From assembly GCF_001642725.1 (NCBI RefSeq), contig NZ_LSUQ01000008.1, forward strand, positions 1 through 64,000: a stretch of 64,000 bases of DNA. The letters run 5' to 3'. The notes under the pieces are model-generated. The model did no database searches and was not told the origin of the DNA. It saw nothing but the letters and a program-made list of their open reading frames with translations. Below, piece by piece: positions 1 through 64,000 of the stretch (within the stretch, counting starts at the first letter, position 1; the number at the start of each line of letters is the position of its first letter). This stretch comes from Ferroacidibacillus organovorans. Lineage in GTDB: Bacteria > Bacillota > Bacilli > Alicyclobacillales > SLC66. The position numbers were made by a program, and so were the translations under genes.

Positions 1-2912
1 CTGCGTTTCATTAACGTGGGGGCTATTTTACGCTTACCATCCATATCGTTGTCGCCCGTTAATACCTGAGCGTGATATTCGAAAGGCTCACTGCCTTTCC
101 AAAGTTTCCGCAACTCAAGGTCAGTTGACTCCATGAGACGGCGACTGACATCACGGGCCATACCCTTTTGATTGACGTACACTGATGACAGGTCGTACAT
201 AGTTAGAAGACTTAAAAATGCTTCACGATCAACGAGTGTACTGGACTTAAACCGAGACCAAGCATGAGCATCTTGATACAGTCTCATGATCTCGAGATTA
301 TATAGAAGTAAGCAGCGATTAATCACTTCATCCAGTGCCTTTGTATGAGGCAGAATCCCAAGGTATAACCGTCGGTCCATAGTTGGTTTACTAGTTGCAT
401 AGAACGACTCTCCGGGTTTGTATCCCGCAGAAGGATATCGTCGAGCTCTTCGTACGTACAAATGATTAATATGCCGTTCATACGCTTCGATTGTTGCAGT
501 TGCTGCAATCACTTTCGGTAAGTGAGAGGGCTTGTGGCCAAAAATCCTTGAGAATTCCTGTAGTGCTCCTTCATAATGCCCGTCAAGGGCACCTAGTTCC
601 TCTTTCAAAAGGTGAAGCTCATCCTGAATAAGTAAAGCAGGGACAGGATCGTAGAAGGGCTCCCGTAGATTTCGAACAATCTCCTGGTATGTCTTGGTGC
701 TTTTCGCTTTTTCATCGCATGATTTCCATTCATCGTACGCCCCAACGATACACCGATCCGAAAAATATCCGTGCTTTGAGCACCTTCCGTTAACTTGGCC
801 AAATAAGTGTGAAAATTCCCTATACCGACTCAGTATCGATAACTTGTCAACGGTACCGCAAATGACGGACGGAACAAATCGATAAATTTCGGAATCCGTC
901 GTATAAACTGGGACAACACCTTGTAACATGGGGCTCTTTGCCACAAAACAACCTGGATTGACACATCTGTGCTCTATTAGCCACTGGCGCTCATTAAACT
1001 CGAGATTCAGCTTCATGCCGCAATGCGGGCAACGATGTAACAACATCCTTTTTTGCTTCGACCGCTCGGATGAGAAATAACGATCTTTGGACTTTTTGGA
1101 CAAAAAGTTATCTGTGTTGCCACTACCAGCAAAGAAACCGATCGAAAAAACATCTCCAGAGAGTTCCGCGCATTGTTCACGGTATTCTTCCGCATAAATC
1201 AATATCCGTGCCAATCGGTCCAGTTGCTGTTTAGACAACATGCGGAGAGGAAACCGTATCCACGCTGAGCACCCAACTTTCTTCCCTCGCAGTCGGTCGT
1301 AAAATAAAGAGGTCGTAATTACGCCTAGATAGGCCTCTGTTTTACCGCCACCAGTCGGGAACCACAGCACGTCGGCAAACTCGTTTGATGAAATGATCTC
1401 ATCCCTTCTCGGATCCGAATCCAGTACTTCACGCGCCAACAAGCTGGGGAGTATACGTACGATAAAGACAATCTGGAACAGCCGCCATGAAACATATCTA
1501 CCTGCACCTGCTCGCGCAAACACTTCATTCATCATTGTGAATGCACGCATCAAGCGCGAGTCACGTTCCAGTGCATAAATTCCGAGATCGAATGAAGCAA
1601 TTTCCGCTTCAAATTCCTCTAAGTCTCTTTTGCAACTGGTGACCTCAGCATCTGTACGAAGAGGCTGATCGATATCCCCCTTGTTCAGGATAAAGGTGGT
1701 CCATGCCTCTCTATATGCTTTCATGTCTTGCGAAATTTTAGATAAATTTTTGATTACTTGGCCTGGCACTGTCAAGTCATCAAACAAGACTGAATAATCC
1801 TCACGGGTCCGGTAGTGAGTCTGAAAGTAGGCTGGAATTGTCTCTGTTCGTAGGACCACACCAGACGATGACTGATCCCGAACGCCGACGCAATTTACAC
1901 CACGGACATCAAACCTTTTGTCCGTCCGGTAATCATCAGGTGCCCCGTCAAATTCATAGGGAACATGCTGACCGTCTATCAACGTAACGTTCATCTGACA
2001 ATCAAAAAACTCTGAGGGGTGTCCCGTTACAGGTACCCCAGAATTCGGAGGGGAGGTTGGCGTCACATTGATCAAAGTAACAGAAATCCGATTCAAAATC
2101 TGCCCTTGTCTGTCACGATATTCACGTGGGTCTATATTAATGGAGGCATTCCAATTTGGAAACATACTACTGTCAGTCTTGACTTGATGAAGATAGGATA
2201 CGAATTCCATCTCACTGTGTGGAATATGTTCCATGGGAACAGCCCCGGTATGTTGAATAAGCTCTGGTTTTACGCAGAATACATCGCCCCAAGATTGGCA
2301 ACCACTAGTCGCCGCATTAATTACTTCCAACAGATCTATCGTCTGCGATTCCGAAATACCGCAGTCAACTTTCACTTTGATACCGTTAAACCTAACGTCC
2401 ACGCGCCGGTACTTTTCCAGCAATACAAGTCCCTTTTGATGCTCCGGAATAACGTCCTCATCGGTATTGCCCATTTCTATAGGCTCCTCGTCAGCCGCAT
2501 CATCCCCCGACTCAAGCAATTCAACCTCGTTCGCAGGCGCCTGTTTCATCAAGTGCTCCAAATATGGAAGTTGCTCCTCGTAAGTTGGAAAAACCCTTAC
2601 GAAGAGAGTGAAAACACCCGATATCAGAAGACTGACAACACCATTTTCGGGATGAACCAAGAACTCGATTCCTTGATTAACATTTCGTGCGATACTAAGG
2701 TATTGTGGTTGAGGGTCGACGTTTAGCGTGTTCTCCTCAGGTAAACGGCGTATAAAATCGTCAGACGGAAACAAAACGCCTGCAAAAATGCGGCGTTTTG
2801 GCTCTTCGCCAATTATCTCTGGTGAATTACGTCCTAATAAACCATCGCATACCACCTGGTGCAGATGATTAACCAGCGCAATTTCATCCGTAGCGGACGG
2901 CTTGTTATCCAT
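1..2912 (-). CDS. drmA: DISARM helicase DrmA (3' end cut by window edge)
   Basis: Superfamily 2 helicase-like subunit of the DISARM anti-phage system; in the studied systems DrmA works with DrmB on incoming DNA. One frame stays open for 970 codons from an ATG at 2912 to the window edge, so the C-terminus is missing. Walker A is visible as WFPTGGGKTEAYLG (near 1320-1365), Walker B as LLIQDELHLL (near 600-630), followed by an ATATIEAYE segment, all typical of DrmA. A cysteine cluster (HRCPHCGMKL, then CVNPGC) lies between them. The start codon overlaps the drmE stop by 8 bases, so translation is probably coupled. drmB, drmC and the cytosine methyltransferase would be expected further left, outside the window. 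Confidence 0.88.
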   Translation of the reverse strand, partial: MDNKPSATDEIALVNHLHQVVCDGLLGRNSPEIIGEEPKRRIFAGVLFPSDDFIRRLPEENTLNVDPQPQYLSIARNVNQGIEFLVHPENGVVSLLISGVFTLFVRVFPTYEEQLPYLEHLMKQAPANEVELLESGDDAADEEPIEMGNTDEDVIPEHQKGLVLLEKYRRVDVRFNGIKVKVDCGISESQTIDLLEVINAATSGCQSWGDVFCVKPELIQHTGAVPMEHIPHSEMEFVSYLHQVKTDSSMFPNWNASINIDPREYRDRQGQILNRISVTLINVTPTSPPNSGVPVTGHPSEFFDCQMNVTLIDGQHVPYEFDGAPDDYRTDKRFDVRGVNCVGVRDQSSSGVVLRTETIPAYFQTHYRTREDYSVLFDDLTVPGQVIKNLSKISQDMKAYREAWTTFILNKGDIDQPLRTDAEVTSCKRDLEEFEAEIASFDLGIYALERDSRLMRAFTMMNEVFARAGAGRYVSWRLFQIVFIVRILPSLLAREVLDSDPRRDEIISSNEFADVLWFPTGGGKTEAYLGVITTSLFYDRLRGKKVGCSAWIRFPLRMLSKQQLDRLARILIYAEEYREQCAELSGDVFSIGFFAGSGNTDNFLSKKSKDRYFSSERSKQKRMLLHRCPHCGMKLNLEFNERQWLIEHRCVNPGCFVAKSPMLQGVVPVYTTDSEIYRFVPSVICGTVDKLSILSRYREFSHLFGQVNGRCSKHGYFSDRCIVGAYDEWKSCDEKAKSTKTYQEIVRNLREPFYDPVPALLIQDELHLLKEELGALDGHYEGALQEFSRIFGHKPSHLPKVIAATATIEAYERHINHLYVRRARRYPSAGYKPGESFYATSKPTMDRRLYLGILPHTKALDEVINRCLLLYNLEIMRLYQDAHAWSRFKSSTLVDREAFLSLLTMYDLSSVYVNQKGMARDVSRRLMESTDLELRKLWKGSEPFEYHAQVLTGDNDMDGKRKIAPTLMKR

Positions 2913-5670
2913 GTTTAATTAACCCCCTTGACAACAGAGTATCGATTTCGGAATCCGAAAATCCGAAATTAGTGAATCTCGATTGCACTTCGTACACCTT
3001 ATCCCGCTCCACCAATTGAATCCTGTGTAAATCAATTACTTCAATAACATCATCCACCGGGATTCGTATCCCTTCACCAAGGTCAATCCATGATTCTCCT
3101 GGAATGCTCTCTAATCCACGCGTTGCTTGTTGGATGATTAGCTTTCCAAGCTGTTTACCAAGCTGAATATGTATGGTCCATAGCCTTCTCATAGCAGCAT
3201 AGATCTGTCTGTCCCTTCCAATAAATCGTTCATCTTCTGTAAGCTGTGCAATTGCACGAACATTCACTTCATCCCTAACAGACGTAACCTCACCCGTCAT
3301 CCAAGTCTTGACGGTCAGCCAGTGTACTCCCGTCCCACCGGCCGCTCGTACATTAGCGGCGATTTTCTCATAAGTGTTTTTTCGCGAATATGAACCTTGG
3401 GAAAACTTCGCCCAAACACTCCGGAGCATCTCTTTCCACTCATCTAGGTTGTTTTGTAACCACATCATAGTCATCGTGTTTGAGGCTGATTCCAACACTG
3501 CCTGAAATAACTCGTGACGCTCGGATTGTTTAACGCGAACCCATATATATCCAGCTTGAATTTCGAGTGGGGTCATTTCCTCTACCTCATTGCCTCCGGC
3601 CTTGATCACCCTTAAAGGTAGCCCATCCGCGATAAAAAAATTGTACGCGTTGTTGTTGCTTAACGATGTCGACTTTAATCGTAAGCAAGATACACTTTCA
3701 TCCAATGTATCGCTTTCATTCGAAAAAGCGAGTGGGCTTCTTGTGTGCTGATCTTCGATGGCATCTTCATGATCGGACAAAACAAGTTCTCTCAGCACTT
3801 CTACGCCAATTATCGGAGATAGACTCAAGTGTGGGTTCGTTCTTGACTCAGCAGATTTGAACTCTCGTCCAACGGGAGAGACCGAATACGTCTTTGTGTC
3901 GATGTTAAGACCACCTGATAAAGACGTGGAAGTTCCGGTCGTAGAATCGAGTGAAAACAACTCGGATAAGGAATTAAACATCGCCTCAATAACCTGATTG
4001 TCGACTTCAAATCTCTGCGTTAACTGTTGACGTGCTATAGCTTCCTCATACGTCGCGGAGACCATGAACAGGCTTGAACCCTTAGGGATGTAAAAGGAAC
4101 CAACATATTTCCGACGCCAAACACCAGAGAGGAGCCAAGTTCTTGGGATTTCAGCAGGCTTTTGATAAATCGTTCTCAGTTGTTCCTTGGCTAGCGTACT
4201 CTGAGTCAGGACGCTAATGTCTTTGAGGTCATTCAATGAAAATCTCCCTCTAGACCGCAACCAAAATTTCAATTCTGAAGCATTTGCGTCATCTCCTACC
4301 ACCACTATTGCGCGACGATTGCCCCCCAATTGTTCCATTAGGGTATTCTCAAGCACTTCACCCCGTGCACTGGATTTGTGGTTACGAAGTATTTGATAGA
4401 TTTGCTCAACATGGCCAACCAACTCAGGCACCAAAAATCGAATGATGGCTCTTTCCTCAGGATCGTCTGACCATATTTTCTTCGCAGATTCAATACGGTC
4501 AAGAAGTGTTTTTTCACCTTGTGCCCTCTTCGTTCGCTCGTACCACTCTACCGGTACTGTTAACGACAGCAAATCAAGAAGCACCCAATATAAAAATTCA
4601 ACGGATCTCGGTCTTTTGGGAAAAGTGCTATTGATCCGACTGATTAGGCCAAAAGTGGTCTTCAGCAATGCTTCGAACCCATCTCCGAAATCGAAACGGC
4701 ACATATGCAAATCTGGATTCCTGTCTAACAAAAAAGGTAACGAGCCCTGTAGGCTTAAAGATGCCGTAACAGGGTCAACCTCAGCATCGTCCAAACCCAG
4801 ATCCACCATGTCGTCCAAAACATTAATACTATGCAAATCTACAGGGAGCACATAGGGAAACTGGTGTACCCCGACTTTGAAAGTATCATCGTACCGGGGA
4901 GTAATCGCAATTACGTGGTCAGCCATTTGATTGGCCCATGCTAGTATTTCTACGAATCGCTTGCGATGTCTAAATGGGAGTAAATCCAATATCATGACCG
5001 CAGGCTTTTGGGTTAGCCTTTGAGGAAGCTCATGACGATACGCGCGAAACAAGCCCAGCCATGGTAGCGAACCGTCCACCATATCTCGAGACGTTCTAGA
5101 CTTTGAAGTACTCCCGTTTTGCAACGGCCTGAATTCTCCGGCCTCCAACGAGAAAACTGGTATGTAGTCGTGTAGAAAGGCACCGTTTACGTTGGCGCGC
5201 CAAATACTTGATGCGACCTCAATATTATCAGTGACGATTAAAACACCCGTCTCTGGTTCAAATCGGCCAAATTCGTAGTTTGCCAAAGAAGAACTTACAT
5301 GGCTCATTATTAAGTGGTAAGCCAATAGAAGTGCATAACTGTGAGAGTATGGTGGTAAACCCAAAACCCAGTTACCAGCGTGCGGAACCACTCGCGATTT
5401 AAGATAGGCTTTCAGGGAAAATGTTAATACAAAATTATCGAGGCCGGTTAGCGACACCGGAGAATCGATAGGAGGCAAACTTGTGTCATGGCTGAGCAAA
5501 CTTTCTCTTATACAGTACTTAGGGTGAGTCAACATCCCTCTCCCGAAGTCAAGCTGCGAGAAATCCACAATATTTGCCCAGTCACCGCGGTGCTCACGGT
5601 GCAAAAGCGGCGGTGGTTGAATGTTTTGTACGGCTTTGGATCTATCGAATCGATAAGCGTTTCCCGTCAT
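2905..5670 (-). CDS. drmE: DISARM class 2 protein DrmE
   Basis: Large 921-residue protein directly upstream of drmA and overlapping it by 8 bases. In class 2 DISARM the order is drmE-drmA-drmB-drmC-drmMII, and size and position fit DrmE. The molecular role of DrmE is not established. I see no P-loop; the middle holds a hydrophobic run (AVMILDLLPFRHRKRFVEIL) and the C-terminal third is rich in charged helices. I chose the start at 5670 (MTGNAYRF) because AAGGAG lies 7 bases before it; an in-frame ATG at 5691 would place that ribosome binding site inside the gene. The assignment rests mostly on synteny plus a general resemblance. Confidence 0.72.
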   Translation of the reverse strand: MTGNAYRFDRSKAVQNIQPPPLLHREHRGDWANIVDFSQLDFGRGMLTHPKYCIRESLLSHDTSLPPIDSPVSLTGLDNFVLTFSLKAYLKSRVVPHAGNWVLGLPPYSHSYALLLAYHLIMSHVSSSLANYEFGRFEPETGVLIVTDNIEVASSIWRANVNGAFLHDYIPVFSLEAGEFRPLQNGSTSKSRTSRDMVDGSLPWLGLFRAYRHELPQRLTQKPAVMILDLLPFRHRKRFVEILAWANQMADHVIAITPRYDDTFKVGVHQFPYVLPVDLHSINVLDDMVDLGLDDAEVDPVTASLSLQGSLPFLLDRNPDLHMCRFDFGDGFEALLKTTFGLISRINSTFPKRPRSVEFLYWVLLDLLSLTVPVEWYERTKRAQGEKTLLDRIESAKKIWSDDPEERAIIRFLVPELVGHVEQIYQILRNHKSSARGEVLENTLMEQLGGNRRAIVVVGDDANASELKFWLRSRGRFSLNDLKDISVLTQSTLAKEQLRTIYQKPAEIPRTWLLSGVWRRKYVGSFYIPKGSSLFMVSATYEEAIARQQLTQRFEVDNQVIEAMFNSLSELFSLDSTTGTSTSLSGGLNIDTKTYSVSPVGREFKSAESRTNPHLSLSPIIGVEVLRELVLSDHEDAIEDQHTRSPLAFSNESDTLDESVSCLRLKSTSLSNNNAYNFFIADGLPLRVIKAGGNEVEEMTPLEIQAGYIWVRVKQSERHELFQAVLESASNTMTMMWLQNNLDEWKEMLRSVWAKFSQGSYSRKNTYEKIAANVRAAGGTGVHWLTVKTWMTGEVTSVRDEVNVRAIAQLTEDERFIGRDRQIYAAMRRLWTIHIQLGKQLGKLIIQQATRGLESIPGESWIDLGEGIRIPVDDVIEVIDLHRIQLVERDKVYEVQSRFTNFGFSDSEIDTLLSRGLIKHG

Positions 5671-6057
5671 GGTTACGCTCCTTAAAATCATCTTTGGACG
5701 GAGGAAGGATGAAAAACTCCTTCAATATCGAACGCGTTCGGTACCGTCCTTACTGATCATCATTCAATGTCCTGAAAGAACAGTTACGCTAACCCGAAAC
5801 CTTATCCTATTAAACCGAGATTCTCTCCACGAGACTTTACCGTAGGAGTGAGCAGTATCTCTACAAGGGTTCGACACAAGAACTGGAAAACCTTCAGAAG
5901 ATACTCCGTTGTCTTTACAACATTTGCTCGGCTCCGCTGGTGATGTTCATACTCATTGGTTGAGTCCCGTCCTTAAGCGTTTGGATTTGTGTTTCAGCGT
6001 GTTCCAGAATCAACCCGGAACATGCTACATAATATACCTGACGATTTCCCCTGTAGT
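5671..6057. other. intergenic region upstream of drmE
   Basis: About 390 bases with no convincing gene. It must carry the DISARM promoter for the minus strand, but I see no clear consensus -35/-10 pair. Short open frames here lack ribosome binding sites and recognisable products. Confidence 0.5.
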
Positions 6058-6363
6058 TCACGCTCTTTGTACTCCATCCGTAGAAGTTGCAGTGTTACGC
6101 CTTTATGGCGCAGTTCCTGGTGAACGGATGCAAAGTCGGGCTCAGGCCGGGCAGCGGGGCGGCTCTGCAGCTTGTCGTACCAAGCCGTTTCGAGTTGCCG
6201 GTCATCCAGGTGGGCGGGAAGCGGCTAAGGGATGTCTGCCGCTTGAAACCGACCGATGAATTTTGCTCACGCCGCTTCGGGACATACCGAGGCTTCGCCC
6301 AGTGGCACGCTCACTTAAAGCAGCATCGTGAAACAGGCGAAGAACGTCGCGAATCTTGTACAT
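6058..6363 (-). pseudogene. IS21-family istA remnant (N-terminal part, frameshifted)
   Basis: The minus strand from 6363 encodes MYKIRDVLRLFHDAALSE and GRSLGMSRSGVSK, the N-terminal helix-turn-helix of IS21 IstA transposases. After about 36 codons the frame shifts, and the next frame continues with PLPAHLDD, RPEPDFASVHQEL and HKGVTLQLL, again as in IstA. Similarity then stops near 6058. No DDE domain and no istB follow, so this is a dead fragment of about 300 bases. It lies between the DISARM genes and the small operon at 6.5-7.2 kb and marks past IS activity in the defence island. Confidence 0.7.
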
Positions 6364-6545
6364 GGGGCCCTCCGTTTGGCCATGCAGGCTGTCACTCCTC
6401 TCGCTGAAAGGCATGTCCCGAGTGAGATGGATCCTCCTGCAAAGGTGCCAGACTGGGGTTCCTTCACTGTCATTCGCAGCCATATAGTTCGCCTACCAGA
6501 TTGGTAGAGCGGCAAGCACTTGGAGGTCCTTGCCGCTCGTCTTCT

Positions 6546-6977
6546 TCAGGCATCTTTATATTTGGGGTGAATAACAATCTGGCCCACGTTATTCGTGATC
6601 GGGGTGTTAGCCGTGCAGTAGAACTCTCCGCTGTTCTGTTGAACGAACAGCCAGCCAATCTGCTCATCGAACGCTCCGGCCTGACCAAGGGCGAAGTGTT
6701 GCCCCTCGTCATCAAAGATGTGACAGTCCCGAATGGCCTGGTTGCTTGCAGGTGCCTGAGCCACCAAGACGGCGCCATCAGTGAAAATGAATGTACAATT
6801 GGCTTGCGGAAAATCGAATTGAATCTGGCCGTCCATGTAGAAGTGAGGGTCACCTTGAATCTGATAGGTATGCTTGCACTTAGCCTGTGGTGTTGGTTCA
6901 ATCGTCAAGGATTGCCCACCCCAAGTAAACTTCCAATCATCCGCCAATACTGTATTCACATCGATACGTTGAGCCAC
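6546..6977 (-). CDS. hypothetical protein, second gene of a small operon
   Basis: A 143-residue protein without signal peptide or membrane segment. It is rich in aromatic and beta-forming residues and contains TYQIQGDPHFYMDGQIQFDF, a GDPH(F/V)-type pattern found in some secreted and phage-associated beta proteins; I cannot assign a family. The gene starts 5 bases after the glycine-zipper gene ends, so both are likely one transcript from the promoter at 7188-7216. Overlapping frames on both strands (for example 6470-6901 minus and 6501-7028 plus) look like shadows. Function unknown. Confidence 0.6.
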   Translation of the reverse strand: MAQRIDVNTVLADDWKFTWGGQSLTIEPTPQAKCKHTYQIQGDPHFYMDGQIQFDFPQANCTFIFTDGAVLVAQAPASNQAIRDCHIFDDEGQHFALGQAGAFDEQIGWLFVQQNSGEFYCTANTPITNNVGQIVIHPKYKDA

Positions 6978-6982
6978 AAGCC

Positions 6983-7147
6983 TTACCCCCTATTCTTCAA
7001 TGATCTGGCCACTTCGTGGCTGACGTAAGACGATAACGCTGCACCAACTAACGCACCGACTTGTCCAGCAATCATAGCTCCGATGAAGCCACCTGCTGCA
7101 CCGCCCACTGTCGCTCCAACCACTGCATCCTTCTTTTGAGGTGTCAT
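6983..7147 (-). CDS. small glycine-zipper protein
   Basis: A 54-residue protein starting at MTPQKKDAVVGATVGG, with AGGAG 6 bases upstream; an in-frame start at 7216 would put the promoter's -10 box inside the gene. The body is a glycine/alanine-rich helix (GGAAGGFIGAMIAGQVGALVGAAL) of glycine-zipper type, which usually packs in or on membranes. Small proteins of this type occur as membrane-associated stress, bacteriocin-like or toxin components, but nothing here fixes the role. It is the first gene of a two-gene minus-strand operon and is divergent from the XRE/ImmA gene. Confidence 0.65.
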   Translation of the reverse strand: MTPQKKDAVVGATVGGAAGGFIGAMIAGQVGALVGAALSSYVSHEVARSLKNRG

Positions 7148-7187
7148 ACTGCTCTCCTTTTCTGTCCGACGTATGATTGCTGTCCAT

Positions 7188-7216
7188 ATTCTATTACCGC
7201 CCATTTCGTTTGTCAA
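7188..7216 (-). promoter_or_regulatory. consensus SigA-type promoter for the glycine-zipper operon
   Basis: On the minus strand TTGACA (7211-7216) and TAGAAT (7188-7193) are separated by exactly 17 bases. It points at the glycine-zipper gene, whose start lies about 40 bases downstream. This is one of the best housekeeping promoters in the window and suggests constitutive expression. Confidence 0.75.
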
Positions 7217-7310
7217 ATTTTTAACTATATGCTAGTGAAAAAAGTAACTACAAGTTATCGGTCGATTGTGGTAAAATGATTAAAAACGGTGATTTTGAGG
7301 AGACGGATGT

Positions 7311-8384
7311 ATGTCACTAGGCTCACGGATCGAAGAAAAGCGGAAGGGAAAAGGTCTATCTCAAGAAAGCCTGGGAACCTTGGTAGGTGTTAGCGCTGCA
7401 TTTATCAGTCAAATAGAAACAGGCAAAAGGAATCCATCGTATGGCTTGCTGCAAAAGATCAGTGTTGAACTGGACGTACCGCTGGAATACCTTGTCGGCG
7501 GTGATATGCAAGCATTTGAAGACCCAAACACTAAATTGATTGCATCTATGATCCGGTCACTTGAAGCGGGTCAGAAGAAGCAGTTAGTTGATTACATACA
7601 TTTTCTAACGGGTACGAAACGATATTTCGACCTTCCGTTTCTCGAGACTGCTGTTGAGCATGCACAGTACCTTTTACGACACTATCGAATCAATGAACCA
7701 CCCATCGATCCGTTTCAACTGGCTACCCAAATAGGCGTAGAAATCGTGGAGTCACAAAATGAATTGGAGTATGAAGGTGCTCTGTATAAAGGTGGCGAGA
7801 AGCCAATTATCGTTTTAAGCAAGGGGTATAAACCTCGACAAAAGTTCACGGTTGCTCTGTTATTAGGACACGTCGTCATTCCGTGGCATGTAAAGAGTAC
7901 ATTCTACAGAGAAAGGTACAAACGGTCTTTAGAGGAAGAAAATATGTTTGCAATCGAGGCAAGAGAATTTGCTGGTGAATTGTTGGTTCCCACGGGGCTC
8001 TTGAAACGCGAGTTGAAATCCATAAACACTGGGATAGAAGGTTTTGAATGGCTTGCTGAGGAACGCTTTGGAAGCTCCCTGGTGGTGATTGGCCAAAAAT
8101 ATCAGCAATCTCACGGTAAGACATCAGCGTTTGTGACAGCAAACGGTATCAGCATCAATCGAAAATACGAAGCTGGATTTCCTTATCCGATTGTGGATCA
8201 TCTTCAAGACGGGTCATTGGCTTTCGAACTTATGCATAACCCCCCTAGTTCAAAACAAATAAAAAAAGGATTCGTGTCCTGCAAAGCATGGGTGAAAAAT
8301 CCTCCCAAGTCGTTCAAAATATATGAAGAAACATTGTTCGACCCTGCATTCGGATTCGCTGTAACATTTCTTCAGCTCAAATAA
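7311..8384 (+). CDS. XRE-family HTH protein with a degenerate ImmA/IrrE-like domain
   Basis: 357 residues. Residues 1-65 form an XRE helix-turn-helix (SLGSRIEEKRKGKGLSQESL, FISQIETGKRNPS). The central part resembles the ImmA/IrrE metallopeptidase domain, which normally carries a HExxH zinc site. Here the matching stretch reads VALLLGHVVIPWH: the first His and the Glu are both Leu, so peptidase activity is unlikely although the fold is recognisable. GAGGAGACGG lies before the ATG. The gene is 155 bases upstream of qatA on the same strand, which suggests a regulator or accessory of the Qat operon, or the remnant of a mobile-element repressor/antirepressor. That link is inferred from position only. 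Confidence 0.75.
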   Translation: MSLGSRIEEKRKGKGLSQESLGTLVGVSAAFISQIETGKRNPSYGLLQKISVELDVPLEYLVGGDMQAFEDPNTKLIASMIRSLEAGQKKQLVDYIHFLTGTKRYFDLPFLETAVEHAQYLLRHYRINEPPIDPFQLATQIGVEIVESQNELEYEGALYKGGEKPIIVLSKGYKPRQKFTVALLLGHVVIPWHVKSTFYRERYKRSLEEENMFAIEAREFAGELLVPTGLLKRELKSINTGIEGFEWLAEERFGSSLVVIGQKYQQSHGKTSAFVTANGISINRKYEAGFPYPIVDHLQDGSLAFELMHNPPSSKQIKKGFVSCKAWVKNPPKSFKIYEETLFDPAFGFAVTFLQLK

Positions 8385-8539
8385 TGTGATCTAAGCTGTT
8401 TTTCGCAAGCAGAAAGTGCAGAGAATCCTGGCCTGTTCCTGCCTTATCTGGTGATAAATCTATCTTTTTTATATTCCCTTTTCACTGTGTTAGAATTTCG
8501 ACATTGACAGTATCGTTCCCTTGAAGGACGGCGAGAACC

Positions 8540-10387
8540 GTGTGGCACGACAATGAAACGGATCGTGATTTTCTTAATTTCACTGATGTCACCGACACAG
8601 TGGCAGAAATTATCGTACAAGCTCAAGGTCGACCGATTTCTATAGGTGTTTCAGGAGCATGGGGTGTTGGTAAATCTTCCATGCTAAAATTCATCCGTCA
8701 AGCTCTTGAGCGGCACGGTGATCGTTTTGTATTTGTCGAATTCAACGCTTGGCTTTATCAGGGATATGACGACGCGCGAGCTGCCTTGCTCGAAGTAATC
8801 GCCAATAAGCTCGACGAGGAAGCTCAGAGTCGGCAAACGGCGCTTGACGAAGTAAAAGAACTACTCAAGCGAGTAAACTGGCTCAGGGTCGCGAAATTCG
8901 CAGGCGGACTAGCCATGTCCCTCGGCTTAGGGTTACCTCCCGTTGGGCTGGCAGGAGAAATATATCAAATTGGAGCAAAAGTGTTAGCCGGAAAAGCCGA
9001 CGCTCAAACAATAGGGCAAGTGAATGAAGTAATGTATAATACGGGTGAAGACATTCACGGACTGCTTAGACCCGAAAGTAACTTCTCCCCTCCCAAAGAG
9101 ATTAACGCAATACGAGATTATTTTCAGAGAACACTTGCTGAATTGGCAGTAAAATTAGTAGTACTCATTGACGACCTTGACCGTTGCCTTCCGCCAACAA
9201 CGATCTCCACCCTTGAAGCCATTCGCTTGTTTCTCTTCATGAAAGACACCGCATTCGTAATTGCCGCTGACGACACTATGATAAAACACGCGGTTCGCAG
9301 CCACTTTGCGAATGTGAATGAGTCAGCAGTTGTCAATTACTTCGACAAGCTCATTCAAGTGCCCATTCGCGTGCCACCCTTAGGTACTCAAGAGGTTCGT
9401 GCGTATATGATGCTGCTGTTCATCGAAAACAGTAGCATTCCAGACACGGACAAGGAAGAAATACGTACCAAAGTGTGTAATCAACTCACGGAGACTTGGA
9501 AAGGCAAGCGAGTTGATCGAGCATTCATTGAATCCATTTATAGCAACTTACCTGACGAACTAGAATCGCGATTGGATACCGCTGAGCGACTTGCGCCACT
9601 CATGACTACCGCGTCGCAGATATTGGGGAATCCCCGTCTCATTAAGCGATTCATGAATACTCTATCGATCCGCATGGCAATGGCTAAATCACGAAACATA
9701 AGTATAGATGAAGCGGTATTGGCAAAAATGCTTCTCTTCGAACGTTGTGCGTCTCCTGATGCCTATAACGTCCTGATTAGCTCCATTAATAATGATAATG
9801 AAGGTAAGGCCCGACTATTGGGTGACTGGGAGCGAAGAGCATTAGCCGGTGATGAACTGCAACTTAGCCAGCCTTGGGATGATCAATTTATCCGGGAATG
9901 GCTGACCATCACCCCACGCATAGCAGACATTGACCTACGCGGCGTACTGTATGTAAGCAGAGAACATGCTCCACTAATTACACCAGAAGACCAAATGTCC
10001 TCCGAAGGGGTCGAGGTGTTAGCGGCAATACTAGAACATCCGGATATGGCAGCAGAAATGCAGGAACGGTTGGCTCACCTCCCGCGACGTGATTTGGGCA
10101 TCATCATGGATCGCGTATTGGAACGTTCCCGAGAAGTACAAGAGTGGGGCACGCCGCCGATACTAAATGCGTGTCTCGCACTTGTGACTGCGGACCCGAG
10201 CCAAGGTGCAAGATTGGCGGCATTTTTACGTGATCGACCACCTGGTCAAATCAAGCCAAGTATTGTGCCCAAGATCGGTGATCAATCTTGGGCACCGAGT
10301 GTCTTCAGCAGTTGGCAATCGACAAATGTCTCTGGACCAGTCAAACAAGCGATAGAACGGGAGGTGGGTACACGTGGGCACCTCTAA
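8540..10387 (+). CDS. qatA: Qat anti-phage system KAP-type ATPase QatA
   Basis: 615-residue KAP-family P-loop NTPase. Walker A is GVSGAWGVGKSSML near residue 40, Walker B is VVLIDDLDRC near residue 212, and a hydrophobic stretch (GGLAMSLGLGLPPVGLAG) lies between them, as is common in KAP NTPases. It begins with GTG at 8540, with AAGGA upstream. In the described four-gene Qat system QatA is the ATPase; the mechanism is not settled. It overlaps qatB by 14 bases. The complete order qatA-qatB-qatC-qatD follows, all with overlapping ends. Confidence 0.9.
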   Translation: MWHDNETDRDFLNFTDVTDTVAEIIVQAQGRPISIGVSGAWGVGKSSMLKFIRQALERHGDRFVFVEFNAWLYQGYDDARAALLEVIANKLDEEAQSRQTALDEVKELLKRVNWLRVAKFAGGLAMSLGLGLPPVGLAGEIYQIGAKVLAGKADAQTIGQVNEVMYNTGEDIHGLLRPESNFSPPKEINAIRDYFQRTLAELAVKLVVLIDDLDRCLPPTTISTLEAIRLFLFMKDTAFVIAADDTMIKHAVRSHFANVNESAVVNYFDKLIQVPIRVPPLGTQEVRAYMMLLFIENSSIPDTDKEEIRTKVCNQLTETWKGKRVDRAFIESIYSNLPDELESRLDTAERLAPLMTTASQILGNPRLIKRFMNTLSIRMAMAKSRNISIDEAVLAKMLLFERCASPDAYNVLISSINNDNEGKARLLGDWERRALAGDELQLSQPWDDQFIREWLTITPRIADIDLRGVLYVSREHAPLITPEDQMSSEGVEVLAAILEHPDMAAEMQERLAHLPRRDLGIIMDRVLERSREVQEWGTPPILNACLALVTADPSQGARLAAFLRDRPPGQIKPSIVPKIGDQSWAPSVFSSWQSTNVSGPVKQAIEREVGTRGHL

Positions 10388-11210
10388 ATCCTCTATGGGA
10401 CCAGGATCCGGTGTTCCTCTTGTTCCTCCCTGGGTGCCGGATCCGACCCCTCCGTCCGACGGAGACAACCCGAATCCAGAGGATCACGACGGGTTAACAC
10501 TAACCAATCCGGATCCCCGTGCAGACGATCTTGCCCCAATAGCACGTTTCAGATCAGCCCGTACAAATTTGGGCAGGTTCGCCCAAACCGGCTCTCGTGA
10601 CAATATGCGTCGAGGACTGGGACAATATGTCCATAAAGGACTAGGCGGTGCCGGAACTGCATCGCGCCGCATGGAGAACACAGCGCGAACAGCCGCTGCC
10701 TTGTACACTGCTCTTTCATCATTGTCTACAGGACAATTCACGATATCTGGGAGAGAGTTCGACGCGGCAATCCTTACCGGCCGCTCAGCTGCTGAGGTAA
10801 TGGATGCACTGGTTGAAGCCGTACGACCAGTAGACGGCACACAGGACTCCGAGGCCAGCCGACATGCGATACGCAATTCTATGTCTGAGATGCTCGATCG
10901 ATTCCCAGAAGCAAATCCGGTAGAACTGTCTGAAGTTCAACGTATGTTCATTATTGAGCGGTACGTAGCCCTTGATATCTATGACCGATTCGTACTCGAT
11001 GTAGGAAAGGCGGTGCAAGACAAGGCACCTAACCCGTCGACGGCACTTTCAAGGTTGAAGGATATCAAGGATTATATTAAGGAGATTGTTTCCGCACGCT
11101 TCCGTGCCACGAGAGCATCTGGCCAATCACTCGGATCTCAGCGTATAGTTGACGTAGTTCGTAATGTGCTAAAAGAAACCTTTGGCGTCTTTGAGGAGTA
11201 TGTTCAATGA
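10374..11210 (+). CDS. qatB: Qat anti-phage system protein QatB
   Basis: 278 residues from a GTG start preceded by GGGAGG. The N-terminus MGTSKSSMGPGSGVPLVPPW is a low-complexity Gly/Ser/Pro leader that I know as typical of QatB proteins. The rest is helical with no recognised catalytic motif. It overlaps qatA by 14 bases and qatC by 4 (ATGA), so stoichiometric translation is likely. Biochemical role unknown in the family. Confidence 0.85.
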   Translation: MGTSKSSMGPGSGVPLVPPWVPDPTPPSDGDNPNPEDHDGLTLTNPDPRADDLAPIARFRSARTNLGRFAQTGSRDNMRRGLGQYVHKGLGGAGTASRRMENTARTAAALYTALSSLSTGQFTISGREFDAAILTGRSAAEVMDALVEAVRPVDGTQDSEASRHAIRNSMSEMLDRFPEANPVELSEVQRMFIIERYVALDIYDRFVLDVGKAVQDKAPNPSTALSRLKDIKDYIKEIVSARFRATRASGQSLGSQRIVDVVRNVLKETFGVFEEYVQ

Positions 11211-12496
11211 AGAGGATTATTGCCGTGCCAGAGAATAACCTGTTTGCAGCCGATCTTTCTAACGATCACAACGACCTTGAAATCGTTCTGTATGGGCGTA
11301 GGTCCGAATTGACTCAAGCATCCGTAGGTGCTGCTATTCAACATATCGTTCAACGTAACCGCTTAAATCCAGCACCGCGTGCCTGGGATCTTTTATCTAT
11401 CGTGCTTTCTGTTATCACTGCGGACATGCATGTACTTCGAAGTGAGAGTCCCGATGGTTGGACTAGGGAGATTGAATTGTGTGTCTCCGTAAGTGATCCT
11501 GAATTCTGGATGAGTCAACAAAAACTTCTCGAAGAACAGTTGCAGTTTTTGACTACCGACGTGTGGAAACTTTCTTTCGTGAAATGCAGTCTTCCATTAC
11601 TACCTGCGAGCCAAATTTTTAAGCCAGATCAGGATTGTATCGTACTCCTTTCTGGCGGTCTTGATAGTCTAATCGGTGCCATTGACCTCGTAGCACTAGA
11701 TAAACACCCGTATGCTGTCAGCCAAGTTGCCCAAGGTGATACGAACCAACAGAGGCTATTCGCCTCCAGGATTGGCGGTGGCCTAGCACACCTTCAACTG
11801 AATCACAACGCCAAATGTCGAGGACCACACGAGCGGTCTCAACGCCCACGTTCCCTAGCCTTCCTTGCCTATGGAGTACTTCTGGCCACGGCTCTGAAAC
11901 GGTACGAAGAAGATGCAAACGTAAACCTATATATCTGCGAAAATGGGTTTATCTCTATTAATCCACCGCTAACCGTATCACGCCTTGGTAGCCTAAGTAC
12001 TAGAACCACTCATCCGTACTTCCTCCAACTATTTCAAGAACTCCTCTCCAATGCAGAGCTAAGAGTCACGATCGCGAACCCTTATCAATTTATCACGAAG
12101 GGTGAAATGCTCCTCGGTTGTAAGGACCAATCCCTTTTACACCAGCACGCTCACGAAAGCACAAGTTGCGGTCGTTATGCGCGGAATGGTTATAAACACT
12201 GCGGTCGTTGCGTACCATGCCTCATTAGAAGAGCAGCCTTTCATAAGTGGGATATTGACGACCATACTGATTATGTCTACGAAGATCTATCTATACCTGA
12301 CAGGAATCATGCCGAGTACGATGATGTCCGGGCGGCAGCAATGGCTGTTCAGTCTGTCCAATCAGTTGGTCTGGAAAATTGGGCTGGTCCAGCACTAAGT
12401 TCGGCTATTTTACACCAAGCCGATCCGTATAAAAGTATGGTTCAACGAGGGCTGGATGAGTTAGCTGCATTTCTGAAGACGGTGGGAGTAGCATGA
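11207..12496 (+). CDS. qatC: Qat anti-phage system QueC-like protein QatC
   Basis: 429 residues. The C-terminal two thirds resemble QueC, the enzyme that makes 7-cyano-7-deazaguanine: the PP-loop ATP motif is IVLLSGGLDSLIG near residue 150, and the zinc-binding cysteines are near residues 325-345 (CGRYARNGYKHCGRCVPC). The N-terminal 140 residues are an extra region absent from housekeeping QueC. In Qat systems this subunit is thought to carry out a QueC-like modification chemistry, but the substrate is not known from sequence. It overlaps qatB and qatD by 4 bases each. Confidence 0.9.
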   Translation: MKRIIAVPENNLFAADLSNDHNDLEIVLYGRRSELTQASVGAAIQHIVQRNRLNPAPRAWDLLSIVLSVITADMHVLRSESPDGWTREIELCVSVSDPEFWMSQQKLLEEQLQFLTTDVWKLSFVKCSLPLLPASQIFKPDQDCIVLLSGGLDSLIGAIDLVALDKHPYAVSQVAQGDTNQQRLFASRIGGGLAHLQLNHNAKCRGPHERSQRPRSLAFLAYGVLLATALKRYEEDANVNLYICENGFISINPPLTVSRLGSLSTRTTHPYFLQLFQELLSNAELRVTIANPYQFITKGEMLLGCKDQSLLHQHAHESTSCGRYARNGYKHCGRCVPCLIRRAAFHKWDIDDHTDYVYEDLSIPDRNHAEYDDVRAAAMAVQSVQSVGLENWAGPALSSAILHQADPYKSMVQRGLDELAAFLKTVGVA

Positions 12497-13224
12497 TCGA
12501 CTTACATTGTCATCTTGATCTCTATCCCGAACCATCTCTCATAGCCAAGGAATGTGCATCCCGTGGCTTAAACGTACTGTCCGTAACGACTACTCCCAGT
12601 GCGTGGAACGGAACAAACGCCATAGCACAAAGGCGGACGAAAACTGCGCTTGGCCTACACCCTCAGTTGGCCAATGAACGATACGGAGAACTTGAACTTT
12701 TCGACGAACTCCTACCTCGAGTTCCTTACATTGGGGAGATTGGCCTTGATGGGTCTAAGAACTATCGTCAACATTGGAACAAGCAGTTAACCGTGTTCAA
12801 CCATATCCTCGACTCGTGTGTCAAGGCAGGCGGTCGAATAATGTCAATTCACAGCCGCCGAGCCGCACCAACAGTACTCGATTGCATTGAAAACTTCGCA
12901 GATGCGGGTATACCCATTCTTCATTGGTTTTCCGGAAGTACTCGTGATCTCCAACGTGCCATTGATATGGGGTGCTGGTTTAGTGTCGGCCCACCCATGC
13001 TATTTACAGCCAAGGGCAAAGACCTCGTTACTCGAATACCACGATCGCGGGTAATCCCTGAATCCGATGGTCCATTCGCCGAACATAACGGTCAACCTTT
13101 ACTCCCGTGGCATACAGCGATGGTTTACAGAGAGTTATCGAATCTTTGGTCCGTTGCATTTGAAACCGTGGACGAGTTACTGACTGAGAACTTCGTGACC
13201 TTAATTGGCCATCATGAGTTTTAG
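12493..13224 (+). CDS. qatD: Qat anti-phage system TatD-like metal hydrolase QatD
   Basis: 243 residues of the TatD-type amidohydrolase fold. Metal ligands are visible: DLHCHLD at the N-terminus, GEIGLDG in the middle, IHSRR, LHWFSGS and ESDGP towards the C-terminus. TatD enzymes are metal-dependent nucleases; in Qat this is the presumed effector or processing nuclease. It begins 4 bases inside qatC (ATGA) and ends the operon; no clear rho-independent terminator directly follows. Confidence 0.9.
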   Translation: MIDLHCHLDLYPEPSLIAKECASRGLNVLSVTTTPSAWNGTNAIAQRRTKTALGLHPQLANERYGELELFDELLPRVPYIGEIGLDGSKNYRQHWNKQLTVFNHILDSCVKAGGRIMSIHSRRAAPTVLDCIENFADAGIPILHWFSGSTRDLQRAIDMGCWFSVGPPMLFTAKGKDLVTRIPRSRVIPESDGPFAEHNGQPLLPWHTAMVYRELSNLWSVAFETVDELLTENFVTLIGHHEF

Positions 13225-13430
13225 CTTGCGCGGCGAGTGCGTCCCTCCATAGTGAGGCCGGCTGACCTTACCCTTACCCTGTCAGTCTGATCGTATGGGG
13301 TTCGGTTCGAGGAAGAATGATTGTATTCCGCGAGATGGAACAACGAACAGATTGCTTCATCGTAGAAAGATGCTGGTGCCGCTCAACGACTCCGAATCCG
13401 AGATTTCCTGCTTTCCCTCCATCTTCCTCC
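13225..13430. other. region downstream of qatD
   Basis: About 200 bases between the qatD stop and the inverted repeat at 13431. A minus-strand open frame (13274-13471) and a plus frame (13317-13505) exist but neither has a ribosome binding site or a recognisable product, so I see no gene here. Confidence 0.4.
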
Positions 13431-13484
13431 AATGGAGTAATATATGGACTCGGCATCAGTGACAGGTCCATATATTACTCCATT
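13431..13484. repeat. perfect 19-bp inverted repeat with 16-base spacer
   Basis: The left arm AATGGAGTAATATATGGAC (13431-13449) is exactly complementary to the right arm (13466-13484). No T-run follows on either side, so it does not look like a simple terminator. It lies between the end of the Qat operon and the truncated yyaL fragment. Confidence 0.85.
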
Positions 13485-13498
13485 CCCGTATATTGCCA

Positions 13499-13522
13499 CT
13501 CGTAGCCCCGCAGGGCTACGAG
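13499..13522. repeat. perfect 10-bp hairpin at the junction with yyaL
   Basis: CTCGTAGCCC and GGGCTACGAG are exact complements around the 4-base loop CGCA. The right arm overlaps the last codons of the yyaL-like fragment, so the hairpin marks, to within a few bases, where the chromosomal gene is cut. Hairpins like this sit near the ends of IS200/IS605-type and related elements, but I cannot identify one. Confidence 0.75.
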
Positions 13523-13695
13523 TAGCCTATGGACAAAAGGATTGGCCGGTTGAACCTGCGGGCGATGCGGAACGCTTCGTCGCACCAAGGGTACCAGTCG
13601 ACCGGATTGTGGGCGTGTTGCAGGAGGTATGGGGATTTTTCGTGGATGAGGCGGTTTGTGAATTTGTGACTCTGCGAATTGTTAGTCATACGCAT
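13516..13695 (-). pseudogene. truncated yyaL-like (DUF255, thioredoxin-domain) gene, N-terminal fragment
   Basis: From an ATG at 13695 with GAGGTG upstream, the minus strand encodes a short leader and then [29 protein letters not shown] and [10 protein letters not shown], the hallmark N-terminus of YyaL/SSP411 proteins (normally about 650-700 residues). The next residues should be TCHWCH, but the frame runs into the hairpin at 13499-13522 and a TAG. The remaining 90 percent of the gene is not in the window. The defence island therefore appears to have landed in or replaced this gene. Confidence 0.8.
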
Positions 13696-14063
13696 TTTTC
13701 ACCTCTGGATTCATTTCCCTTCAGTATACACTGACAATGGGATATCTACTCGTAAGTACAAAATAATCTGGCAGGACGGAAATATCCATAGACTCCTATA
13801 CAGCACAGGTTTTGCAGGCAGATATAACCCCTCCAACAGACTCCATCGAACGGAATGTAGACCCAAAGAATCCGCCCACAAAAGGACTCTAACTCCAACG
13901 AATAGAATCCACATACATCCGCTCAGAGGAAAAAACCCTTAAGATATTGCGAAGACAGGTCGTCTATTTTGGATCTATCTTCGACGTTTTGATGTCGCGT
14001 GAAATGGCGGGTGGGAAGGCTGTTCTGGTTGCAACAATAGAGTCGAGAAGATTTCCCTTCACT
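13696..14063. other. intergenic region between yyaL fragment and marR
   Basis: About 370 bases. It should hold the original yyaL promoter and reach the marR promoter. Open frames on both strands (13679-13942 plus, 13711-13914 minus) lack ribosome binding sites and resemble nothing I know. No gene seen. Confidence 0.4.
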
Positions 14064-14090
14064 TATAATGCTTGATTTTATCAATTATTA
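14064..14090 (+). promoter_or_regulatory. marR -10 box with candidate MarR operator
   Basis: TATAAT (14064-14069) is followed by TTGATTTTATCAATTATT (14072-14089). The TTGAT...ATCAA core is palindromic, and a near copy stands just after the -10 box of the next gene (14589-14606). Placement over the transcription start fits autorepression by the MarR protein. I found no convincing -35. Confidence 0.5.
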
Positions 14091-14122
14091 TTTTTATCAT
14101 TTACTCTGGAGGCGGTGTTCTA

Positions 14123-14554
14123 ATGCAACCTGTAGCTGAAATCCGCGAATTCATGCAGTCTCTTTTTCGGCATGTTGGTATGTTGAATAAGGACAGTGCT
14201 GAATGCGATGATTTATCGGTCATTCAAAGCCAAATCATCTACGAACTCGGTAAGCATGATGGATTTTCCCTCATGGATTTGTCCAACTGCTTACTCATTG
14301 AATCCAGCAGCCTTAGTCGCCATGTACAATCACTCGTGGAACGTGCTCTCGTAAGTCGATATCCCGATCCGAAAGATCGCCGCTATGTCGTTCTGTCCTT
14401 AACTCCTGCAGGGGTAAAGACAAGAGAAAGTGTATCTAGGGTAATCGACGAGCGAGTAGAGCAGGTGTGGAATGCTATACCTTTGGATGAACGTGAAAAT
14501 GTTCTAAGATGCGTTCACGTCCTCTCTAAAGCAATTACGGAAACTTTTTCTTGA
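14123..14554 (+). CDS. MarR-family transcriptional regulator
   Basis: 143 residues starting at MQPVAEIREF, with GGAGGCGG upstream; an earlier in-frame ATG at 14072 would lie inside the operator. The winged helix is visible: DLSVIQSQIIYELGKHDGFSL, SSSLSRHVQSLVERALV, then YPDPKDRRYVVLSLTPAG, the classic MarR wing with DxRxR-like residues. The gene likely represses itself and the DUF2938 gene through the two matching operators. The ligand cannot be told from sequence; small membrane proteins beside MarR regulators often relate to toxic-compound stress. Confidence 0.85.
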   Translation: MQPVAEIREFMQSLFRHVGMLNKDSAECDDLSVIQSQIIYELGKHDGFSLMDLSNCLLIESSSLSRHVQSLVERALVSRYPDPKDRRYVVLSLTPAGVKTRESVSRVIDERVEQVWNAIPLDERENVLRCVHVLSKAITETFS

Positions 14555-14583
14555 AAAATGTTTTATGTTTTTTTACTTTGTCA

Positions 14584-14607
14584 TATAGTTGACTTTATCA
14601 ATTATTG
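14584..14607 (+). promoter_or_regulatory. promoter and second candidate MarR operator
   Basis: TATAGT (14584-14589) is followed by TTGACTTTATCAATTATTG (14589-14607), matching the marR operator at 17 of 19 positions. TTTATG 17 bases upstream of the -10 box could serve as a weak -35. Confidence 0.5.
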
Positions 14608-14634
14608 CTATACACAATGAAAAGAGGCGGTAAA

Positions 14635-15129
14635 ATGAGCTACATACTAACTTTGAACGGTGCATTAGCTGGCATTTCCGGAACATTACTGATGGATATA
14701 GCAAGTGTTCTCGGCGGAAAATTGGGCGTAGTAGTCAAGCCTAGCACCAGATTCATTGGAAGATGGATCGCTTATTTTTTCTTCGGTAAGTTCAAACATA
14801 ATGACATTCGACGTTCTGAAGCAAAACCATATGAATGTCAACTCGGAGTTATCACCCACTACCTGATCGGTGTAGCATTGGGTGTGATATTCATTACCTT
14901 GATTCCACTTGATCCTTTCAGTACGAAAAATCTAGCGGTCGGCCTGATATACGGCTTGCTGACCTGCGTGCTCGCTTGGTTTCTAATGATGCCTTCTTTC
15001 GGATTCGGATGGTTTGGACTCAAGGGGCCAAAAGAAGCTAAGATAATGCGAACCAGCATATACAATCATCTCTTTTTTGGTCTTGGCATCGCAGTCTGGT
15101 TCAATATTCTAGCGTTCATTAGACTTTAG
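14635..15129 (+). CDS. DUF2938-family membrane protein
   Basis: 164 residues from MSYILTLNGALAG, with GAGGCGG upstream; an earlier in-frame ATG at 14605 lacks one. Four hydrophobic segments are apparent (GALAGISGTLLMDIA, VITHYLIGVALGVIFIT, AVGLIYGLLTCVLAWFLMM, YNHLFFGLGIAVWFNILAF). The pattern MDIA, RWI, HY.IG and PSFGFGWFGLKGP fits DUF2938 proteins, whose function is unknown. Likely controlled by the MarR protein upstream. A strong hairpin ends the unit. Confidence 0.75.
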   Translation: MSYILTLNGALAGISGTLLMDIASVLGGKLGVVVKPSTRFIGRWIAYFFFGKFKHNDIRRSEAKPYECQLGVITHYLIGVALGVIFITLIPLDPFSTKNLAVGLIYGLLTCVLAWFLMMPSFGFGWFGLKGPKEAKIMRTSIYNHLFFGLGIAVWFNILAFIRL

Positions 15130-15143
15130 GCACCCACAAAACA

Positions 15144-15165
15144 GGGAGGCCACACACGGCCTCCC
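15144..15165. terminator. hairpin between convergent genes
   Basis: GGGAGGCC and GGCCTCCC pair perfectly around ACACAC, directly after the DUF2938 gene and 9 bases from the end of the minus-strand copper-protein pseudogene. No T-run, so it is a probable rather than certain terminator. Confidence 0.55.
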
Positions 15166-15173
15166 TCCCGCAT

Positions 15174-15509
15174 TTACGCACTCATTTTATGACACTCGTC
15201 CGCGCACTTCTTGCATTCTGTCGCACATGCCTGAAAATGTTCATTCAGATGCTTCGAGCATTCCGCCACACAGGCATCGCAAATCGTTGCACAAAGCTGG
15301 CAGACCTGTTTCGCGAACTGGCTGTCTCTCGTCATGAAAGACTCTGCCATTCTACAGATGTCCGCACAATCGCGACACATTTAGATGCACTTTCGCATCC
15401 CGGACATATCCATGCGGCAACAGTTAGTCACGCAATTTTCACAGGCCTCGTGACAACGATGACATCCCTCTATGCAAGCTTGGAACTTAATCGTAGTGGT
15501 CATTGCCAT
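15174..15509 (-). pseudogene. Cys-rich four-helix copper-binding protein gene with an in-frame TAA
   Basis: Read through one stop codon, the minus strand encodes a full-length protein like the intact copper-storage-type protein at 35977-36327: CIEGCHRCHEACENCVTNCC, then a TAA where the intact copy has Glu (KCI-stop-MCRDC against KCMELCRDC), then CRDCADICRMAESFMTRDSQ through ECHKMSA. AAAGGAG precedes the start at MAMTTTIKF. GAA to TAA is a single-base change, so this is a recent nonsense mutation, a sequencing error or, least likely, a recoding event. The downstream half has no own ribosome binding site. Confidence 0.8.
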
Positions 15510-15582
15510 GACAAAATCACTCCTTTTAGAGAATTTATAATTATGGCCAATGTGCCCACCAAAAGCGGAAACATCCAACTGT

Positions 15583-15847
15583 CAATTCAGGTCGTTCTTC
15601 ATCCGTTCAAAGGTTTCCCAGTTAATTTCGCCTTTCGCATACCGTTCCCTCAAAATGTCCAACGCTTCTCTATATGCGAGGACTGAAATCCAGAAAACGC
15701 CGAAGTACGGCGAGTAGCACGAATAACAAAATAAGCGACAAGACCACTAACTGCTGCAACGAGGACAAGCCACATCAGCATTCCAATGCCCATGAACCCC
15801 ATCATGCCCATCATGTGCTGCATTCCTCCATTTCCCCAGTTCATCAT
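15583..15847 (-). pseudogene. SHOCT-domain small membrane protein gene, frameshifted
   Basis: The start MMNWGNGGMQHMMGMMGFMG has GGGGAGG upstream and leads into one membrane segment (LMWLVLVAAVSGLVAYFVI). That frame ends at RWTF. One base offset restores EALDILRERYAKGEINWETF and ERMKNDLN, a SHOCT domain exactly where it belongs. A one-base deletion near 15675 explains both. Short Met/His-rich SHOCT proteins are common in copper and heavy-metal clusters of Bacillota. Confidence 0.7.
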
Positions 15848-15923
15848 GGTTAAAACACCTCCCCACACCTGTACTCCTAAGTATACAGCCATCCCATTTT
15901 GTCGATTGTGAAAAAACACTTAA

Positions 15924-16165
15924 TCAATGGCAACAGCCGCAAGCGTCCTCGACGCCGCGTGCTTCTTGAATTGCTTCAATGCCCTCTTTTATCACGAAGT
16001 ACACCAATACCAAACCCGCCAACGCATTCAGCCACCACCAGCCAACCAAAGCGGTAAGAACCAATCCGACAATTAGAGTCCAGCCATGTACGCACACACG
16101 ATGCTACATGAGCCATCGGCCCGAAGTGCTTTACTACCAATCTGAGTACCGATAGTGGCGATAGG
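15924..16165 (-). pseudogene. C-terminal remnant of a CDF-type cation transporter
   Basis: Minus-strand fragments read IGSKALRADG, VCAYMAG, and, after a frameshift, LIVGLVLTALVGWWWLNALA and VIKEGIEAIQEARG ending in CGCCH. This is the last third of a cation-diffusion-facilitator-like transporter. The first two thirds are missing: on its upstream side it abuts a different CDF gene on the opposite strand. Dead fragment. Confidence 0.55.
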
Positions 16166-16182
16166 TGCCGGGATTGCCGCCC

Positions 16183-17163
16183 GTTCACCATGACCATGAC
16201 CATGACCATGACCACGGTGGAGTGTTTCACTCTCATGCGCCCACTGGTCAAATGAATAAGGCATTTTTTCTGACACCGCTGATACTCGTCGTCGAAGTCA
16301 TGGGTGGCATATTGTCGCACAGTCTTGCACTCTTGTAAGATGCAGGCCACGTTCTGACGGAAATTGCGGCAATCGCACTATCATGGTTCGCGCTGAAGCA
16401 ATCTGAAAAACCACCGAGTGAAAAGATGACTTTTGGGTATCACCGTTCAGGCATTCTAGCCGCCCTGATTAACGGAATTACGCTCATAGCCATTACGCTC
16501 ATTATCCTCTGGGAAGCGTACAGCAGATTTCAGCATCCAGAGCATGTCACGACAACTTAGATGTTCATTAGTGCAGGTCTCGGACTGCTCATAAGTTTAT
16601 ATCTGGGTCTTGGAATGCTCCATGAGGAAAACCTGAACGTGAAGAGTGCCGTCCTGCACATGCTTAGAGATGCGGAGGCTTCCGCTGGTGTCATTGTCGG
16701 CGGAATTATAATCCTGTTCGCGCATTGGTACGTGATTGACCCGATATTGAGTATCCTTGTCGCAATTCTCATTGCCTTCGGTGCGTGGCGGATCGTGAAA
16801 CAGACGGTTGGTATCCTCATGGAAGGAACACCAAAAGGAATCGAGATCGATAACATTTTGAAAACGATCCGCAGTGTCAGTGGGATTCAGGACGTACACG
16901 ATGTCCATGTATGGAGCATCACGAGCGGGAGGAACGCTCTGTCGTGCCACGCGATTCTGGATGGTGGAATGACCATCAGGGAAAGCCAGAACATTCTACG
17001 AAAACTGGAATATGAACTGGCGCACAAAAATATCGGCCACATCACGGTTCAAACAGAAAATGGCGAACATCCTCACGAGGATTCAGTGCTTTGTACAGAT
17101 GAAGAGTCTGAGCATAATCACCAGCACTGCAAGAGGGCCGTGTGGCCTATTTTTTCATTCTAA
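16183..17163 (+). pseudogene. CzcD-like CDF metal transporter with two in-frame stop codons
   Basis: One plus-strand frame carries a whole CDF transporter: a His/Asp-rich leader (HHDHDHDHDHG), LILVVEVMGGILSHSLALL, a TAA at 16336-16338 where family members have Ser, DAGHVLTEIAAIALSWFALK, GYHRSGILAALING, a TAG at 16558-16560, then an uninterrupted C-terminal half with VKSAVLHMLRDAEAS and the cytoplasmic domain (HDVHVWSITSGRNALSCHA). CDF proteins export Zn/Cd/Co by proton antiport. The normal start is not visible. The tail runs through a likely terminator hairpin (17136-17156), so the original stop also seems lost. Confidence 0.75.
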
Positions 17164-17655
17164 CTCTGCTCAAAGTTCAGCGATCGCACAGGTCGAACAC
17201 CAAACTCCTGTCTCATCGGCACAGAGCCAAGAAGCTGTCACAATGCGGCGTAGTTATCCGACTCGACGAGCAGATGGAAAACGTGATCAGGCGCACCGTT
17301 CACTGCAAAATGGACTTTCACGCCCAGCTCCTCACAATGTTACGAGATTGTCGGCACGAATTCTTGCATAGCAGTTCTGACTTCCTCGTTATACATCGCA
17401 CACTGATCAGCACTGTGTCTGGCGGTGACGTGGAATAGGATGGTGATCCACTCCCTTTGACTATTTTGAACCTATGCCTCTCTTGCGCCCTCGCTCCCCC
17501 TGCCCCTTATCCCACCTCTCCAACCGTTGTTCAAGCGTTGCCCCATGCTAAAACTCGATAACTTGTGCCTTTTTCCTTACTTACGGTGATATGTCAGATG
17601 ACGTGACAAGCACTGCATATCGACAAGTCGGCTTAGTGTTCAATCGTATTGAATG
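17164..17655. other. intergenic region
   Basis: About 490 bases after the CDF pseudogene. Overlapping plus frames (17012-17371 and 17142-17438) have no ribosome binding sites and I recognise no family in them. Possibly further decayed DNA; nothing I can support. Confidence 0.35.
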
Positions 17656-17855
17656 CTACTCGTGGATGATATTCGGCCCAACGTAACGGTCTGTCCAGTG
17701 CTTTGCCTGCCCTTCGGTACGCTCCTTGGTTCGTTTGGCGGTGATGACCAAATCCCGCCATCGTTCCCACCGATTCTGGGGTCTTCAACATCGTAACCGT
17801 GATCCCGAAAATACAGAGCCGGTAGGCGTTCAAATTCGGTCAACGTCAGTTTCAA
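17656..17855 (-). pseudogene. remnant resembling an Mrr-type restriction endonuclease domain
   Basis: The minus strand encodes LTEFERLPALYFRDHGYDVE and GGNDGGI, then, after a one- or two-base frameshift, DLVITAKRTKERTEGQAKHW and VGPNIIHE. The pattern GG.DGGIDL followed by EGQAKHW matches the core of Mrr-like PD-(D/E)xK nuclease domains (GGxDGGIDL...QCKxW). Only about 65 codons remain and flanking DNA shows no partner. It could be a degraded restriction gene of an older defence locus. Confidence 0.45.
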
Positions 17856-18281
17856 TATAGGACTCTGAAGGATTTCTACGTCTGGACGTTTTGCAGGGAA
17901 AGTTCAGATGTTCGATTGGTCCTTCTTTTAGTTGTCACCTCTTGTTTTCGAGGATTTTCGTTTTCGCGAAGACTTAGTGTGGTAATTGCTTTAACTATGA
18001 CAGACAGTGCAATAATGCAACTTAACTCCATGCATAAACTGTGAGGGATGGCAATTAGCATGAAGTTTCGACAACCCCCAACATGATTCGATGGGAATAT
18101 CTTATACGCAGTGGCCCGCATATCCTTTTCCTCGAAATCGGTCAATGACCATCACCACACCCCGTAAAAACGTCTAGCGATACACCTTGAGAACTGTGCA
18201 AAAAGTGTGCGTCACAAGGAGTCCGGGTAAGCGGACTCCCTACACCAGTTTGTCGTTCGCCAACCACGCCATATCAACCGT
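17856..18281. other. intergenic region with a hairpin
   Basis: About 425 bases. A perfect hairpin (GGAGTCCG, loop GGTAAG, CGGACTCC) at 18218-18239 could end transcription of the small minus-strand gene that follows. A 17876-18145 minus frame has no ribosome binding site and no recognisable product. Confidence 0.4.
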
Positions 18282-18524
18282 CTAAATACCGTAATCCGTG
18301 GCAATTCTCAGCCGTCCATCGTATACCGGGGTACCTTCCAATACAGTGACATAGTGTGTTTCAAACAGCGTCAGACGAACTCTAGAACGGTTCTGAACGG
18401 CATGTTGCCTTATATAATCTACTCCGTCGCTCTGACGAAAACCCATCTGAAAAACCTTATGTAGATCCGTTGCCTCACGTAGCTGACCACAGGCTATGCA
18501 ATAGACAATGTTGAATAGTTCCAT
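18282..18524 (-). CDS. small hypothetical protein with CxxC
   Basis: An 80-residue protein from MELFNIVYCIACGQLREATD, preceded by GAGGAAGG about 5 bases upstream, a strong ribosome binding site that supports a real gene; an earlier in-frame ATG at 18554 lacks one. It contains one CxxC (CIAC), few hydrophobic residues and no signal peptide. I do not recognise a family. The hairpin at 18218-18239 lies just downstream. Confidence 0.5.
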   Translation of the reverse strand: MELFNIVYCIACGQLREATDLHKVFQMGFRQSDGVDYIRQHAVQNRSRVRLTLFETHYVTVLEGTPVYDGRLRIATDYGI

Positions 18525-18836
18525 ACACCCTTCCTCTACTTTATTGTTGGCCATATACCCGTGGTCACTGGTCGCATTTTACACATCAGATGCTTCTTTA
18601 AACTGAGTGATATTAGCCGCAGCCCAAGATCTCGTTTACGAGGTCAACATAGTGGATCTACTCATAAATGCCATATCAACCGCAAGTTCCGGTAACCCAA
18701 TACCGGCGCAAGAAGTATAGTATGAAATGGACAAGACGGTATATGTTAACCATTTCGTCATGGGGCAGATTTACGCGACAAACTGACGATTTCGGTATAC
18801 ACTAGGACTGTAACCAGTACAAACGAGGTGGTTTAC
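18525..18836. other. intergenic region between divergent genes
   Basis: About 310 bases separating the small minus-strand gene from the Bax-inhibitor-like gene. Promoters for both must lie here but I cannot name boxes with confidence. No gene seen. Confidence 0.4.
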
Positions 18837-19505
18837 ATGGAGAAATACTACACTCACCGACAGGATGTTGTTCGGTCGGGATACATGAGCAAAGTCTACG
18901 GGTGGATGTTTCTAGCACTTATGATCACGGCCGCGATGTCGATTATAACGCTCGGCTCACCGATGCTGGCGACCGTTGCCGTGCGTGGATTCTGGGTTCT
19001 GTTTCTTGTTGAAATTGGCATCGTCTTTTGGCTCTCGGCACGGGTTACCAAGATGCGGCCTGGAACGGCGACGTTGTGGTTCATTGTTTACGCGGCTCTG
19101 AATGGTGTTGTTCTAACGCCGATTGTCTTTCACTATACGGGTGCAACTGTCGCTTTGGCATTCGGGGTGGCGGCGTTGTCGTTTGGTGTGATGAGCATCT
19201 TTGGAGCCGTGACAAAGACTGATTTGACGCGCATCGGTAGCATTGCGTTTATGGGGCTCATCGGAATCCTCATTGCGTCGCTCGCGAACATGTTTCTACA
19301 CTCGTCGGGGATGAACTGGTTCATTTCCTACGCGGGTGTCGTGGTGTTCACATTATTGACTGCATGGGACACGCAGCGAATTCGAAATAACTCATTTTAT
19401 CAACGCTATTCAGTGATGGGATCGTTGACGTTGTATCTGGATTTCATCAACATCTTCCTGTTCCTCCTGTCCATCTTCGGCGGTGGTGGCGGACGTAGGA
19501 ATTAA
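18837..19505 (+). CDS. Bax inhibitor-1/YccA-family membrane protein
   Basis: 222 residues with about seven membrane segments, of the TMBIM/BI-1 family. Typical features are VYGWMFLALMITAAMSIITL near the N-terminus, FGVMSIFGAVTKTDLT in the middle, TAWDTQRIRN and a C-terminal YLDFINIFLFLLSIF. Bacterial members such as YetJ are proposed pH-sensitive calcium leak channels. The ATG at 18837 has GAGGTG 6 bases upstream; the in-frame GTG at 18828 is part of that site. Monocistronic, ended by the terminator at 19576. Confidence 0.88.
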   Translation: MEKYYTHRQDVVRSGYMSKVYGWMFLALMITAAMSIITLGSPMLATVAVRGFWVLFLVEIGIVFWLSARVTKMRPGTATLWFIVYAALNGVVLTPIVFHYTGATVALAFGVAALSFGVMSIFGAVTKTDLTRIGSIAFMGLIGILIASLANMFLHSSGMNWFISYAGVVVFTLLTAWDTQRIRNNSFYQRYSVMGSLTLYLDFINIFLFLLSIFGGGGGRRN

Positions 19506-19575
19506 ATCAGTTGGAACACGGATGAGCCGGACATCATCTCATCGTAATGCGAGTAACAGTTCACTTTGACGGACG

Positions 19576-19604
19576 AATCACTGGGTGACCAGTGATTCTT
19601 TTAT
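19576..19604 (+). terminator. rho-independent terminator
   Basis: GAATCACTGG and CCAGTGATTC pair perfectly around GTGA and are followed by TTTTA, about 70 bases after the BI-1-like gene. Confidence 0.8.
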
Positions 19605-19605
19605 G

Positions 19606-20023
19606 CGCTTTGGTAACCGTCAAAGCACAGCCTTTGCACTGTTAATGGAGGGGTAGCAAGGTCAGAACATTCAATCCCCACCGTACTTGCCGCGAGGATT
19701 TCTGGCCTGTTGGTATTTTGTATTCCTATTTCAGGATTTTGCATAATACCGATTTGGTTCGTGTCCTACACCCTATCTGGTGTGGCTGGAATTAGAACCA
19801 CACCAGATAGGAATCTGATGAATTCTGCAAAGTCCTCATTTAACAACGATCGCCAGAACCATGATGTTCATCTCTAGGCCAGTAGCCAATAGACATTCCC
19901 TTGGACGATATCGATTTCAATCGGCCATTGGCTACCTTTTTGGTGGATAACCTAGAGTTCTTTTCTAGTAGCGTTGGAACTGCAGGAGCATTTCTTCTTG
20001 TGACGCTTATGTTGGTTGTTTAA
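19606..20023. other. intergenic region with two large hairpins
   Basis: About 420 bases without a gene. A perfect 14-bp inverted repeat (CCTATCTGGTGTGG, 12-base loop, its complement) spans 19772-19811 without a T-run. A longer stem (GTAGCCAAT at 19882-19890 with ATTGGCTAC at 19927-19935, then CTTTTT) could be a terminator. What these serve is unclear since no gene precedes them. Confidence 0.55.
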
Positions 20024-20281
20024 CGCTAACACATCCTCATTCGAGTCACCATTGCGTCCTCAGTGGCTATCACGATTATTTCCAATTGGGATAATGGCGA
20101 GGAATCTGTGGGCAGGGGATGTCTTGCTTGGCCCGTCCTCATTCTGATCTGGACCATAATCGTTGGTGCTCCCCTTGGTGCTCACTTTGGGAAACAAGTC
20201 AGAATAAAGTGGCCACAGATCATACTGGCACTACTCATTTTGACCACGTGAGTAAAAGTATGGATCCACTTGTTTTTATGA
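20024..20281 (+). pseudogene. remnant of a TauE/SafE (TSUP) membrane transporter C-terminus
   Basis: The plus strand reads RVTIASSVAITIIS, then WPVLILIWTIIVGAPLGAHF, GKQVRIKWPQIILALLIL, a TGA, and VKVWIHLFL. This order matches the last two helices and tail of TSUP-family transporters (...GAPLGAKLGKK...ILA.LILATAIKIW). The part between reads sensibly only after two frame changes (AGDVLLGP in another frame). Only about 85 codons are left. Low identity and decay keep this tentative. Confidence 0.5.
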
Positions 20282-21430
20282 TGATGCATTACCATCACTT
20301 CAACTTTACTCGCTCCTTCCCGTTAGCGTGAACTTGTGTGCGATTAGGGGTTCCTATGCTAAACTTACAAATCGAGGAGTTGACATGTCTTTGTAATGTT
20401 TAGGTTCCCAGACTCCCGCTCTAGTGCTAGGAATTGTGCATCAACATAACGGAGTACTGATCCCCGAAGACGTCCTTTCAGTTCAAACTTATCAAGGAAT
20501 TTCGCATGTCTTGCGTAACGTGTTTTAGTTTTATAAGTTCGTGTCCCTTCTCCATGCACTTCTACCCTGAAGCGAGTCAAGATTCACCGTATGCACTGCG
20601 GCTGTCTGTCCGGGAGGATCAAGACGGCGTTCCCCCTCTATCTCAACATCCCTGTCGCGGTAGATTTTGCCCTCGCAGTTCCGAGGAGGGATTCTCTCGC
20701 CCATCGATATGCTAGTCGCAACCCAATAGTTACAAAGACAAATGAGAGTTTACGTGCTGTGCTCAACAAGTTGAGCAGTATGTCAGGTGTGTTCTCATTG
20801 TTAAAATCCGAAAATAATTTTCACTCGTAATTAGACTAGTCGAACACCCCCCTAAATCGACAGTAAGTGCAATTTAGAGGTGGTAAGGTGACGATACGGT
20901 GTGTAGATATGAGGGTTGTCAATATGTTTAAGCGTTTCTATCGTGGAATAAAGCTGAGAGTCTGCCCATCAAACGAAGAAAGAAAGGAGTCAGAACACAT
21001 CTGCCACTCCCGCTCTCGGAATCTGTCTGCCAGGTCAGTCGAACGACGATTCTACATGTAGTGCGGATGGACGCAGTGCAATGTCATCCACGGGGAAGCA
21101 TGATCGTAAGCCGAGTCAAAATCAATGACGCCGAAAAACGAAGGCTTAGCTGGTCACTATGGCATGCGAAAATCTGAATATCATCGAAATCGTTTTTCGA
21201 AGATACACCGCACGGTTCTATGACACATTCTTATGACCTGCAAGGATGAACTACGAAAGGGATCTACCTGGACGAATTGCGAATGGTCACTAGAAGCCAT
21301 TCAATGGCGATATAAGCCTTCATACCGTCATTAAGAAGGCAGATTGGTTAGATATTGAGTCACACGTTTTCATTGATCTGTGGAAACGCTTTACTGAAAC
21401 GAATATTTACTCTCACGGGAGGAACCAAAC
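20282..21430. other. long region without a recognisable gene
   Basis: About 1.15 kb. Several short frames on both strands (20365-20580 minus, 20591-20830 plus, 20867-21061 plus) lack good ribosome binding sites and match nothing I know. Given the relics around it, decayed DNA is likely. The last 40 bases supply the ribosome binding site of the ywmB-like gene. Confidence 0.4.
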
Positions 21431-22213
21431 TTGAAACGGTTACTATGGATCGTCTCGTTTATGCTACTTGGAACCTTATTTGTACATTCTGCATATGCCA
21501 CGGCCAATTCCAATTCTCAAACAGTGTCGGCGAGTCGGGAAGCTAGCTATCTGGAAAAAGCCTTTCAAGTGACCAACGCGCATGCCACGGGATTTGTAAT
21601 ACATGATTTCAGCACAGTCAATCACAGTTACTTGCCGTCAGCAACTACCCAACGTCTAGCCATTGATGTCGCGAGCAGATTGGGACTTACGGATTTACGG
21701 GGGAAAGCGCAAATTAAAGAAGGGGAGCATCTCTTCGAATTAAGTGGAAAGTGGCCACAAATGGAGGTTTTGGTCGTTGTGAGCAGCTTGAATCATACTG
21801 CTATGGGCCATTTAGACCTGCAAAATGACACAACAGTAGTGATTCGAGCGGTATCTAATACCGACTCCCTGAAGTCGTTGCCGTTACGGATGAACTCCAT
21901 TGTAAACGCCTTGTCCGAATCGCACATTACCCCACAAATTGATGCTTACATCCATGGCACACTTCCTAGTGAGTTGACTCAAACCCAGACTGCCAAGGTG
22001 GTTGCACACGCTCTCACAAGTGTAGACGCTCACCGAGTAGAGGCCCTTCAAACCAAGGACATAACCAGTGTATCTGCATATTCTCCCGAGGACTCTTTAT
22101 ACATCGTAACCCGTCAAAACAAGATGAATTTACAGGTTGCACTCCACTATGATTCGAACCAAAGAAATACGAATGTTTATGTTGGTGTTCCGTTTATCAC
22201 TGACAATTACTGA
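21431..22213 (+). CDS. ywmB: YwmB-family secreted protein
   Basis: 260 residues with an N-terminal signal peptide (KRLLWIVSFMLLGTLFVHSA). The C-terminus, SVSAYSPEDSLYIVTRQNKM, NLQVALHYDS and YVGVPFITDNY, closely follows Bacillus YwmB (SISAF...KMNLQIAL...VGTPIVTTEY). YwmB has a fold related to TATA-box-binding protein; its function is unknown, but it is kept in endospore formers. TTG start with GGGAGG 8 bases upstream. It appears to be monocistronic. Confidence 0.8.
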   Translation: MKRLLWIVSFMLLGTLFVHSAYATANSNSQTVSASREASYLEKAFQVTNAHATGFVIHDFSTVNHSYLPSATTQRLAIDVASRLGLTDLRGKAQIKEGEHLFELSGKWPQMEVLVVVSSLNHTAMGHLDLQNDTTVVIRAVSNTDSLKSLPLRMNSIVNALSESHITPQIDAYIHGTLPSELTQTQTAKVVAHALTSVDAHRVEALQTKDITSVSAYSPEDSLYIVTRQNKMNLQVALHYDSNQRNTNVYVGVPFITDNY

Positions 22214-22236
22214 GCAAAATGAGATCCAGCCGTATG

Positions 22237-22440
22237 TCAGCGGATCGCGGCCAATATCAAATACAAGCCGTTGCTCAGTTTGACCACATCGCCAACAACG
22301 GCCAATGCAATTTCCCGCATCAAAACCTCTTGCTCCTGCTCATCCTTTGCTCGAATGAAAATTGCATTTCCAGGATTTATTTGTTCAATGGAATGTGACA
22401 ATGTACCAATAAGAGCGTAAATCTGATTCGGATTACTCAT
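22237..22440 (-). CDS. small partner protein of the YIEGIA protein
   Basis: A 67-residue soluble protein that starts 8 bases inside the end of the YIEGIA gene, so the two are translationally coupled. In spore-forming Bacillota the YIEGIA-domain membrane protein is regularly followed by such a short gene, annotated as its capping-complex subunit. The sequence (PNQIYALIGTLSHSIEQINP, NAIFIRAKDEQEQEVLMREI) fits that role by position and size. Confidence 0.7.
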   Translation of the reverse strand: MSNPNQIYALIGTLSHSIEQINPGNAIFIRAKDEQEQEVLMREIALAVVGDVVKLSNGLYLILAAIR

Positions 22441-23401
22441 GCCGGTTCACCCAGTTTCGAAGCGGAGAATGCGTCTTTTTGGAAGTCTCAAGAACCGGGG
22501 TATGCCTTACAATTTGAATCATTCTTTCTTCGTCGCGAATAATTGGCACAATGGCAAAAGCGATACGCCCATCATCATAGTTTTTCCTCATGTAATGATA
22601 TCTCTTAACGCCAAGTCCTCGTGTCAACTCGAACAAGATCGCCTGCCGTTGTCCAAAGTTGTCAAGGGTCACTCTGAAGTGCTGGTGCTTCGGTTTTACA
22701 ATCACCGCCATCCCTTCCGTTGTGAGCATTTCCTGGCCCCGTTCGATGCCAACTCTATTGGATACAAACATGTCGTCAACGTACAACTCATGATTGCGAA
22801 TATGGATCTGTGCGACTGTCACGTCCGCTAAATCAGCGATAATCTGACCTTTCGTCATGCGAGACAATAGGACGAACACACAGATCCCACCAGCAATTCC
22901 TGCGATAACTCGTGATAACGGAGAGTTATGTTCCATCACTTCCATAATCACGCCGATGACGAGTGCTACACTAAGTGCGGAGTAGTTTCTGGCTTCAAAC
23001 GTTTTTGCAATCCCATCAATGTAGGCGTGTCCTCGGTGCGTATACTCGACATCTTCCAACAAGAGCAAACTCTTCTGCTCCAATTGGCGAACTGCTTGGA
23101 ACTGTCGAATGGCGAGGGCCAGAAATGTCACAGCCGTAAAGTTCCCCGTTATGACTGCTGGAACCATCACCGCTCCTAATAATGCCGCCACAAAACCTAA
23201 AACCGCCTGGTTCAGATATCCATTTGGAAACGTTGGATATTGCCGATAGTCTTCCCGGAGCGTGGCAATGCGGCTCAATGTCCCGCAGATGATCGCCGTG
23301 ATAATTTCAACGAGATGTGGAGTGGAAAGTAATTGTGAACGCACTTGACGCATCCTTCCAGAATTCTTGTAAGACAGTATTCCCACAAATGACAACAACA
23401 T
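22433..23401 (-). CDS. YIEGIA-family membrane protein
   Basis: About 322 residues. The name-giving motif appears as HAYIDGIAKTFEARNYSAL. Four to five membrane segments lie in the first 190 residues (for example LNQAVLGFVAALLGAVMVPA and VIAGIAGGICVFVLLS), followed by a cytoplasmic domain (KGQIIADLADVTVAQIHIRN). Found in endospore formers; role uncertain. I chose the ATG at 23401 (MLLSFVGIL) because GGAG precedes it by 8-9 bases; a GTG at 23419 is the alternative and has an in-frame stop just upstream. Confidence 0.82.
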   Translation of the reverse strand: MLLSFVGILSYKNSGRMRQVRSQLLSTPHLVEIITAIICGTLSRIATLREDYRQYPTFPNGYLNQAVLGFVAALLGAVMVPAVITGNFTAVTFLALAIRQFQAVRQLEQKSLLLLEDVEYTHRGHAYIDGIAKTFEARNYSALSVALVIGVIMEVMEHNSPLSRVIAGIAGGICVFVLLSRMTKGQIIADLADVTVAQIHIRNHELYVDDMFVSNRVGIERGQEMLTTEGMAVIVKPKHQHFRVTLDNFGQRQAILFELTRGLGVKRYHYMRKNYDDGRIAFAIVPIIRDEERMIQIVRHTPVLETSKKTHSPLRNWVNRHE

Positions 23402-23540
23402 GCCAAAAACTCCACTCACCCAGCGTGAAGAGGATCAAGCTTGGAATGCCCATCCTCCGATTCCACTATTTCGCCAATGCAAGTCTGATAGCAACGTGAT
23501 AGGGTTTAGGCGATACACACAACAACGCCGAATCCTGATA

Positions 23541-23625
23541 AAGGTACGGGGGACAACTCTTGGGGTGAATGTGCTTGCACTAGGGCAATCCCTGCCCGAA
23601 CCCGTCAACTAACCTCGGAGGCATA
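23541..23625 (+). promoter_or_regulatory. c-di-AMP (ydaO/yuaA-type) riboswitch
   Basis: The leader before the NlpC/P60 gene has the conserved blocks of this class in order: CGGGGGAC, GGGGTGAAT, a short stem ending TAGGG, then CCCGAACCCGTCAACTAACC and TCGGAGGC, ending just before the ribosome binding site. The same blocks recur in the leader at 43112-43205. This class binds cyclic di-AMP and usually lowers expression of wall hydrolases and osmolyte or potassium transporters when c-di-AMP is high. Here the control may be translational since the start codon follows within about 15 bases. Confidence 0.85.
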
Positions 23626-23636
23626 AGGGGGACACC

Positions 23637-24455
23637 ATGAGTAAACAGCGTTCTAAGCTGATGACTCGTTTGATTCTGTCCGGAGTCACAGGCCTAATGG
23701 CTTTGGGGAGTTTTGCAACGATCGCCCAGGCCGCGACCACACGTAGTACCGTTGAGGTAACTCGGGCGGCGTATCTCATTTCAGCTCCGCATTTAGATTC
23801 ACACCGAATTGCACTAGAATCGACGGGGAGTTCTCTACAAACCTTGTCGGGCAGCACGCAAGCTTGGTGGCACGTGAAAGATAGCAAGGGCCGAACTGGG
23901 TACATCACAAGGAATACCCGCTGGACAACCAGTTTGAGTGAAGGAACATCCGCCACAACAACAAGTGGACAAGCATCTGCATCAACTGCGGGATCCGCGA
24001 CCACTTCCAGCCAGCTACCCCCTGACGTCCAGTATGATCCTAGTGTTCACCCGCTTGCATCACTGTATGCAAGCTATCAGACTAAAGTCGATGCAGTACT
24101 GCAAGTTGCCAAAAGCAAATTGGGTACACCATACATTTGGGGTCACAACGAAGATAGGGGACAATACGGATTTGATTGCTCCAACTACACTGCGTACGTG
24201 TATCACCACGCGTTAGGATATAAAATGAGCGGTGCATCTCAAGTGCAGTACCATAGCGTCGGCAAACCGGTTCCTATCAAGGACATGCGTCCGGGCGACC
24301 TGGTGATCATGGATAAAGGCGGTCACGTAGGAATTTATGTGGGCAATGGGCAAATGATTCAGGAAGGCGGCGGACTGAAAAAGGTTGGGTACCTGCCGTT
24401 ACATCCTGGCTCCTACTGGTACAAGCACATTACTATTGTGAAGCGTATGTTCTGA
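23637..24455 (+). CDS. secreted NlpC/P60 peptidoglycan endopeptidase with SH3-like domain
   Basis: 272 residues: signal peptide (residues 1-32, ending AQAA), a bacterial SH3-like domain (about 35-100; WWHVKDSKGRTGYI), a Ser/Thr/Ala linker, and a C-terminal NlpC/P60 domain (from about 150). The catalytic Cys is in FDCSNYTAYVYHH, the His in GGHVGIYVGNGQMIQ. Such enzymes cut gamma-D-Glu-diamino acid bonds in the wall. AAGGGGGA lies before the ATG. Expression is set by the c-di-AMP riboswitch in the leader; a hairpin at 24457-24482 ends the unit. Confidence 0.88.
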   Translation: MSKQRSKLMTRLILSGVTGLMALGSFATIAQAATTRSTVEVTRAAYLISAPHLDSHRIALESTGSSLQTLSGSTQAWWHVKDSKGRTGYITRNTRWTTSLSEGTSATTTSGQASASTAGSATTSSQLPPDVQYDPSVHPLASLYASYQTKVDAVLQVAKSKLGTPYIWGHNEDRGQYGFDCSNYTAYVYHHALGYKMSGASQVQYHSVGKPVPIKDMRPGDLVIMDKGGHVGIYVGNGQMIQEGGGLKKVGYLPLHPGSYWYKHITIVKRMF

Positions 24456-24456
24456 C

Positions 24457-24482
24457 ACAGGGTGGCCCGTTGGCCACTCTGT
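24457..24482. terminator. hairpin terminator
   Basis: ACAGGGTGGCC pairs with GGCCACTCTGT around CGTT, one G-T pair. It lies between the convergent NlpC/P60 and acetyltransferase genes and may serve both. Confidence 0.6.
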
Positions 24483-24503
24483 CTTAGCTATGCCGACCAG
24501 GAG

Positions 24504-25130
24504 CTACGCTTTCCAGATGAGCCCATGCGACCTGTCAAGACACGATTTATCTATGTTTTTTGTGGATGAGATGCCACTCCAACTGGTTTTTATCCAATCG
24601 TCAAATGATATAGTCATTCGAACCCGCTCTTCTCCGTTGATGTGATGCGGACACGGGGCACCATCCTTTTCCAACCCCAGCTTCTGTGCACATCGAATCA
24701 TTCGGTGATTGGCCGATTTGGTGGTCAAACATATCGTCATCGGTGACAATTGGCGGAATATAAAGTTTATCCAGAGTGCAAGGGCATTCGTCCCATACCC
24801 TTTGTTCCACATTTCGGGTTCAAAAATTGCGATGCCCACTTCGATGGTCTGAGTCAACCTGGATTCCCAATCATACAGTACCATCCCGGTGATCGTCTCA
24901 CCGATCTCGATTAACAACCAACGTTCAAAGCTCTGGCTATCCAAATGCGATTGCATACGCTCCATATACCCATCAAAAGTGATTTCCCCAATCGGATCCT
25001 TTGCTCCATCTAAGTCACGCCAAGTAGCGTATTCATCCGCAAAGAACCTTTGAAAAAGAACGGACAGGTCTCTCTGTTCAATACTTCGCAGCACAATTTC
25101 CGCCACAGTCATTCTCACATTATGTAACAT
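24504..25130 (-). CDS. GNAT-family N-acetyltransferase
   Basis: About 208 residues of the RimJ/RimL-like GNAT fold: LRSIEQRDL near the start, a central TITGMVLYDW strand, EVGIAIFEPEMWNKGYGTNA with the acetyl-CoA loop (NKGYGTNAL), and SANHRMIRCAQKLGLEKDG. Substrate not predictable. The ATG at 25130 has GAGGGTGG upstream and is preferred over in-frame ATGs at 25163 and 25112. The last 30 residues after SFDDWIK are an unusual tail. Divergent from the thioredoxin lipoprotein. Confidence 0.75.
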   Translation of the reverse strand: MLHNVRMTVAEIVLRSIEQRDLSVLFQRFFADEYATWRDLDGAKDPIGEITFDGYMERMQSHLDSQSFERWLLIEIGETITGMVLYDWESRLTQTIEVGIAIFEPEMWNKGYGTNALALWINFIFRQLSPMTICLTTKSANHRMIRCAQKLGLEKDGAPCPHHINGEERVRMTISFDDWIKTSWSGISSTKNIDKSCLDRSHGLIWKA

Positions 25131-25219
25131 GTCCCGCCACCCTCTTTTAGGTTTTGGTTGCATGGTAGAATTGAAACGCTTATGCTGAAGCCATAGAACA
25201 GCAAAAGGAAGTGGGAATT

Positions 25220-25801
25220 ATGAAAAAATTACTATTGCCACTTCTAGCCACGGCATTGTTCCTCGCTGGATGTGGGACTGCTGTATCAGCGGCAACAAAC
25301 ACTGCCGCAAACCAAACTACAAATGTCTCTACCAGTCAACCCATTTCCAAAAGTCCCTTGGTTGGAAAAATGGCACCAAAATTCTCGTTACAAACGTTGA
25401 ATGAGAAATCCACTGTTAGCCTTCAGCAACTTTTAGCCAAGAAGAAGATTTTATTGATCAACGCTTGGGCTTCTTGGTGCTATCCATGTCAGCAGGAAAC
25501 GCCTGATTTGATCGCAATGTCCAAAAAATATGCTGGTCAAGTCCAATTTGTTGGCGTCAACATGACAAGTGATGACTCCGTTTCGGCTGCAACGACTTTC
25601 GTTCAGAAATATGGCATATCGTACCCCGTGCTCCTTGACTTAAAAGGAACATTCGCACATAACTATCAAATTATCGGGTATCCAACGACATTTGTCCTCG
25701 ATCCGAACGGAACGCTTGTAAATATTCATCTAGGGCTACTCACAAAAGATCAAATCGAGCAGCTTATCACCCAGGCCAAGAACGGGATCGCGGTACACTA
25801 A
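25220..25801 (+). CDS. thioredoxin-like (TlpA/ResA-type) lipoprotein
   Basis: 193 residues. Signal peptide with lipobox LFLAGC, so it is anchored on the outside of the membrane. The thioredoxin domain has the active site ASWCYPCQQETPDL and the cis-Pro in IGYPTTFVLDPNG. TlpA/ResA proteins reduce disulfides outside the cell, for cytochrome c maturation or metal-site assembly. The ATG at 25220 follows AAGGAAGTGG. It stands next to the copper cluster and has two relatives at 40163 and 41439. Confidence 0.85.
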   Translation: MKKLLLPLLATALFLAGCGTAVSAATNTAANQTTNVSTSQPISKSPLVGKMAPKFSLQTLNEKSTVSLQQLLAKKKILLINAWASWCYPCQQETPDLIAMSKKYAGQVQFVGVNMTSDDSVSAATTFVQKYGISYPVLLDLKGTFAHNYQIIGYPTTFVLDPNGTLVNIHLGLLTKDQIEQLITQAKNGIAVH

Positions 25802-25845
25802 AACGGAGGGAAGGTTGCCCCTCCCGCCAATTTTACATCCATAGT

Positions 25846-26052
25846 TCAGTTTGTATCGTAGCCAGCGTCTTCGACGGCTTCCTTTAGAGATGCCACACTG
25901 GTCTTACCCTCGTCGAAGGTCACGGTTGCCTTTGCCCCGTCGAGATCAACCTTTGCTTCTTGTACGCCTTCCACTCCAGTGAGTGCTTTCGTCACCGAAC
26001 TCACGCATCCGCCGCAGGTCATACCTTTTACTGTAATCGTTGCCGTTGCCAT
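25846..26052 (-). CDS. copZ: copper chaperone CopZ
   Basis: A 68-residue HMA protein: TITVKGMTCGGCVSSVTKAL holds the MxCxxC copper site, and EAVEDAGYDTN is the usual C-terminus. It carries Cu(I) to the CopA ATPase. The ATG at 26052 follows GGGAG by 9 bases; an upstream in-frame ATG at 26061 is too close to that site. Last gene of the csoR-copA-copZ unit, 73 bases after copA. A GGAGGG/CCCTCC hairpin (about 25804-25826) lies after it. Confidence 0.92.
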   Translation of the reverse strand: MATATITVKGMTCGGCVSSVTKALTGVEGVQEAKVDLDGAKATVTFDEGKTSVASLKEAVEDAGYDTN

Positions 26053-26125
26053 ATCTTTCATCTCCCTTTGTATGATGGTCGTTTTGAAATCCCGGCTTAT
26101 CTTGTATTACGCCAATGATTCCTGG

Positions 26126-28504
26126 CTACACCCCCCTCCCCAGGCGCAGGCGACGAAGTAACAAGCTGTTTGAAATGACACTTACGGAACTCAGCGCCAT
26201 CGCCGCCCCAGCAATGACAGGACTCAATACCCCAGCGGCGGCAAGCGGGATGCCAAGCACGTTATAGAAGAACGCCCAGAACAGATTCTGACGAATCTTC
26301 TTCATTGTTGCTTTGGATAGATGAATGGCATCGACCACACCATGTGTTCGTGCATTCATCAGCGCAATGTCGGCAGCTTCAATCGCCACATCGGCACCTG
26401 TCCCCATCGCGATACCAACATCAGCCGCTGCCAAAGCTGGAGCGTCGTTGATGCCGTCCCCAACCATGGCGACAATCCGACCATCCTTGCGTAGAGACTC
26501 CACTTTTGATGCTTTGTCGGCCGGTAGTACCCCGGCGATCACGTTGGTGATCCCTACCTGTGCAGCGACAGCCTTCGCTGTTCGTTCGTTGTCGCCGGTA
26601 ATCATCCATACTTCGATGCCCATGTTCTGCAATTCACGAACAGTACTATTTGCATCCTCTTTGAGGATGTCGGCAATCGCCACGACGCCCATTACCCGAT
26701 TTGCATCGGCAACCATGACGGCTGTCTTACCGGCTTCTTCAAATACGGACAAGACATCGTCTGGAATGCGTTCAACACCCTGCTCAGTCAGCCAACGGCG
26801 ATTCCCAATTCGAATCTTTTGACCGTCAACCCGACCTTCAATCCCCTTTCCTGGTATCGCTTCGACATGCGAAACTGTTTGCGCGCCAATCCCTTTTTCT
26901 TCCGCGTACTGTACGACGGCCGCACCGAGCGGGTGCTCGCTTTGCGATTCGAGGGCCGCAGCCAACCGAAGCAATTCTGTTTCAGAAACCCCTTCACCCG
27001 TCCAGAGATCCGTCACCGTCGGCTTCCCTGATGTGATGGTGCCGGTTTTATCAAAGATTACGGTGTTGATTTTATGAGCCAATTCGAGATGCTCACCGCC
27101 TTTGATGAGAATCCCGGATTCAGCACCAAGGCCTGTGCCAACCATGATCGCAGTCGGTGTGGCCAATCCCAGGGAACACGGACAAGCGATGACCAGCACC
27201 GCGACGGCCGCAAACAGCCCATGCGACCATCCACCAAATATCCCCCAAAGCAGCAGCGTGAGCAGTGCAATCGCAAGCACGATCGGTACAAAAATGCCAG
27301 AAATCTTATCTGCGAGTCTCTGCACAGGTGCCTTCGAACCCTGCGCTTGGTCAACCAAACGAATGACTTGCGCCAGTGCGGTGTCTGCTCCGACCTTTGT
27401 CACTTCCATGGTAAAGGCTCGTGTTTGGTTGACCGAAGCCCCGACCACCGGTTCCCCCACCTGCTTCTCCACAGGCAAGGGCTCTCCAGTGAGAAAAGAT
27501 TCATCCACTGAGGTATTGCCCTCGGTAATCACCCCGTCGGTCGGGACCTTCTCACCAGGGCGAACCTTCACGATGTCCCCGACTCGCAGTTGTTCCACTG
27601 GTACATCACTTTCCTGACCGTCATGCAACACATGGGCGACTTTAGCGCCGAGCTTCGCCAAGGCCTCCAAGGCCGAGCTGGATTTTGCCTTGGCCCTGGC
27701 CTCCAGCAGTTTACCCATGAAAATCAACGTAATGACCGTCGCTGAGGAGTCAAAGTAAATGTTCGAACTCCCCATGAATGTAAGCACCACACTATAAACG
27801 TAAGCCACGGATGTGCCAAGCGCGACCAACACGTCCATGTTGGCCGCCCCGCCCCGAAGGGAATGATATGCTCCCTTATAAAACCGCCACCCAACGTAAA
27901 ACTGGACAGGTGTGGCAAGGACAAGGCTGAACCAATTGGGCATAAAGGCCATCTTGCCGGTAAGCATGTACAGCATCTGTGCCACGAGTGGCAAGGTCAA
28001 CACAACGGAGAACCAGAACTTCGCCAGTTCTCGTTTGTATACGCGCTGTTTCCGGAGTTTCTCCTCTTCTGCCACTTGTTTTGATGCCAAAGTCGCACCA
28101 TACCCGGCCTTTTCAACTGCCTTAATGATGTCCGCTTCTTGAATCACGCCAGATACATAGGATATATGCGCTTTCTCTGAAGCCAAGTTCACATTGACTG
28201 TTTTGACTGCATCTACCCTGCCGACCACTTTTTCAATACGAGCGGCACATGCAGCACAGGTCATGCCTGTGATGTTCAGGTCGACCTCCCGAATCGGAAC
28301 ACCATAGCCAGTCTTTTCAATCTTCTCTACCACGTCGCGCCACGTCGTTTCACCGTCCAGAACCACCCGTGCTCGCTCAGAAGCGAGATTGACATTGATT
28401 TCTTTTACCCCAGGCATCTTGGAAACGTTTTTTTCGATACGTGCTGCACACGCGGCACACGTCATCCCTTCAATCGGCAACGTGACTTCTGCTACTTCTG
28501 GCAT
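26126..28504 (-). CDS. copA: copper-exporting P1B-type ATPase CopA
   Basis: 792 residues. Two N-terminal HMA domains with GMTCAAC (residues 13-19 and about 80-86), eight membrane segments, the metal-path motif [11 protein letters not shown], the phosphorylation motif [16 protein letters not shown], the HP motif ([13 protein letters not shown]) and the hinge [20 protein letters not shown]. This is a full-length Cu(I) exporter. AGGGGGTG lies before the ATG. It follows csoR by 24 bases, so CsoR controls it directly. Confidence 0.95.
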
Positions 28505-28528
28505 TCAGCTCACCCCCTAGTTTTTCTG

Positions 28529-28819
28529 TCATGCTTTTGTGAATTGCCGAATGATTTCCATCAATTCGTCGATTTTCTCGGTACTGTCAGCATTTGCTGC
28601 CAGTGCATCTTTGACGCATCCTCGCGTATGCGATTCAAGAATTGACAAGGCAACTTGGTGAGTGGCGCTCTTTATCGCGGCCAACTGAACGAGGATGTCC
28701 ACGCAGTATCGATCCTCTTCAACCATCTTATGAACGCCTCGAACCTGACCCTCGATACGTTTTAATCGGCCCAAGAGTTTTGCACTTTGTGAAGCATATC
28801 CGTGCGTTGACTGTTCCAT
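28529..28819 (-). CDS. csoR: copper-sensing repressor CsoR
   Basis: 96 residues, all helical, of the CsoR/RcnR family. The Cu(I) ligands are present: Cys in EEDRYCVDILVQLAAIKSA, His and Cys in ESHTRGCVKDAL. With copper bound it leaves DNA and the operon is transcribed. First gene of csoR-copA-copZ; its promoter contains a pseudo-palindromic operator (28850-28864). Similar sites lie in front of the membrane gene at 30409 and the multicopper oxidase at 32621. Confidence 0.93.
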   Translation of the reverse strand: MEQSTHGYASQSAKLLGRLKRIEGQVRGVHKMVEEDRYCVDILVQLAAIKSATHQVALSILESHTRGCVKDALAANADSTEKIDELMEIIRQFTKA

Positions 28820-28849
28820 AAAATCATCCCCTCAGCTTCATTTATACAA

Positions 28850-28874
28850 TACCCCTGTAGGGTACGCAAGTCAA
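28850..28874 (-). promoter_or_regulatory. csoR promoter with CsoR operator in the spacer
   Basis: On the minus strand TTGACT (28869-28874) is followed after 17 bases by TATTGT. The spacer holds TACCCTACAGGGGTA (28850-28864), a CsoR-type operator with G-tracts flanking a short AT-rich or TA centre. Confidence 0.75.
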
Positions 28875-28978
28875 CATGTCGCATGTGAGACCATTAACCG
28901 GACTCATGATTGCTGATTTGGGCGGCCAAACACTTTCGGCTGTGCATATTCTGCCCTTGACGAGAGGGGGCATTTGCC

Positions 28979-29980
28979 ATGCACAGTAGAAGAGTGGGTA
29001 CAACCAAGTTGGTGGCCCCGGATATCGGATTTCTTCCGTGTCAAATGGTTCAAGGGTTCAAGCATTTTCATCTGATTGCGGAACCCGTTCAACAAACCTT
29101 GACGAACGGTGTGACCATCAACGCGTGGGGATATAACGGGTCTACACCCGGTCCTGTCATGGTTGTTTCTCAAGGAGACCGAATCCAAGTTGCTTTTACC
29201 AATCGTTTACCAGAAGAGACATCCATTCACTGGCACGGCCTCATCGTACCGAACACTGTGGATGGCGTTCCGGGAATCGAAGCTGGTCCTGTCGTAAAAC
29301 CAGGTGAGACGTACGTATATGACTTTGTTATCCGTCAAGCTGGAACTTTTATGTACCATGCACATACAATGGACGCTCAGCAAGAAATGATGGGTCTCGC
29401 TGGGATGATTGTGTCTTTGCCGGAACGGCAAATGGTAAACCGGGAGTACATCATCCTCTTGCAGGAATGGGCGGTGAAAACAGGAGCGGACATGGGTATG
29501 AGTGGAATGGGAATGGGGAAAACATCCATGACGACGAAGAGCGACATGCAGTCAACAATGGAGAAAGCCACCGAGCAACTGCCTAGCGGAAAAGCCCTTG
29601 ACATCGACCCGATGAGTATGGACTACAATTACTTCACCATGAATGGTAAATCATTTCCTGACACCACGCCCCTTCGTGTGCGATACGGTGAAAAGGTTCG
29701 AATTCGCTTAGGAAACCTGAGTATGGACTCACATCCCATGCACTTGCATGGACATGAGTTTCAGGTTATCGCTGGAGACGGATCGACGCTCCCGATTCCA
29801 TGGTTCAAAAATACGATCAATGTCGCCCCCGGTGAGACATGGGATATCGAGTTCCAGGCCAATAATCCCGGCATATGGGCGTTTCATTGTCACAAGCCAC
29901 ATCACACAACGAACGATCACAAGACAGACGTGGGTGGTATGTTTACGACGTTGAATTATAGCCGGCGAAGTACATTATGA
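28979..29980 (+). CDS. multicopper oxidase, no signal peptide
   Basis: 333 residues of the two-domain nitrite-reductase/laccase type. Copper ligands: HWHGL, MYHAH, HPMHLHGHEFQV and FHCHKPHH. A Met-rich loop (MGMSGMGMGKTSMTTKSDMQ) precedes the second domain. It is close to the oxidase at 31422-32621 (shared VNAWGYNGSTPGP-type core) but lacks that protein's signal peptide and first ~40 residues: it starts MHSRRVGTTKLVAPDIGF. Either it acts in the cytoplasm or the 5' end has been lost. GAGAGGGGG lies before the ATG. Divergent from csoR, so both may share the operator region. Confidence 0.85.
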   Translation: MHSRRVGTTKLVAPDIGFLPCQMVQGFKHFHLIAEPVQQTLTNGVTINAWGYNGSTPGPVMVVSQGDRIQVAFTNRLPEETSIHWHGLIVPNTVDGVPGIEAGPVVKPGETYVYDFVIRQAGTFMYHAHTMDAQQEMMGLAGMIVSLPERQMVNREYIILLQEWAVKTGADMGMSGMGMGKTSMTTKSDMQSTMEKATEQLPSGKALDIDPMSMDYNYFTMNGKSFPDTTPLRVRYGEKVRIRLGNLSMDSHPMHLHGHEFQVIAGDGSTLPIPWFKNTINVAPGETWDIEFQANNPGIWAFHCHKPHHTTNDHKTDVGGMFTTLNYSRRSTL

Positions 29981-29998
29981 CCGAGATCAAGAGCCTGG

Positions 29999-30409
29999 TC
30001 ATCGAAATTGAGCGCGCCGAACCACCGTGAGATACAGCATCACTTCAATCGCGACAAGAACGCACTGAATGACCCAAATCACGGTAGAATCAATCATCCC
30101 AATGAGCATTACGCTCATAGAAACACTCATCAGGGTTGCTATGCAGGATTCAGTCATATCAAGTACGCTAAACGGCTTCATCATCAAAACCATAGGCAAA
30201 CAAACTGTAGCAACCGGAATAATGATGGCGAGGCTTTTGCTGCCTGTGGTCAATTCGATAAGCATAGCAAAAATGAACGCCAAAGACATGCTGTTCAGCA
30301 TGCAAATCCGCATTTGTAACGATTTGTTGACATGGTGCATTTTTGCCACGATTTTGTAACAGGCAAAAAAACCAATGATTGATCCAAAGAAGCTCGTAAC
30401 CAACAACAA
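29999..30409 (-). CDS. membrane protein of unknown function under a CsoR-type operator
   Basis: 136 residues with four hydrophobic segments (SFFGSIIGFFACYKIVA, SLAFIFAMLIELTTG, LAIIIPVATVCLPMVLM, VMLIGMIDSTVIWVIQ), Met-rich. TTG start at 30409 with GGAG 8-9 bases upstream. I recognise no family. A CsoR-like operator (30440-30454) sits about 30 bases upstream, so it is probably copper-induced. Convergent with the first multicopper oxidase, 18 bases apart. Confidence 0.65.
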   Translation of the reverse strand: MLLVTSFFGSIIGFFACYKIVAKMHHVNKSLQMRICMLNSMSLAFIFAMLIELTTGSKSLAIIIPVATVCLPMVLMMKPFSVLDMTESCIATLMSVSMSVMLIGMIDSTVIWVIQCVLVAIEVMLYLTVVRRAQFR

Positions 30410-30439
30410 AATTCATCACTCCAGCAAGTGTTTGTACAA

Positions 30440-30454
30440 TACCCTATATAGGTA
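30440..30454 (-). promoter_or_regulatory. CsoR-type operator
   Basis: TACCCTATATAGGTA is nearly palindromic and matches the csoR operator in outline (TACCCT-n-AGG-n-TA). It lies next to a TATTGT -10-like box on the minus strand, the same arrangement as in front of csoR. Confidence 0.65.
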
Positions 30455-30587
30455 TATATGCACACACTGCGTCAGGCTTGCCTATATATTTGAGAAGAAA
30501 CGTCGACCTGTAATGGACTGCTCTTCACTTTGGTGAACGATTATCATCTATCGTATACCCCACCAGTTCTCCTTTACATGTAGCCAC

Positions 30588-31304
30588 TCATTCATGGGCA
30601 TGTCCAGAATGATGTGCTTCCTGGTGATTACGCTCTAGATGAGAACCTCCATGGCCCATCATGTGTGAACTGCCCATACCATGCTTCATTCCCCTTGCGA
30701 CCATCCACCAGTTGATTGGATAGGTCACAATGGAACCAACCAAAATGCTAATAGACATGACCAACCAGAATGTCGGTGACCACGGGGACATCACAGACCA
30801 CCCGCGCATTAGGAAATACATCGTCGGGAACATGCCCACCACCATGAACGTCAGCGATAAAAGTTCAGCCCAGAAGCCCGTACGAACAGCGGCTCGAAAG
30901 GTAATCTGGTTCATGTGCATAATCGGGATGGTTTGAAACAAAAGCCAACCAACCAAAAAACCCACAATGTATTCTACCCCCATGTCGACATACATGGGGG
31001 TGCCAAGTGATGAGGTGACAGCGGCAGCCGCCACAATGCCTAAGGCATCTCCTGCGACACAGTGAATCACAGAACCTGTCGCCTGTTTCCACATGGGCGC
31101 AACAAACTTGTCATGTGTACCTGGTTCTGGCTCTCGACAACTCGTGATGTAGATTAAAAGCCCAAGAACGCCAAGGTAAAGTGTGATCAGTACCCATGCC
31201 ACTTTCATCATGTTCATAATCTCAGGTTGATGACGCAGATCATATATGAGCCAAATCACACTGACGATTGAGAGAACGCCCCACAAAGTAGCAACTATAT
31301 TCAC
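30588..31304 (-). CDS. DUF4396-family membrane protein with His-rich tail
   Basis: 238 residues, about six membrane segments. The central part, GSVIHCVAGDALGIVAAAAV, VEYIVGFLVGWLLFQ, HMNQITFRAAVRTGFWAELL and SWW-like PINWWMVARGMKHGMG, fits DUF4396. The C-terminus (HMMGHGGSHLERNHQEAHHS) is rich in His and Met, as in metal-binding tails. The GTG at 31304 has AGAGAGGTG upstream and is better than the in-frame start at 31349. DUF4396 proteins often sit with copper oxidases and P-type ATPases; function unknown. Confidence 0.78.
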   Translation of the reverse strand: MNIVATLWGVLSIVSVIWLIYDLRHQPEIMNMMKVAWVLITLYLGVLGLLIYITSCREPEPGTHDKFVAPMWKQATGSVIHCVAGDALGIVAAAAVTSSLGTPMYVDMGVEYIVGFLVGWLLFQTIPIMHMNQITFRAAVRTGFWAELLSLTFMVVGMFPTMYFLMRGWSVMSPWSPTFWLVMSISILVGSIVTYPINWWMVARGMKHGMGSSHMMGHGGSHLERNHQEAHHSGHAHE

Positions 31305-31421
31305 TCTTTCACCTCTCTCGCTGAACTGTACGACTGTTATTATCGGCAATCATTCCTACTTTAACACCTTATCGGCGAAAAGGTGGCAAGCGAATCGCCC
31401 GCCACCTGAGTTGTGCGCCGA

Positions 31422-32621
31422 TCAGGTCCCGTTCATTGTGGTCGACGCCATATTCATTCCGCCCATGGAATTGTTCATTGAAGACGATGCGTCAGTGTTT
31501 CCCTCGGAAGAATTAGAGCTTGAAGACGTTTTTGGTTGCCCATCCTGATTGAAAAATGGCGGCCAAGGAGTCCCCTGATAATGGAACACAGTCAGCATGC
31601 CACCTTCTTGACCGTTAAGTCCCGCTGTATGATGTGGCAAATGGCAATGGAAAACCCACGTTCCTGGATTGTTCGCTGTGAACTCAATGTCATACGTTTC
31701 CCCAACACCCACATTGATGGTGTTGGCCAGATACTGCGCCGATTTCGGTAAAGGGTTGCCATCCTTAGCAACAACCAAAAAGTTATGTCCGTGTAAGTGT
31801 AGCGGATGGCTTTGCATACTCAGATTGCCAATTCTCACGAGAACCTTTTCGCCTTTTTTCACTTCCATCGGTGTCGTTGCAGGGAACTGCTTTCCATTGA
31901 AGGTGAATGTATTCCAGTTCATACCTTCCGGATTGACATCGTACGTTCCGGCTGGCACCTGGCCCTCGCCGTACGCCGGCATACTCATTCCGCCCATGCT
32001 ACCCGGCTTCTGTAACTGCCATTCTTGCAGAAGAATTGTATAATCTCGATTGACTGTCTGTCCGTCAATTTTACCGCCATTCTTCGGTAGAGAAATGAAC
32101 ATACCGTCGAGCCCCATCATCTCTTGCGTGGAAGGCTGAACATGTGAATGGTACATGAATGTACCTACTTGTTTGACGGTGAATTCATATGCATAACTCT
32201 TTCCCGGTTGAATGGCCGGCCCTGGTTCTATTCCGGGAACACCGTCCATGTTGTTGGGTACAATGAGTCCGTGCCAATGAACACTGGTTGGCACTTTCAA
32301 ATGGTTGCTCACCACAATTTTAACCCTATCGCCCTCGTGAACAACGATCGTGGGACCGGGGGTGCTTCCGTTATATCCCCATGCGTTCATAAATACACCC
32401 TTTGAAACTTCCTGCTTCACCGATTCAGCAACCAAGTGAAACACTTTCACACCATTTTCAAACGTGTATTGTGCCTGCGGTGTATCGGGTGTTACCACCT
32501 TCGCCTCACTTGTTGCGGCAGAAGCAACCGCGCCTTGTGTATTCCAAACTCCCCATCCAATGGCTGCGACAGCCACGACCAAAATCCCAACGATAAGAGT
32601 ACGTAAGCGATTCTTCTTCAA
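31422..32621 (-). CDS. exported multicopper oxidase
   Basis: 399 residues. N-terminal signal or anchor (RTLIVGILVVAVAAIGWGVW), then the two-domain copper oxidase with HWHGL, MYHSH, HPLHLHGHNFLVV and HCHLPHHTAG. The C-terminus is a Ser/Asn/Met-rich tail (SSSMNNSMGGMNMASTTMNG), probably copper-binding. TTG start at 32621 with GGAGGTG 6 bases upstream; a TTG at 32636 would overlap that site. It likely oxidises Cu(I) outside the cell. The promoter has near-consensus boxes with a CsoR-like G-tract in the spacer. Confidence 0.9.
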   Translation of the reverse strand: MKKNRLRTLIVGILVVAVAAIGWGVWNTQGAVASAATSEAKVVTPDTPQAQYTFENGVKVFHLVAESVKQEVSKGVFMNAWGYNGSTPGPTIVVHEGDRVKIVVSNHLKVPTSVHWHGLIVPNNMDGVPGIEPGPAIQPGKSYAYEFTVKQVGTFMYHSHVQPSTQEMMGLDGMFISLPKNGGKIDGQTVNRDYTILLQEWQLQKPGSMGGMSMPAYGEGQVPAGTYDVNPEGMNWNTFTFNGKQFPATTPMEVKKGEKVLVRIGNLSMQSHPLHLHGHNFLVVAKDGNPLPKSAQYLANTINVGVGETYDIEFTANNPGTWVFHCHLPHHTAGLNGQEGGMLTVFHYQGTPWPPFFNQDGQPKTSSSSNSSEGNTDASSSMNNSMGGMNMASTTMNGT

Positions 32622-32641
32622 GTATCTCACCTCCAACTAAT

Positions 32642-32670
32642 ACTATACGGGGGTACTGTACTTAGTTCAA
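32642..32670 (-). promoter_or_regulatory. promoter of the exported multicopper oxidase with CsoR-like site
   Basis: TTGAAC (32665-32670) and TATAGT (32642-32647) are 17 bases apart on the minus strand. The spacer contains AGTACCCCCGTAT, a G/C-tract like the CsoR operators in this cluster. Repression would block polymerase directly. Confidence 0.7.
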
Positions 32671-32911
32671 GTGATATGTTATCCTTAAGTCTAATGTTTC
32701 ATGTTTTTGTCACAACGCAGTCCAATCTGGAAACAAATAAAGGGGGCCACCGTATATCCCTACGTGAGCGCATTTCGGGATTCACTTGATACCGAAACAG
32801 ACGTTCAACATTTATGTGACAAGATGACTTCAAGGATTGGTCCAAACAGACGAGGTATATAATGAACTTTAAGCGTTGCTGTCAATGCGAGAACAAAGGA
32901 GCTGACTACAC

Positions 32912-33130
32912 TTGAGCATACTGAGAGAATTGTTCGGAGGCGGGCACCATGGTGGGCACGGAGAGCACCATGGCGGGCACGGAGAGCACCATGGTGGGCA
33001 TGAAGAGCACCACGGCGGACACGAAGAGCACCACGGCGGACACGAAGAGCACCACGGCGGACACGAAGAGCACCACGGCGGACACAAAGAGCACCATGGT
33101 GGGCACCACGGTCGAATTTGGCACGATTAA
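32912..33130 (+). CDS. histidine-repeat metal-binding protein
   Basis: 72 residues: a leader MSILRELFGGG, eight tandem heptads of the form HHGGH(G/E/K)E (residues 12-67), and a short tail ending RIWHD. More than 25 histidines, no cysteine, no signal peptide. TTG start with AAAGGAG 10 bases upstream; a strong terminator follows. Proteins like Hpn store or buffer nickel, copper or zinc; copper is likely here from context. Reverse-strand frames across the repeats are shadows. Confidence 0.75.
   Translation: MSILRELFGGGHHGGHGEHHGGHGEHHGGHEEHHGGHEEHHGGHEEHHGGHEEHHGGHKEHHGGHHGRIWHD
32945..33112. repeat. eight 21-bp tandem repeats encoding HHGGHxE
   Basis: The unit CACCA(T/C)GG(T/C)GG(G/A)CA(C/T) plus GAAGAG-like end repeats in exact 21-base steps. 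Copies 4-6 are identical; the outer copies differ at a few third positions, showing recent internal duplication. Confidence 0.9.
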
Positions 33131-33134
33131 GTAC

Positions 33135-33164
33135 AAAAGGTCGGCCCTTTGCGGCCGACCTTTT
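33135..33164. terminator. strong bidirectional terminator
   Basis: AAAAGGTCGGCC and GGCCGACCTTTT pair over 12 bases around CTTTGC, with A-run before and T-run after. It serves the His-repeat gene and the convergent gene at 33176. Confidence 0.85.
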
Positions 33165-33175
33165 GTGATCTTCGT

Positions 33176-33700
33176 TTAAGGCATGTTCGCCGGGATTTGA
33201 TACGATGGGGGTGAGACAAACTTTGAACCGATTTCAATCACAATGTTTTCTTGATTCTTGAGCTTGATCGACCTGAGATCTCCTTTGAATAGCTGACCGT
33301 TCACGTACACCTTCACTGACTTACCGAAGATTGCTTTCGGATATTGCTGCCAGATGTCAAGAAACTGTCCCAATGTAAAGTTACGCTGGGACGGTGCCTC
33401 CACATGAATGACACCAGTGGTATCATGGGTGTGGATCCAGTACAAACAGGAACCGCTATTGTGTATCCCGATTTGCGACGGAATAGTCGTCTGTTTCCCA
33501 TTATCAATGATGTATAAATGTGTGTGTAACCTCACTTGGAAATGTTCAGTACTGTCACAAGATATGCCATCAACCGTGGGGAATCCTCCACCAGCTTCAC
33601 TTCCCGCTGGATGCTTTTGATTGTACCCATACAGCACAAGAAAAAATGCGACCACCACAGCCGCTACAATCGCCGAAAAAATGGCCGTTCCTTTAGTCAT
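33176..33700 (-). CDS. membrane-anchored hypothetical protein with conserved histidines
   Basis: 174 residues: an N-terminal anchor (IFSAIVAAVVVAFFLVLYGY) and an extracellular domain. The pattern CDSTEHFQVRLHTHLYI, then CLYWIHTHDTTGVIHVEAPS and FTLGQFLDIW, with paired His-x-His, looks like a metal site; I know it only from unnamed proteins. The final part KVYVNGQLFKGDLRSIKLKN resembles a small beta domain. It shares the copper cluster and a terminator with the His-repeat gene. The likely role is extracytoplasmic copper handling, inferred from context. Confidence 0.7.
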   Translation of the reverse strand: MTKGTAIFSAIVAAVVVAFFLVLYGYNQKHPAGSEAGGGFPTVDGISCDSTEHFQVRLHTHLYIIDNGKQTTIPSQIGIHNSGSCLYWIHTHDTTGVIHVEAPSQRNFTLGQFLDIWQQYPKAIFGKSVKVYVNGQLFKGDLRSIKLKNQENIVIEIGSKFVSPPSYQIPANMP

Positions 33701-33743
33701 TTCTTCACCTCAATATCGTGTATTGCAACAGACTTCCGAACTT

Positions 33744-34190
33744 TTACACTCGTGTCGCCACTCCGCTTTTCATATTCCTCGGCATCGATTTGACGTATAG
33801 CACACCCCACAAGACAAATCCCACAACAGTCGAAATCACCATTAGTGGTATGTTGATCGTCATATACATGCCCAAGTACATGATGACACCACCAACAAGG
33901 GCCGGAATGATAAATCTTCTGCGGCGGATACCAATTGAAACTGTGACCAACAAAACGGAAACTACCAAAATAACGGGGCCGAATTTGAGGATCGTCTCAA
34001 GCCATCCGGGTGACGACCCAGACATACTATTCATTCCCATACCGGACATAGACATAGCCGACATCGATCCCGAAACAACCGCACCCGCGACACCTATTGC
34101 CGCCAAGATCATGGATCCCATACAAACGATACAACCGACAATACCAAGGATACCGCTCATTCTACTGCCAAATCTCATCCCGCGTTTCAT
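33744..34190 (-). CDS. Met-rich membrane protein of unknown function
   Basis: About 148 residues from MKRGMRFGSRMSG (34190); an ATG at 34226 is an alternative. Four hydrophobic segments and a Met/Ser loop (SMSAMSMSGMGMNSMSGSSP) between the first two. Such Met motifs bind Cu(I) in copper proteins. It is the first gene of a minus-strand pair with the gene at 33176. A copy of IS at 34286 lies about 100 bases upstream and may have cut its promoter. Confidence 0.6.
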   Translation of the reverse strand: MKRGMRFGSRMSGILGIVGCIVCMGSMILAAIGVAGAVVSGSMSAMSMSGMGMNSMSGSSPGWLETILKFGPVILVVSVLLVTVSIGIRRRRFIIPALVGGVIMYLGMYMTINIPLMVISTVVGFVLWGVLYVKSMPRNMKSGVATRV

Positions 34191-34285
34191 CAGCCTACCC
34201 TGTCCCTCCCCGAACCTGGACTGCACTCACTGTGTTAAAAAATCTTTTAATCTACCCTACCTCGGCATCGTATAAGTGTCAATTA

Positions 34286-35900
34286 GGGCCTGCTGAATGA
34301 TTTACACAGTAGACCATATGGCCCCAAAATACGTTCCAAGTAATTCTCCGAAGAGGAGCCAAAAAAGAAGCCGCAGCCTCTTCTCCAGATTCATCACCAG
34401 TAGTTGCAGAGCTATCACGGTCTCACTCGTCTGACGAAGCCTTGCTCGAATCAGTCCAAGCCCATAGCTACGCTTGGCTTCGCCGAATTTCCCTTCCACT
34501 GCGTTGCGCTCGCTCATGTCTTGGTATTCTTGTTTCTTTTGTTCTGGATCCACGTGTTTAGGTGGTCGCCCGAGTTTCGGACCGCTCAACCGAATCCCGT
34601 GTTCCTTGCAGTACCTAAGATTTTCTCGGGTTCGGTAGATTTTGTCCGCCAGAATCGCTTCAGGGTAGCATCCGAAGCGCTCCACATATCGTTCCACCGA
34701 CTCGATGAGTGTCGTACCCTCATTGAAGCTGTCCCAGCTTGTCCTCTCCATCATGGCGTATCCGTCCACGACGCTGATTGCAACTTTTGCACCGAACTCC
34801 ACATTCGCTTTGGCCTTCCCACGTACAATGGGTCGAACATCTGGCTGCGCGATGCTTACGATTCTGTCATCCACCCGATGACTACGAGACCGATACATCT
34901 CTCGCTGCTGGCGATGCAACTCATGAATGACCAAGAGATCTCGATACTGTTTCTTCGAGAGCGCTGTGAGTGGCGTGTGTTGCCCCAATTGTTCGATGAA
35001 TCTCAAATCCCGCGCAACATAGCGCAACTGCCGTCCAATCGCCTTGCGAATCTCTGAGCGGCTTGGCTTCCGGTTCTTCGCTGTTCTCAGATAGTCACGA
35101 CGCGCTTGGCGGCGACGGTCTCTCGGTTTCTTCATGCCACCCACATGTGGCGCATGCAGGATATCGATGATATCTTCGAGCTTCTCGCGCGCGGTGTTCA
35201 GCAGTGCCAAGTCAGTCGGATATGCAATATCCGCTGGTGCACACGTTGCATCAAGAATGAGCTTTCCTTGATGCGTGCATGGTGCTTGAGACTCGTCTTT
35301 TGACCGGCCCTCTTCTTCGGAGGGGTTAGGTGGATTGCCCTTGGGCTCATCGTCGTCTCCGCTCTCTTCTTCATGACGTGCGGCCTGCACAATCCACTCA
35401 TTCACTTGGTTAATGGCGTCGGGTCCGAGCCGTTTACGAAAGTACGTTAGAAGAGAAGGATCAAAAGGTGGTTCTTCCTGATATGCCTCAAGACCGAGGA
35501 AGTACTGCAGATACGGGTTTTCTGTGATGTGTTGGACCAAGTGACGGTCGGAAAAACCTTCACGTTCCTGAATGATGAGTGCGCCAAGCGCCATCCGAAC
35601 AGACATTGCACGTCCGCCTCGAAGGTCCTTGCTAAAGTGCTTGCTGTATTCCTGTTCCACGCGACGCCACGGAATGAGATAGGCGAGCTGGACCCAACGA
35701 TTATCTTCACTGAGTCGACCACCAAACGGTAGAAAGAAGTCGCCAGGCAGTATCTGTTGATCCTGATGATTCGCGTACAATGTCCTTCCTCCAAGTGCAC
35801 GGTTTTTTGTCCGTTCCGACCAAAATCCATACACTTCAATTCGACAAAACACACTCGAAACCCTTGTTGTTAAAGGGTTTTCTATTCATTCAGCAGGCCC
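34286..35900 (-). mobile_element. complete insertion sequence (IS5/IS1182-like) of 1.6 kb
   Basis: Bounded by perfect 15-bp inverted repeats GGGCCTGCTGAATGA (34286-34300 and 35886-35900, reversed). Directly outside stands CAATTA on both sides (34280-34285 and 35901-35906), a 6-bp target duplication. It carries a single transposase gene. Intact ends plus target duplication indicate a recent insertion within the copper cluster. Confidence 0.9.
34302..35780 (-). CDS. DDE transposase
   Basis: 492 residues from a TTG at 35780 with GGAGGAAGG just upstream; the frame is open to 35852. N-terminal helices (SKHFSKDLRGGRAMSVRMAL), a conserved GKLILDATCAPADI block (first Asp), a charged insert, FGAKVAISVVDGYAMMERTS, PEAILADKIYRTRENLRYCK (second Asp) and RNAVEGKFGEAKRSYGLGLI (Glu). 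This layout fits IS1182/IS5-superfamily transposases. The stop codon is 1 base inside the left inverted repeat. Confidence 0.88.
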   Translation of the reverse strand: MYANHQDQQILPGDFFLPFGGRLSEDNRWVQLAYLIPWRRVEQEYSKHFSKDLRGGRAMSVRMALGALIIQEREGFSDRHLVQHITENPYLQYFLGLEAYQEEPPFDPSLLTYFRKRLGPDAINQVNEWIVQAARHEEESGDDDEPKGNPPNPSEEEGRSKDESQAPCTHQGKLILDATCAPADIAYPTDLALLNTAREKLEDIIDILHAPHVGGMKKPRDRRRQARRDYLRTAKNRKPSRSEIRKAIGRQLRYVARDLRFIEQLGQHTPLTALSKKQYRDLLVIHELHRQQREMYRSRSHRVDDRIVSIAQPDVRPIVRGKAKANVEFGAKVAISVVDGYAMMERTSWDSFNEGTTLIESVERYVERFGCYPEAILADKIYRTRENLRYCKEHGIRLSGPKLGRPPKHVDPEQKKQEYQDMSERNAVEGKFGEAKRSYGLGLIRARLRQTSETVIALQLLVMNLEKRLRLLFWLLFGELLGTYFGAIWSTV

Positions 35901-35976
35901 CAATTAACTGCATGAACTTGCCTTAGTTTGGACACCTTATGGGCGAACATCCCATTTTGGAAAGGGGTAGTACGTT

Positions 35977-36327
35977 GTGGCGATGCAAATGAACATGGTG
36001 TCTACCGAGAAATATCAGGCCTGCATTGACGCATGTAAGGCTTGCGGTGCCGAGTGCGAGAAGTGTGCAACAAACTGTTGCAGAATGCCGGATGCGTCAC
36101 ACATGGGTAAATGCATGGAACTGTGTCGAGATTGCGCCAATATCTGCGAGTTATCTGCGCAGTTTATGTCCAGAGACAGTCAGTTTGCAAAACAGTTATG
36201 TGGGCTGTGTGCGACGATTTGCGAAGCGTGCGCCGCAGAATGTGCAAAACACGACAACCCCACTTGCCAAAGCTGTGCTGAAGCATGCCGCAATTGTGCA
36301 ACCGAATGTCATAAGATGTCTGCATAA
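35977..36327 (+). CDS. Cys-rich four-helix-bundle copper-storage-type protein
   Basis: 116 residues with about 20 cysteines in CxxxC and CxxC patterns on predicted helices: CIDACKACGAECEKCATNCC, CMELCRDCANICELSAQ, CGLCATICEACAAECAKH, CQSCAEACRNCATECHK. This matches the Csp/YhjQ-type family, tubes that hold many Cu(I) ions. No signal peptide, so cytosolic. Start GTG 35977 (or ATG 35983) after AAAGGGG. An in-frame-stop copy lies at 15174-15509. A perfect hairpin follows. Confidence 0.88.
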   Translation: MAMQMNMVSTEKYQACIDACKACGAECEKCATNCCRMPDASHMGKCMELCRDCANICELSAQFMSRDSQFAKQLCGLCATICEACAAECAKHDNPTCQSCAEACRNCATECHKMSA

Positions 36328-36330
36328 AGG

Positions 36331-36358
36331 ACAGTAGGAGGCGTTTGCCTCCTACTGT
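36331..36358. terminator. hairpin terminator between convergent genes
   Basis: ACAGTAGGAGGC and GCCTCCTACTGT pair perfectly around GTTT, 3 bases after the copper-storage gene and about 35 before the end of the convergent transporter gene. Confidence 0.75.
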
Positions 36359-36392
36359 TGGTTTCTACACTCATTGGTGAATAATCAATTCC

Positions 36393-37217
36393 TTAACTTG
36401 CGCCCTTCTCTTTTACTTTCAACAACGCTCGCCATATGGAAGAACCGCCAATACCAGCCATAATGACAATGACCAGAAGCAAAGCGACGTTGATAGTATC
36501 TAGGTTGTGAATATGTACCCCTGTTGCAATCCCCCAATCCATCAGCCCCGGCAGCCAGAACGCAATAATTGCAATAAAAACAAATAAAATCCCTCCATAA
36601 AGGAGCGTATTTCCTGCAACATAACGGCCAATAAATGCCTTTGCCTTGTCCCCCAAATTTCTCTGCTCCATCCACCGGCCAAATGCGGCACCAATGATCA
36701 CTTGCATAATCGTGCTCCCTGCTCCATACAAAAAGCCTGGCATAAAACCGAGCCAGGGAGTTGGCATGGTAGGAGCAATCACGGTATAAAGAATGGTTGC
36801 CATTGCGCCTATACCCCAACCGGCCACGAATCCATGTAGCAATGCCAAATTCACAGGTATGGGTTTCCCATTGTCAGATACAGCGGGAAGCAATCGTTCT
36901 ACCCATGGTAAGAAACGAAAAGACTTGCCTCGGTTCAGGACATAATACCCATAAAGCGCCATCACCAGTCCAACCAAGAAATAAATAATCGTTTCTTCTC
37001 CGGGTTTCATTAAAAAACCCGCGAGTGCAAAATAAGCCAACTGGGAAACAATCGCCCTTTGCGCTGTGAACGCAGCCGAGAAGTAAAACCCCGCGCGCAT
37101 CCCTCCTTTAGTGCTGTAACTGCCGATGGCATAACTGAACGTGATCGGCCAAGTATGTTCATCCGGTGTAATCCCGTGAATCATGCCAAGAAACAGAGCG
37201 GTCATTAAATCCATCAT
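36393..37217 (-). CDS. HGITPDEH-type membrane transporter (copy 1)
   Basis: 274 residues, seven or eight membrane segments. The first helix holds MIHGITPDEHTWPITFSYAI, an H-x4-DEH signature reminiscent of the H-x4-DH motif of NiCoT/UreH/RcnA-type metal permeases, and further GSYSTKGGMRAG, LLHGFVAGWGIGA and NLGDKAKAFIGRYVAGNTLL. It lies 33 bases after a Fur-family gene, so the pair is one unit and metal transport is likely. The metal is not determined. A close copy with its own Fur gene is at 47899-48768. Confidence 0.75.
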   Translation of the reverse strand: MMDLMTALFLGMIHGITPDEHTWPITFSYAIGSYSTKGGMRAGFYFSAAFTAQRAIVSQLAYFALAGFLMKPGEETIIYFLVGLVMALYGYYVLNRGKSFRFLPWVERLLPAVSDNGKPIPVNLALLHGFVAGWGIGAMATILYTVIAPTMPTPWLGFMPGFLYGAGSTIMQVIIGAAFGRWMEQRNLGDKAKAFIGRYVAGNTLLYGGILFVFIAIIAFWLPGLMDWGIATGVHIHNLDTINVALLLVIVIMAGIGGSSIWRALLKVKEKGAS

Positions 37218-37249
37218 GAGGGATACATGTTAGGGATTCCACAAGTTTA

Positions 37250-37672
37250 TCAATTGAACTCACCGAACCTCTCTCTGGTAAACGTCGCACATGTACCGAA
37301 CAAATCAAGTTTGTGGTACTCGACCACACAGCCATCCGGAGTGCTAAGTTCCTGCTGACAATCAAAAAGGTCATTTACCCGGTGGCAGTCAAGACAGATA
37401 AAATGATGATGATGCGAGTGCGTGCAGTAGGTGTAGTACACCGCACCATCAAGCAAGAACGGCGAGACCAACCCAATTTTAGTCAAGACTTCGAGCATCC
37501 GATATACTGTGGTTAGGCCAATCCCTACTCCTGCGCCCAACGCTGCTTGGTGAAGCTGAATCGGCGTTCGTGCTTTGTTCGCATGTGAAAATAAACCGAG
37601 CAGTGCTTTGCGCTCTTGAGTGAGGCGATAGTTTTGCTCATGCAACAATGATCGAATATTCGTTATCATCAT
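37250..37672 (-). CDS. Fur-family regulator (copy 1)
   Basis: 140 residues: winged helix (EQNYRLTQERKALLGLFSHA, GLTTVYRMLEVLTKIGLV) and dimer domain with the metal-sensing CTHSHHHHFICLDCHRV. The C-terminal structural zinc pair, CxxC in most Fur/Zur proteins and in copy 2 (GTCSDC), reads GTCATF here: the second Cys is Phe. A perfect 23-bp palindrome just upstream is the likely operator. It probably represses itself and the transporter. Metal specificity unknown. Confidence 0.85.
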   Translation of the reverse strand: MMITNIRSLLHEQNYRLTQERKALLGLFSHANKARTPIQLHQAALGAGVGIGLTTVYRMLEVLTKIGLVSPFLLDGAVYYTYCTHSHHHHFICLDCHRVNDLFDCQQELSTPDGCVVEYHKLDLFGTCATFTRERFGEFN

Positions 37673-37678
37673 GCCTTC

Positions 37679-37701
37679 TTATTGAAAATCATTTTCAATA
37701 A
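37679..37701. promoter_or_regulatory. perfect Fur-type box
   Basis: TTATTGAAAAT and ATTTTCAATAA flank a single C: a perfect 23-bp palindrome 7 bases upstream of the Fur-family start. Relatives with the same GAAAAT..ATTTTC core lie before copy 2 (49201-49276). Confidence 0.8.
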
Positions 37702-37908
37702 TGGATTGTACGGTTTGCTATCTCGTCTTGTCAATAAAACCTGCGACAGTTTGATTATGATGTAAGTGGGATACTATAATATTTCGACTTAAACAGCTAG
37801 ATCGAGGAGAACGTTCACGATACTTCTCAACGATTTTCCACCATGAAGATGTGATAGGCTATAAAGGTGATTTATCAAGTGCGTTCATGTAGGGGGACCA
37901 AAACATCT

Positions 37909-38709
37909 ATGAATCAATCCTATTCCGTCAACCGAATCCGAGGCATACGTCCATTAACCAAGGTTCCAGAAGTAACAATATACTTCTGGATTGTGAAGTT
38001 GCTGACGACCGCTATGGGTGAATCGACATCGGATTATCTGGTTTATCACATCAATCCATATATGGCGGTCATTCTTGGCTTCCTTGGTTTTGTTATCGCG
38101 TTCGTTCTACAGTTTACCATTCGCAAGTACGTGGCGTGGATCTATTGGTTATTTGTCGTCATGGTTGCAATTTTCGGCACGATGGTTGCTGATGTGACCC
38201 ACGTTGTCTTGGGAGTATCATATTTAATCTCGACCATCGTCTTTGCCATATTCATGATCGTGGCGTTTACGATTTGGTACAAGGTGGAGAAGACGCTTTC
38301 TATCCACAGTATCAACACTCGACGACGTGAGGTGTTTTATTGGTCGGCGGTGCTCGCAACCTTTGCGTTGGGAACTGCTATCAGTGATATGACGGCTATG
38401 ACATTGCATCTTGGCTTCTTCGCATCAGGCATTCTGTTTGCGGTGCTGTTCCTGCTTCCTGCACTAGGATATTCACTGTTCAGGTTCAATTCGATTTTCG
38501 CCTTCTGGTTCGCTTATATCATGACCCGTCCACTTGGGGCTTCGTTTGCTGATTGGTTCGGGAAGCCAAAGAGTATTACGGGCCTCGGATACGGCGATGG
38601 GATCGTGGCTATGGTGTTGACAGCACTTATCATTATCTTCGTTGGTTATTTGACCGTCACTCGTAGGGATGTCCAACGCGAAACAGCCAGGTTGGGGTTC
38701 GAAAGATAG
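37909..38709 (+). CDS. COG4705-family membrane protein
   Basis: About 266 residues with eight hydrophobic segments in two similar halves: KVPEVTIYFWIVKLLTTAMG, GESTSDYLVYHINP in the first, YWSAVLATFALGTAISDMTA in the second, ending in RPLGASFADWFGKP. This internal repeat is typical of COG4705 proteins, function unknown. The ATG at 37909 follows GGGGGA by 11 bases; a GTG at 37867 is the alternative. Divergent from the Fur gene. Terminator at 38731. Confidence 0.8.
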   Translation: MNQSYSVNRIRGIRPLTKVPEVTIYFWIVKLLTTAMGESTSDYLVYHINPYMAVILGFLGFVIAFVLQFTIRKYVAWIYWLFVVMVAIFGTMVADVTHVVLGVSYLISTIVFAIFMIVAFTIWYKVEKTLSIHSINTRRREVFYWSAVLATFALGTAISDMTAMTLHLGFFASGILFAVLFLLPALGYSLFRFNSIFAFWFAYIMTRPLGASFADWFGKPKSITGLGYGDGIVAMVLTALIIIFVGYLTVTRRDVQRETARLGFER

Positions 38710-38730
38710 TGTACTCGATACCACTCGACA

Positions 38731-38771
38731 AAATAGCGTGCCAAATCAACTGATTGGCACGCTATTTCTTT
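38731..38771. terminator. rho-independent terminator
   Basis: AAATAGCGTGCCAA pairs with TTGGCACGCTATTT over 14 bases around AATCAACTGA-like loop, followed by CTTT; after the COG4705 gene. Confidence 0.8.
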
Positions 38772-38869
38772 GTGTCTGTTTTGATACTTCGTGAAATCAT
38801 GTGTTAATTCACATGTCATTTGGACTGCGAATTCTTTTTTGTCCTTCAAAACGCAACCCGCAGCATAAG

Positions 38870-39118
38870 TCACCCAGCCCCTTTGTTGTCCGTACTATCC
38901 ACGCGCGTGCCCTGATGCATACGCAGTAGCCGACTTACGATCCAGTTCGCCGTCAGACTTACAACTGACAAGGTGGTCATATAAACGAAGAACGAGTCGC
39001 GGTAATGCGTTATCATCCAGTACCCGGCGATTGTGCCAAGCATGTAACCCGGGATTCGCCACGCCGCCTGTCGATACCGTTTGGCGATTCGAAGGAGGTT
39101 ACTCAACATCACACCCAT
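38870..39118 (-). CDS. small membrane protein, hypothetical
   Basis: 82 residues with a basic N-terminus (LLRIAKRYRQAAWRIPGYML) and two hydrophobic stretches (LGTIAGYWMITH, FFVYMTTLSVVSLTANWIV). It follows lgt by 33 bases on the same strand and is probably co-transcribed. No family recognised. Confidence 0.5.
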   Translation of the reverse strand: MGVMLSNLLRIAKRYRQAAWRIPGYMLGTIAGYWMITHYRDSFFVYMTTLSVVSLTANWIVSRLLRMHQGTRVDSTDNKGAG

Positions 39119-39151
39119 CCTGTCGTCGTAATGTAACGCGGCCGTGGGGTT

Positions 39152-39946
39152 TCAAGTGTCTGATGTTATCGGTTTTTTGCGATCAAATACGAAGAGTAGA
39201 ATGGTAATCACCACACCTGCAATCACAACTGGCATTGAGGTCCACTGCGCCGCATCCCAGTGAAATAAAAATCTAGGAGAGTCCCCTCTCAGCATTTCCA
39301 ACAAAAACCGGACAAAATTATAACCGACCAGATAAAACATAAACAGGAACCCTTTCGGCCACCTGCGTTGCTTCAGTACCAACATCAGGGCAAACAATAT
39401 GATATCGGCTTGTCCCTCCCACACCTCTGCAGGCCAGAGAGGTTGGTTGCCATAGGTCTGATACGCGAGTGTTGATTTGGGGTACAACAAGCCATAGCCA
39501 AGATGCGTTGGGCTACCGAATGCGTCTCCATTCATCAAATTGGCGTCACGTCCGATGCTTTGCGCGAGCAAAAGGGCTGGAGCGACGATATCTGCCATTG
39601 TCCAAAAGGATAGTTTGTGTCGGCGAATATACCAGATACCAACGACTAATGCACCCGCAACACCACCTTGAATAGACAGCCCTCCATGCCAAATGGCGAT
39701 GATTTGACCCAGGTGTTTCGAGTAGTACTGCCAGTCAAAGAAGAAAACCTGCCAGAACCGGGAACCAACCAAACCTCCAATCAGTAACCAAGGTGCCAAA
39801 TTCCACAAGTGAGGAACATACTCCGGCTTCTTATCAGCCTTTGCAAAATACACGGCCGCCCCAAGTCCAAACAAAAATGCCGCTGCAAAAATCGTGCTGT
39901 ACGCTCGCACAGGAAAGTTCCCTATCCAGAACCAATACTGATGCAA
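39152..39946 (-). CDS. lgt: prolipoprotein diacylglyceryl transferase
   Basis: 264 residues, seven membrane segments. Lgt attaches diacylglycerol to the lipobox Cys of prolipoproteins. Conserved parts: IWHGGLSIQGGVAGAL (HGG), a GR..N.MNGD segment (SIGRDANLMNGDAFGSPTHL) in place of the more usual GRIGNFINGE, and FMFYLVGYNFVRFLLEMLRG. This variant, with D in place of E, suggests a second, divergent Lgt. TTG start with GAGGGAT upstream. Several lipoproteins in the window (25220, 44240) would be substrates. Divergent from the resA operon. Confidence 0.85.
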   Translation of the reverse strand: MHQYWFWIGNFPVRAYSTIFAAAFLFGLGAAVYFAKADKKPEYVPHLWNLAPWLLIGGLVGSRFWQVFFFDWQYYSKHLGQIIAIWHGGLSIQGGVAGALVVGIWYIRRHKLSFWTMADIVAPALLLAQSIGRDANLMNGDAFGSPTHLGYGLLYPKSTLAYQTYGNQPLWPAEVWEGQADIILFALMLVLKQRRWPKGFLFMFYLVGYNFVRFLLEMLRGDSPRFLFHWDAAQWTSMPVVIAGVVITILLFVFDRKKPITSDT

Positions 39947-40162
39947 TCAATATCCCTCACTTTCCCCTAGGCCGTAGGCTTGCCATTCATCCGCATTAAG
40001 CTTATCATAGACGTAGCACGGTACGATACCCCGGTTATGTATTATGAAAATTTGATGACATTTGACGCACTTGTCATCCTATTTGTACCGTAAAGGGAAC
40101 GCTATTCGTGCGGGTATCCATGCTAATTTTCACATGCCATCCACATACGGGAGTTCGTTAAA

Positions 40163-40699
40163 ATGCACAAGGTTCCTCGTCGCAATATCATTATTTTTAG
40201 CGTTGCTGCAATCGTGGCCGGAATTTTAGGATACTATCTATGGCAGTATGGAAAATATGTAACACCCGCTAAGATTGGTGACATTACGCCAGACATAAAG
40301 GCCGTTACAGTAACCGGGCAAAGCTTCGAACTGAAAAACCTACAAGGCGACCCGGTCTTTCTAAACTTTTTCACGCCATGGTGTCCACCTTGCATTCAGG
40401 AGACGCCAGACCTGATTGCCTTTGCCAAACAGTATGGCAAACGGATACATGTCGTCCTAATTGACCGGGGCGACGATAGCGTTTTGGTTCGAAACTATGT
40501 GAGCAAATACCACATCCCGTCAGAGATGACGGTGCTATTAAGTTCGACCGATCATTGGTCCCCTCCTTACGGGGTGACAGGTCAACCTGAAACGTTCTTG
40601 ATTTCATCAAACGGCCGGATTGTCAAACATATTATCGGCCCACTGACAGAAGCGCAGATGGTTCAATACGCCAAAGAGGCGGGTATGAAGAACCCTTAG
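40163..40699 (+). CDS. ResA/TlpA-like membrane-anchored thioredoxin
   Basis: 178 residues: N-terminal anchor (IIIFSVAAIVAGILGYYLW), thioredoxin domain with active site TPWCPPCIQETPDL and cis-Pro in VTGQPETFLISSNG. First gene of a four-gene plus-strand operon with ccdA and a second thioredoxin. CcdA would pass electrons across the membrane to it. GGGAG lies before the ATG. Confidence 0.85.
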   Translation: MHKVPRRNIIIFSVAAIVAGILGYYLWQYGKYVTPAKIGDITPDIKAVTVTGQSFELKNLQGDPVFLNFFTPWCPPCIQETPDLIAFAKQYGKRIHVVLIDRGDDSVLVRNYVSKYHIPSEMTVLLSSTDHWSPPYGVTGQPETFLISSNGRIVKHIIGPLTEAQMVQYAKEAGMKNP

Positions 40700-40733
40700 A
40701 GGAGGGCTTACGCTGCTCGGAACACATCCAACC

Positions 40734-41426
40734 TTGTTACTTTCGTTTATTGCAGGTGTGTTGTCTTTTCTGTCTCCCTGCTGTCTGCCACTTTATCCAT
40801 CATACATCTCGTATATCTCAGGGGTCACATTCAGTCCGACCGAAACACATACCTTGAACCATCGTATGAAAGCGGTCACGCACACCCTGTTCTTCATCCT
40901 TGGCTTCTCGATCATCTTCTTTGCTCTGGGTCTATCCGCCACCTTAGTCGGACAGGTGTTTGTTGGCTACCGAAACGTCATCCGGATCGTCGGTGGTGTG
41001 GTTGTTATCATCATGGGATTGGCACTCAGTGGCCTATTAACACCCAAATGGCTGATGATGGAGAAAAGGTGGGAATATAAGGGTAAGAAAACGGGATACT
41101 TCGGATCCGTTCTTGTTGGCATAAGTTTCGCCGCCGGATGGTCGCCTTGCATTGGTCCAATTCTGGGTGCTGTGCTCGTACTCAGCGCAAGCCAAAGCGC
41201 CTATGGAGTCTCGCTCATTATGGCGTACATCGTCGGTTTTGCCATACCATTTCTCATTCTCGGAGCATCGTTGGGTTCTGTACGAAAATTGACCAAGTAT
41301 GGGGCACTGCTGTCCAAAATTGGCGGTTATATCATGATTGTCATGGGTGTTCTGCTTTTGACCAACATGTTATCCCGCATCACGATCTTGCTCATCCGCC
41401 TCTATGGTGGGTTTACCGGATTCTAG
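40734..41426 (+). CDS. ccdA: CcdA-type transmembrane thiol-disulfide transporter
   Basis: 230 residues, six membrane segments. The redox cysteines are in GVLSFLSPCCLPLYPSYISY and AAGWSPCIGPILGA. It shuttles reducing power from cytosolic thioredoxin to extracellular TlpA/ResA proteins. The TTG at 40734 lacks a good ribosome binding site; a CTG at 40713, 21 bases upstream in frame, stands 5-6 bases after AGGAGGG and would add LLGTHPT, so the true start may be the rare CTG. The stop codon overlaps the ribosome binding site of the next gene. Confidence 0.88.
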   Translation: MLLSFIAGVLSFLSPCCLPLYPSYISYISGVTFSPTETHTLNHRMKAVTHTLFFILGFSIIFFALGLSATLVGQVFVGYRNVIRIVGGVVVIIMGLALSGLLTPKWLMMEKRWEYKGKKTGYFGSVLVGISFAAGWSPCIGPILGAVLVLSASQSAYGVSLIMAYIVGFAIPFLILGASLGSVRKLTKYGALLSKIGGYIMIVMGVLLLTNMLSRITILLIRLYGGFTGF

Positions 41427-41438
41427 GAGGCCAAATGC

Positions 41439-41990
41439 ATGGTGAATAAACGATTTAAATGGTCACTCATTAGTGTAGTCGTATTGGGCTCAATTTTTTT
41501 CACAGCCTGGGCAGGTGGAAATCGGAGCATGACCGCTGCGTCCACGGGAACATTGACAGCCGCACCGCAGATTGGATATCGCATGCCCCCGTTTACCTTG
41601 CCAGTCTTAGGTTCAGACAAAACGATTTCCTCTGCAAACCTCACCGGAAAACCGATTTTTATCAACTTCTGGACTTCCTGGTGTACGTATTGCAGGCTGG
41701 AAGCACCCGACATTGAGCAGGCCTACAAAAAGTATGGCAACAAAGTCGTGTTTCTCAGTGTCAACGTGACATCAGAGGACAGCATGCCAGCCATCGAAGC
41801 CTTTACGCAAGAGTTCGGAATGACATGGCAAGTTCCACTAGACACCACAGGTGCTGTAGCACAGAAATATCAGATTATTGCATTTCCCACTTCATTTTTT
41901 GTGAACAAGTCGGGGCTGATTGAAGATAAAGTCGTTGGTGCTCTTTCCCCTGGCACATTAAACGCTGATTTGGAGGCGATTTCAAAATAA
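41439..41990 (+). CDS. TlpA-like exported thioredoxin
   Basis: 183 residues with signal anchor (SLISVVVLGSIFFTAWAGG), then IGYRMPPFTLP, active site TSWCTYCRLEAPDI, VNVTSEDS and cis-Pro IIAFPTSFFVNKSG. The WCTYC site differs from the WCPPC of the first operon gene, suggesting a different redox potential or partner. AGGAGG upstream. Its stop codon overlaps the next start (TAATG). Confidence 0.85.
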   Translation: MVNKRFKWSLISVVVLGSIFFTAWAGGNRSMTAASTGTLTAAPQIGYRMPPFTLPVLGSDKTISSANLTGKPIFINFWTSWCTYCRLEAPDIEQAYKKYGNKVVFLSVNVTSEDSMPAIEAFTQEFGMTWQVPLDTTGAVAQKYQIIAFPTSFFVNKSGLIEDKVVGALSPGTLNADLEAISK

Positions 41991-42733
41991 TGTTATCCAT
42001 CTTGCAAAGAATTCCATCACTGTGGATAGCCTTGATTCTGGGTGGCATCGCGGCATCCCTGTATCTCCGATACCTTGTGCCAAAGAACCCGGAGAACCAG
42101 TTTGTGCGAGATAAAATCTTCACTATTGTACTCTTGTACATTTTGTTCAGTCGGTTTTCGGGCCTTATCCTACATCCGAGCGCCAATCTGCAAGCAGATC
42201 TCTTGTCTTTGCTCAGTGGTGCCTCATCCAGTGGATGGCTAGTTGGACTAGCTGCCTCGGTGCTCTATGCCTTGTTTTCATTTTGGCGTGCAAAACATCT
42301 TGATCCACACTGCTTGGCCGTACTGGCGGAAGCCATCTGTTTTGGAAGCCTGTTGTTTTTCGCATATCAGGCGTACACGGACCTGAACCCGTTTCGAATG
42401 GAAGATATCTTTCGGATCATCTGGTCTGCCGTTTTGATTTGGTTTGTTCGAACAAGGCGAGTTAAGTGGTCGGATCGACCCCAATGGATTTGGGGTGCAT
42501 ATAGCCTCGTACTACTGTTGACTTCAGCCTACGTCCCACATATTAACCGGATGTTCCTTTTTACGACGCCACAATGGATATTCGTCATCATCCTGCTGAT
42601 TGCAGTTTACGCCGAAGCAAGACAGGATTTTGTAGCATCCGGAAGCGTCCAAACAATTGACCTTAATCGGGCATCGACGAACGATGGTATTGAAGGAGTT
42701 TCGAAATTGGACACGAAATCTGATGAGAAGTAA
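41990..42733 (+). CDS. polytopic membrane protein of the thiol-redox operon
   Basis: 247 residues, seven or so hydrophobic segments (IALILGGIAASLYLRYLV, DKIFTIVLLYILFSRFSGLI, WIFVIILLIAVYAEARQDF) and a polar C-terminal tail. General layout recalls Lgt-like proteins but conserved Lgt motifs are absent. Coupled by TAATG to tlpA, so it belongs to the redox pathway; function unknown. Confidence 0.7.
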   Translation: MLSILQRIPSLWIALILGGIAASLYLRYLVPKNPENQFVRDKIFTIVLLYILFSRFSGLILHPSANLQADLLSLLSGASSSGWLVGLAASVLYALFSFWRAKHLDPHCLAVLAEAICFGSLLFFAYQAYTDLNPFRMEDIFRIIWSAVLIWFVRTRRVKWSDRPQWIWGAYSLVLLLTSAYVPHINRMFLFTTPQWIFVIILLIAVYAEARQDFVASGSVQTIDLNRASTNDGIEGVSKLDTKSDEK

Positions 42734-42791
42734 GTTTACCACACATCGGTACGTTGCCAATCAAGAATGGGAGACTGCTCTAATCTGTCTC

Positions 42792-43028
42792 TCATTCTTG
42801 AGCTTTCCAAACCATTTCCACGTACTCTCGCCCACTGAATAGCACTTTCAGAATGTGATTTGACCTTCGTGTTACCAACTTCTTGTTTGTCTCATTTCTG
42901 ATTTCCATCACTTTGTACCCTGCTAATCCAACTCTATCGATTTTTTGTCTGGTTGAACTTGGCTCCTCAGCGATGCATACGGCGCATGTCGACAGGATCT
43001 TCATATTTTCTTCAAAAGTTTGTTGCAT
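42792..43028 (-). CDS. small hypothetical protein
   Basis: Up to 78 residues; the start may be the ATG at 43028 or, with a better GAAG-type site, the one at 43004 (MKILSTCAVC). Contains CAVC and a basic C-terminal half. No family recognised and no operon partner; it lies convergent to the redox operon. Confidence 0.4.
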   Translation of the reverse strand: MQQTFEENMKILSTCAVCIAEEPSSTRQKIDRVGLAGYKVMEIRNETNKKLVTRRSNHILKVLFSGREYVEMVWKAQE

Positions 43029-43111
43029 AATATATCATAATTCGACATAGAAGGGAGGAAATTTTCTCTCACCACACGAATCTGTATCAAATGAAAATCC
43101 GAACTCTATCT

Positions 43112-43210
43112 AGAGACGGGGGACGTATTTATAGGGGCGAATCTACCTGATGGTAGTAGGGAGCGATAAGCCACATCCCGAGCCCGACAACTAACCTCGT
43201 AGGATACAAA
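43112..43210 (+). promoter_or_regulatory. c-di-AMP (ydaO/yuaA-type) riboswitch, second copy
   Basis: Conserved blocks in order: GACGGGGGACG, AGGGGCGAATC, a stem ending GTAGGGAG, then CCCGAGCCCGACAACTAACC and TCGTAGGA. GATAAGCC (43165-43172) inside the leader can pair with GGCTTATC (43213-43220), which covers part of the ribosome binding site AAAGGGG, a plausible translational switch for the LysM/NlpC gene. Confidence 0.85.
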
Positions 43211-43221
43211 GGGGCTTATCC

Positions 43222-43950
43222 ATGCGCAAAGCAGTAGTATCGGCTGTCGTAGCCGCAATGTTTACTGTGTCACTTCCATCTATGGCATTCGCACACACCA
43301 AGCAAAGTAACCAGACTACCTATGCCGCAGCCGTCAATAACCGTTCTACACCGCAATACGTGACTGTACAACGTGGTAACACATTGTATGGTCTTGCAAG
43401 GGAACATCATACAACGGTCCGTAATTTGACACAGTGGAACCGTATTCGCTCCACTCAAATCCTACATATTGGTCAGCGCCTGATTGTGGGGTGGAATACC
43501 TCCGCCAAATCCCGCACGAATTCGTCGACCACACTGAGCAGCCGCAGTGAATCCATCAACAGCAATCTTTCCAGTGCAGTTCTCGGGGAAACCATTGCGA
43601 GGTACGCAACTCAGTTTCAGGGAGTGCCTTATTCGTGGGGTGGCGAGTCACCGAGCGGGTTTGACTGTTCAGGGCTAGTCCAATTCACGTTTGGTCATTC
43701 CGGTGTTCAACTGGAGCGAACCAGTTACAGTCAATTCCAACAAGGTCAGTCTGTCTCCCTCAATGATTTGTCGCCAGGCGATTTAGTTTTCTATGACACA
43801 AACGGACCTGGAGCGTCCCATGTAGGCATTTATGTCGGGAATGGCCAGTTTATTCACTCAGGCGGTAGTCACGTACAAATTGCAAGTATGAACAATTCCT
43901 ACTGGAGAGCACATTACATTGGTGCCAAACGGGTTACCAACTCTGTGTAA
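43222..43950 (+). CDS. secreted LysM-NlpC/P60 peptidoglycan endopeptidase
   Basis: 242 residues: signal peptide (to about residue 25, MAFAHT), one LysM domain (YVTVQRGNTLYGLAREHHTT...ILHIGQRLIVG), a Ser/Thr linker, and the NlpC/P60 domain from about 125 with catalytic FDCSGLVQFTFGHSG and SHVGIYVGNGQFIHSGG. LysM binds glycan, NlpC/P60 cuts the stem peptide. Controlled by the riboswitch upstream; terminator at 43982. A damaged paralogue lies at 49568-49935. Confidence 0.92.
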   Translation: MRKAVVSAVVAAMFTVSLPSMAFAHTKQSNQTTYAAAVNNRSTPQYVTVQRGNTLYGLAREHHTTVRNLTQWNRIRSTQILHIGQRLIVGWNTSAKSRTNSSTTLSSRSESINSNLSSAVLGETIARYATQFQGVPYSWGGESPSGFDCSGLVQFTFGHSGVQLERTSYSQFQQGQSVSLNDLSPGDLVFYDTNGPGASHVGIYVGNGQFIHSGGSHVQIASMNNSYWRAHYIGAKRVTNSV

Positions 43951-43981
43951 CTATGCCGCACTACACTTCGATATCAATGTG

Positions 43982-44005
43982 GGTCGGCACCATGCTGACC
44001 TTTTT
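43982..44005 (+). terminator. rho-independent terminator
   Basis: GGTCGGCA and TGCTGACC pair around CCA, followed by TTTTT; after the LysM-NlpC/P60 gene. A second hairpin (GGGGACCT, CGA, AGGTCCCC) follows at about 44011-44029. Confidence 0.8.
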
Positions 44006-44239
44006 ACTCAGGGGACCTCGAAGGTCCCCCTTAGTCTGTTCATCTGTGTAATCACAATCATTGAGCCATACGGCTTCGACTTCATATTTTTTTCATAATG
44101 GCCGTTTATACTAGAACTCGACTGGTAGGTTTCTCCTTATGTCAGATTTTTTCAAGATGCATTCGAATCGTAGCTAGGCAGAAAAAACATGAACCCCCTT
44201 CAAACACCCAAACAGGAACATTGTGAGGAGTGATTTCAC

Positions 44240-44428
44240 ATGAACGGAAAGAAACGCGTAGCGATTGCCGGAACGCTGATTGTTTTTGCCCTTGCAGGAT
44301 GTGGATCGGGCGGTGGCGATACCGGCAATTCGGGCGGTGGCATGGGTAACATGGACATGAGCAATGGGACGATGAATATGACCAATGGCACAATGGATAT
44401 GGGTAATCAAACAAATTCGACAAAGTAA
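44240..44428 (+). CDS. small Met/Asn-rich lipoprotein
   Basis: 62 residues: signal peptide with lipobox FALAGC, then GSGGGDTGNSGGGMGNMDMS and NGTMNMTNGTMDMGNQ. The MxM repeats are typical Cu(I)/Ag(I) binders of extracytoplasmic copper proteins. GAGGAGTG lies before the ATG. No neighbour on the same strand. Possibly a surface copper trap; no named family. Confidence 0.7.
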   Translation: MNGKKRVAIAGTLIVFALAGCGSGGGDTGNSGGGMGNMDMSNGTMNMTNGTMDMGNQTNSTK

Positions 44429-44554
44429 CCGGGTACGAGGGCCATCGTAAAACTGTCGTATGCGAAAAACGAGGTAGCCACTAAAAAGGCGGCCTCGTTC
44501 CTCCGTATGTTAGCCTCTATCCTTGGGTTAGGGGCACACTCTTCTCGTAGGGTA

Positions 44555-44960
44555 TTGACGGTATAGCACCGGAAAAAATGTGAAGAGTGCTCCCTTTTCT
44601 TTTGCTTGTGATAAACCTTGACAGTTGGTTTAACGACACCAGGCAACGATTCCTCCAGAACCGCCGAACAACAACTCTCCTGTCGTGGCCATCAATGTTG
44701 TCCTTTCACCGCCGACATAAATTAAATTTGTTTTTGATTTCTCACTACACTAATATCTTTGGCCAGAGACTTCCCACAGGCGTTTGGACAACCTGAATAC
44801 CCCACTCTCAGCGGAAATTGGGAGAGGTTTCTTAGCAATGGTCTCATCTAGCTTTCTCGCCACATCAATCCCTTTCCGCATTCCCCCCCATGCAACTCTG
44901 CAAACGTTTACGGTTGATATCCCATCCCTTATGGCGAAGTTGATGTGCGGCTCTGCGACT
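44555..44960 (-). pseudogene. broken copy of the sulfite/nitrite-reductase-domain gene
   Basis: Minus-strand pieces in changing frames follow the intact gene at 46565: GIDVARKLDETIAKKPLPIS, then VGYSGCPNACGKSLAKDIS, YVGGER-like words, and LPGVVKPTVKVYHKQKKREH with SHFFRC. At least two frameshifts and a stop separate them. A decayed paralogue of the gene 2 kb away. Confidence 0.65.
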
Positions 44961-45111
44961 GCCGTGGCCAGGATGCGCCGTGTACACTTAATCGATATTG
45001 CTTCAGGCTCACCCCACCAGCAGACAGCTAAGCCGGCTTGTGATAAAAGCTTGAGCGATTAAGAGAAGGAGTTAGGTCTGCGTCGTCAGTGCGATCTTTC
45101 GATTCCATGCT

Positions 45112-45416
45112 CTACCATGCAAGGCGTTCGACGCCGCTCCGGGTCGATACCAAATTTTTGAGCCACTCGAGCTGAGCGGCTAGCTTCCCAACCTTGGCAA
45201 TTCGTTCGACTTTTTGCTCCTGTACCTTTTGTTCCTTGGTGCCTTGTGCCCGTCCACAAATAGTCTGATGAAGTTCTCCGAGGCAACCTTCTGCCATTGG
45301 CTCAACTGCACGGGGATGGACACCGTACTGCGAAGCAATCTGTGCCATGGTTTTCTTTTCATTTAGTATTTCCTGAACAACAAGGGTTTGAATTTGAGTG
45401 TATACTGTTTTTTCAT
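45112..45416 (-). pseudogene. IS3-family orfA remnant, frameshifted
   Basis: From an ATG at 45416 the minus strand gives MKKQYTLKFK, then in shifted frames VVQEILNEKKTMAQIASQYG, VASENFIRLFVDGHKAPRNK, QEQKVERIAK and GKLAAQLEWLK: the helix-turn-helix protein OrfA of IS3-type elements. No orfB follows. Confidence 0.65.
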
Positions 45417-45917
45417 AGGCTTAGCGCAACTCAACTGTCCTCCTATCAGGTGTTGTCCAGTTTTACGGGCCACCATACCAGGACCACCAAAGTAGGTTTC
45501 ATCCATCTCGACGATGCCAGACAACACGTACTGTTCATCTCGTGAACCCATAGCGTAGCGGATTTTGTGTAACATGAGCCACGCTGTTTTGTAGCTCACA
45601 TCCAATTCTCGTGCAAGCGCCAGCGCAGATATACCACGCTTGTCGTGCGCCACGAGAAATAGCGCCCAGAACCAAATGCGCAGTGGTGTGCGAGTTTTGT
45701 GTAGAATGGTTCCAGCTATGAGCGATGATTGATGACGACATGCCGTACATTGAAACAAGACTCGTTCTGAAATCAAATAATACTTATCGTGTCCGCAACT
45801 CGGACAGCGAAATCCGTTAGGAAAGCGTATTGAAAAAAGGTGCTGACGGCACTCATCATCCGATTTGAACTTCTGTTGGAATGTGCGAAGTGTTAAATAT
45901 GACTGCTTCATGGTCAT
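45417..45917 (-). pseudogene. IS1595-family transposase, truncated
   Basis: N-terminal about 165 residues of an IS1595-type transposase: zinc ribbon (FRCPSCGHDKYYLISERVLF, QCTACRHQSSLIAGTI), helix-turn-helix (LARELDVSYKTAWLMLHKIR) and the start of the catalytic core (GIVEMDETYFGG). It is fused to the IS3 orfA remnant at 45416 and lacks the rest of the DDE domain, so inactive. Confidence 0.75.
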
Positions 45918-46564
45918 CTCTCGTTTCCATGGAAGATAAGACCATTATACCAAACGTACGTTCGCAACACTACCAAGCTGAGCTAACGGAATAGCCACGT
46001 TCGGGAATATTACGTTTACATGATTTGTCCCTATCTTTGGACACTGTGAAATTTCAGTTATTTCTGGTCGCTCCTGATAAACGTGAGAAAGAAATCAAGG
46101 CTCAACTTCTGCGTCCGTCATTCCAACAAACACTCGAAATGCTGTCCTACATCGTCTTTTCCGATCTTAGATGCGACTGTGACGCAATGTGCAAATATGG
46201 TGCCGATGCGTCCGTCCTCAGCAAAATCTCCAAAGTTGTATAGCTCGCGCGAACTTTGATTCAAGCGCATACTTTCTTCACATTTGTCGATTATGATAAG
46301 ACCTCAGCCGGGAGATACATCCCCGTATTTTGGTGGCGATTGCAATTGGCTGCCAAATTGGCAACAAGGTAATTGGTTTAGCTTGCCTACCTGGCAAGTC
46401 CCAATGCATTACGCCACACGTCAGTAAAAATTCGGTCTGACTACACTATATATCCGCAATACGGCTGTCGAATCCGTTTCTGCAATGACCGCCAGAACTA
46501 AGGTGCGAATAATCAAAACTTAGTGGCTCACCGGGGATGTGACATCCCCCAGTGTAGTTGATTT
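45918..46564. other. region with one doubtful gene fragment
   Basis: About 650 bases. A plus-strand frame at 46025-46243 (TTG start, 72 residues) reads VKFQLFLVAPDKREKEIKAQ and LLRPSFQQ...SYIVFSDLRC, recalling the C-terminus of some restriction-related proteins (LVAPD.R...RPTF...Y..LR), but similarity is short. No other gene seen. Confidence 0.3.
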
Positions 46565-46969
46565 TCATATTGCCAATTCATTTCGTAGAGCATCCAACCC
46601 AAAGCGTTTCAAAAAGTGGGAAAACCGCTCCCGCTTCCTTCCGTTCTTCTGATAAACCTTAACGATTTGATTCACAACGCCTGGTAACAAATCGCTAGTG
46701 ACTTTTTCCATTATTAATTTCCCTGACGAGGCATTCAATGTTTTCGTCTCACCACCGACATATACATTGAATGTGTCTTTTATTTTTACAATACCGATGT
46801 CCTTAGACAATGATTCTCCACATGCGTTGGGGCAACCAGAATACCCCACTCTCATCGGGAACGGGACAGACATACCTGCGATTGCCTTATCCAACTCTCT
46901 TGCAGCTTCAAGACCTTCGGATTCAGCGCCTTTACAAAAATTGCAGACGGCAAGATTTTTACTTTGCAC
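46565..46969 (-). CDS. small sulfite/nitrite-reductase-domain protein
   Basis: About 134 residues corresponding to a single C-terminal (siroheme/4Fe-4S) half of nitrite and sulfite reductases: CNFCKGAESEGLEAARELDK and MRVGYSGCPNACGESLSKDI supply the cluster cysteines, with KDTFNVYVGGETKTL after. Too short for an active reductase; such stand-alone proteins exist in Bacilli with unknown roles. GTG at 46984 overlaps AAGGAGG, so the GTG at 46969 is more likely. A decayed copy lies at 44555-44960. Confidence 0.65.
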   Translation of the reverse strand: MQSKNLAVCNFCKGAESEGLEAARELDKAIAGMSVPFPMRVGYSGCPNACGESLSKDIGIVKIKDTFNVYVGGETKTLNASSGKLIMEKVTSDLLPGVVNQIVKVYQKNGRKRERFSHFLKRFGLDALRNELAI

Positions 46970-46984
46970 ATTTATACAACACAC

Positions 46985-47207
46985 CTCCTTGATCTGAATC
47001 GTTCAAATGTCTGGACTCTCCGTTCATTATATCCGACTCTTATATGGCTGTGACTCACACGGTAGGATGAGGCTGATTACTAAGGGAACATGAGCTCTGT
47101 CATTCCGTGAGTTGTTCAAAATCCCGTTCAGTGTGGGCGTGTCACCGGCACAACTTGGCTATCGATTACCGCCCTTCAACATGCCGTCTCGAATCGTTGG
47201 CATGATA
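46985..47207. other. intergenic stretch left of the Tn3-type end
   Basis: About 220 bases. The plus strand at 47130-47207 reads VGVSPAQLGYRLPPFNMP, like the start of the mature TlpA protein at 41439 (APQIGYRMPPFTLP), possibly a scrap of a thioredoxin gene cut by the transposon end. Too short to call a gene. Confidence 0.3.
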
Positions 47208-47281
47208 GGGGCACCGCTAACAAAATGACGCAAAACCCACGCTAAGACAATTTATGGAATAAAACATACGGTTTTTCTACT

Positions 47282-47740
47282 CTAAGCATCTTTCTCTCGG
47301 GTTCTAAGCGGTCTCAACGCATTCTCGGTAGTCGGTGGATTTGTATTGAAAGTGTACTCTCCAAGAAAATTGATGTGCTCCCATCCTAATGGGGAAATGT
47401 GATTTAGCAGTTCTTCGTGAAGTACCCCTTTCTTCGTTTGGAATTCTGTGGCCTTAGTCAAATAGAGGGTATTCCAGACGCTAATCGCATTAATCAAGAT
47501 ATTTAATGCGCTCGCGCGTTGGAGCTGATCCTGTAGGGCTCTCTCACGTAGTTCCCCATGCTTCCCGAAGAAGATGGCTCTGGCCAATGCATTCATCGCC
47601 TCACCTTTATTTAGCCCTCGGTGAATTCTTCGTCTCATGGATTCGCTTGAAACGTAATCCAAAATGAAAATCGTCTTTTCGATCCGCCCATCTCACGAAG
47701 TGCAGTAGCTAAACTGTTTTGCCGCGAGTATGAACCGAGT
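47282..47740 (-). pseudogene. Tn3-family transposase tnpA, C-terminal remnant
   Basis: GSYSRQNSLATALREMG, then a one-base deletion, then EKTIFILDYVSSES, RIHRGLNKGEAMNALARAIF, FGKHGELRERALQDQLQRAS, SPLGWEHINFLGEYTFN. This is the end of a Tn3-family TnpA (full length about 980 residues). Only about 150 codons are left. Its place beside the inverted repeat is the normal one. Confidence 0.85.
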
Positions 47741-47865
47741 TCCTCATGATTATGCGGTGTGTTCGCTGCTCTTCTTGTGGAGCAAACGGACATGAGTTCA
47801 GTAAGAAACCGGAGGACACAACGATGTCCCATAATTGCTGGCGTCCCTTTCAAGTAAGAAAAGAC

Positions 47866-47892
47866 ATACCATCAAGGATATGTCTTCTCAAA
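47866..47892 (-). terminator. terminator of the copy-2 transporter gene
   Basis: On the minus strand AAGACATA, a 10-base loop, TATGTCTT, then TTCTT, directly after the transporter stop codon. Confidence 0.6.
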
Positions 47893-47898
47893 GAAACA

Positions 47899-48768
47899 CT
47901 ACAGGTCTGATACTTTACTAACTTGTCTCATGGCTCGCCAGATTGAGTAACCACCGGCACCACCTACAACCAAAATAATTAATAATAAGGCAACGTTGAT
48001 TGAATCAAGGTTGTAGATGTGCAACCCTGTCGGAAGAGCCCAGTCTGCCAGTTTCGGATCTAACAATTCAATAGCCCCTGCTGCAGCAAACAATATACCT
48101 CCAATGAGCAGCGTGTTCCCGGCAACGAATCGTCCTATAAACGCTTTGGCTTTGTCCCCCAGCTTCCTACTCTCAATCCATCGCCCAAACACGGCCCCAA
48201 TCACAATCTGCATCAATAAAGTGCCAAGTCCATATAGTAGTCCAGGTAAGAATGCCACCCATGCACTTGGCATACGAGGCGAAATTACGGTGTATATGAT
48301 GGTTGCGAACGCACCTGTTCCCCATCCTGCGATAAATCCATGAATCAATGCTAGTTTTACGGGCACCACTTCTTTATCAGTTGGAAGCGACGGCGTCAGC
48401 CGTTCTAACCACGGAAACAGATGCAGCGTTTTATTTCTATAAAGTATGAAGTACCCTGACAGCAGCATGACAACGCCGACAATGACGTACACAATCTGCT
48501 CAACACCTTGTCGCATGAGAAACCCAGCTAAAGCGAAGTACGCTAATTCGGATGCGATAGCCCGCTGCAACGTGAAGGCAAGTGAGAAAAACAAACCGGC
48601 TCGCATTCCACCACGCGTACTGTAACTTCCAATGGAGTAGCTGAATGTAATGGGCCAGGTGTGCTCATCCGGCGTAATACCGTGAACAATACCCATGAGA
48701 AAAACCGTAACTAAATCAATTAACCACGTAATGTGGTGGGGATCGTACCAAAAGTTCAATGAGTGCAC
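47899..48768 (-). CDS. HGITPDEH-type membrane transporter (copy 2)
   Basis: 289 residues, closely similar along its length to the protein at 36393 (shared MxHGITPDEHTWPITFSY, GSYST+GGMRAG, GDKAKAFIGR+VAGNTLL and HIYNLDSINVALLL). H-x4-DEH in the first helix suggests a NiCoT/UreH-like metal permease. The GTG start overlaps the end of the Fur gene by 13 bases; a TTG at 48759 is possible. Lies inside the Tn3-type element. Confidence 0.78.
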   Translation of the reverse strand: MHSLNFWYDPHHITWLIDLVTVFLMGIVHGITPDEHTWPITFSYSIGSYSTRGGMRAGLFFSLAFTLQRAIASELAYFALAGFLMRQGVEQIVYVIVGVVMLLSGYFILYRNKTLHLFPWLERLTPSLPTDKEVVPVKLALIHGFIAGWGTGAFATIIYTVISPRMPSAWVAFLPGLLYGLGTLLMQIVIGAVFGRWIESRKLGDKAKAFIGRFVAGNTLLIGGILFAAAGAIELLDPKLADWALPTGLHIYNLDSINVALLLIILVVGGAGGYSIWRAMRQVSKVSDL

Positions 48769-49181
48769 CCCGCATCGTTTGCAGTCTGGCAGTCAGAACA
48801 CGTTCCATACAAGTCGGAACGATGACTGCTTACACGGAAGTTGTCAGGCACATCAAACGAGGGACAGCTACCTTGAATATCCATTACCCTGTGGCAGGAC
48901 AGACAAACGAAATGATGATGATGTTCACACCCGCAATAGGCATAAAAAATCGTTCCGTCTACAAGAAATGGTGTCGCGACACCCACCTTGGTAAGCACTT
49001 CGAGCAATCTGTAAACTGTTGTTAGGCCAATATTTATATCGTGTTTATCCGCCAATTCATATAGCTGACTTGGGGTCAACATCGAAGATGATGAAGCAAA
49101 CACGTCCAAAAGGCTCTCGCGTTCGCTAGTTAAACGAAATTTCTGACCGTTTAATAGCTCTTTAATTTGCAATTTATCCAT
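48756..49181 (-). CDS. Fur-family regulator (copy 2)
   Basis: 141 residues. Winged helix (GQKFRLTSERESLLDVFASS, GLTTVYRLLEVLTKVGVA) and metal site CGCEHHHHFVCLSCHRVMDI, with the structural CxxC intact (YGTCSDC), unlike copy 1. AAGGTGTGG lies before the ATG. Two palindromes upstream (49201-49223 and 49252-49276) are its likely operators. Confidence 0.87.
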   Translation of the reverse strand: MDKLQIKELLNGQKFRLTSERESLLDVFASSSSMLTPSQLYELADKHDINIGLTTVYRLLEVLTKVGVATPFLVDGTIFYAYCGCEHHHHFVCLSCHRVMDIQGSCPSFDVPDNFRVSSHRSDLYGTCSDCQTANDAGCTH

Positions 49182-49200
49182 AAGACCACACCTTGTTCAT

Positions 49201-49276
49201 TTATAGAAAGTAATTTTCTATAACAATATAAGCGGAAATATTGATGTCGTCAATATAGAAAATGATTTTCAATATT
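49201..49276. promoter_or_regulatory. two Fur-type boxes upstream of the copy-2 regulator
   Basis: Box A is a palindrome TTATAGAAA-GTAAT-TTTCTATAA (49201-49223). Box B (49252-49276) is AATATAGAAAATGATTTTC plus AATATT, palindromic but for one or two positions. Their GAAAAT/ATTTTC cores match the single box of copy 1. Confidence 0.65.
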
Positions 49277-49567
49277 TCCGGTGATCGGGTTAAGACGCAA
49301 GATTTCACGTCTTATCAGCGTAGCATCGAGGAGTACTTACTGGCGAAACGAGGGAGTATCCGTTGCGGGGTCCTTGTTGCATTTACGGGTGCGATAGTGC
49401 AATATCGGCTATCACATAGATGCGAATGAATATACGAAGGTATACATATGACCGCGTTTTCTTCATATTTCGCACCATCAGCAAGATGCTTAGAGTTCAA
49501 AAGACAACTTCCAAACTCCATAAATTGTCTTAGCGTGGGTTTTGCGTTATTTTGTTGGCGGTACCCC

Positions 49568-49935
49568 ATATTGGGCAACGATTAATTATGGGTTGGATTA
49601 CATCACGTAGTTCGACGACCACTACCCGATCAACCACGTTAAGCGGGCGCAGCGAATCCTTGAGCAGTGGTCTTTCTGATGCTGTTCTTGGAGATAGCAA
49701 TGCAAGATACGCTACTCAGTTTCAAGGCGTACCTTATTCCTGGAGTGGCGTCTTGTTGCCCGGCGTTCTGATATTCTTTGATGCGAACGGACCTGGCGCA
49801 TCACATGTCGGCATTTACATCGGAAACGTCCATTTTGTCCATTCTGGTGGCAGAGCTGTAAGCGTTACGGACGTTAGCAATCCATACTGGAGGGTCTATT
49901 TTGTTGGTGCCAAGCGAATCACGGATTCTGTGTAA
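49568..49935 (+). pseudogene. LysM-NlpC/P60 gene remnant
   Basis: Begins at the Tn3-type end inside the LysM domain (HIGQRLIMGWITS, as HIGQRLIVGWNTS in the intact gene at 43222), continues through ARYATQFQGVPYSW and then jumps to GVLIFFDANGPGASHVGIYI. About 40 codons containing the catalytic Cys (DCSG) and following helix are deleted. Signal peptide, riboswitch and most of LysM are missing too, so it cannot be active. Confidence 0.8.
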
Positions 49936-50102
49936 CGGTGTTATTATAAGGCTCATGCCGGCCGAATATCGACGTTAGTCGGTGCGAAGACAGGCCATGG
50001 CGAGGGAAAACCGGTGGTTCCCTTCAATTGAATAAATCTTCACCACTAAGATGGATAGACTTATCTGAACAGCAGTAGAGCCCCTCATGCACGGCATCAT
50101 AC

Positions 50103-51343
50103 TTACCGTTGTGATATTTCTGCTTCAAAGTTCTTCGTATAGGTCTGCATTGATATTCCAAAATTAGATAGAAAGCTCTTCTCCGTCCCATTCTTTGCCC
50201 CTTCTATAAATTCCCGATATTTAGTTAGCCCGTACCTCTGGACGAGTTCATGAACAGCGCGGTAATCTTCCCATTCCACATTATAAGATGCATTGAGGAT
50301 GTCCCTTTCCGAGGCGGAGAGTGGAAGCAATTGCCCACTTTGTGCAGCCCGCCGCAGTTGTTCATTATTTGCATGTATAATCTGATCAGCCTCCACTGAA
50401 CTGACCTTCCTTTGTGCATCCATACCATCAAACCAAGCAGTCCCCTCATTCACCCATGTTGGGACTGAATCGCTTATTCCTTCTTGATTGAACACAGCAT
50501 GTGTTACTTCGTGTGTAAAAATATTGGCTAAATCTGAGTTGCTCTGTAGAGCGGCCCAGTTAATCCATATATCAGAACCAGCTGTAATTCCGCCCGTTTT
50601 TGCAGCCATGCTCAATATGTCTTGAGAACCCACACCCGCCATTGCTAAGGCAGCCGCGTAACTTTGCTTTGAAGAAAACAGGGCAATATTCGTATTCTGT
50701 GGAGTAACGCCTAAATTTTCCTTAAGAATAGAGACTGACACTTGTGTTAAAATACTCGCCCCCAGTTTCAATTCTCTTTCTGATACCTGATCGTCTCCAG
50801 CCGCAATACTTACCCCGTTTGGAAGATGCACGGTCCTTCCTTGATTTACATTAGGCAGTTGATTGATGTTATACAGACGTGTTATATTGGGATCCATGAA
50901 TTTCCCTAATTGTGTCCATTGCTCCGCGACTTTGTTCAGTTGTTTATGTAACTGCGGTTGCTTCGATAAACTCAATGCCACCCAATTCTTCAACGGTGTA
51001 TAGACATGGGTTTGCAACATTCGGTAGGGAGCGGATTTTTCGACAATATCGGCCAACGGAGTAATGGAAACAAGTTGTAACACCAGGAACACCAGTCCAC
51101 CGAAAACAACTGCGCGAACCGCCCCAACAACCGAACCAATCAAGGCGCCCAACAATCGACTGCGCCCAATTGAGGCAGGTAATTGGCGCGGGATAAATAT
51201 GGTCAACTTTTGCAGTGCATGGTTTGAAGTCTCCGATATCACTAAATAAATAATGAAAAATACTATTGTGCGGACTATCCCTGGAATTCCCTGCCAAAGT
51301 TGAACTGCACGTTCTCCCCATAGTGGATAATGGTTTTTGGACT
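50103..51343 (-). pseudogene. CvpA-metallopeptidase gene, 3' part (5' part at 55361-55561)
   Basis: The frame runs from codons HYPLWGERAV near 51335 through the last CvpA helices (GALIGSVVGAVRAVVFGGLV) into a large extracellular domain with FTHEVTHAVFNQEG (HExxH) and WVNEGTAWFDG (third zinc ligand), a gluzincin peptidase of MA type. A GTG at 51242 could restart translation. The first ~65 residues are found 4 kb away, beyond an IS complex. A CvpA-peptidase fusion is itself unusual. If translated, the 379-residue product would lack the first helices. Confidence 0.75.
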
Positions 51344-51403
51344 AAACCGCTACGCGGTGGTAAAAAACCGTCCCCTCCATTAACTGGTGCCTGTTGAAGT
51401 TAC

Positions 51404-53019
51404 CCTGAATCCGTGACATCGGTTCTTAATCTCTTTGATCACTAACGCATGTCATTGTTTTCAGTTGAACAGTGAGTTCTAACGACGGCGGCGCCCCGAA
51501 TGCCAACTCGAACGAATCCTGGCGCGATGCCTACCAGGATATGGGGAAGCATGGGATGAAGCTCTCAACCGAATGCCAAGTACAAACGACGGAACACAGT
51601 GAACCAGGGGTTGCGCCTACCTAATCTAAGATACCTACGTCGGGCATGTGTAGTCACCTTGGCGGCCAGCGTGATAAGATTTTGGATCACAGTTCGAATC
51701 CTGCGACGCTGCACCGTATTTTTCAGGGGAGCGTCCTCTCGTTTCAGGCTCTCCTGCCCAATCATGCGCAGGAGATTGTAGGCCAGTACAGCAAAATGAA
51801 GTACGAGGTCATTGGTATCAAATTTCCCAGATGGAAGCCGCTCCACGTCGAGATCTGTTTTCAGTTCACTATGGAATTGCTCCATTGTGCCATGGGCGTG
51901 GTACAAGTCAATCACCACTGAAGCCGCATCCGGCAGGGATGTCAAATAGACGTCGACCTCAATCTCGGGTACGAGAAGCATCTGACCGTTCTTATCGATG
52001 GTACGCTCAATGACTTCGAAGACCATTCGGACGGGCTTGCTGAGTCCCTTCATCGACGACAGAATCGAACCGCGGTAGATTTTCTTACCCGGGCGAGATT
52101 CGCAACACATGCCTTGACGCTGGGCAGTGAGTAGCCACACGTCTGAACTCTCACGCCGTAGATTCCGCTTGATGATGAAGTCGGCGTACGTGCCCTCGGA
52201 TCGACAGACTACCAGGTTATCTACACTGTCATTCCCGGCATCCATGCGAAGTAAAAGTGGCAAAGAGGTGATGCGCTTCGCATAGCGAATACTCTCGGCC
52301 AGAAACTTTGCAGTGCCCTTTTGACAATGCGTGCTGCCCTCCCGCAGATTGACGTGTACACCGTAACCCTCATGGCCGAGATACGCAAAGATCGGGGCGT
52401 ACCCGTCGTGGCCCTTGTAGGTTCTGGACACACCCTGTTTTTTGGTCCCCGAGTTGTCAAATGGCGAGACGTCGATATCCAGTGGGACGTACGAACGTTC
52501 TTTATCTCGTCCTAAGTGAACGGGCGAGACGCTGACGCCGAAATCATGCAGGAGATTGGCTGACTCCTCCAGAATGATAGGTTTCCAGTCAGAGATTGGG
52601 GCGGCCATATCGAAGCGTTGGCGCAGCGTAGGGCTGGATGGAACAGTGCCAATTTGCAAGGCAGCAAAAAAGAATTCGTCCTCACGAAACGGCTCGATGT
52701 GGTCGAAGTCGCTCTTTCCCTGGCAGAGCAAACCAAGGTATGAGTAGGCGACATCACGATTGGAGATGTCTGGCGTACCCACCCCGGGCACGGTCGTTTG
52801 ATTCAAACGCGATCCAAGATTCGTTTTATCCAGCAGTAGTCCGACAAGGGACAGGCCTGAATGCGTTGTCATGGTCTCGTCAGATTGCTCAATGATGAAG
52901 CGCAAGAGATCACCTCATTGGTGAATTTAGATAACCCGGAATATCTCCCGTTCTCTCTATTTTACTTCATCATTCTATTAATTTCGAAGCTTTTCAAATA
53001 CTCGTGTCACGGATTCAGG
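51404..53019 (-). mobile_element. IS1380-family insertion sequence
   Basis: Ends CCTGAATCCGTGACA (51404-51418) and its complement (53005-53019); GTTAC directly repeats outside both (51399-51403, 53020-53024), a 5-bp target duplication. 1616 bp, one transposase gene. It sits inside the left part of the IS91-type element. Confidence 0.85.
51565..52905 (-). CDS. IS1380-family transposase
   Basis: 446 residues from a TTG with GAGGTGATC upstream. Typical IS1380 features: PLDIDVSPFDNSGTKKQG (first Asp region), LLLRMDAGNDS (second Asp), FHSELKTDLDVERLPSGKF (Glu) and NLLRMIGQESL. Full length, ends intact. Confidence 0.9.
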   Translation of the reverse strand: MRFIIEQSDETMTTHSGLSLVGLLLDKTNLGSRLNQTTVPGVGTPDISNRDVAYSYLGLLCQGKSDFDHIEPFREDEFFFAALQIGTVPSSPTLRQRFDMAAPISDWKPIILEESANLLHDFGVSVSPVHLGRDKERSYVPLDIDVSPFDNSGTKKQGVSRTYKGHDGYAPIFAYLGHEGYGVHVNLREGSTHCQKGTAKFLAESIRYAKRITSLPLLLRMDAGNDSVDNLVVCRSEGTYADFIIKRNLRRESSDVWLLTAQRQGMCCESRPGKKIYRGSILSSMKGLSKPVRMVFEVIERTIDKNGQMLLVPEIEVDVYLTSLPDAASVVIDLYHAHGTMEQFHSELKTDLDVERLPSGKFDTNDLVLHFAVLAYNLLRMIGQESLKREDAPLKNTVQRRRIRTVIQNLITLAAKVTTHARRRYLRLGRRNPWFTVFRRLYLAFG

Positions 53020-53106
53020 GTTACTTTCCTCGCACCAGAGATTCCCTTAAGATTCGCGCTATGCAGCCCTTTTTCGACTGCAAATGAATCTTGAGGAGAA
53101 TGCGAA

Positions 53107-53989
53107 ATGAACGAACAAAGACAAGTGTTAAAACGGTTGGCAGAAGATATTCGGCTTCGGGGGTTATCGCAGAATACACTAGAGAGCTATACCATGCATG
53201 CACGGATTTTTCTGGAGTTTAGTGGCCACCGACCGATAGAACAACTGAATACAGAAGATATCCGCCGATTTCTGCTACATTTAATCCATGAAAAGAAGGT
53301 GTCGCCCGGAACCGTAAACGTCTACAGCGCTGCGATTCGTTTTCTCTTTGCTGTGACCTTGAATCGTACGCTGAATTACCTCCAAATTCCTCGTCAGAAA
53401 AAACACAAGACCCTGCCTGAAGTGTACCAGGGATGAAGTGAACTCTATTTTGGAGAGTTGCCACAACATCAAACACAAGGCCATGTTGATGGTGGTCTAT
53501 AGCTCAGGGCTACGGGTCAGCGAGGCCGCAGCCCTCAAAATCCAGCACATTGATTCAAAAAACATGCGTTTGTTTGTGCAAAACGGTAAAGGTGGCAAAG
53601 ACCGCTACACTTTACTGTCAGACGCCTGCCTAAACGTTTTGCGCAAGTACTGGAAGGAATACCGGCCAAAGCACCCCGAGGGATGGCTGTTTCTTGGCAC
53701 GTACAACGTGACCCATATTACCCCTGACGCCATCGGCGATGCTTTCAATAAAGCGGTCCAAAGAGCTCACATCGCCAAACAAGCGTCCATCCACGCTCTA
53801 AGACACTCCTTCGCCACACACCTACTGGAAGATGGGGCCACATTGCTACAGATCAAATCATTGCTGGGACATGCCAGTGTTCAGTCCACGACAATCTATT
53901 TGCATCTAGCGAATATGCCTTCTGGTATCGTAAGTCCGCTGGACAGTCATTCCACAGGCACTGAGTTTGAGGTTTCTTCACATGCCTGA
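53107..53989 (+). pseudogene. tyrosine recombinase/integrase, one frameshift
   Basis: First frame: SAM-like N-terminal domain (LAEDIRLRGLSQNTLESYTM, HLIHEKKVSPGTVNVYSAA) to KKHKTLPEV. The next frame, offset by missing bases at about 53430, resumes RDEVNSILESCHNIKHKAML with YSSGLRVSEAAAL (Arg), HALRHSFATHLLEDG (HxLRH), LLGHASVQSTTIYLH (His...Tyr). So all catalytic residues exist but in two frames. It overlaps the IS91-type transposase start; this pair is a known arrangement. Confidence 0.8.
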
Positions 53990-55112
53990 ATTACAAGACA
54001 TCTTTGCGCAGCATGGAGAAGCGTATCAAGTCAAACACCGTCTTCCACCTGACCAGCAGAAAGTGATCCGCGCGATTCGAAACTGTAGAACTGCTGCGTT
54101 AGGTGGACATGTGGATGAATGTGACGAATGCGGATTCGTGCGGGTCTCTTACAATTCGTGTCGTAATCGTCATTGTCCCAAATGCCAAACGCTCACCAAG
54201 GAACGTTGGATTGAGGCTCGAAAAGACGACTTGCTCAATGTTGGATATTTTCATGTGGTGTTTACTCTGCCTGACCTACTAAATTCCGTTGCGTATCAAA
54301 ATCCCAAGACTATCTACGGCCTTCTCTTCAAGGCAGCGGCCGAAACGCTGTCCGAACTCGCCGCTGACCCCAAATATTTGGGTGCACAAATTGGTTTCAC
54401 AGGAGTCCTCCATACATGGGGGCAGAACCTGATGCATCATCCGCATCTGCACTGCATTGTGCCCGGCGGCGGACTGACTTCCAATGGCAGGTGGGTGAAC
54501 TCGCGAAAGAAGTTTTTCATCCCGGTGAAGGTGCTGTCTCGGAAATTCAGAGGCAAGTTCCTGCATTATTTGAAAGAGGCGAAGCTTGAATTTTACGGCT
54601 CCATCGTGCACTTGCAAGAGCAGAGCCAGTTTCAGGATTGGATGTCTTCTCTATACCAAAAAGAATGGGTGGTCTACTGCAAACCGCCCTTCAAAAACGC
54701 TGGACACGTTGTGGAATACCTTGGACGCTACACTCACCGCGTGGCTATTTCCAATCACCGGATTGTCAATTTGGAAGCGGGAATGGTGACGTTCAAGTGG
54801 CGGGACTACAAGGATGACAACCAACAGAAGGAGATGAGTCTGACCGCAGATGAATTCATCCGTCGTTTTTTGATTCACGTGTTACCTACCGGATTTACGA
54901 GGATTCGGCACTACGGGCTACTCAGTCCCAGAAATAAAGCAACCAAGCTGAAACTGTGTAAACGACTTACGAAGACCGCCGTAAGAACAACTCCACTCCC
55001 CAAGCTGTCCGCTCTGGAATTCTTGGAGAAGCTCACTGGCAGAGATTTCACCGTTTGTCCTTGCTGCGGTATTGGTCATCTCAGAGCTTCACCAGAACAA
55101 GGAATTGCATAG
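53982..55112 (+). CDS. IS91-family (HUH) transposase
   Basis: 376 residues from the ATG at 53982 (MPELQDIF) with GAGG 9 bases before. N-terminal zinc-binding domain (CDECGFVRVSYNSCRNRHCP, KCQ), then HTWGQNLMHHPHLHCIVPGG with the HUH-type His pair, and a Tyr-rich part (YLGRYTHRVAIS). Rolling-circle transposase. Intact. Confidence 0.9.
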   Translation: MPELQDIFAQHGEAYQVKHRLPPDQQKVIRAIRNCRTAALGGHVDECDECGFVRVSYNSCRNRHCPKCQTLTKERWIEARKDDLLNVGYFHVVFTLPDLLNSVAYQNPKTIYGLLFKAAAETLSELAADPKYLGAQIGFTGVLHTWGQNLMHHPHLHCIVPGGGLTSNGRWVNSRKKFFIPVKVLSRKFRGKFLHYLKEAKLEFYGSIVHLQEQSQFQDWMSSLYQKEWVVYCKPPFKNAGHVVEYLGRYTHRVAISNHRIVNLEAGMVTFKWRDYKDDNQQKEMSLTADEFIRRFLIHVLPTGFTRIRHYGLLSPRNKATKLKLCKRLTKTAVRTTPLPKLSALEFLEKLTGRDFTVCPCCGIGHLRASPEQGIA

Positions 55113-55360
55113 CCTTGGTCGAGCGCCTCTTGATTGGGGAGGGGGAAACTGTATCCGCTTGCCATATCATGCGGCCAATCACCGCCTGTTTCCCGCCAAT
55201 TAGCTCTTCTCTGAACCTGTAACATCGGTTTATCAAGACACCATGAGCCTGTTTCTTTCCCCATAGTGGCGGGCGACCGCAGTTTAGTCCAATAGAATTA
55301 TCCAAAATCGGCGTTCCTTCACGGAATGCCACCTCTTTTTACTCGATTTTCGATAATTCT
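55113..55360. other. IS91-type 3' terminal region
   Basis: About 250 bases between the transposase stop and the point where CvpA coding resumes. It should hold the element's origin end. A 12-bp word TCCCCATAGTGG (55258-55269) repeats in the same orientation at 51315-51326, near the other junction. Confidence 0.45.
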
Positions 55361-55561
55361 CTATTCATTATTTTGAGTTATATAATTCGTGAATTGGATG
55401 CTAATTACCCATGTAAACCATAGAGCCCCAATTCCAACCGCCGTAGAAATGAACCGACTCACGACATAAACGAGTTCTGTAGCAAACCGATGCAAGACAC
55501 CCGAAATAATGGAGTACAGTAAAATCCCCGCAAGTGTTAATGTCATCCAGTCGATGTACAT
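55361..55561 (-). pseudogene. CvpA-metallopeptidase gene, 5' part
   Basis: Starts MYIDWMTLTLAGILLYSIIS after GGGGGG, continues with VLHRFATELVYVVSRFISTA and VGIGALWFTWVISIQFTNYI, then stops after 66 residues. This is the first half of a CvpA domain (two membrane helices) without the second half. The missing part matches the frame at 50103-51343, same strand and right order. Confidence 0.7.
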
Positions 55562-55573
55562 AATACCCCCCAT

Positions 55574-56165
55574 TCATAGCTTTTCGCAGTGTCCCCTGTT
55601 TTCTGTCTAAAAATATGGCATTTTAGGAGTCTTGATATCCGAGTAGGAGTCAAATCAGCGACTTCAATGCCTCAGTTCACGCGTACACAAACCCGCACAT
55701 AAGAGGTCTGTTGCCCCCATATTAATCGCATCAGTTGAAATTTTATCCAGTTTGCAGACGGGTGGTGATAACGCTTCTTTTCTCTCCGCTGCACCCGACG
55801 ACCAACTGATTCTCACCTATGCTATCCATCTCTTGGCACTGCGTTACAGTTTATCGCTTCAAGACAATGTGATCCATGGCGCCCAGAGAAATTCTCGCAG
55901 GGTAGTAAAGCATCGTTCGTCTTACAGTGGTCGTCATTCGTATTAGAAAAAGCAAGAGATATGCGTTCCCCAGACTTTCAGGGCGTTCGGTTGCTGTTGC
56001 AACGAGAGCTTCCTGGAATCCCGCTCAACGGAAGGCTCGTCTTCTACCAGACCTTCGAACCAGGGCTCATACATGGCATTACATTTACATTTACTTGTTT
56101 GCACGTCACCCTTTCCCGTCAACAAATTCTCCGAGGATCTTGAAGCCTGTCGTCTTTCCTAAAGT
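55574..56165. other. intergenic region
   Basis: About 590 bases. A plus frame (55927-56508) runs antisense into pspA and looks like a shadow; others are short. It must hold the cvpA-peptidase promoter on the minus strand. No gene seen. Confidence 0.4.
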
Positions 56166-56199
56166 GACAAAACCCCGCCATAGGGTAGGTAGGCGGGGC
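56166..56199 (-). terminator. terminator of the pspA operon
   Basis: On the minus strand GCCCCGCC, a 12-base loop, GGCGGGG, then TTTTGT, about 20 bases after pspA. Confidence 0.8.
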
Positions 56200-56214
56200 T
56201 CATGCTTTTCACCT

Positions 56215-56892
56215 TTATTTCGATTCCGCGTTCATTTCCTCTTTCAATTTGGCCAAAGCGTCCTCCACTTCCGCATTCGCGTGCGACTTTTTCAATTCAT
56301 TCATTTCATAGGACAAAGAGGACGTCATCGACGCATAAGCAGCTTGACCCTCCGCCTCCCGACGTTCGACCTTTTCCTCCATCCGATCAAACTTGGACAA
56401 CGGGTCGTCCTTACCTATCCCGCTAATTACGTCCGCCGCGCCTTTCTGCGCAACAGCCCGACGATTACGACGAACCAGGTCATCGCGCCTTTCCTTGGCT
56501 TCTTCTAGTTTATCCTGTAGCAACTGATACTGTTCTCTCATCTGAGCGGAAGTTTGACCGGCATCTTCTAACTCAGGCTTTAGTTTTTCAAGACGATTCT
56601 TTTCCTTTTGCTCATGTTCGAGCGCTTTGTGTGCCAAATCTTCTCGGTTCTGCTGCAGGGCAAGTTTCGCCTGTTTGTGCCAATCGTCAATGGCAGCCTC
56701 GCATTCATGAATTTGCTTTTCAATCATGATACGCTCAGCTTCGAATCGATTCACCTCGACAGAGAATTGGCGTAAATGATCCGTTGCGTCCTCAATATAA
56801 AGGTTTAGACTCTTTTCGGGATCCTCTGCCTTACTGATGATGTCATTTATGTTGGCCCGAACAAGATCTTTCATTCTCGCTATCAATGACAT
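56215..56892 (-). CDS. pspA: PspA/IM30-family membrane-stress protein
   Basis: 225 residues, almost entirely coiled coil: MSLIARMKDLVRANINDIIS, EDPEKSLNLYIEDATDHLRQ (the conserved early helices) and long charged helices to the end. PspA/LiaH proteins form ESCRT-III-like assemblies that guard the membrane. Third gene of a minus-strand unit after a response regulator and an unknown protein; usual partners PspF or LiaFSR are not here. Confidence 0.88.
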   Translation of the reverse strand: MSLIARMKDLVRANINDIISKAEDPEKSLNLYIEDATDHLRQFSVEVNRFEAERIMIEKQIHECEAAIDDWHKQAKLALQQNREDLAHKALEHEQKEKNRLEKLKPELEDAGQTSAQMREQYQLLQDKLEEAKERRDDLVRRNRRAVAQKGAADVISGIGKDDPLSKFDRMEEKVERREAEGQAAYASMTSSLSYEMNELKKSHANAEVEDALAKLKEEMNAESK

Positions 56893-56994
56893 ATTGGTTC
56901 ATCTCCCTTTCGGTTTTTTAATTGAACCCACAGACAACGTACTACAAATTCATGGAGAAAGTGTGGAGAATGCAAAACAAAGCCTCGGGTCTGA

Positions 56995-58083
56995 CTAATC
57001 GTCACAATACTGACGAGAATCAGCACGCCCAAAGGAAGCTTGCGTGATGAATCGGCCAGGCTCTCCATCTTCGCCATAGTCCCATACAAAAACGTGCCCC
57101 GTTGGGATGGTATGGTTCAAGACATGTACTGGACCCTTGGTCACTCGATATACGGCTTGAAATGGACAACTTGCCCAATAGCCATCCTCATGTATTTCAC
57201 CACGGGATATGAGTTGTTCCGTGGTAGATACATACTCCCGCTCGACATTTGTGACTTGATGTTGTCTCCAGTGTTCTTCTAAGTCGCGTTCGGCCTCGTC
57301 CCATTCGCCATCTTGGCGAATCTCACGGATGGCAATCGGAGAGGTCACCTTCCAAACATCATTTGCGTCAAGTTTGGAGTAAGCATACTGACCCGATGGC
57401 GATGCGTTTTTCAACAGTGAGGGGTCTTCAAGTCCTTGTGCGATGAGCAAATAACTGGATAAGGTAGTCCAGTACTGCGTTTCCGCCTCCTCATGACTGC
57501 TCCGGGGAACATGACGTCCCCCGAGGATGGAACCAACAGTCGCGTCACCGGTACCTCTTCGTGTACGTGCTTCCTCATACAGCAAAATTGCTTCCTTGTA
57601 TAAATCTGCTCTTAGTCGGGCATGTTCCATTCTTTCTTTAAACATTGATTCCATCTCATCTGTTGCGCGGCGCATACCGGCAAGATGTTCCACCGGACAC
57701 AATCCAGACGACTCAATACGCTTACCCAACCGAATCGGTAGATGAATCTTCGAACTCCCTTCAAAAGCGGCCTCTTGGCGGGCAGCGACTAACAAGTCTG
57801 GGATTTTTCCGTACCACGCCTCGGCTTGCTCATGCGTCATCATGGGAACTGGCAATGACTTGTGCGCATCACTTGAATAGGCGTTCAGTAGCAACGCGTC
57901 CCCCATGACTTGGAGGCTTTTTGCCGCCTGAATGATTGTCCTCGCTTTCAGGTTCGGACAATCCGCAAGCTCCACAACGACTTCAAACACTTCTTCGCCC
58001 ATTCTCTTATAGCCTTCCAAATGCTCTGGAGAATCGATCCACTTTCCAGATATGGAACTTCGAATACGATCCAAAAAGCCCAT
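56995..58083 (-). CDS. hypothetical protein of the pspA operon
   Basis: 362 residues, no signal peptide or membrane segment. The first 200 residues are helical (EHLEGYKRMGEEVFEVVVEL, MESMFKERMEHARLRADLYK); the C-terminal 90 look beta-rich (GPVHVLNHTIPTGHVFVWDY, RFITQASFG). AGGAGGG lies before the ATG. It lies 36 bases after the response regulator and 102 before pspA. I know no family; context suggests envelope-stress sensing or a PspA partner. Confidence 0.75.
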   Translation of the reverse strand: MGFLDRIRSSISGKWIDSPEHLEGYKRMGEEVFEVVVELADCPNLKARTIIQAAKSLQVMGDALLLNAYSSDAHKSLPVPMMTHEQAEAWYGKIPDLLVAARQEAAFEGSSKIHLPIRLGKRIESSGLCPVEHLAGMRRATDEMESMFKERMEHARLRADLYKEAILLYEEARTRRGTGDATVGSILGGRHVPRSSHEEAETQYWTTLSSYLLIAQGLEDPSLLKNASPSGQYAYSKLDANDVWKVTSPIAIREIRQDGEWDEAERDLEEHWRQHQVTNVEREYVSTTEQLISRGEIHEDGYWASCPFQAVYRVTKGPVHVLNHTIPTGHVFVWDYGEDGEPGRFITQASFGRADSRQYCDD

Positions 58084-58119
58084 TGTTACCCTCCTGTTCA
58101 GAACAAAATTCTTCTTACA

Positions 58120-58815
58120 TTAGATTTTACCATCCGATGTGTTCACCACAAATTTATAACCAGCTCCCCAGACAGTTACAATGGGATCTACATCCACTTC
58201 GCGTAACTTCTCCCGTAAGTTTTTGATGTGGCTGTCCACGGTGCGTATGTCTCCATCAAAATCCAGGCCCCAGATTCGTTCCAGCAACTCCTCACGAGTA
58301 AATGTTCGCCCAGGACGCTTTGCCAGTAACCATAAAATATCGAACTCGGTTTGGGTGAGAACAAGCGAAATACCGTGTACAGAAACCAGTTTCGGCTCCG
58401 GCTCAATTGTCATATTCAGTGCCCGGATATGGTATGGCTCCGTCTCGGTTCCCACTGATCTACGTAACAGTGATTGGACACGCGCTACCAACTCACGACC
58501 GTCAAACGGTTTCGTCAAGTAGTCATCTGCCCCCATCGACAGTCCCTGCACCTTGTCTTCAATGGACGTTCGCGCTGTTAGCATCAAGATAGGCATCTCT
58601 GGCTCAATTGCCCGAATTTCCTTGCACGTTTCCCACCCGCTCATGCCGGGCATCATCAAATCCAATATGATCATATGGTATGTTTCTGCTTCAATTTGCG
58701 ACAAAGCCACCTCACCATTACTTGCCTCACCAATGGTGTACCCTGCATTCGTGAGATAAATCTTGAGCAACTGTCGCATCGGTGCCTCATCATCAACGAT
58801 GAGTATTTTGTACAC
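58120..58815 (-). CDS. OmpR/PhoB-family response regulator
   Basis: 231 residues: receiver domain with VDDEAPMRQ, phospho-acceptor in IILDLMMPGMSG, Thr in LMLTARTS and Lys in YLTKPFDG; winged-helix DNA-binding domain with LTQTEFDILWLLAKRPG and RTVDSHIKNLREKLRE. GTG start with GGGAGG 9 bases upstream. No histidine kinase gene is adjacent, so its signal comes from elsewhere or from its two operon partners. Confidence 0.9.
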   Translation of the reverse strand: MYKILIVDDEAPMRQLLKIYLTNAGYTIGEASNGEVALSQIEAETYHMIILDLMMPGMSGWETCKEIRAIEPEMPILMLTARTSIEDKVQGLSMGADDYLTKPFDGRELVARVQSLLRRSVGTETEPYHIRALNMTIEPEPKLVSVHGISLVLTQTEFDILWLLAKRPGRTFTREELLERIWGLDFDGDIRTVDSHIKNLREKLREVDVDPIVTVWGAGYKFVVNTSDGKI

Positions 58816-59019
58816 GACAGGAACCTCCCTTCACAAACGACGATGGGCATATCGTAACAGGCAAATTTGTAGAAAGTGTGTGTTCGGTGTGGATAATAAC
58901 CCCATATAATTGTCGTCTTCTCAACTCTGTCGAATTTGGCGAGGTATCTCCATGGTTTCTCCATAAATTTATTGCACGATGATTTTGCAACGTATCACCA
59001 TAAAACCAGGAGGTGCCGT

Positions 59020-59676
59020 ATGTCCGTAATTGAGCCAGGAGTATCTTTCCCTCGTCTGAATGAAAAAGCCCCGGATTTTGAAGCGATCAGCACACAGGGT
59101 GTCATCAAACTGAGTAGCTTTGAAGGCAAATGGGTGGTTTTGTTCTCCCATCCTGCCGACTTCACCCCGGTATGTACAACGGAATTTCACGGTTTCGCTT
59201 CCGAAGCCGCCGAATTTGAGAAACGCAATGTGCAACTCATCGGACTGTCAGTAGACGGTGTCGCCGCCCATCTTGCTTGGATGAAGGACATCGAAGATGT
59301 CTTTGGCACGAAAGTGCCTTTCCCTGTCATTGCAGATATGGATATGAAGGTGTCACGACTGTATGGGATGATTCATCCAGGTGCTTCTTCCACCGCGGCC
59401 GTTCGAGCCGTATTTATCATCGATGATAAGCAAACACTTCGTGCGATGATTTATTATCCGATGAGCGCTGGGCGAAGCATTGCAGAAATCCTCCGTGTCG
59501 TTGATTCGCTACAAACGACAGACAACAACGGAGTATCAACGCCAGCCAACTGGACGCCTGGCGAGCCGGTTGTCGTTGCGCCCCCAGCAAACATGAGTGC
59601 CATTGAAACGCCCGAAGAAGCACAGTCCAAAGGTTATGACTACAAGCGTTGGTACTTGCGGTACAAAAATCTGTAG
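59020..59676 (+). CDS. 1-Cys (Prx6-type) peroxiredoxin
   Basis: 218 residues. The peroxidatic Cys is in SHPADFTPVCTTEFHGFASE; no resolving Cys is visible, and the long C-terminal arm (SKGYDYKRWYLRYKNL) fits the Prx6 subfamily. It reduces peroxides with an outside thiol. Start at MSVIEPG because AGGAGGTG lies just upstream; an in-frame ATG at 58936 is too early. Monocistronic, with a hairpin after it. Confidence 0.9.
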   Translation: MSVIEPGVSFPRLNEKAPDFEAISTQGVIKLSSFEGKWVVLFSHPADFTPVCTTEFHGFASEAAEFEKRNVQLIGLSVDGVAAHLAWMKDIEDVFGTKVPFPVIADMDMKVSRLYGMIHPGASSTAAVRAVFIIDDKQTLRAMIYYPMSAGRSIAEILRVVDSLQTTDNNGVSTPANWTPGEPVVVAPPANMSAIETPEEAQSKGYDYKRWYLRYKNL

Positions 59677-59717
59677 AATCTTAGCATCGGTCTAAAATAA
59701 AACCTGTCACACAGAGT

Positions 59718-59755
59718 ATGCAACCCAGGCAGTCCTGTTACTGTCTGGGTTGCAT
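59718..59755. terminator. hairpin after the peroxiredoxin gene
   Basis: ATGCAACCCAG and CTGGGTTGCAT pair over 11 bases with an inner CAG/CTG extension. No clear T-run. Confidence 0.55.
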
Positions 59756-59952
59756 CCCTGTGAATTTATTGCCAATGGGTAAATTGGGTGTAAGTTCACA
59801 GAAGCGCGAATCTGGACAGTTGTAAAATCAACCGTGGTAGCAACTCGTCAACTCTGTCGTATTAACTGACATTGACACGGTTGAATAACTGATGATTTGA
59901 TGACCATCCGGTCACCATTTTACGCACAAAAGATTAGTTCACCTTAGTTCAC

Positions 59953-61404
59953 CTAGATACCATGTGCTCGATACCACGATTTCAGGAGTTTGGGCCAGTA
60001 CGATAATAGAAAAGCAATTAGGATCACCACAAGCAACAAGTTGATCTCAATGGAGAGATACACGTGAATAACGCGGTCAAAGAAACTAACAGCGAACGTG
60101 TCTATAAAACCCCAGGCTAGTGCAATGGTGGCGGATGGTACTTGTGGAACTTGTTGTAATTCGGTTTTGTTCACCAGAGTTCCGCGTGCGCTTACAAGTG
60201 ATACGGAACTAACCAGTACAACACATGTGAGCACTTGTACCAAGATGATGATGCTTAATACAACGTTCCACACGGAAGTGGCACTTAAACTCCACTCGCG
60301 ATTGATGGTCAATCCGACTAGCAGTGGCACAAGCGCCATTCCTATAATGAGTATCCATTTCGACAACATCACTTTACGTATCGGTATATGGAATAACCAA
60401 TACAGCCTCCTTACTGACACCTCATCTTGAAAAACTGTACTACAGGGTTCGAGGAAAAATATAATTGTAAGCCACAAATTAAACCATGCGATGTGCGATG
60501 GAAACAAAAGTAACATGGATAAGACATATATGCGCGGCACTGGAACTATGGGGCCCGCAACCAAAGCGATACGTAAAATGATCAGTATCCCAGTGAATGT
60601 GGCAAGTCGTAAAAGATAGCCCAATGTAATTTGATCGTATATGTCCTTCATGACGAGTGCGAGGGTTTGATTCGCCGGAATCCACCTCATTCGCCGGGTA
60701 TGGCCCCGTGCCCTCCGCAATACACCGGTTTTGCGCATTGCTGTAAACCGTCTGGTGAATCGGCGTGATTGCATATGAAAAATGGCAAAAATGCCTGGCG
60801 TTATTACACAAATCAGTAAACCGAACAGAATCCAACGACTGTCGAGCGCGCCCATGATCAACATCAAGAACTGATCGTGGCGAAGCAACAGAATGAGAGC
60901 GAATCCAAAGGTGACCAGCCCGCTAACCGATTTAAAAACCATCTCACATATCACAAAGAGCACTCGAAATTGGCGGATATACGTAATTGCGAACATAACA
61001 AACCACGTCGTACAAGTCACTGCCACGATACGAACAACGAATAGCAGTATGAACAAAAACAGTGGATGGATATTCGAGAAACTGAACGTGATCGTGTAGG
61101 CCAGGGATGAAAAGAGCCCTTCCAAAACGGTCACAAGTGTAAATGACATGATGAGTGTGAACGTCGGAACGCGAAACTGCCGTAAAAGCTTTGCCTCTTG
61201 GCGAACGAATAGATAATGATACGCACGACTCCATGTGCTTGAGAGTGTAGTAACGATCGTTATTATGAGATACAGTGAAAAGCGACTCATTGCCGGCAAA
61301 TCAACAAGTGTTGGACCACTTCCATTCCAGAATCCGAGCACCAACAAGACATAACCCACAATGATCCAAATGCCCAGTCGCCCGCGATGAAAACGGACAT
61401 ATTT
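59953..61404 (-). pseudogene. polytopic membrane protein, 5' end cut by IS1380
   Basis: At least 468 codons with about ten membrane segments and a basic central loop (RRFTRRFTAMRKTGVLRRAR), looking like an ABC-2-type permease subunit. The frame stays open upstream of the GTG at 61359 (RDKYVRFHRGRLGIWIIVGY) straight into the IS end at 61405, so the true start has been lost. A GTG at 61359 without a ribosome binding site is the only remaining start. No ATPase gene nearby. Confidence 0.6.
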
Positions 61405-63007
61405 ATCCCGGATTTCGACGGTTTTGTCCTCAATGAATTGACGTGAGTAATTGAAAAGGCGCTCCCTGTAAGGCTAAGATGAGTTTGTCGAGAACCACAT
61501 CTCAAGCCAGAAAGGAGCACCTTTTGGGTGAATCATACACCAAAACACCACCGTCGGAAAAGCAGTAAAATACATACCCGCTTTAATCTTCATTCTGTCA
61601 CCGCTTTTGGCGGAGCAACAGGGCTCATAGATTTCGTTCTTGGAACTGGCATTGACAGCAATTTCCGCGTGGAGGGTCTGCGTAAAAGAACAGACGCTCA
61701 GTTCCAAATGGATGATGTGGCGCTGACATTCATACTAGGCTCCCTGCTGGGTCAGGAACGAATTTTCCACTTCGAGGACATCGAACAAGATCCTCTTCTT
61801 AAGCTCAAGCTAGATTTGCCGAAGCTGCCCGATACCACTCTGCTGTACAAGGATTTAAAAAGGATGGGCTCTTCGGAAGGCATGAAGGCCGTTCGCTCAG
61901 CACAGCGTCAAATACTGAAATCCTCGCTCCCTAAAGGACGGGATATTGTCGTGGATATCGACTCTTCCGTAGAAACGGTATATGGCAACCAAGAGAAGTC
62001 TGCCGTCGGGTTTAATCCACATCATCACGGCAGAGCTAGCTTTCATCCCTTGCTGGCATTTGACTCGCAGACTGGCTGTTGCATCTATGACGAACTGCGC
62101 TCTGGTGACGCTCACACGGCAGATGGGTTCGCAGACTTTTACGAAGCGATAAAGAAGCAGTTACCCGATGGCGTCCACATCCGTGCAATCCGTAGCGACA
62201 AAGGATTCACAGGGGAGAAAGTATTTCAACCGCTAGAACAAGACGGGCAAGACTACGTCATCAAGCTGAAGTGGACAAAGCGATTGGCAGAGCTTGCACA
62301 GGTGCCAAATCTCGCTTGGCGCTGCATCACCCAAAGCGATAACGAACACTGCGATGTCGCCTCCACCATGTATCGGGCAACATCTTGGGAGAAACCTCGA
62401 CGGGTTGTCATTGTTCGGCGGTTAGACGTTGAACCGGAGGAAGTCCTGTGTGCGGATTGGATGTGGGAGTACGAGGCGATTGCCACAACGCTGGACTGGG
62501 GTGGCGAGGATATATGGCATTTCTACAACTATCGTGGTAACGCTGAGAATCACATCAAGGAGGCAAAATACGGTTTTGCCATCGACCAATTTTCCAGCCA
62601 GAACTACGGTGCAAACCAAGCACTGCAAGGTCTGAAATTGCTGGCGTACAACCTATTCCTGCTGTACAAACAAGTGGCGTTGCAACCAGCGGTTCGTCCG
62701 TGGACAGCGGGACGAATTCGTCGCAGACTTCTGTTCCTACCTGGAATTCTGGTCCGACATGCAAGACAGTGGACCATGCGTCTCCCCGAGTTTGCAGATC
62801 GTCTATCAGCACAGATGCTTCAGACTGTACCATAGTGATTTCCAAACCGAATCTGGGAAAGTAGTGGCCTCTGCTGGGGAGGGGGGAAGTGTGTTCAAAT
62901 ACAGAAAAAAGCGCGTAATACCGTCGTGATCGCATACATATTTACCGATATATTGAATTTCCAGCCCTGCCGGGCTGGTTAATGAACAAACCGTCGAAAT
63001 CCGGGAT
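61405..63007 (+). mobile_element. second IS1380-family element
   Basis: Perfect 20-bp inverted ends ATCCCGGATTTCGACGGTTT (61405-61424; complement at 62988-63007) around one transposase gene, 1.6 kb. I find no target duplication at the exact flanks, and the two flanks belong to unrelated genes, so DNA has been lost or rearranged at this copy. Confidence 0.8.
61528..62835 (+). CDS. IS1380-family transposase (second type)
   Basis: 435 residues, clearly different from the one at 51565. DIVVDIDSSVETVYGNQEKS and GFNPHHHGRASFHPLLAF, then AIRSDKGFTGEKVFQPLEQD, and NYRGNAENHIKEAKYGFAID with QGLKLLAYNLFLLYK. GTG start with AAGGAG upstream. Full length. Confidence 0.9.
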   Translation: MNHTPKHHRRKSSKIHTRFNLHSVTAFGGATGLIDFVLGTGIDSNFRVEGLRKRTDAQFQMDDVALTFILGSLLGQERIFHFEDIEQDPLLKLKLDLPKLPDTTLLYKDLKRMGSSEGMKAVRSAQRQILKSSLPKGRDIVVDIDSSVETVYGNQEKSAVGFNPHHHGRASFHPLLAFDSQTGCCIYDELRSGDAHTADGFADFYEAIKKQLPDGVHIRAIRSDKGFTGEKVFQPLEQDGQDYVIKLKWTKRLAELAQVPNLAWRCITQSDNEHCDVASTMYRATSWEKPRRVVIVRRLDVEPEEVLCADWMWEYEAIATTLDWGGEDIWHFYNYRGNAENHIKEAKYGFAIDQFSSQNYGANQALQGLKLLAYNLFLLYKQVALQPAVRPWTAGRIRRRLLFLPGILVRHARQWTMRLPEFADRLSAQMLQTVP

Positions 63008-63009
63008 GA

Positions 63010-63488
63010 ACATCCTTCCTAACCAATCCTATGATTTTGGGGTTGCCGGGCAGGGACCAAATAGCCTCGCCTATTTCAACGGTTTACACCCCGTCTGTTC
63101 GTTCAGAGTGGAAATGACTTGGGGAGAAAATGGTGAATGTCACGGACGATATCTTCTCGAAGGGGTATACAAAGGTTATTCTGATTGGCAGCGATATGCC
63201 ACTGATGACCTCAGAACTGCTGAATCAAACCACCTTTGACCGAGAGGTCCATGACTGCGTGCTTGGTTCCGCCGTCCAGTCCGCCAAGTTTTCCATGGAA
63301 TCGATTGGAGCACAAGCACGATCTTTAGCAAAACCCGGAACATTCTAGACGTGACAGGACACTCCTATGCGCTATTGCCAGAACACAGAGATATTGACGA
63401 CTGGTCCGACCTGGCGTTTTATGCAAATGAAGTTGCACATTTAGAACGACTGCCAAATACCTTTCGCTGGATGTTTGTGGCAGGATAA
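63010..63488 (+). pseudogene. DUF2064/TIGR04282-like glycosyltransferase remnant
   Basis: After the IS end, plus-strand pieces read MVNVTDDIFSKGYTKVILIG, SDMPLMTSELLNQ, HDCVLGSA, and after a gap and frame change VTGHSYALLPEHRDIDDWSD. This follows the end of DUF2064 proteins (GERMANA..D.FA.GY..VVLIGSD.P.L......HDVVLGPA.DGGYYLIG...DIDT..DL). The N-terminal half and the DGGYY part are missing. Confidence 0.55.
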
Positions 63489-63778
63489 AAGTGCGAGCTA
63501 TATGGCCCTTCACAGTCCCTTATCTCGAAAGATGGTCAAACTCTGTGCGAGAGCATGTGCAATGTGTGGGCAAGAGTGTCTTCGATTTCTATACAAAGAA
63601 TCCTAAAATTGCTGGGCATATGTGCTCGAATTGCGCTGAAGAATGTCAACGTTTTGCTTCCCAGATCTCCTAGTGATACCTGCTTAGCTATTTGACAAGA
63701 CTACACCCGATGACAAAATGGGGAAGACCACTCCCCCATACACGCTCACAGATTTGGTGCAGACTCTTGCCCTGGCGC
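63489..63778. other. intergenic region with a Cys-rich scrap
   Basis: About 290 bases. A plus frame at 63491-63673 ends HMCSNCAEECQRFASQ, recalling the copper-storage family, but is short and has no ribosome binding site. Confidence 0.3.
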
Positions 63779-64000
63779 TTATCCCAACGGTATGGGCATT
63801 TTCACTTGGAAGAAAATAAGGTAGATGCTGGCTAAAATCAGCACCGTACCAGCGAACTTTTCGATTTTGGACGCCCATTTCTGAATGAATGACTTGACCA
63901 ACGTCGAAGATGTCAATGCGACAATGGTCAGGATGACACCCTTGCCAATTGCGTACGTGACAAGTATCGCTGCCCCGGCCCAGATGTTCGCACTTGCCGC
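63779..64000 (-). CDS. CcdA-like membrane protein, C-terminal part (runs off the right edge)
   Basis: The last 73 codons: IWAGAAILVTYAIGKGVILT, IVALTSSTLVKSFIQKW and GTVLILASIYLIFFQVKMP, the final two or three helices of a CcdA/DsbD-type thiol-redox transporter. The 5' part lies beyond the window. A third redox locus besides 25220 and 40163-42733. Confidence 0.6.
   Translation of the reverse strand, partial: AASANIWAGAAILVTYAIGKGVILTIVALTSSTLVKSFIQKWASKIEKFAGTVLILASIYLIFFQVKMPIPLG

Follow-up and report, generated by a model that had tools for sequence, protein, structure and literature searches.

A probable relic of a Tn4430-type Tn3-family transposon enclosing a Fur-transporter operon in Ferroacidibacillus organovorans

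Tn4430 of Bacillus thuringiensis is an autonomous Tn3-family transposon in which tnpI and tnpA are colinear. It is not known to carry passenger genes. An adjacent deletion driven by the transposase TnpA, or recombination between copies, leaves exact transposon ends with unlike flanks. Deletions and inversions are listed among the products of replicative transposition, and the catalytic triad of Tn4430 TnpA consists of D679, D751 and E881 (PMC9579193). Tn3 derivatives that carry cargo and have no transposase are already well known. MICs, described on the Xanthomonas citri plasmid pXAC64, are transposase-less derivatives with cargo (PMC7157771). TIMEs and larger mosaic derivatives have been caught in transposition, generating 5–6-bp duplications, and action of Tn3-family TnpA proteins in trans is documented (PMC4133298). 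TIME-COMPs bear resistance genes (PMC13367494). The original prediction for the locus considered here, that cargo-bearing elements of this sort are little described, was therefore mistaken, because MICs and TIMEs/TIME-COMPs are elements of just this sort (PMC4133298, PMC7157771, PMC13367494).

The locus lies in a 64,000-nucleotide stretch of contig NZ_LSUQ01000008.1 of F. organovorans, referred to as the window. The element occupies 47208–49567, 2360 bp in total, in agreement with the 2.36 kb foreseen, and its features are collected in table 1. Inverted ends of about 50 bp had been predicted at precisely these positions; they measure 51 bp. Judged by sequence, they are genuine Tn3-family transposon ends: they show the terminal repeats of type GGGG...ACGCTAAG common to full Tn3-family elements, and the end on the tnpA side closely matches that of an element on plasmid p1 of Alicyclobacillus sp. 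SO9. The last 148 bp (49420–49567) share 87% identity with a lone end in another genome (G023). A chance inverted repeat beside a stray tnpA fragment, with no transposon ever involved, is already refuted: inverted matches of such ends appeared 0 times in 100 shuffles of the sequence, and near-identical ends with target duplications exist on two plasmids. All three enclosed genes, the Tn3 transposase tail and those for the transporter and the Fur-family regulator, are on the minus strand.

Table 1. Features of the F. organovorans element and its right flank (window coordinates).
Feature	Position	Strand	Remarks
Terminal inverted repeat, tnpA side	47208-47258	+	48/51 identical to opposite end
Weaker subterminal inverted match inside the ends	47273-47295 / partner 49480-49502	+ (47273-47295)	sequence alignment of both ends
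tnpA 3' remnant	47288-47742	-	residues 839-990 of 991-aa TnpA; frameshift at residue 857
Deletion junction	47750		tnpA codon ~838 fused to sequence directly after the recombinase gene
Backbone scrap	47750-47801		83% over 52 bp to L045 1800-1749
Cargo 1, predicted membrane transporter, 289 aa	47899-48768	-	homologues across order
Cargo 2, Fur-family metalloregulator, 141 aa	48756-49181	-	PF01475 1.3e-18; PDB FurB/Fur matches
Predicted operator/promoter region	49202-49274	-	Fur-box-like palindromes ATTGAAAATCATTTTCTAT, ATAGAAAATTACTTTCTAT
Terminal inverted repeat, cargo side	49517-49567	-	51 bp
Right flank, LysM/NlpC-P60 gene	49568-49935	+	begins abruptly at ~residue 82; 5' part missing

The Tn3-family nature of the ends, also predicted, finds its clearest confirmation in full-size relatives with 5-bp duplications. 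On SO9 plasmid p1 (NZ_CP066340.1) the same ends bound positions 6494–26556, an element of 20.1 kb with AAGAA duplicated on both sides; on a plasmid of Alicyclobacillus sp. ALC3 they bound 93181–102682 (9.5 kb), with TTCAA on both sides. The SO9 element encodes a full 991-aa TnpA and a 188-aa tyrosine recombinase (PF00589), and its cargo comprises YnfA, ArsR, cation-transport and arsenic genes. SO9 TnpA residues 7–988 (982 residues) align to Tn4430 TnpA, the sole match of this protein among PDB entries. In the relatives the tyrosine recombinase gene adjoins tnpA. A third intact tnpA/recombinase pair, with an MFS transporter gene alongside, is present on a contig (L045) of a Desulfosporosinus metagenome-assembled genome. 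These relatives, on Alicyclobacillus plasmids (L042:6494-26556; L060/L061) and in Desulfosporosinus (L045), make up a Tn4430-like family whose tyrosine recombinase is compact (188 aa) and encoded divergently from tnpA, and whose metal or efflux cargo is exchangeable.

Comparison with these elements indicates what the F. organovorans copy has lost. Its leftmost 543 bp share 93.6–94.2% identity with the SO9 and ALC3 plasmid elements. The tnpA remnant is 97% identical to SO9 TnpA at the protein level (tblastn with SO9 TnpA as query) and matches PF01526 (3.1e-36); the DDE_Tnp_Tn3 domain, complete in SO9 TnpA, is represented here by a C-terminal remnant only. Alignment to Tn4430 TnpA (7qd8) shows that the Glu of the DDE triad is retained and that both Asp residues are absent, so that the remnant cannot be a working transposase. 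A tnpA tail without a working product had indeed been predicted; the tail proves to be both truncated and frameshifted. At 47750 homology to the Desulfosporosinus contig jumps from position 5132 to 1800, and the counterpart of the adjoining backbone scrap closely follows the stop codon of the tyrosine-recombinase gene. Relative to intact elements, about 3.3 kb are missing at this point. The jump points to one deletion that took TnpA residues 1–838, the recombinase gene and the intervening spacer. Judging by the interval deleted, the resolution system would have been lost as well.

As cargo the element carries two genes that form an ordinary operon, which occurs in relatives without Tn3-type ends. 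The prediction of a metal module holds to the extent that a metal-type regulator and a predicted transporter are present. The Fur-family gene overlaps the transporter start, and the two genes adjoin one another in six other genomes examined (G001, G003, G005, G018, G048 and G054). The palindromes of the predicted operator region are of the same type as those upstream of the relatives' operons, where full Fur-box-like palindromes (ATTGAAAATCATTTTCAAT type) occur in four of the six and similar, weaker sites in the other two. No Tn3-type ends were detected near the relatives' cargo loci, where scores of 25–29/51 compare with 26–27 in shuffled sequence. Transporter homologues are encoded by 26 of 59 genomes of the order, and the motifs H-G-x-T-P-D-E-H and H-G-x(2)-A-G-x-G are invariant in their alignment. 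The Fur partner, the operators and these histidine motifs suggest that the protein is a metal transporter. The best homologue (87% identity) is found in a member of another family (G018), whereas the two paralogues resident in the same genome reach 61% and 48%; this suggests Alicyclobacillus-type relatives as the source of the operon. The window transporter has no Pfam match above cut-off, DsbD_2 matches weakly in one relative only, and profile searches yielded no relative of solved structure. Its single-sequence structure prediction (pLDDT 51.6) is too poor for use. The family, marked by an invariant HGxTPDEHTWPITFSY motif, is widespread in the order yet lies outside Pfam at that cut-off. A resident chromosomal Fur-transporter operon also occurs in the window (36393–37672, minus strand). 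It is about 92% identical to its counterpart in the same-genus genome G001, and its transporter gene has a stop a few codons past the conserved start; a later ATG gives 274 aa.

The element has no 5-bp target duplication (TGATA on the left, ATATT on the right), and its flanks belong to different genes. Residues of the truncated nlpC gene on the right are numbered from its paralogue at 43222–43950. The missing 5' part does not lie to the left of the element, and nowhere in the genome does a second nlpC fragment abut an end of this type. The left flank is other DNA and may include a fragment of a tlpA-like gene, but the weak TlpA-like match (11 residues; 30 bp in G001) is too short for reliance. 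In G001 only about 360 bp separate the gene that borders the element on the left from the region to the right of 56135. The 47.0–56.1 kb segment, in which the element and the nlpC fragment lie together with several IS-type genes, is additional in this strain and has no counterpart in that genome; because all of it is lacking there, the exact empty site is not obtainable from G001. Viewed more widely, 42418–56135 contains two blocks of extra DNA relative to G001, of about 4.1 and 9.2 kb, rich in IS remnants, among them an IS1595-type element at 45363 and a probable transposase at 51565. A probable tyrosine recombinase and an IS91-type transposase, the latter named from sequence only, lie at 53107–55112. 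A sirohaem nitrite/sulfite reductase-domain gene (46565–46984, minus strand) has lost an internal stretch of about 225 bp; it is intact, at 220 aa, in G001, and a decayed second copy of its tail is present at about 44605–44821. No Rfam match was found in 46900–49700.

We consider the element to be a relic of a Tn4430-type Tn3-family transposon, internally deleted and holding a metal-type operon, with a probability of roughly 0.85. This reading rests on the single copy, the missing target duplication, the unlike flanking genes and the finding of no other Tn3 transposase in the draft. The original prediction held that a helper transposase in trans could move the element, which the searches leave unsupported. 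The pair of ends occurs once in the F. organovorans genome, and no full-length related tnpA and no other PF01526 gene was found in its 98 draft contigs; a draft of this kind may lack a plasmid with a helper gene. Searches of 59 genomes of the order and of plasmid and viral collections, together with one pattern scan of GTDB species genomes, brought up no second copy of the element. Lone ends in five genomes (G002, G005, G015, G023 and G035) have no partners within the stretches read. It is accordingly quite unlikely that a MIC-like non-autonomous element arrived here as a 2.36-kb unit, even though the exact, well-conserved ends match those of active-looking relatives. Other genomes of the order do have full-length related tnpA genes, which makes action in trans possible in principle, as documented for the family (PMC4133298). 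The near absence of mutations in the two exact ends is also a point against the relic reading, being equally expected of a non-autonomous element that moved recently. The missing duplication, for its part, bears on intact insertion and not on the origin of the element.

The relic itself might have had two parents, one contributing the left end and tnpA tail and the other the right end and cargo. Recombination between two such Tn3-type copies, a variant compatible with the relic reading, would account for the unlike flanks, and the right subterminal 148 bp do match a different relative (the lone end in G023) than the left part. The two ends of intact elements, however, also diverge past their first 51–79 bp, so that a single parent suffices, and the backbone sequence at 47750–47801 fits the same family. 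A hybrid origin is possible, if rather unlikely. No intact transposon with the same Fur-transporter cargo was found, so that a parent uniting these ends with this cargo is inferred.

On the relic reading, an intact transposon that had acquired the Fur-transporter operon would have inserted at this locus, probably within a strain-specific island of foreign DNA. A single internal deletion would subsequently have killed it, leaving both ends, the last 152 TnpA residues and the piece of backbone that had lain on the far side of the recombinase gene, with 3.3 kb lost between them. An adjacent TnpA-driven deletion, or recombination of two copies, may then have given the exact ends their unlike flanks. 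What remains would be an operon fixed in place as a passenger, and its expression probably still responds to metal. Should a related TnpA enter from outside, the ends could in principle still serve as its substrate. With the recombinase gene gone, along with the spacer expected to hold its site, the cointegrate formed in such a move should stay unresolved. There is a slender chance that the element travels solely in this manner, whenever a Tn4430-like TnpA enters the cell, and so carries its operon between Bacillota of the order.

The locus is a further instance of a metal-type operon on a Tn3-type transposon, fixed after the death of the transposon, and points to a Tn4430-like family with exchangeable cargo in Alicyclobacillus and its relatives. 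The SO9 p1 element resembles it in its near-identical ends, the tnpA tail (94% at the DNA level over the first 543 bp) and its variable metal passenger genes; it differs in its intact TnpA and tyrosine recombinase, its 20.1-kb length, its arsenic/cation-transport cargo and its 5-bp duplication. Tn4430 is related through a TnpA homologous nearly end to end and through the tyrosine recombinase gene that neighbours tnpA in intact relatives, although its tnpI and tnpA are colinear and those of the SO9 type divergent. Like MICs and TIMEs/TIME-COMPs, the F. organovorans element has Tn3-family ends around cargo and no functional transposition genes. A size of 2360 bp, a single copy and two genes rule out a TIME or MITE proper, which is about 262 bp in the type case, multicopy and without coding cargo. 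TIMEs have been captured in transposition with 5–6-bp duplications, whereas neither a duplication nor a second site marks this element as having moved as a unit, and, unlike MICs and TIMEs, it still retains a remnant of tnpA.
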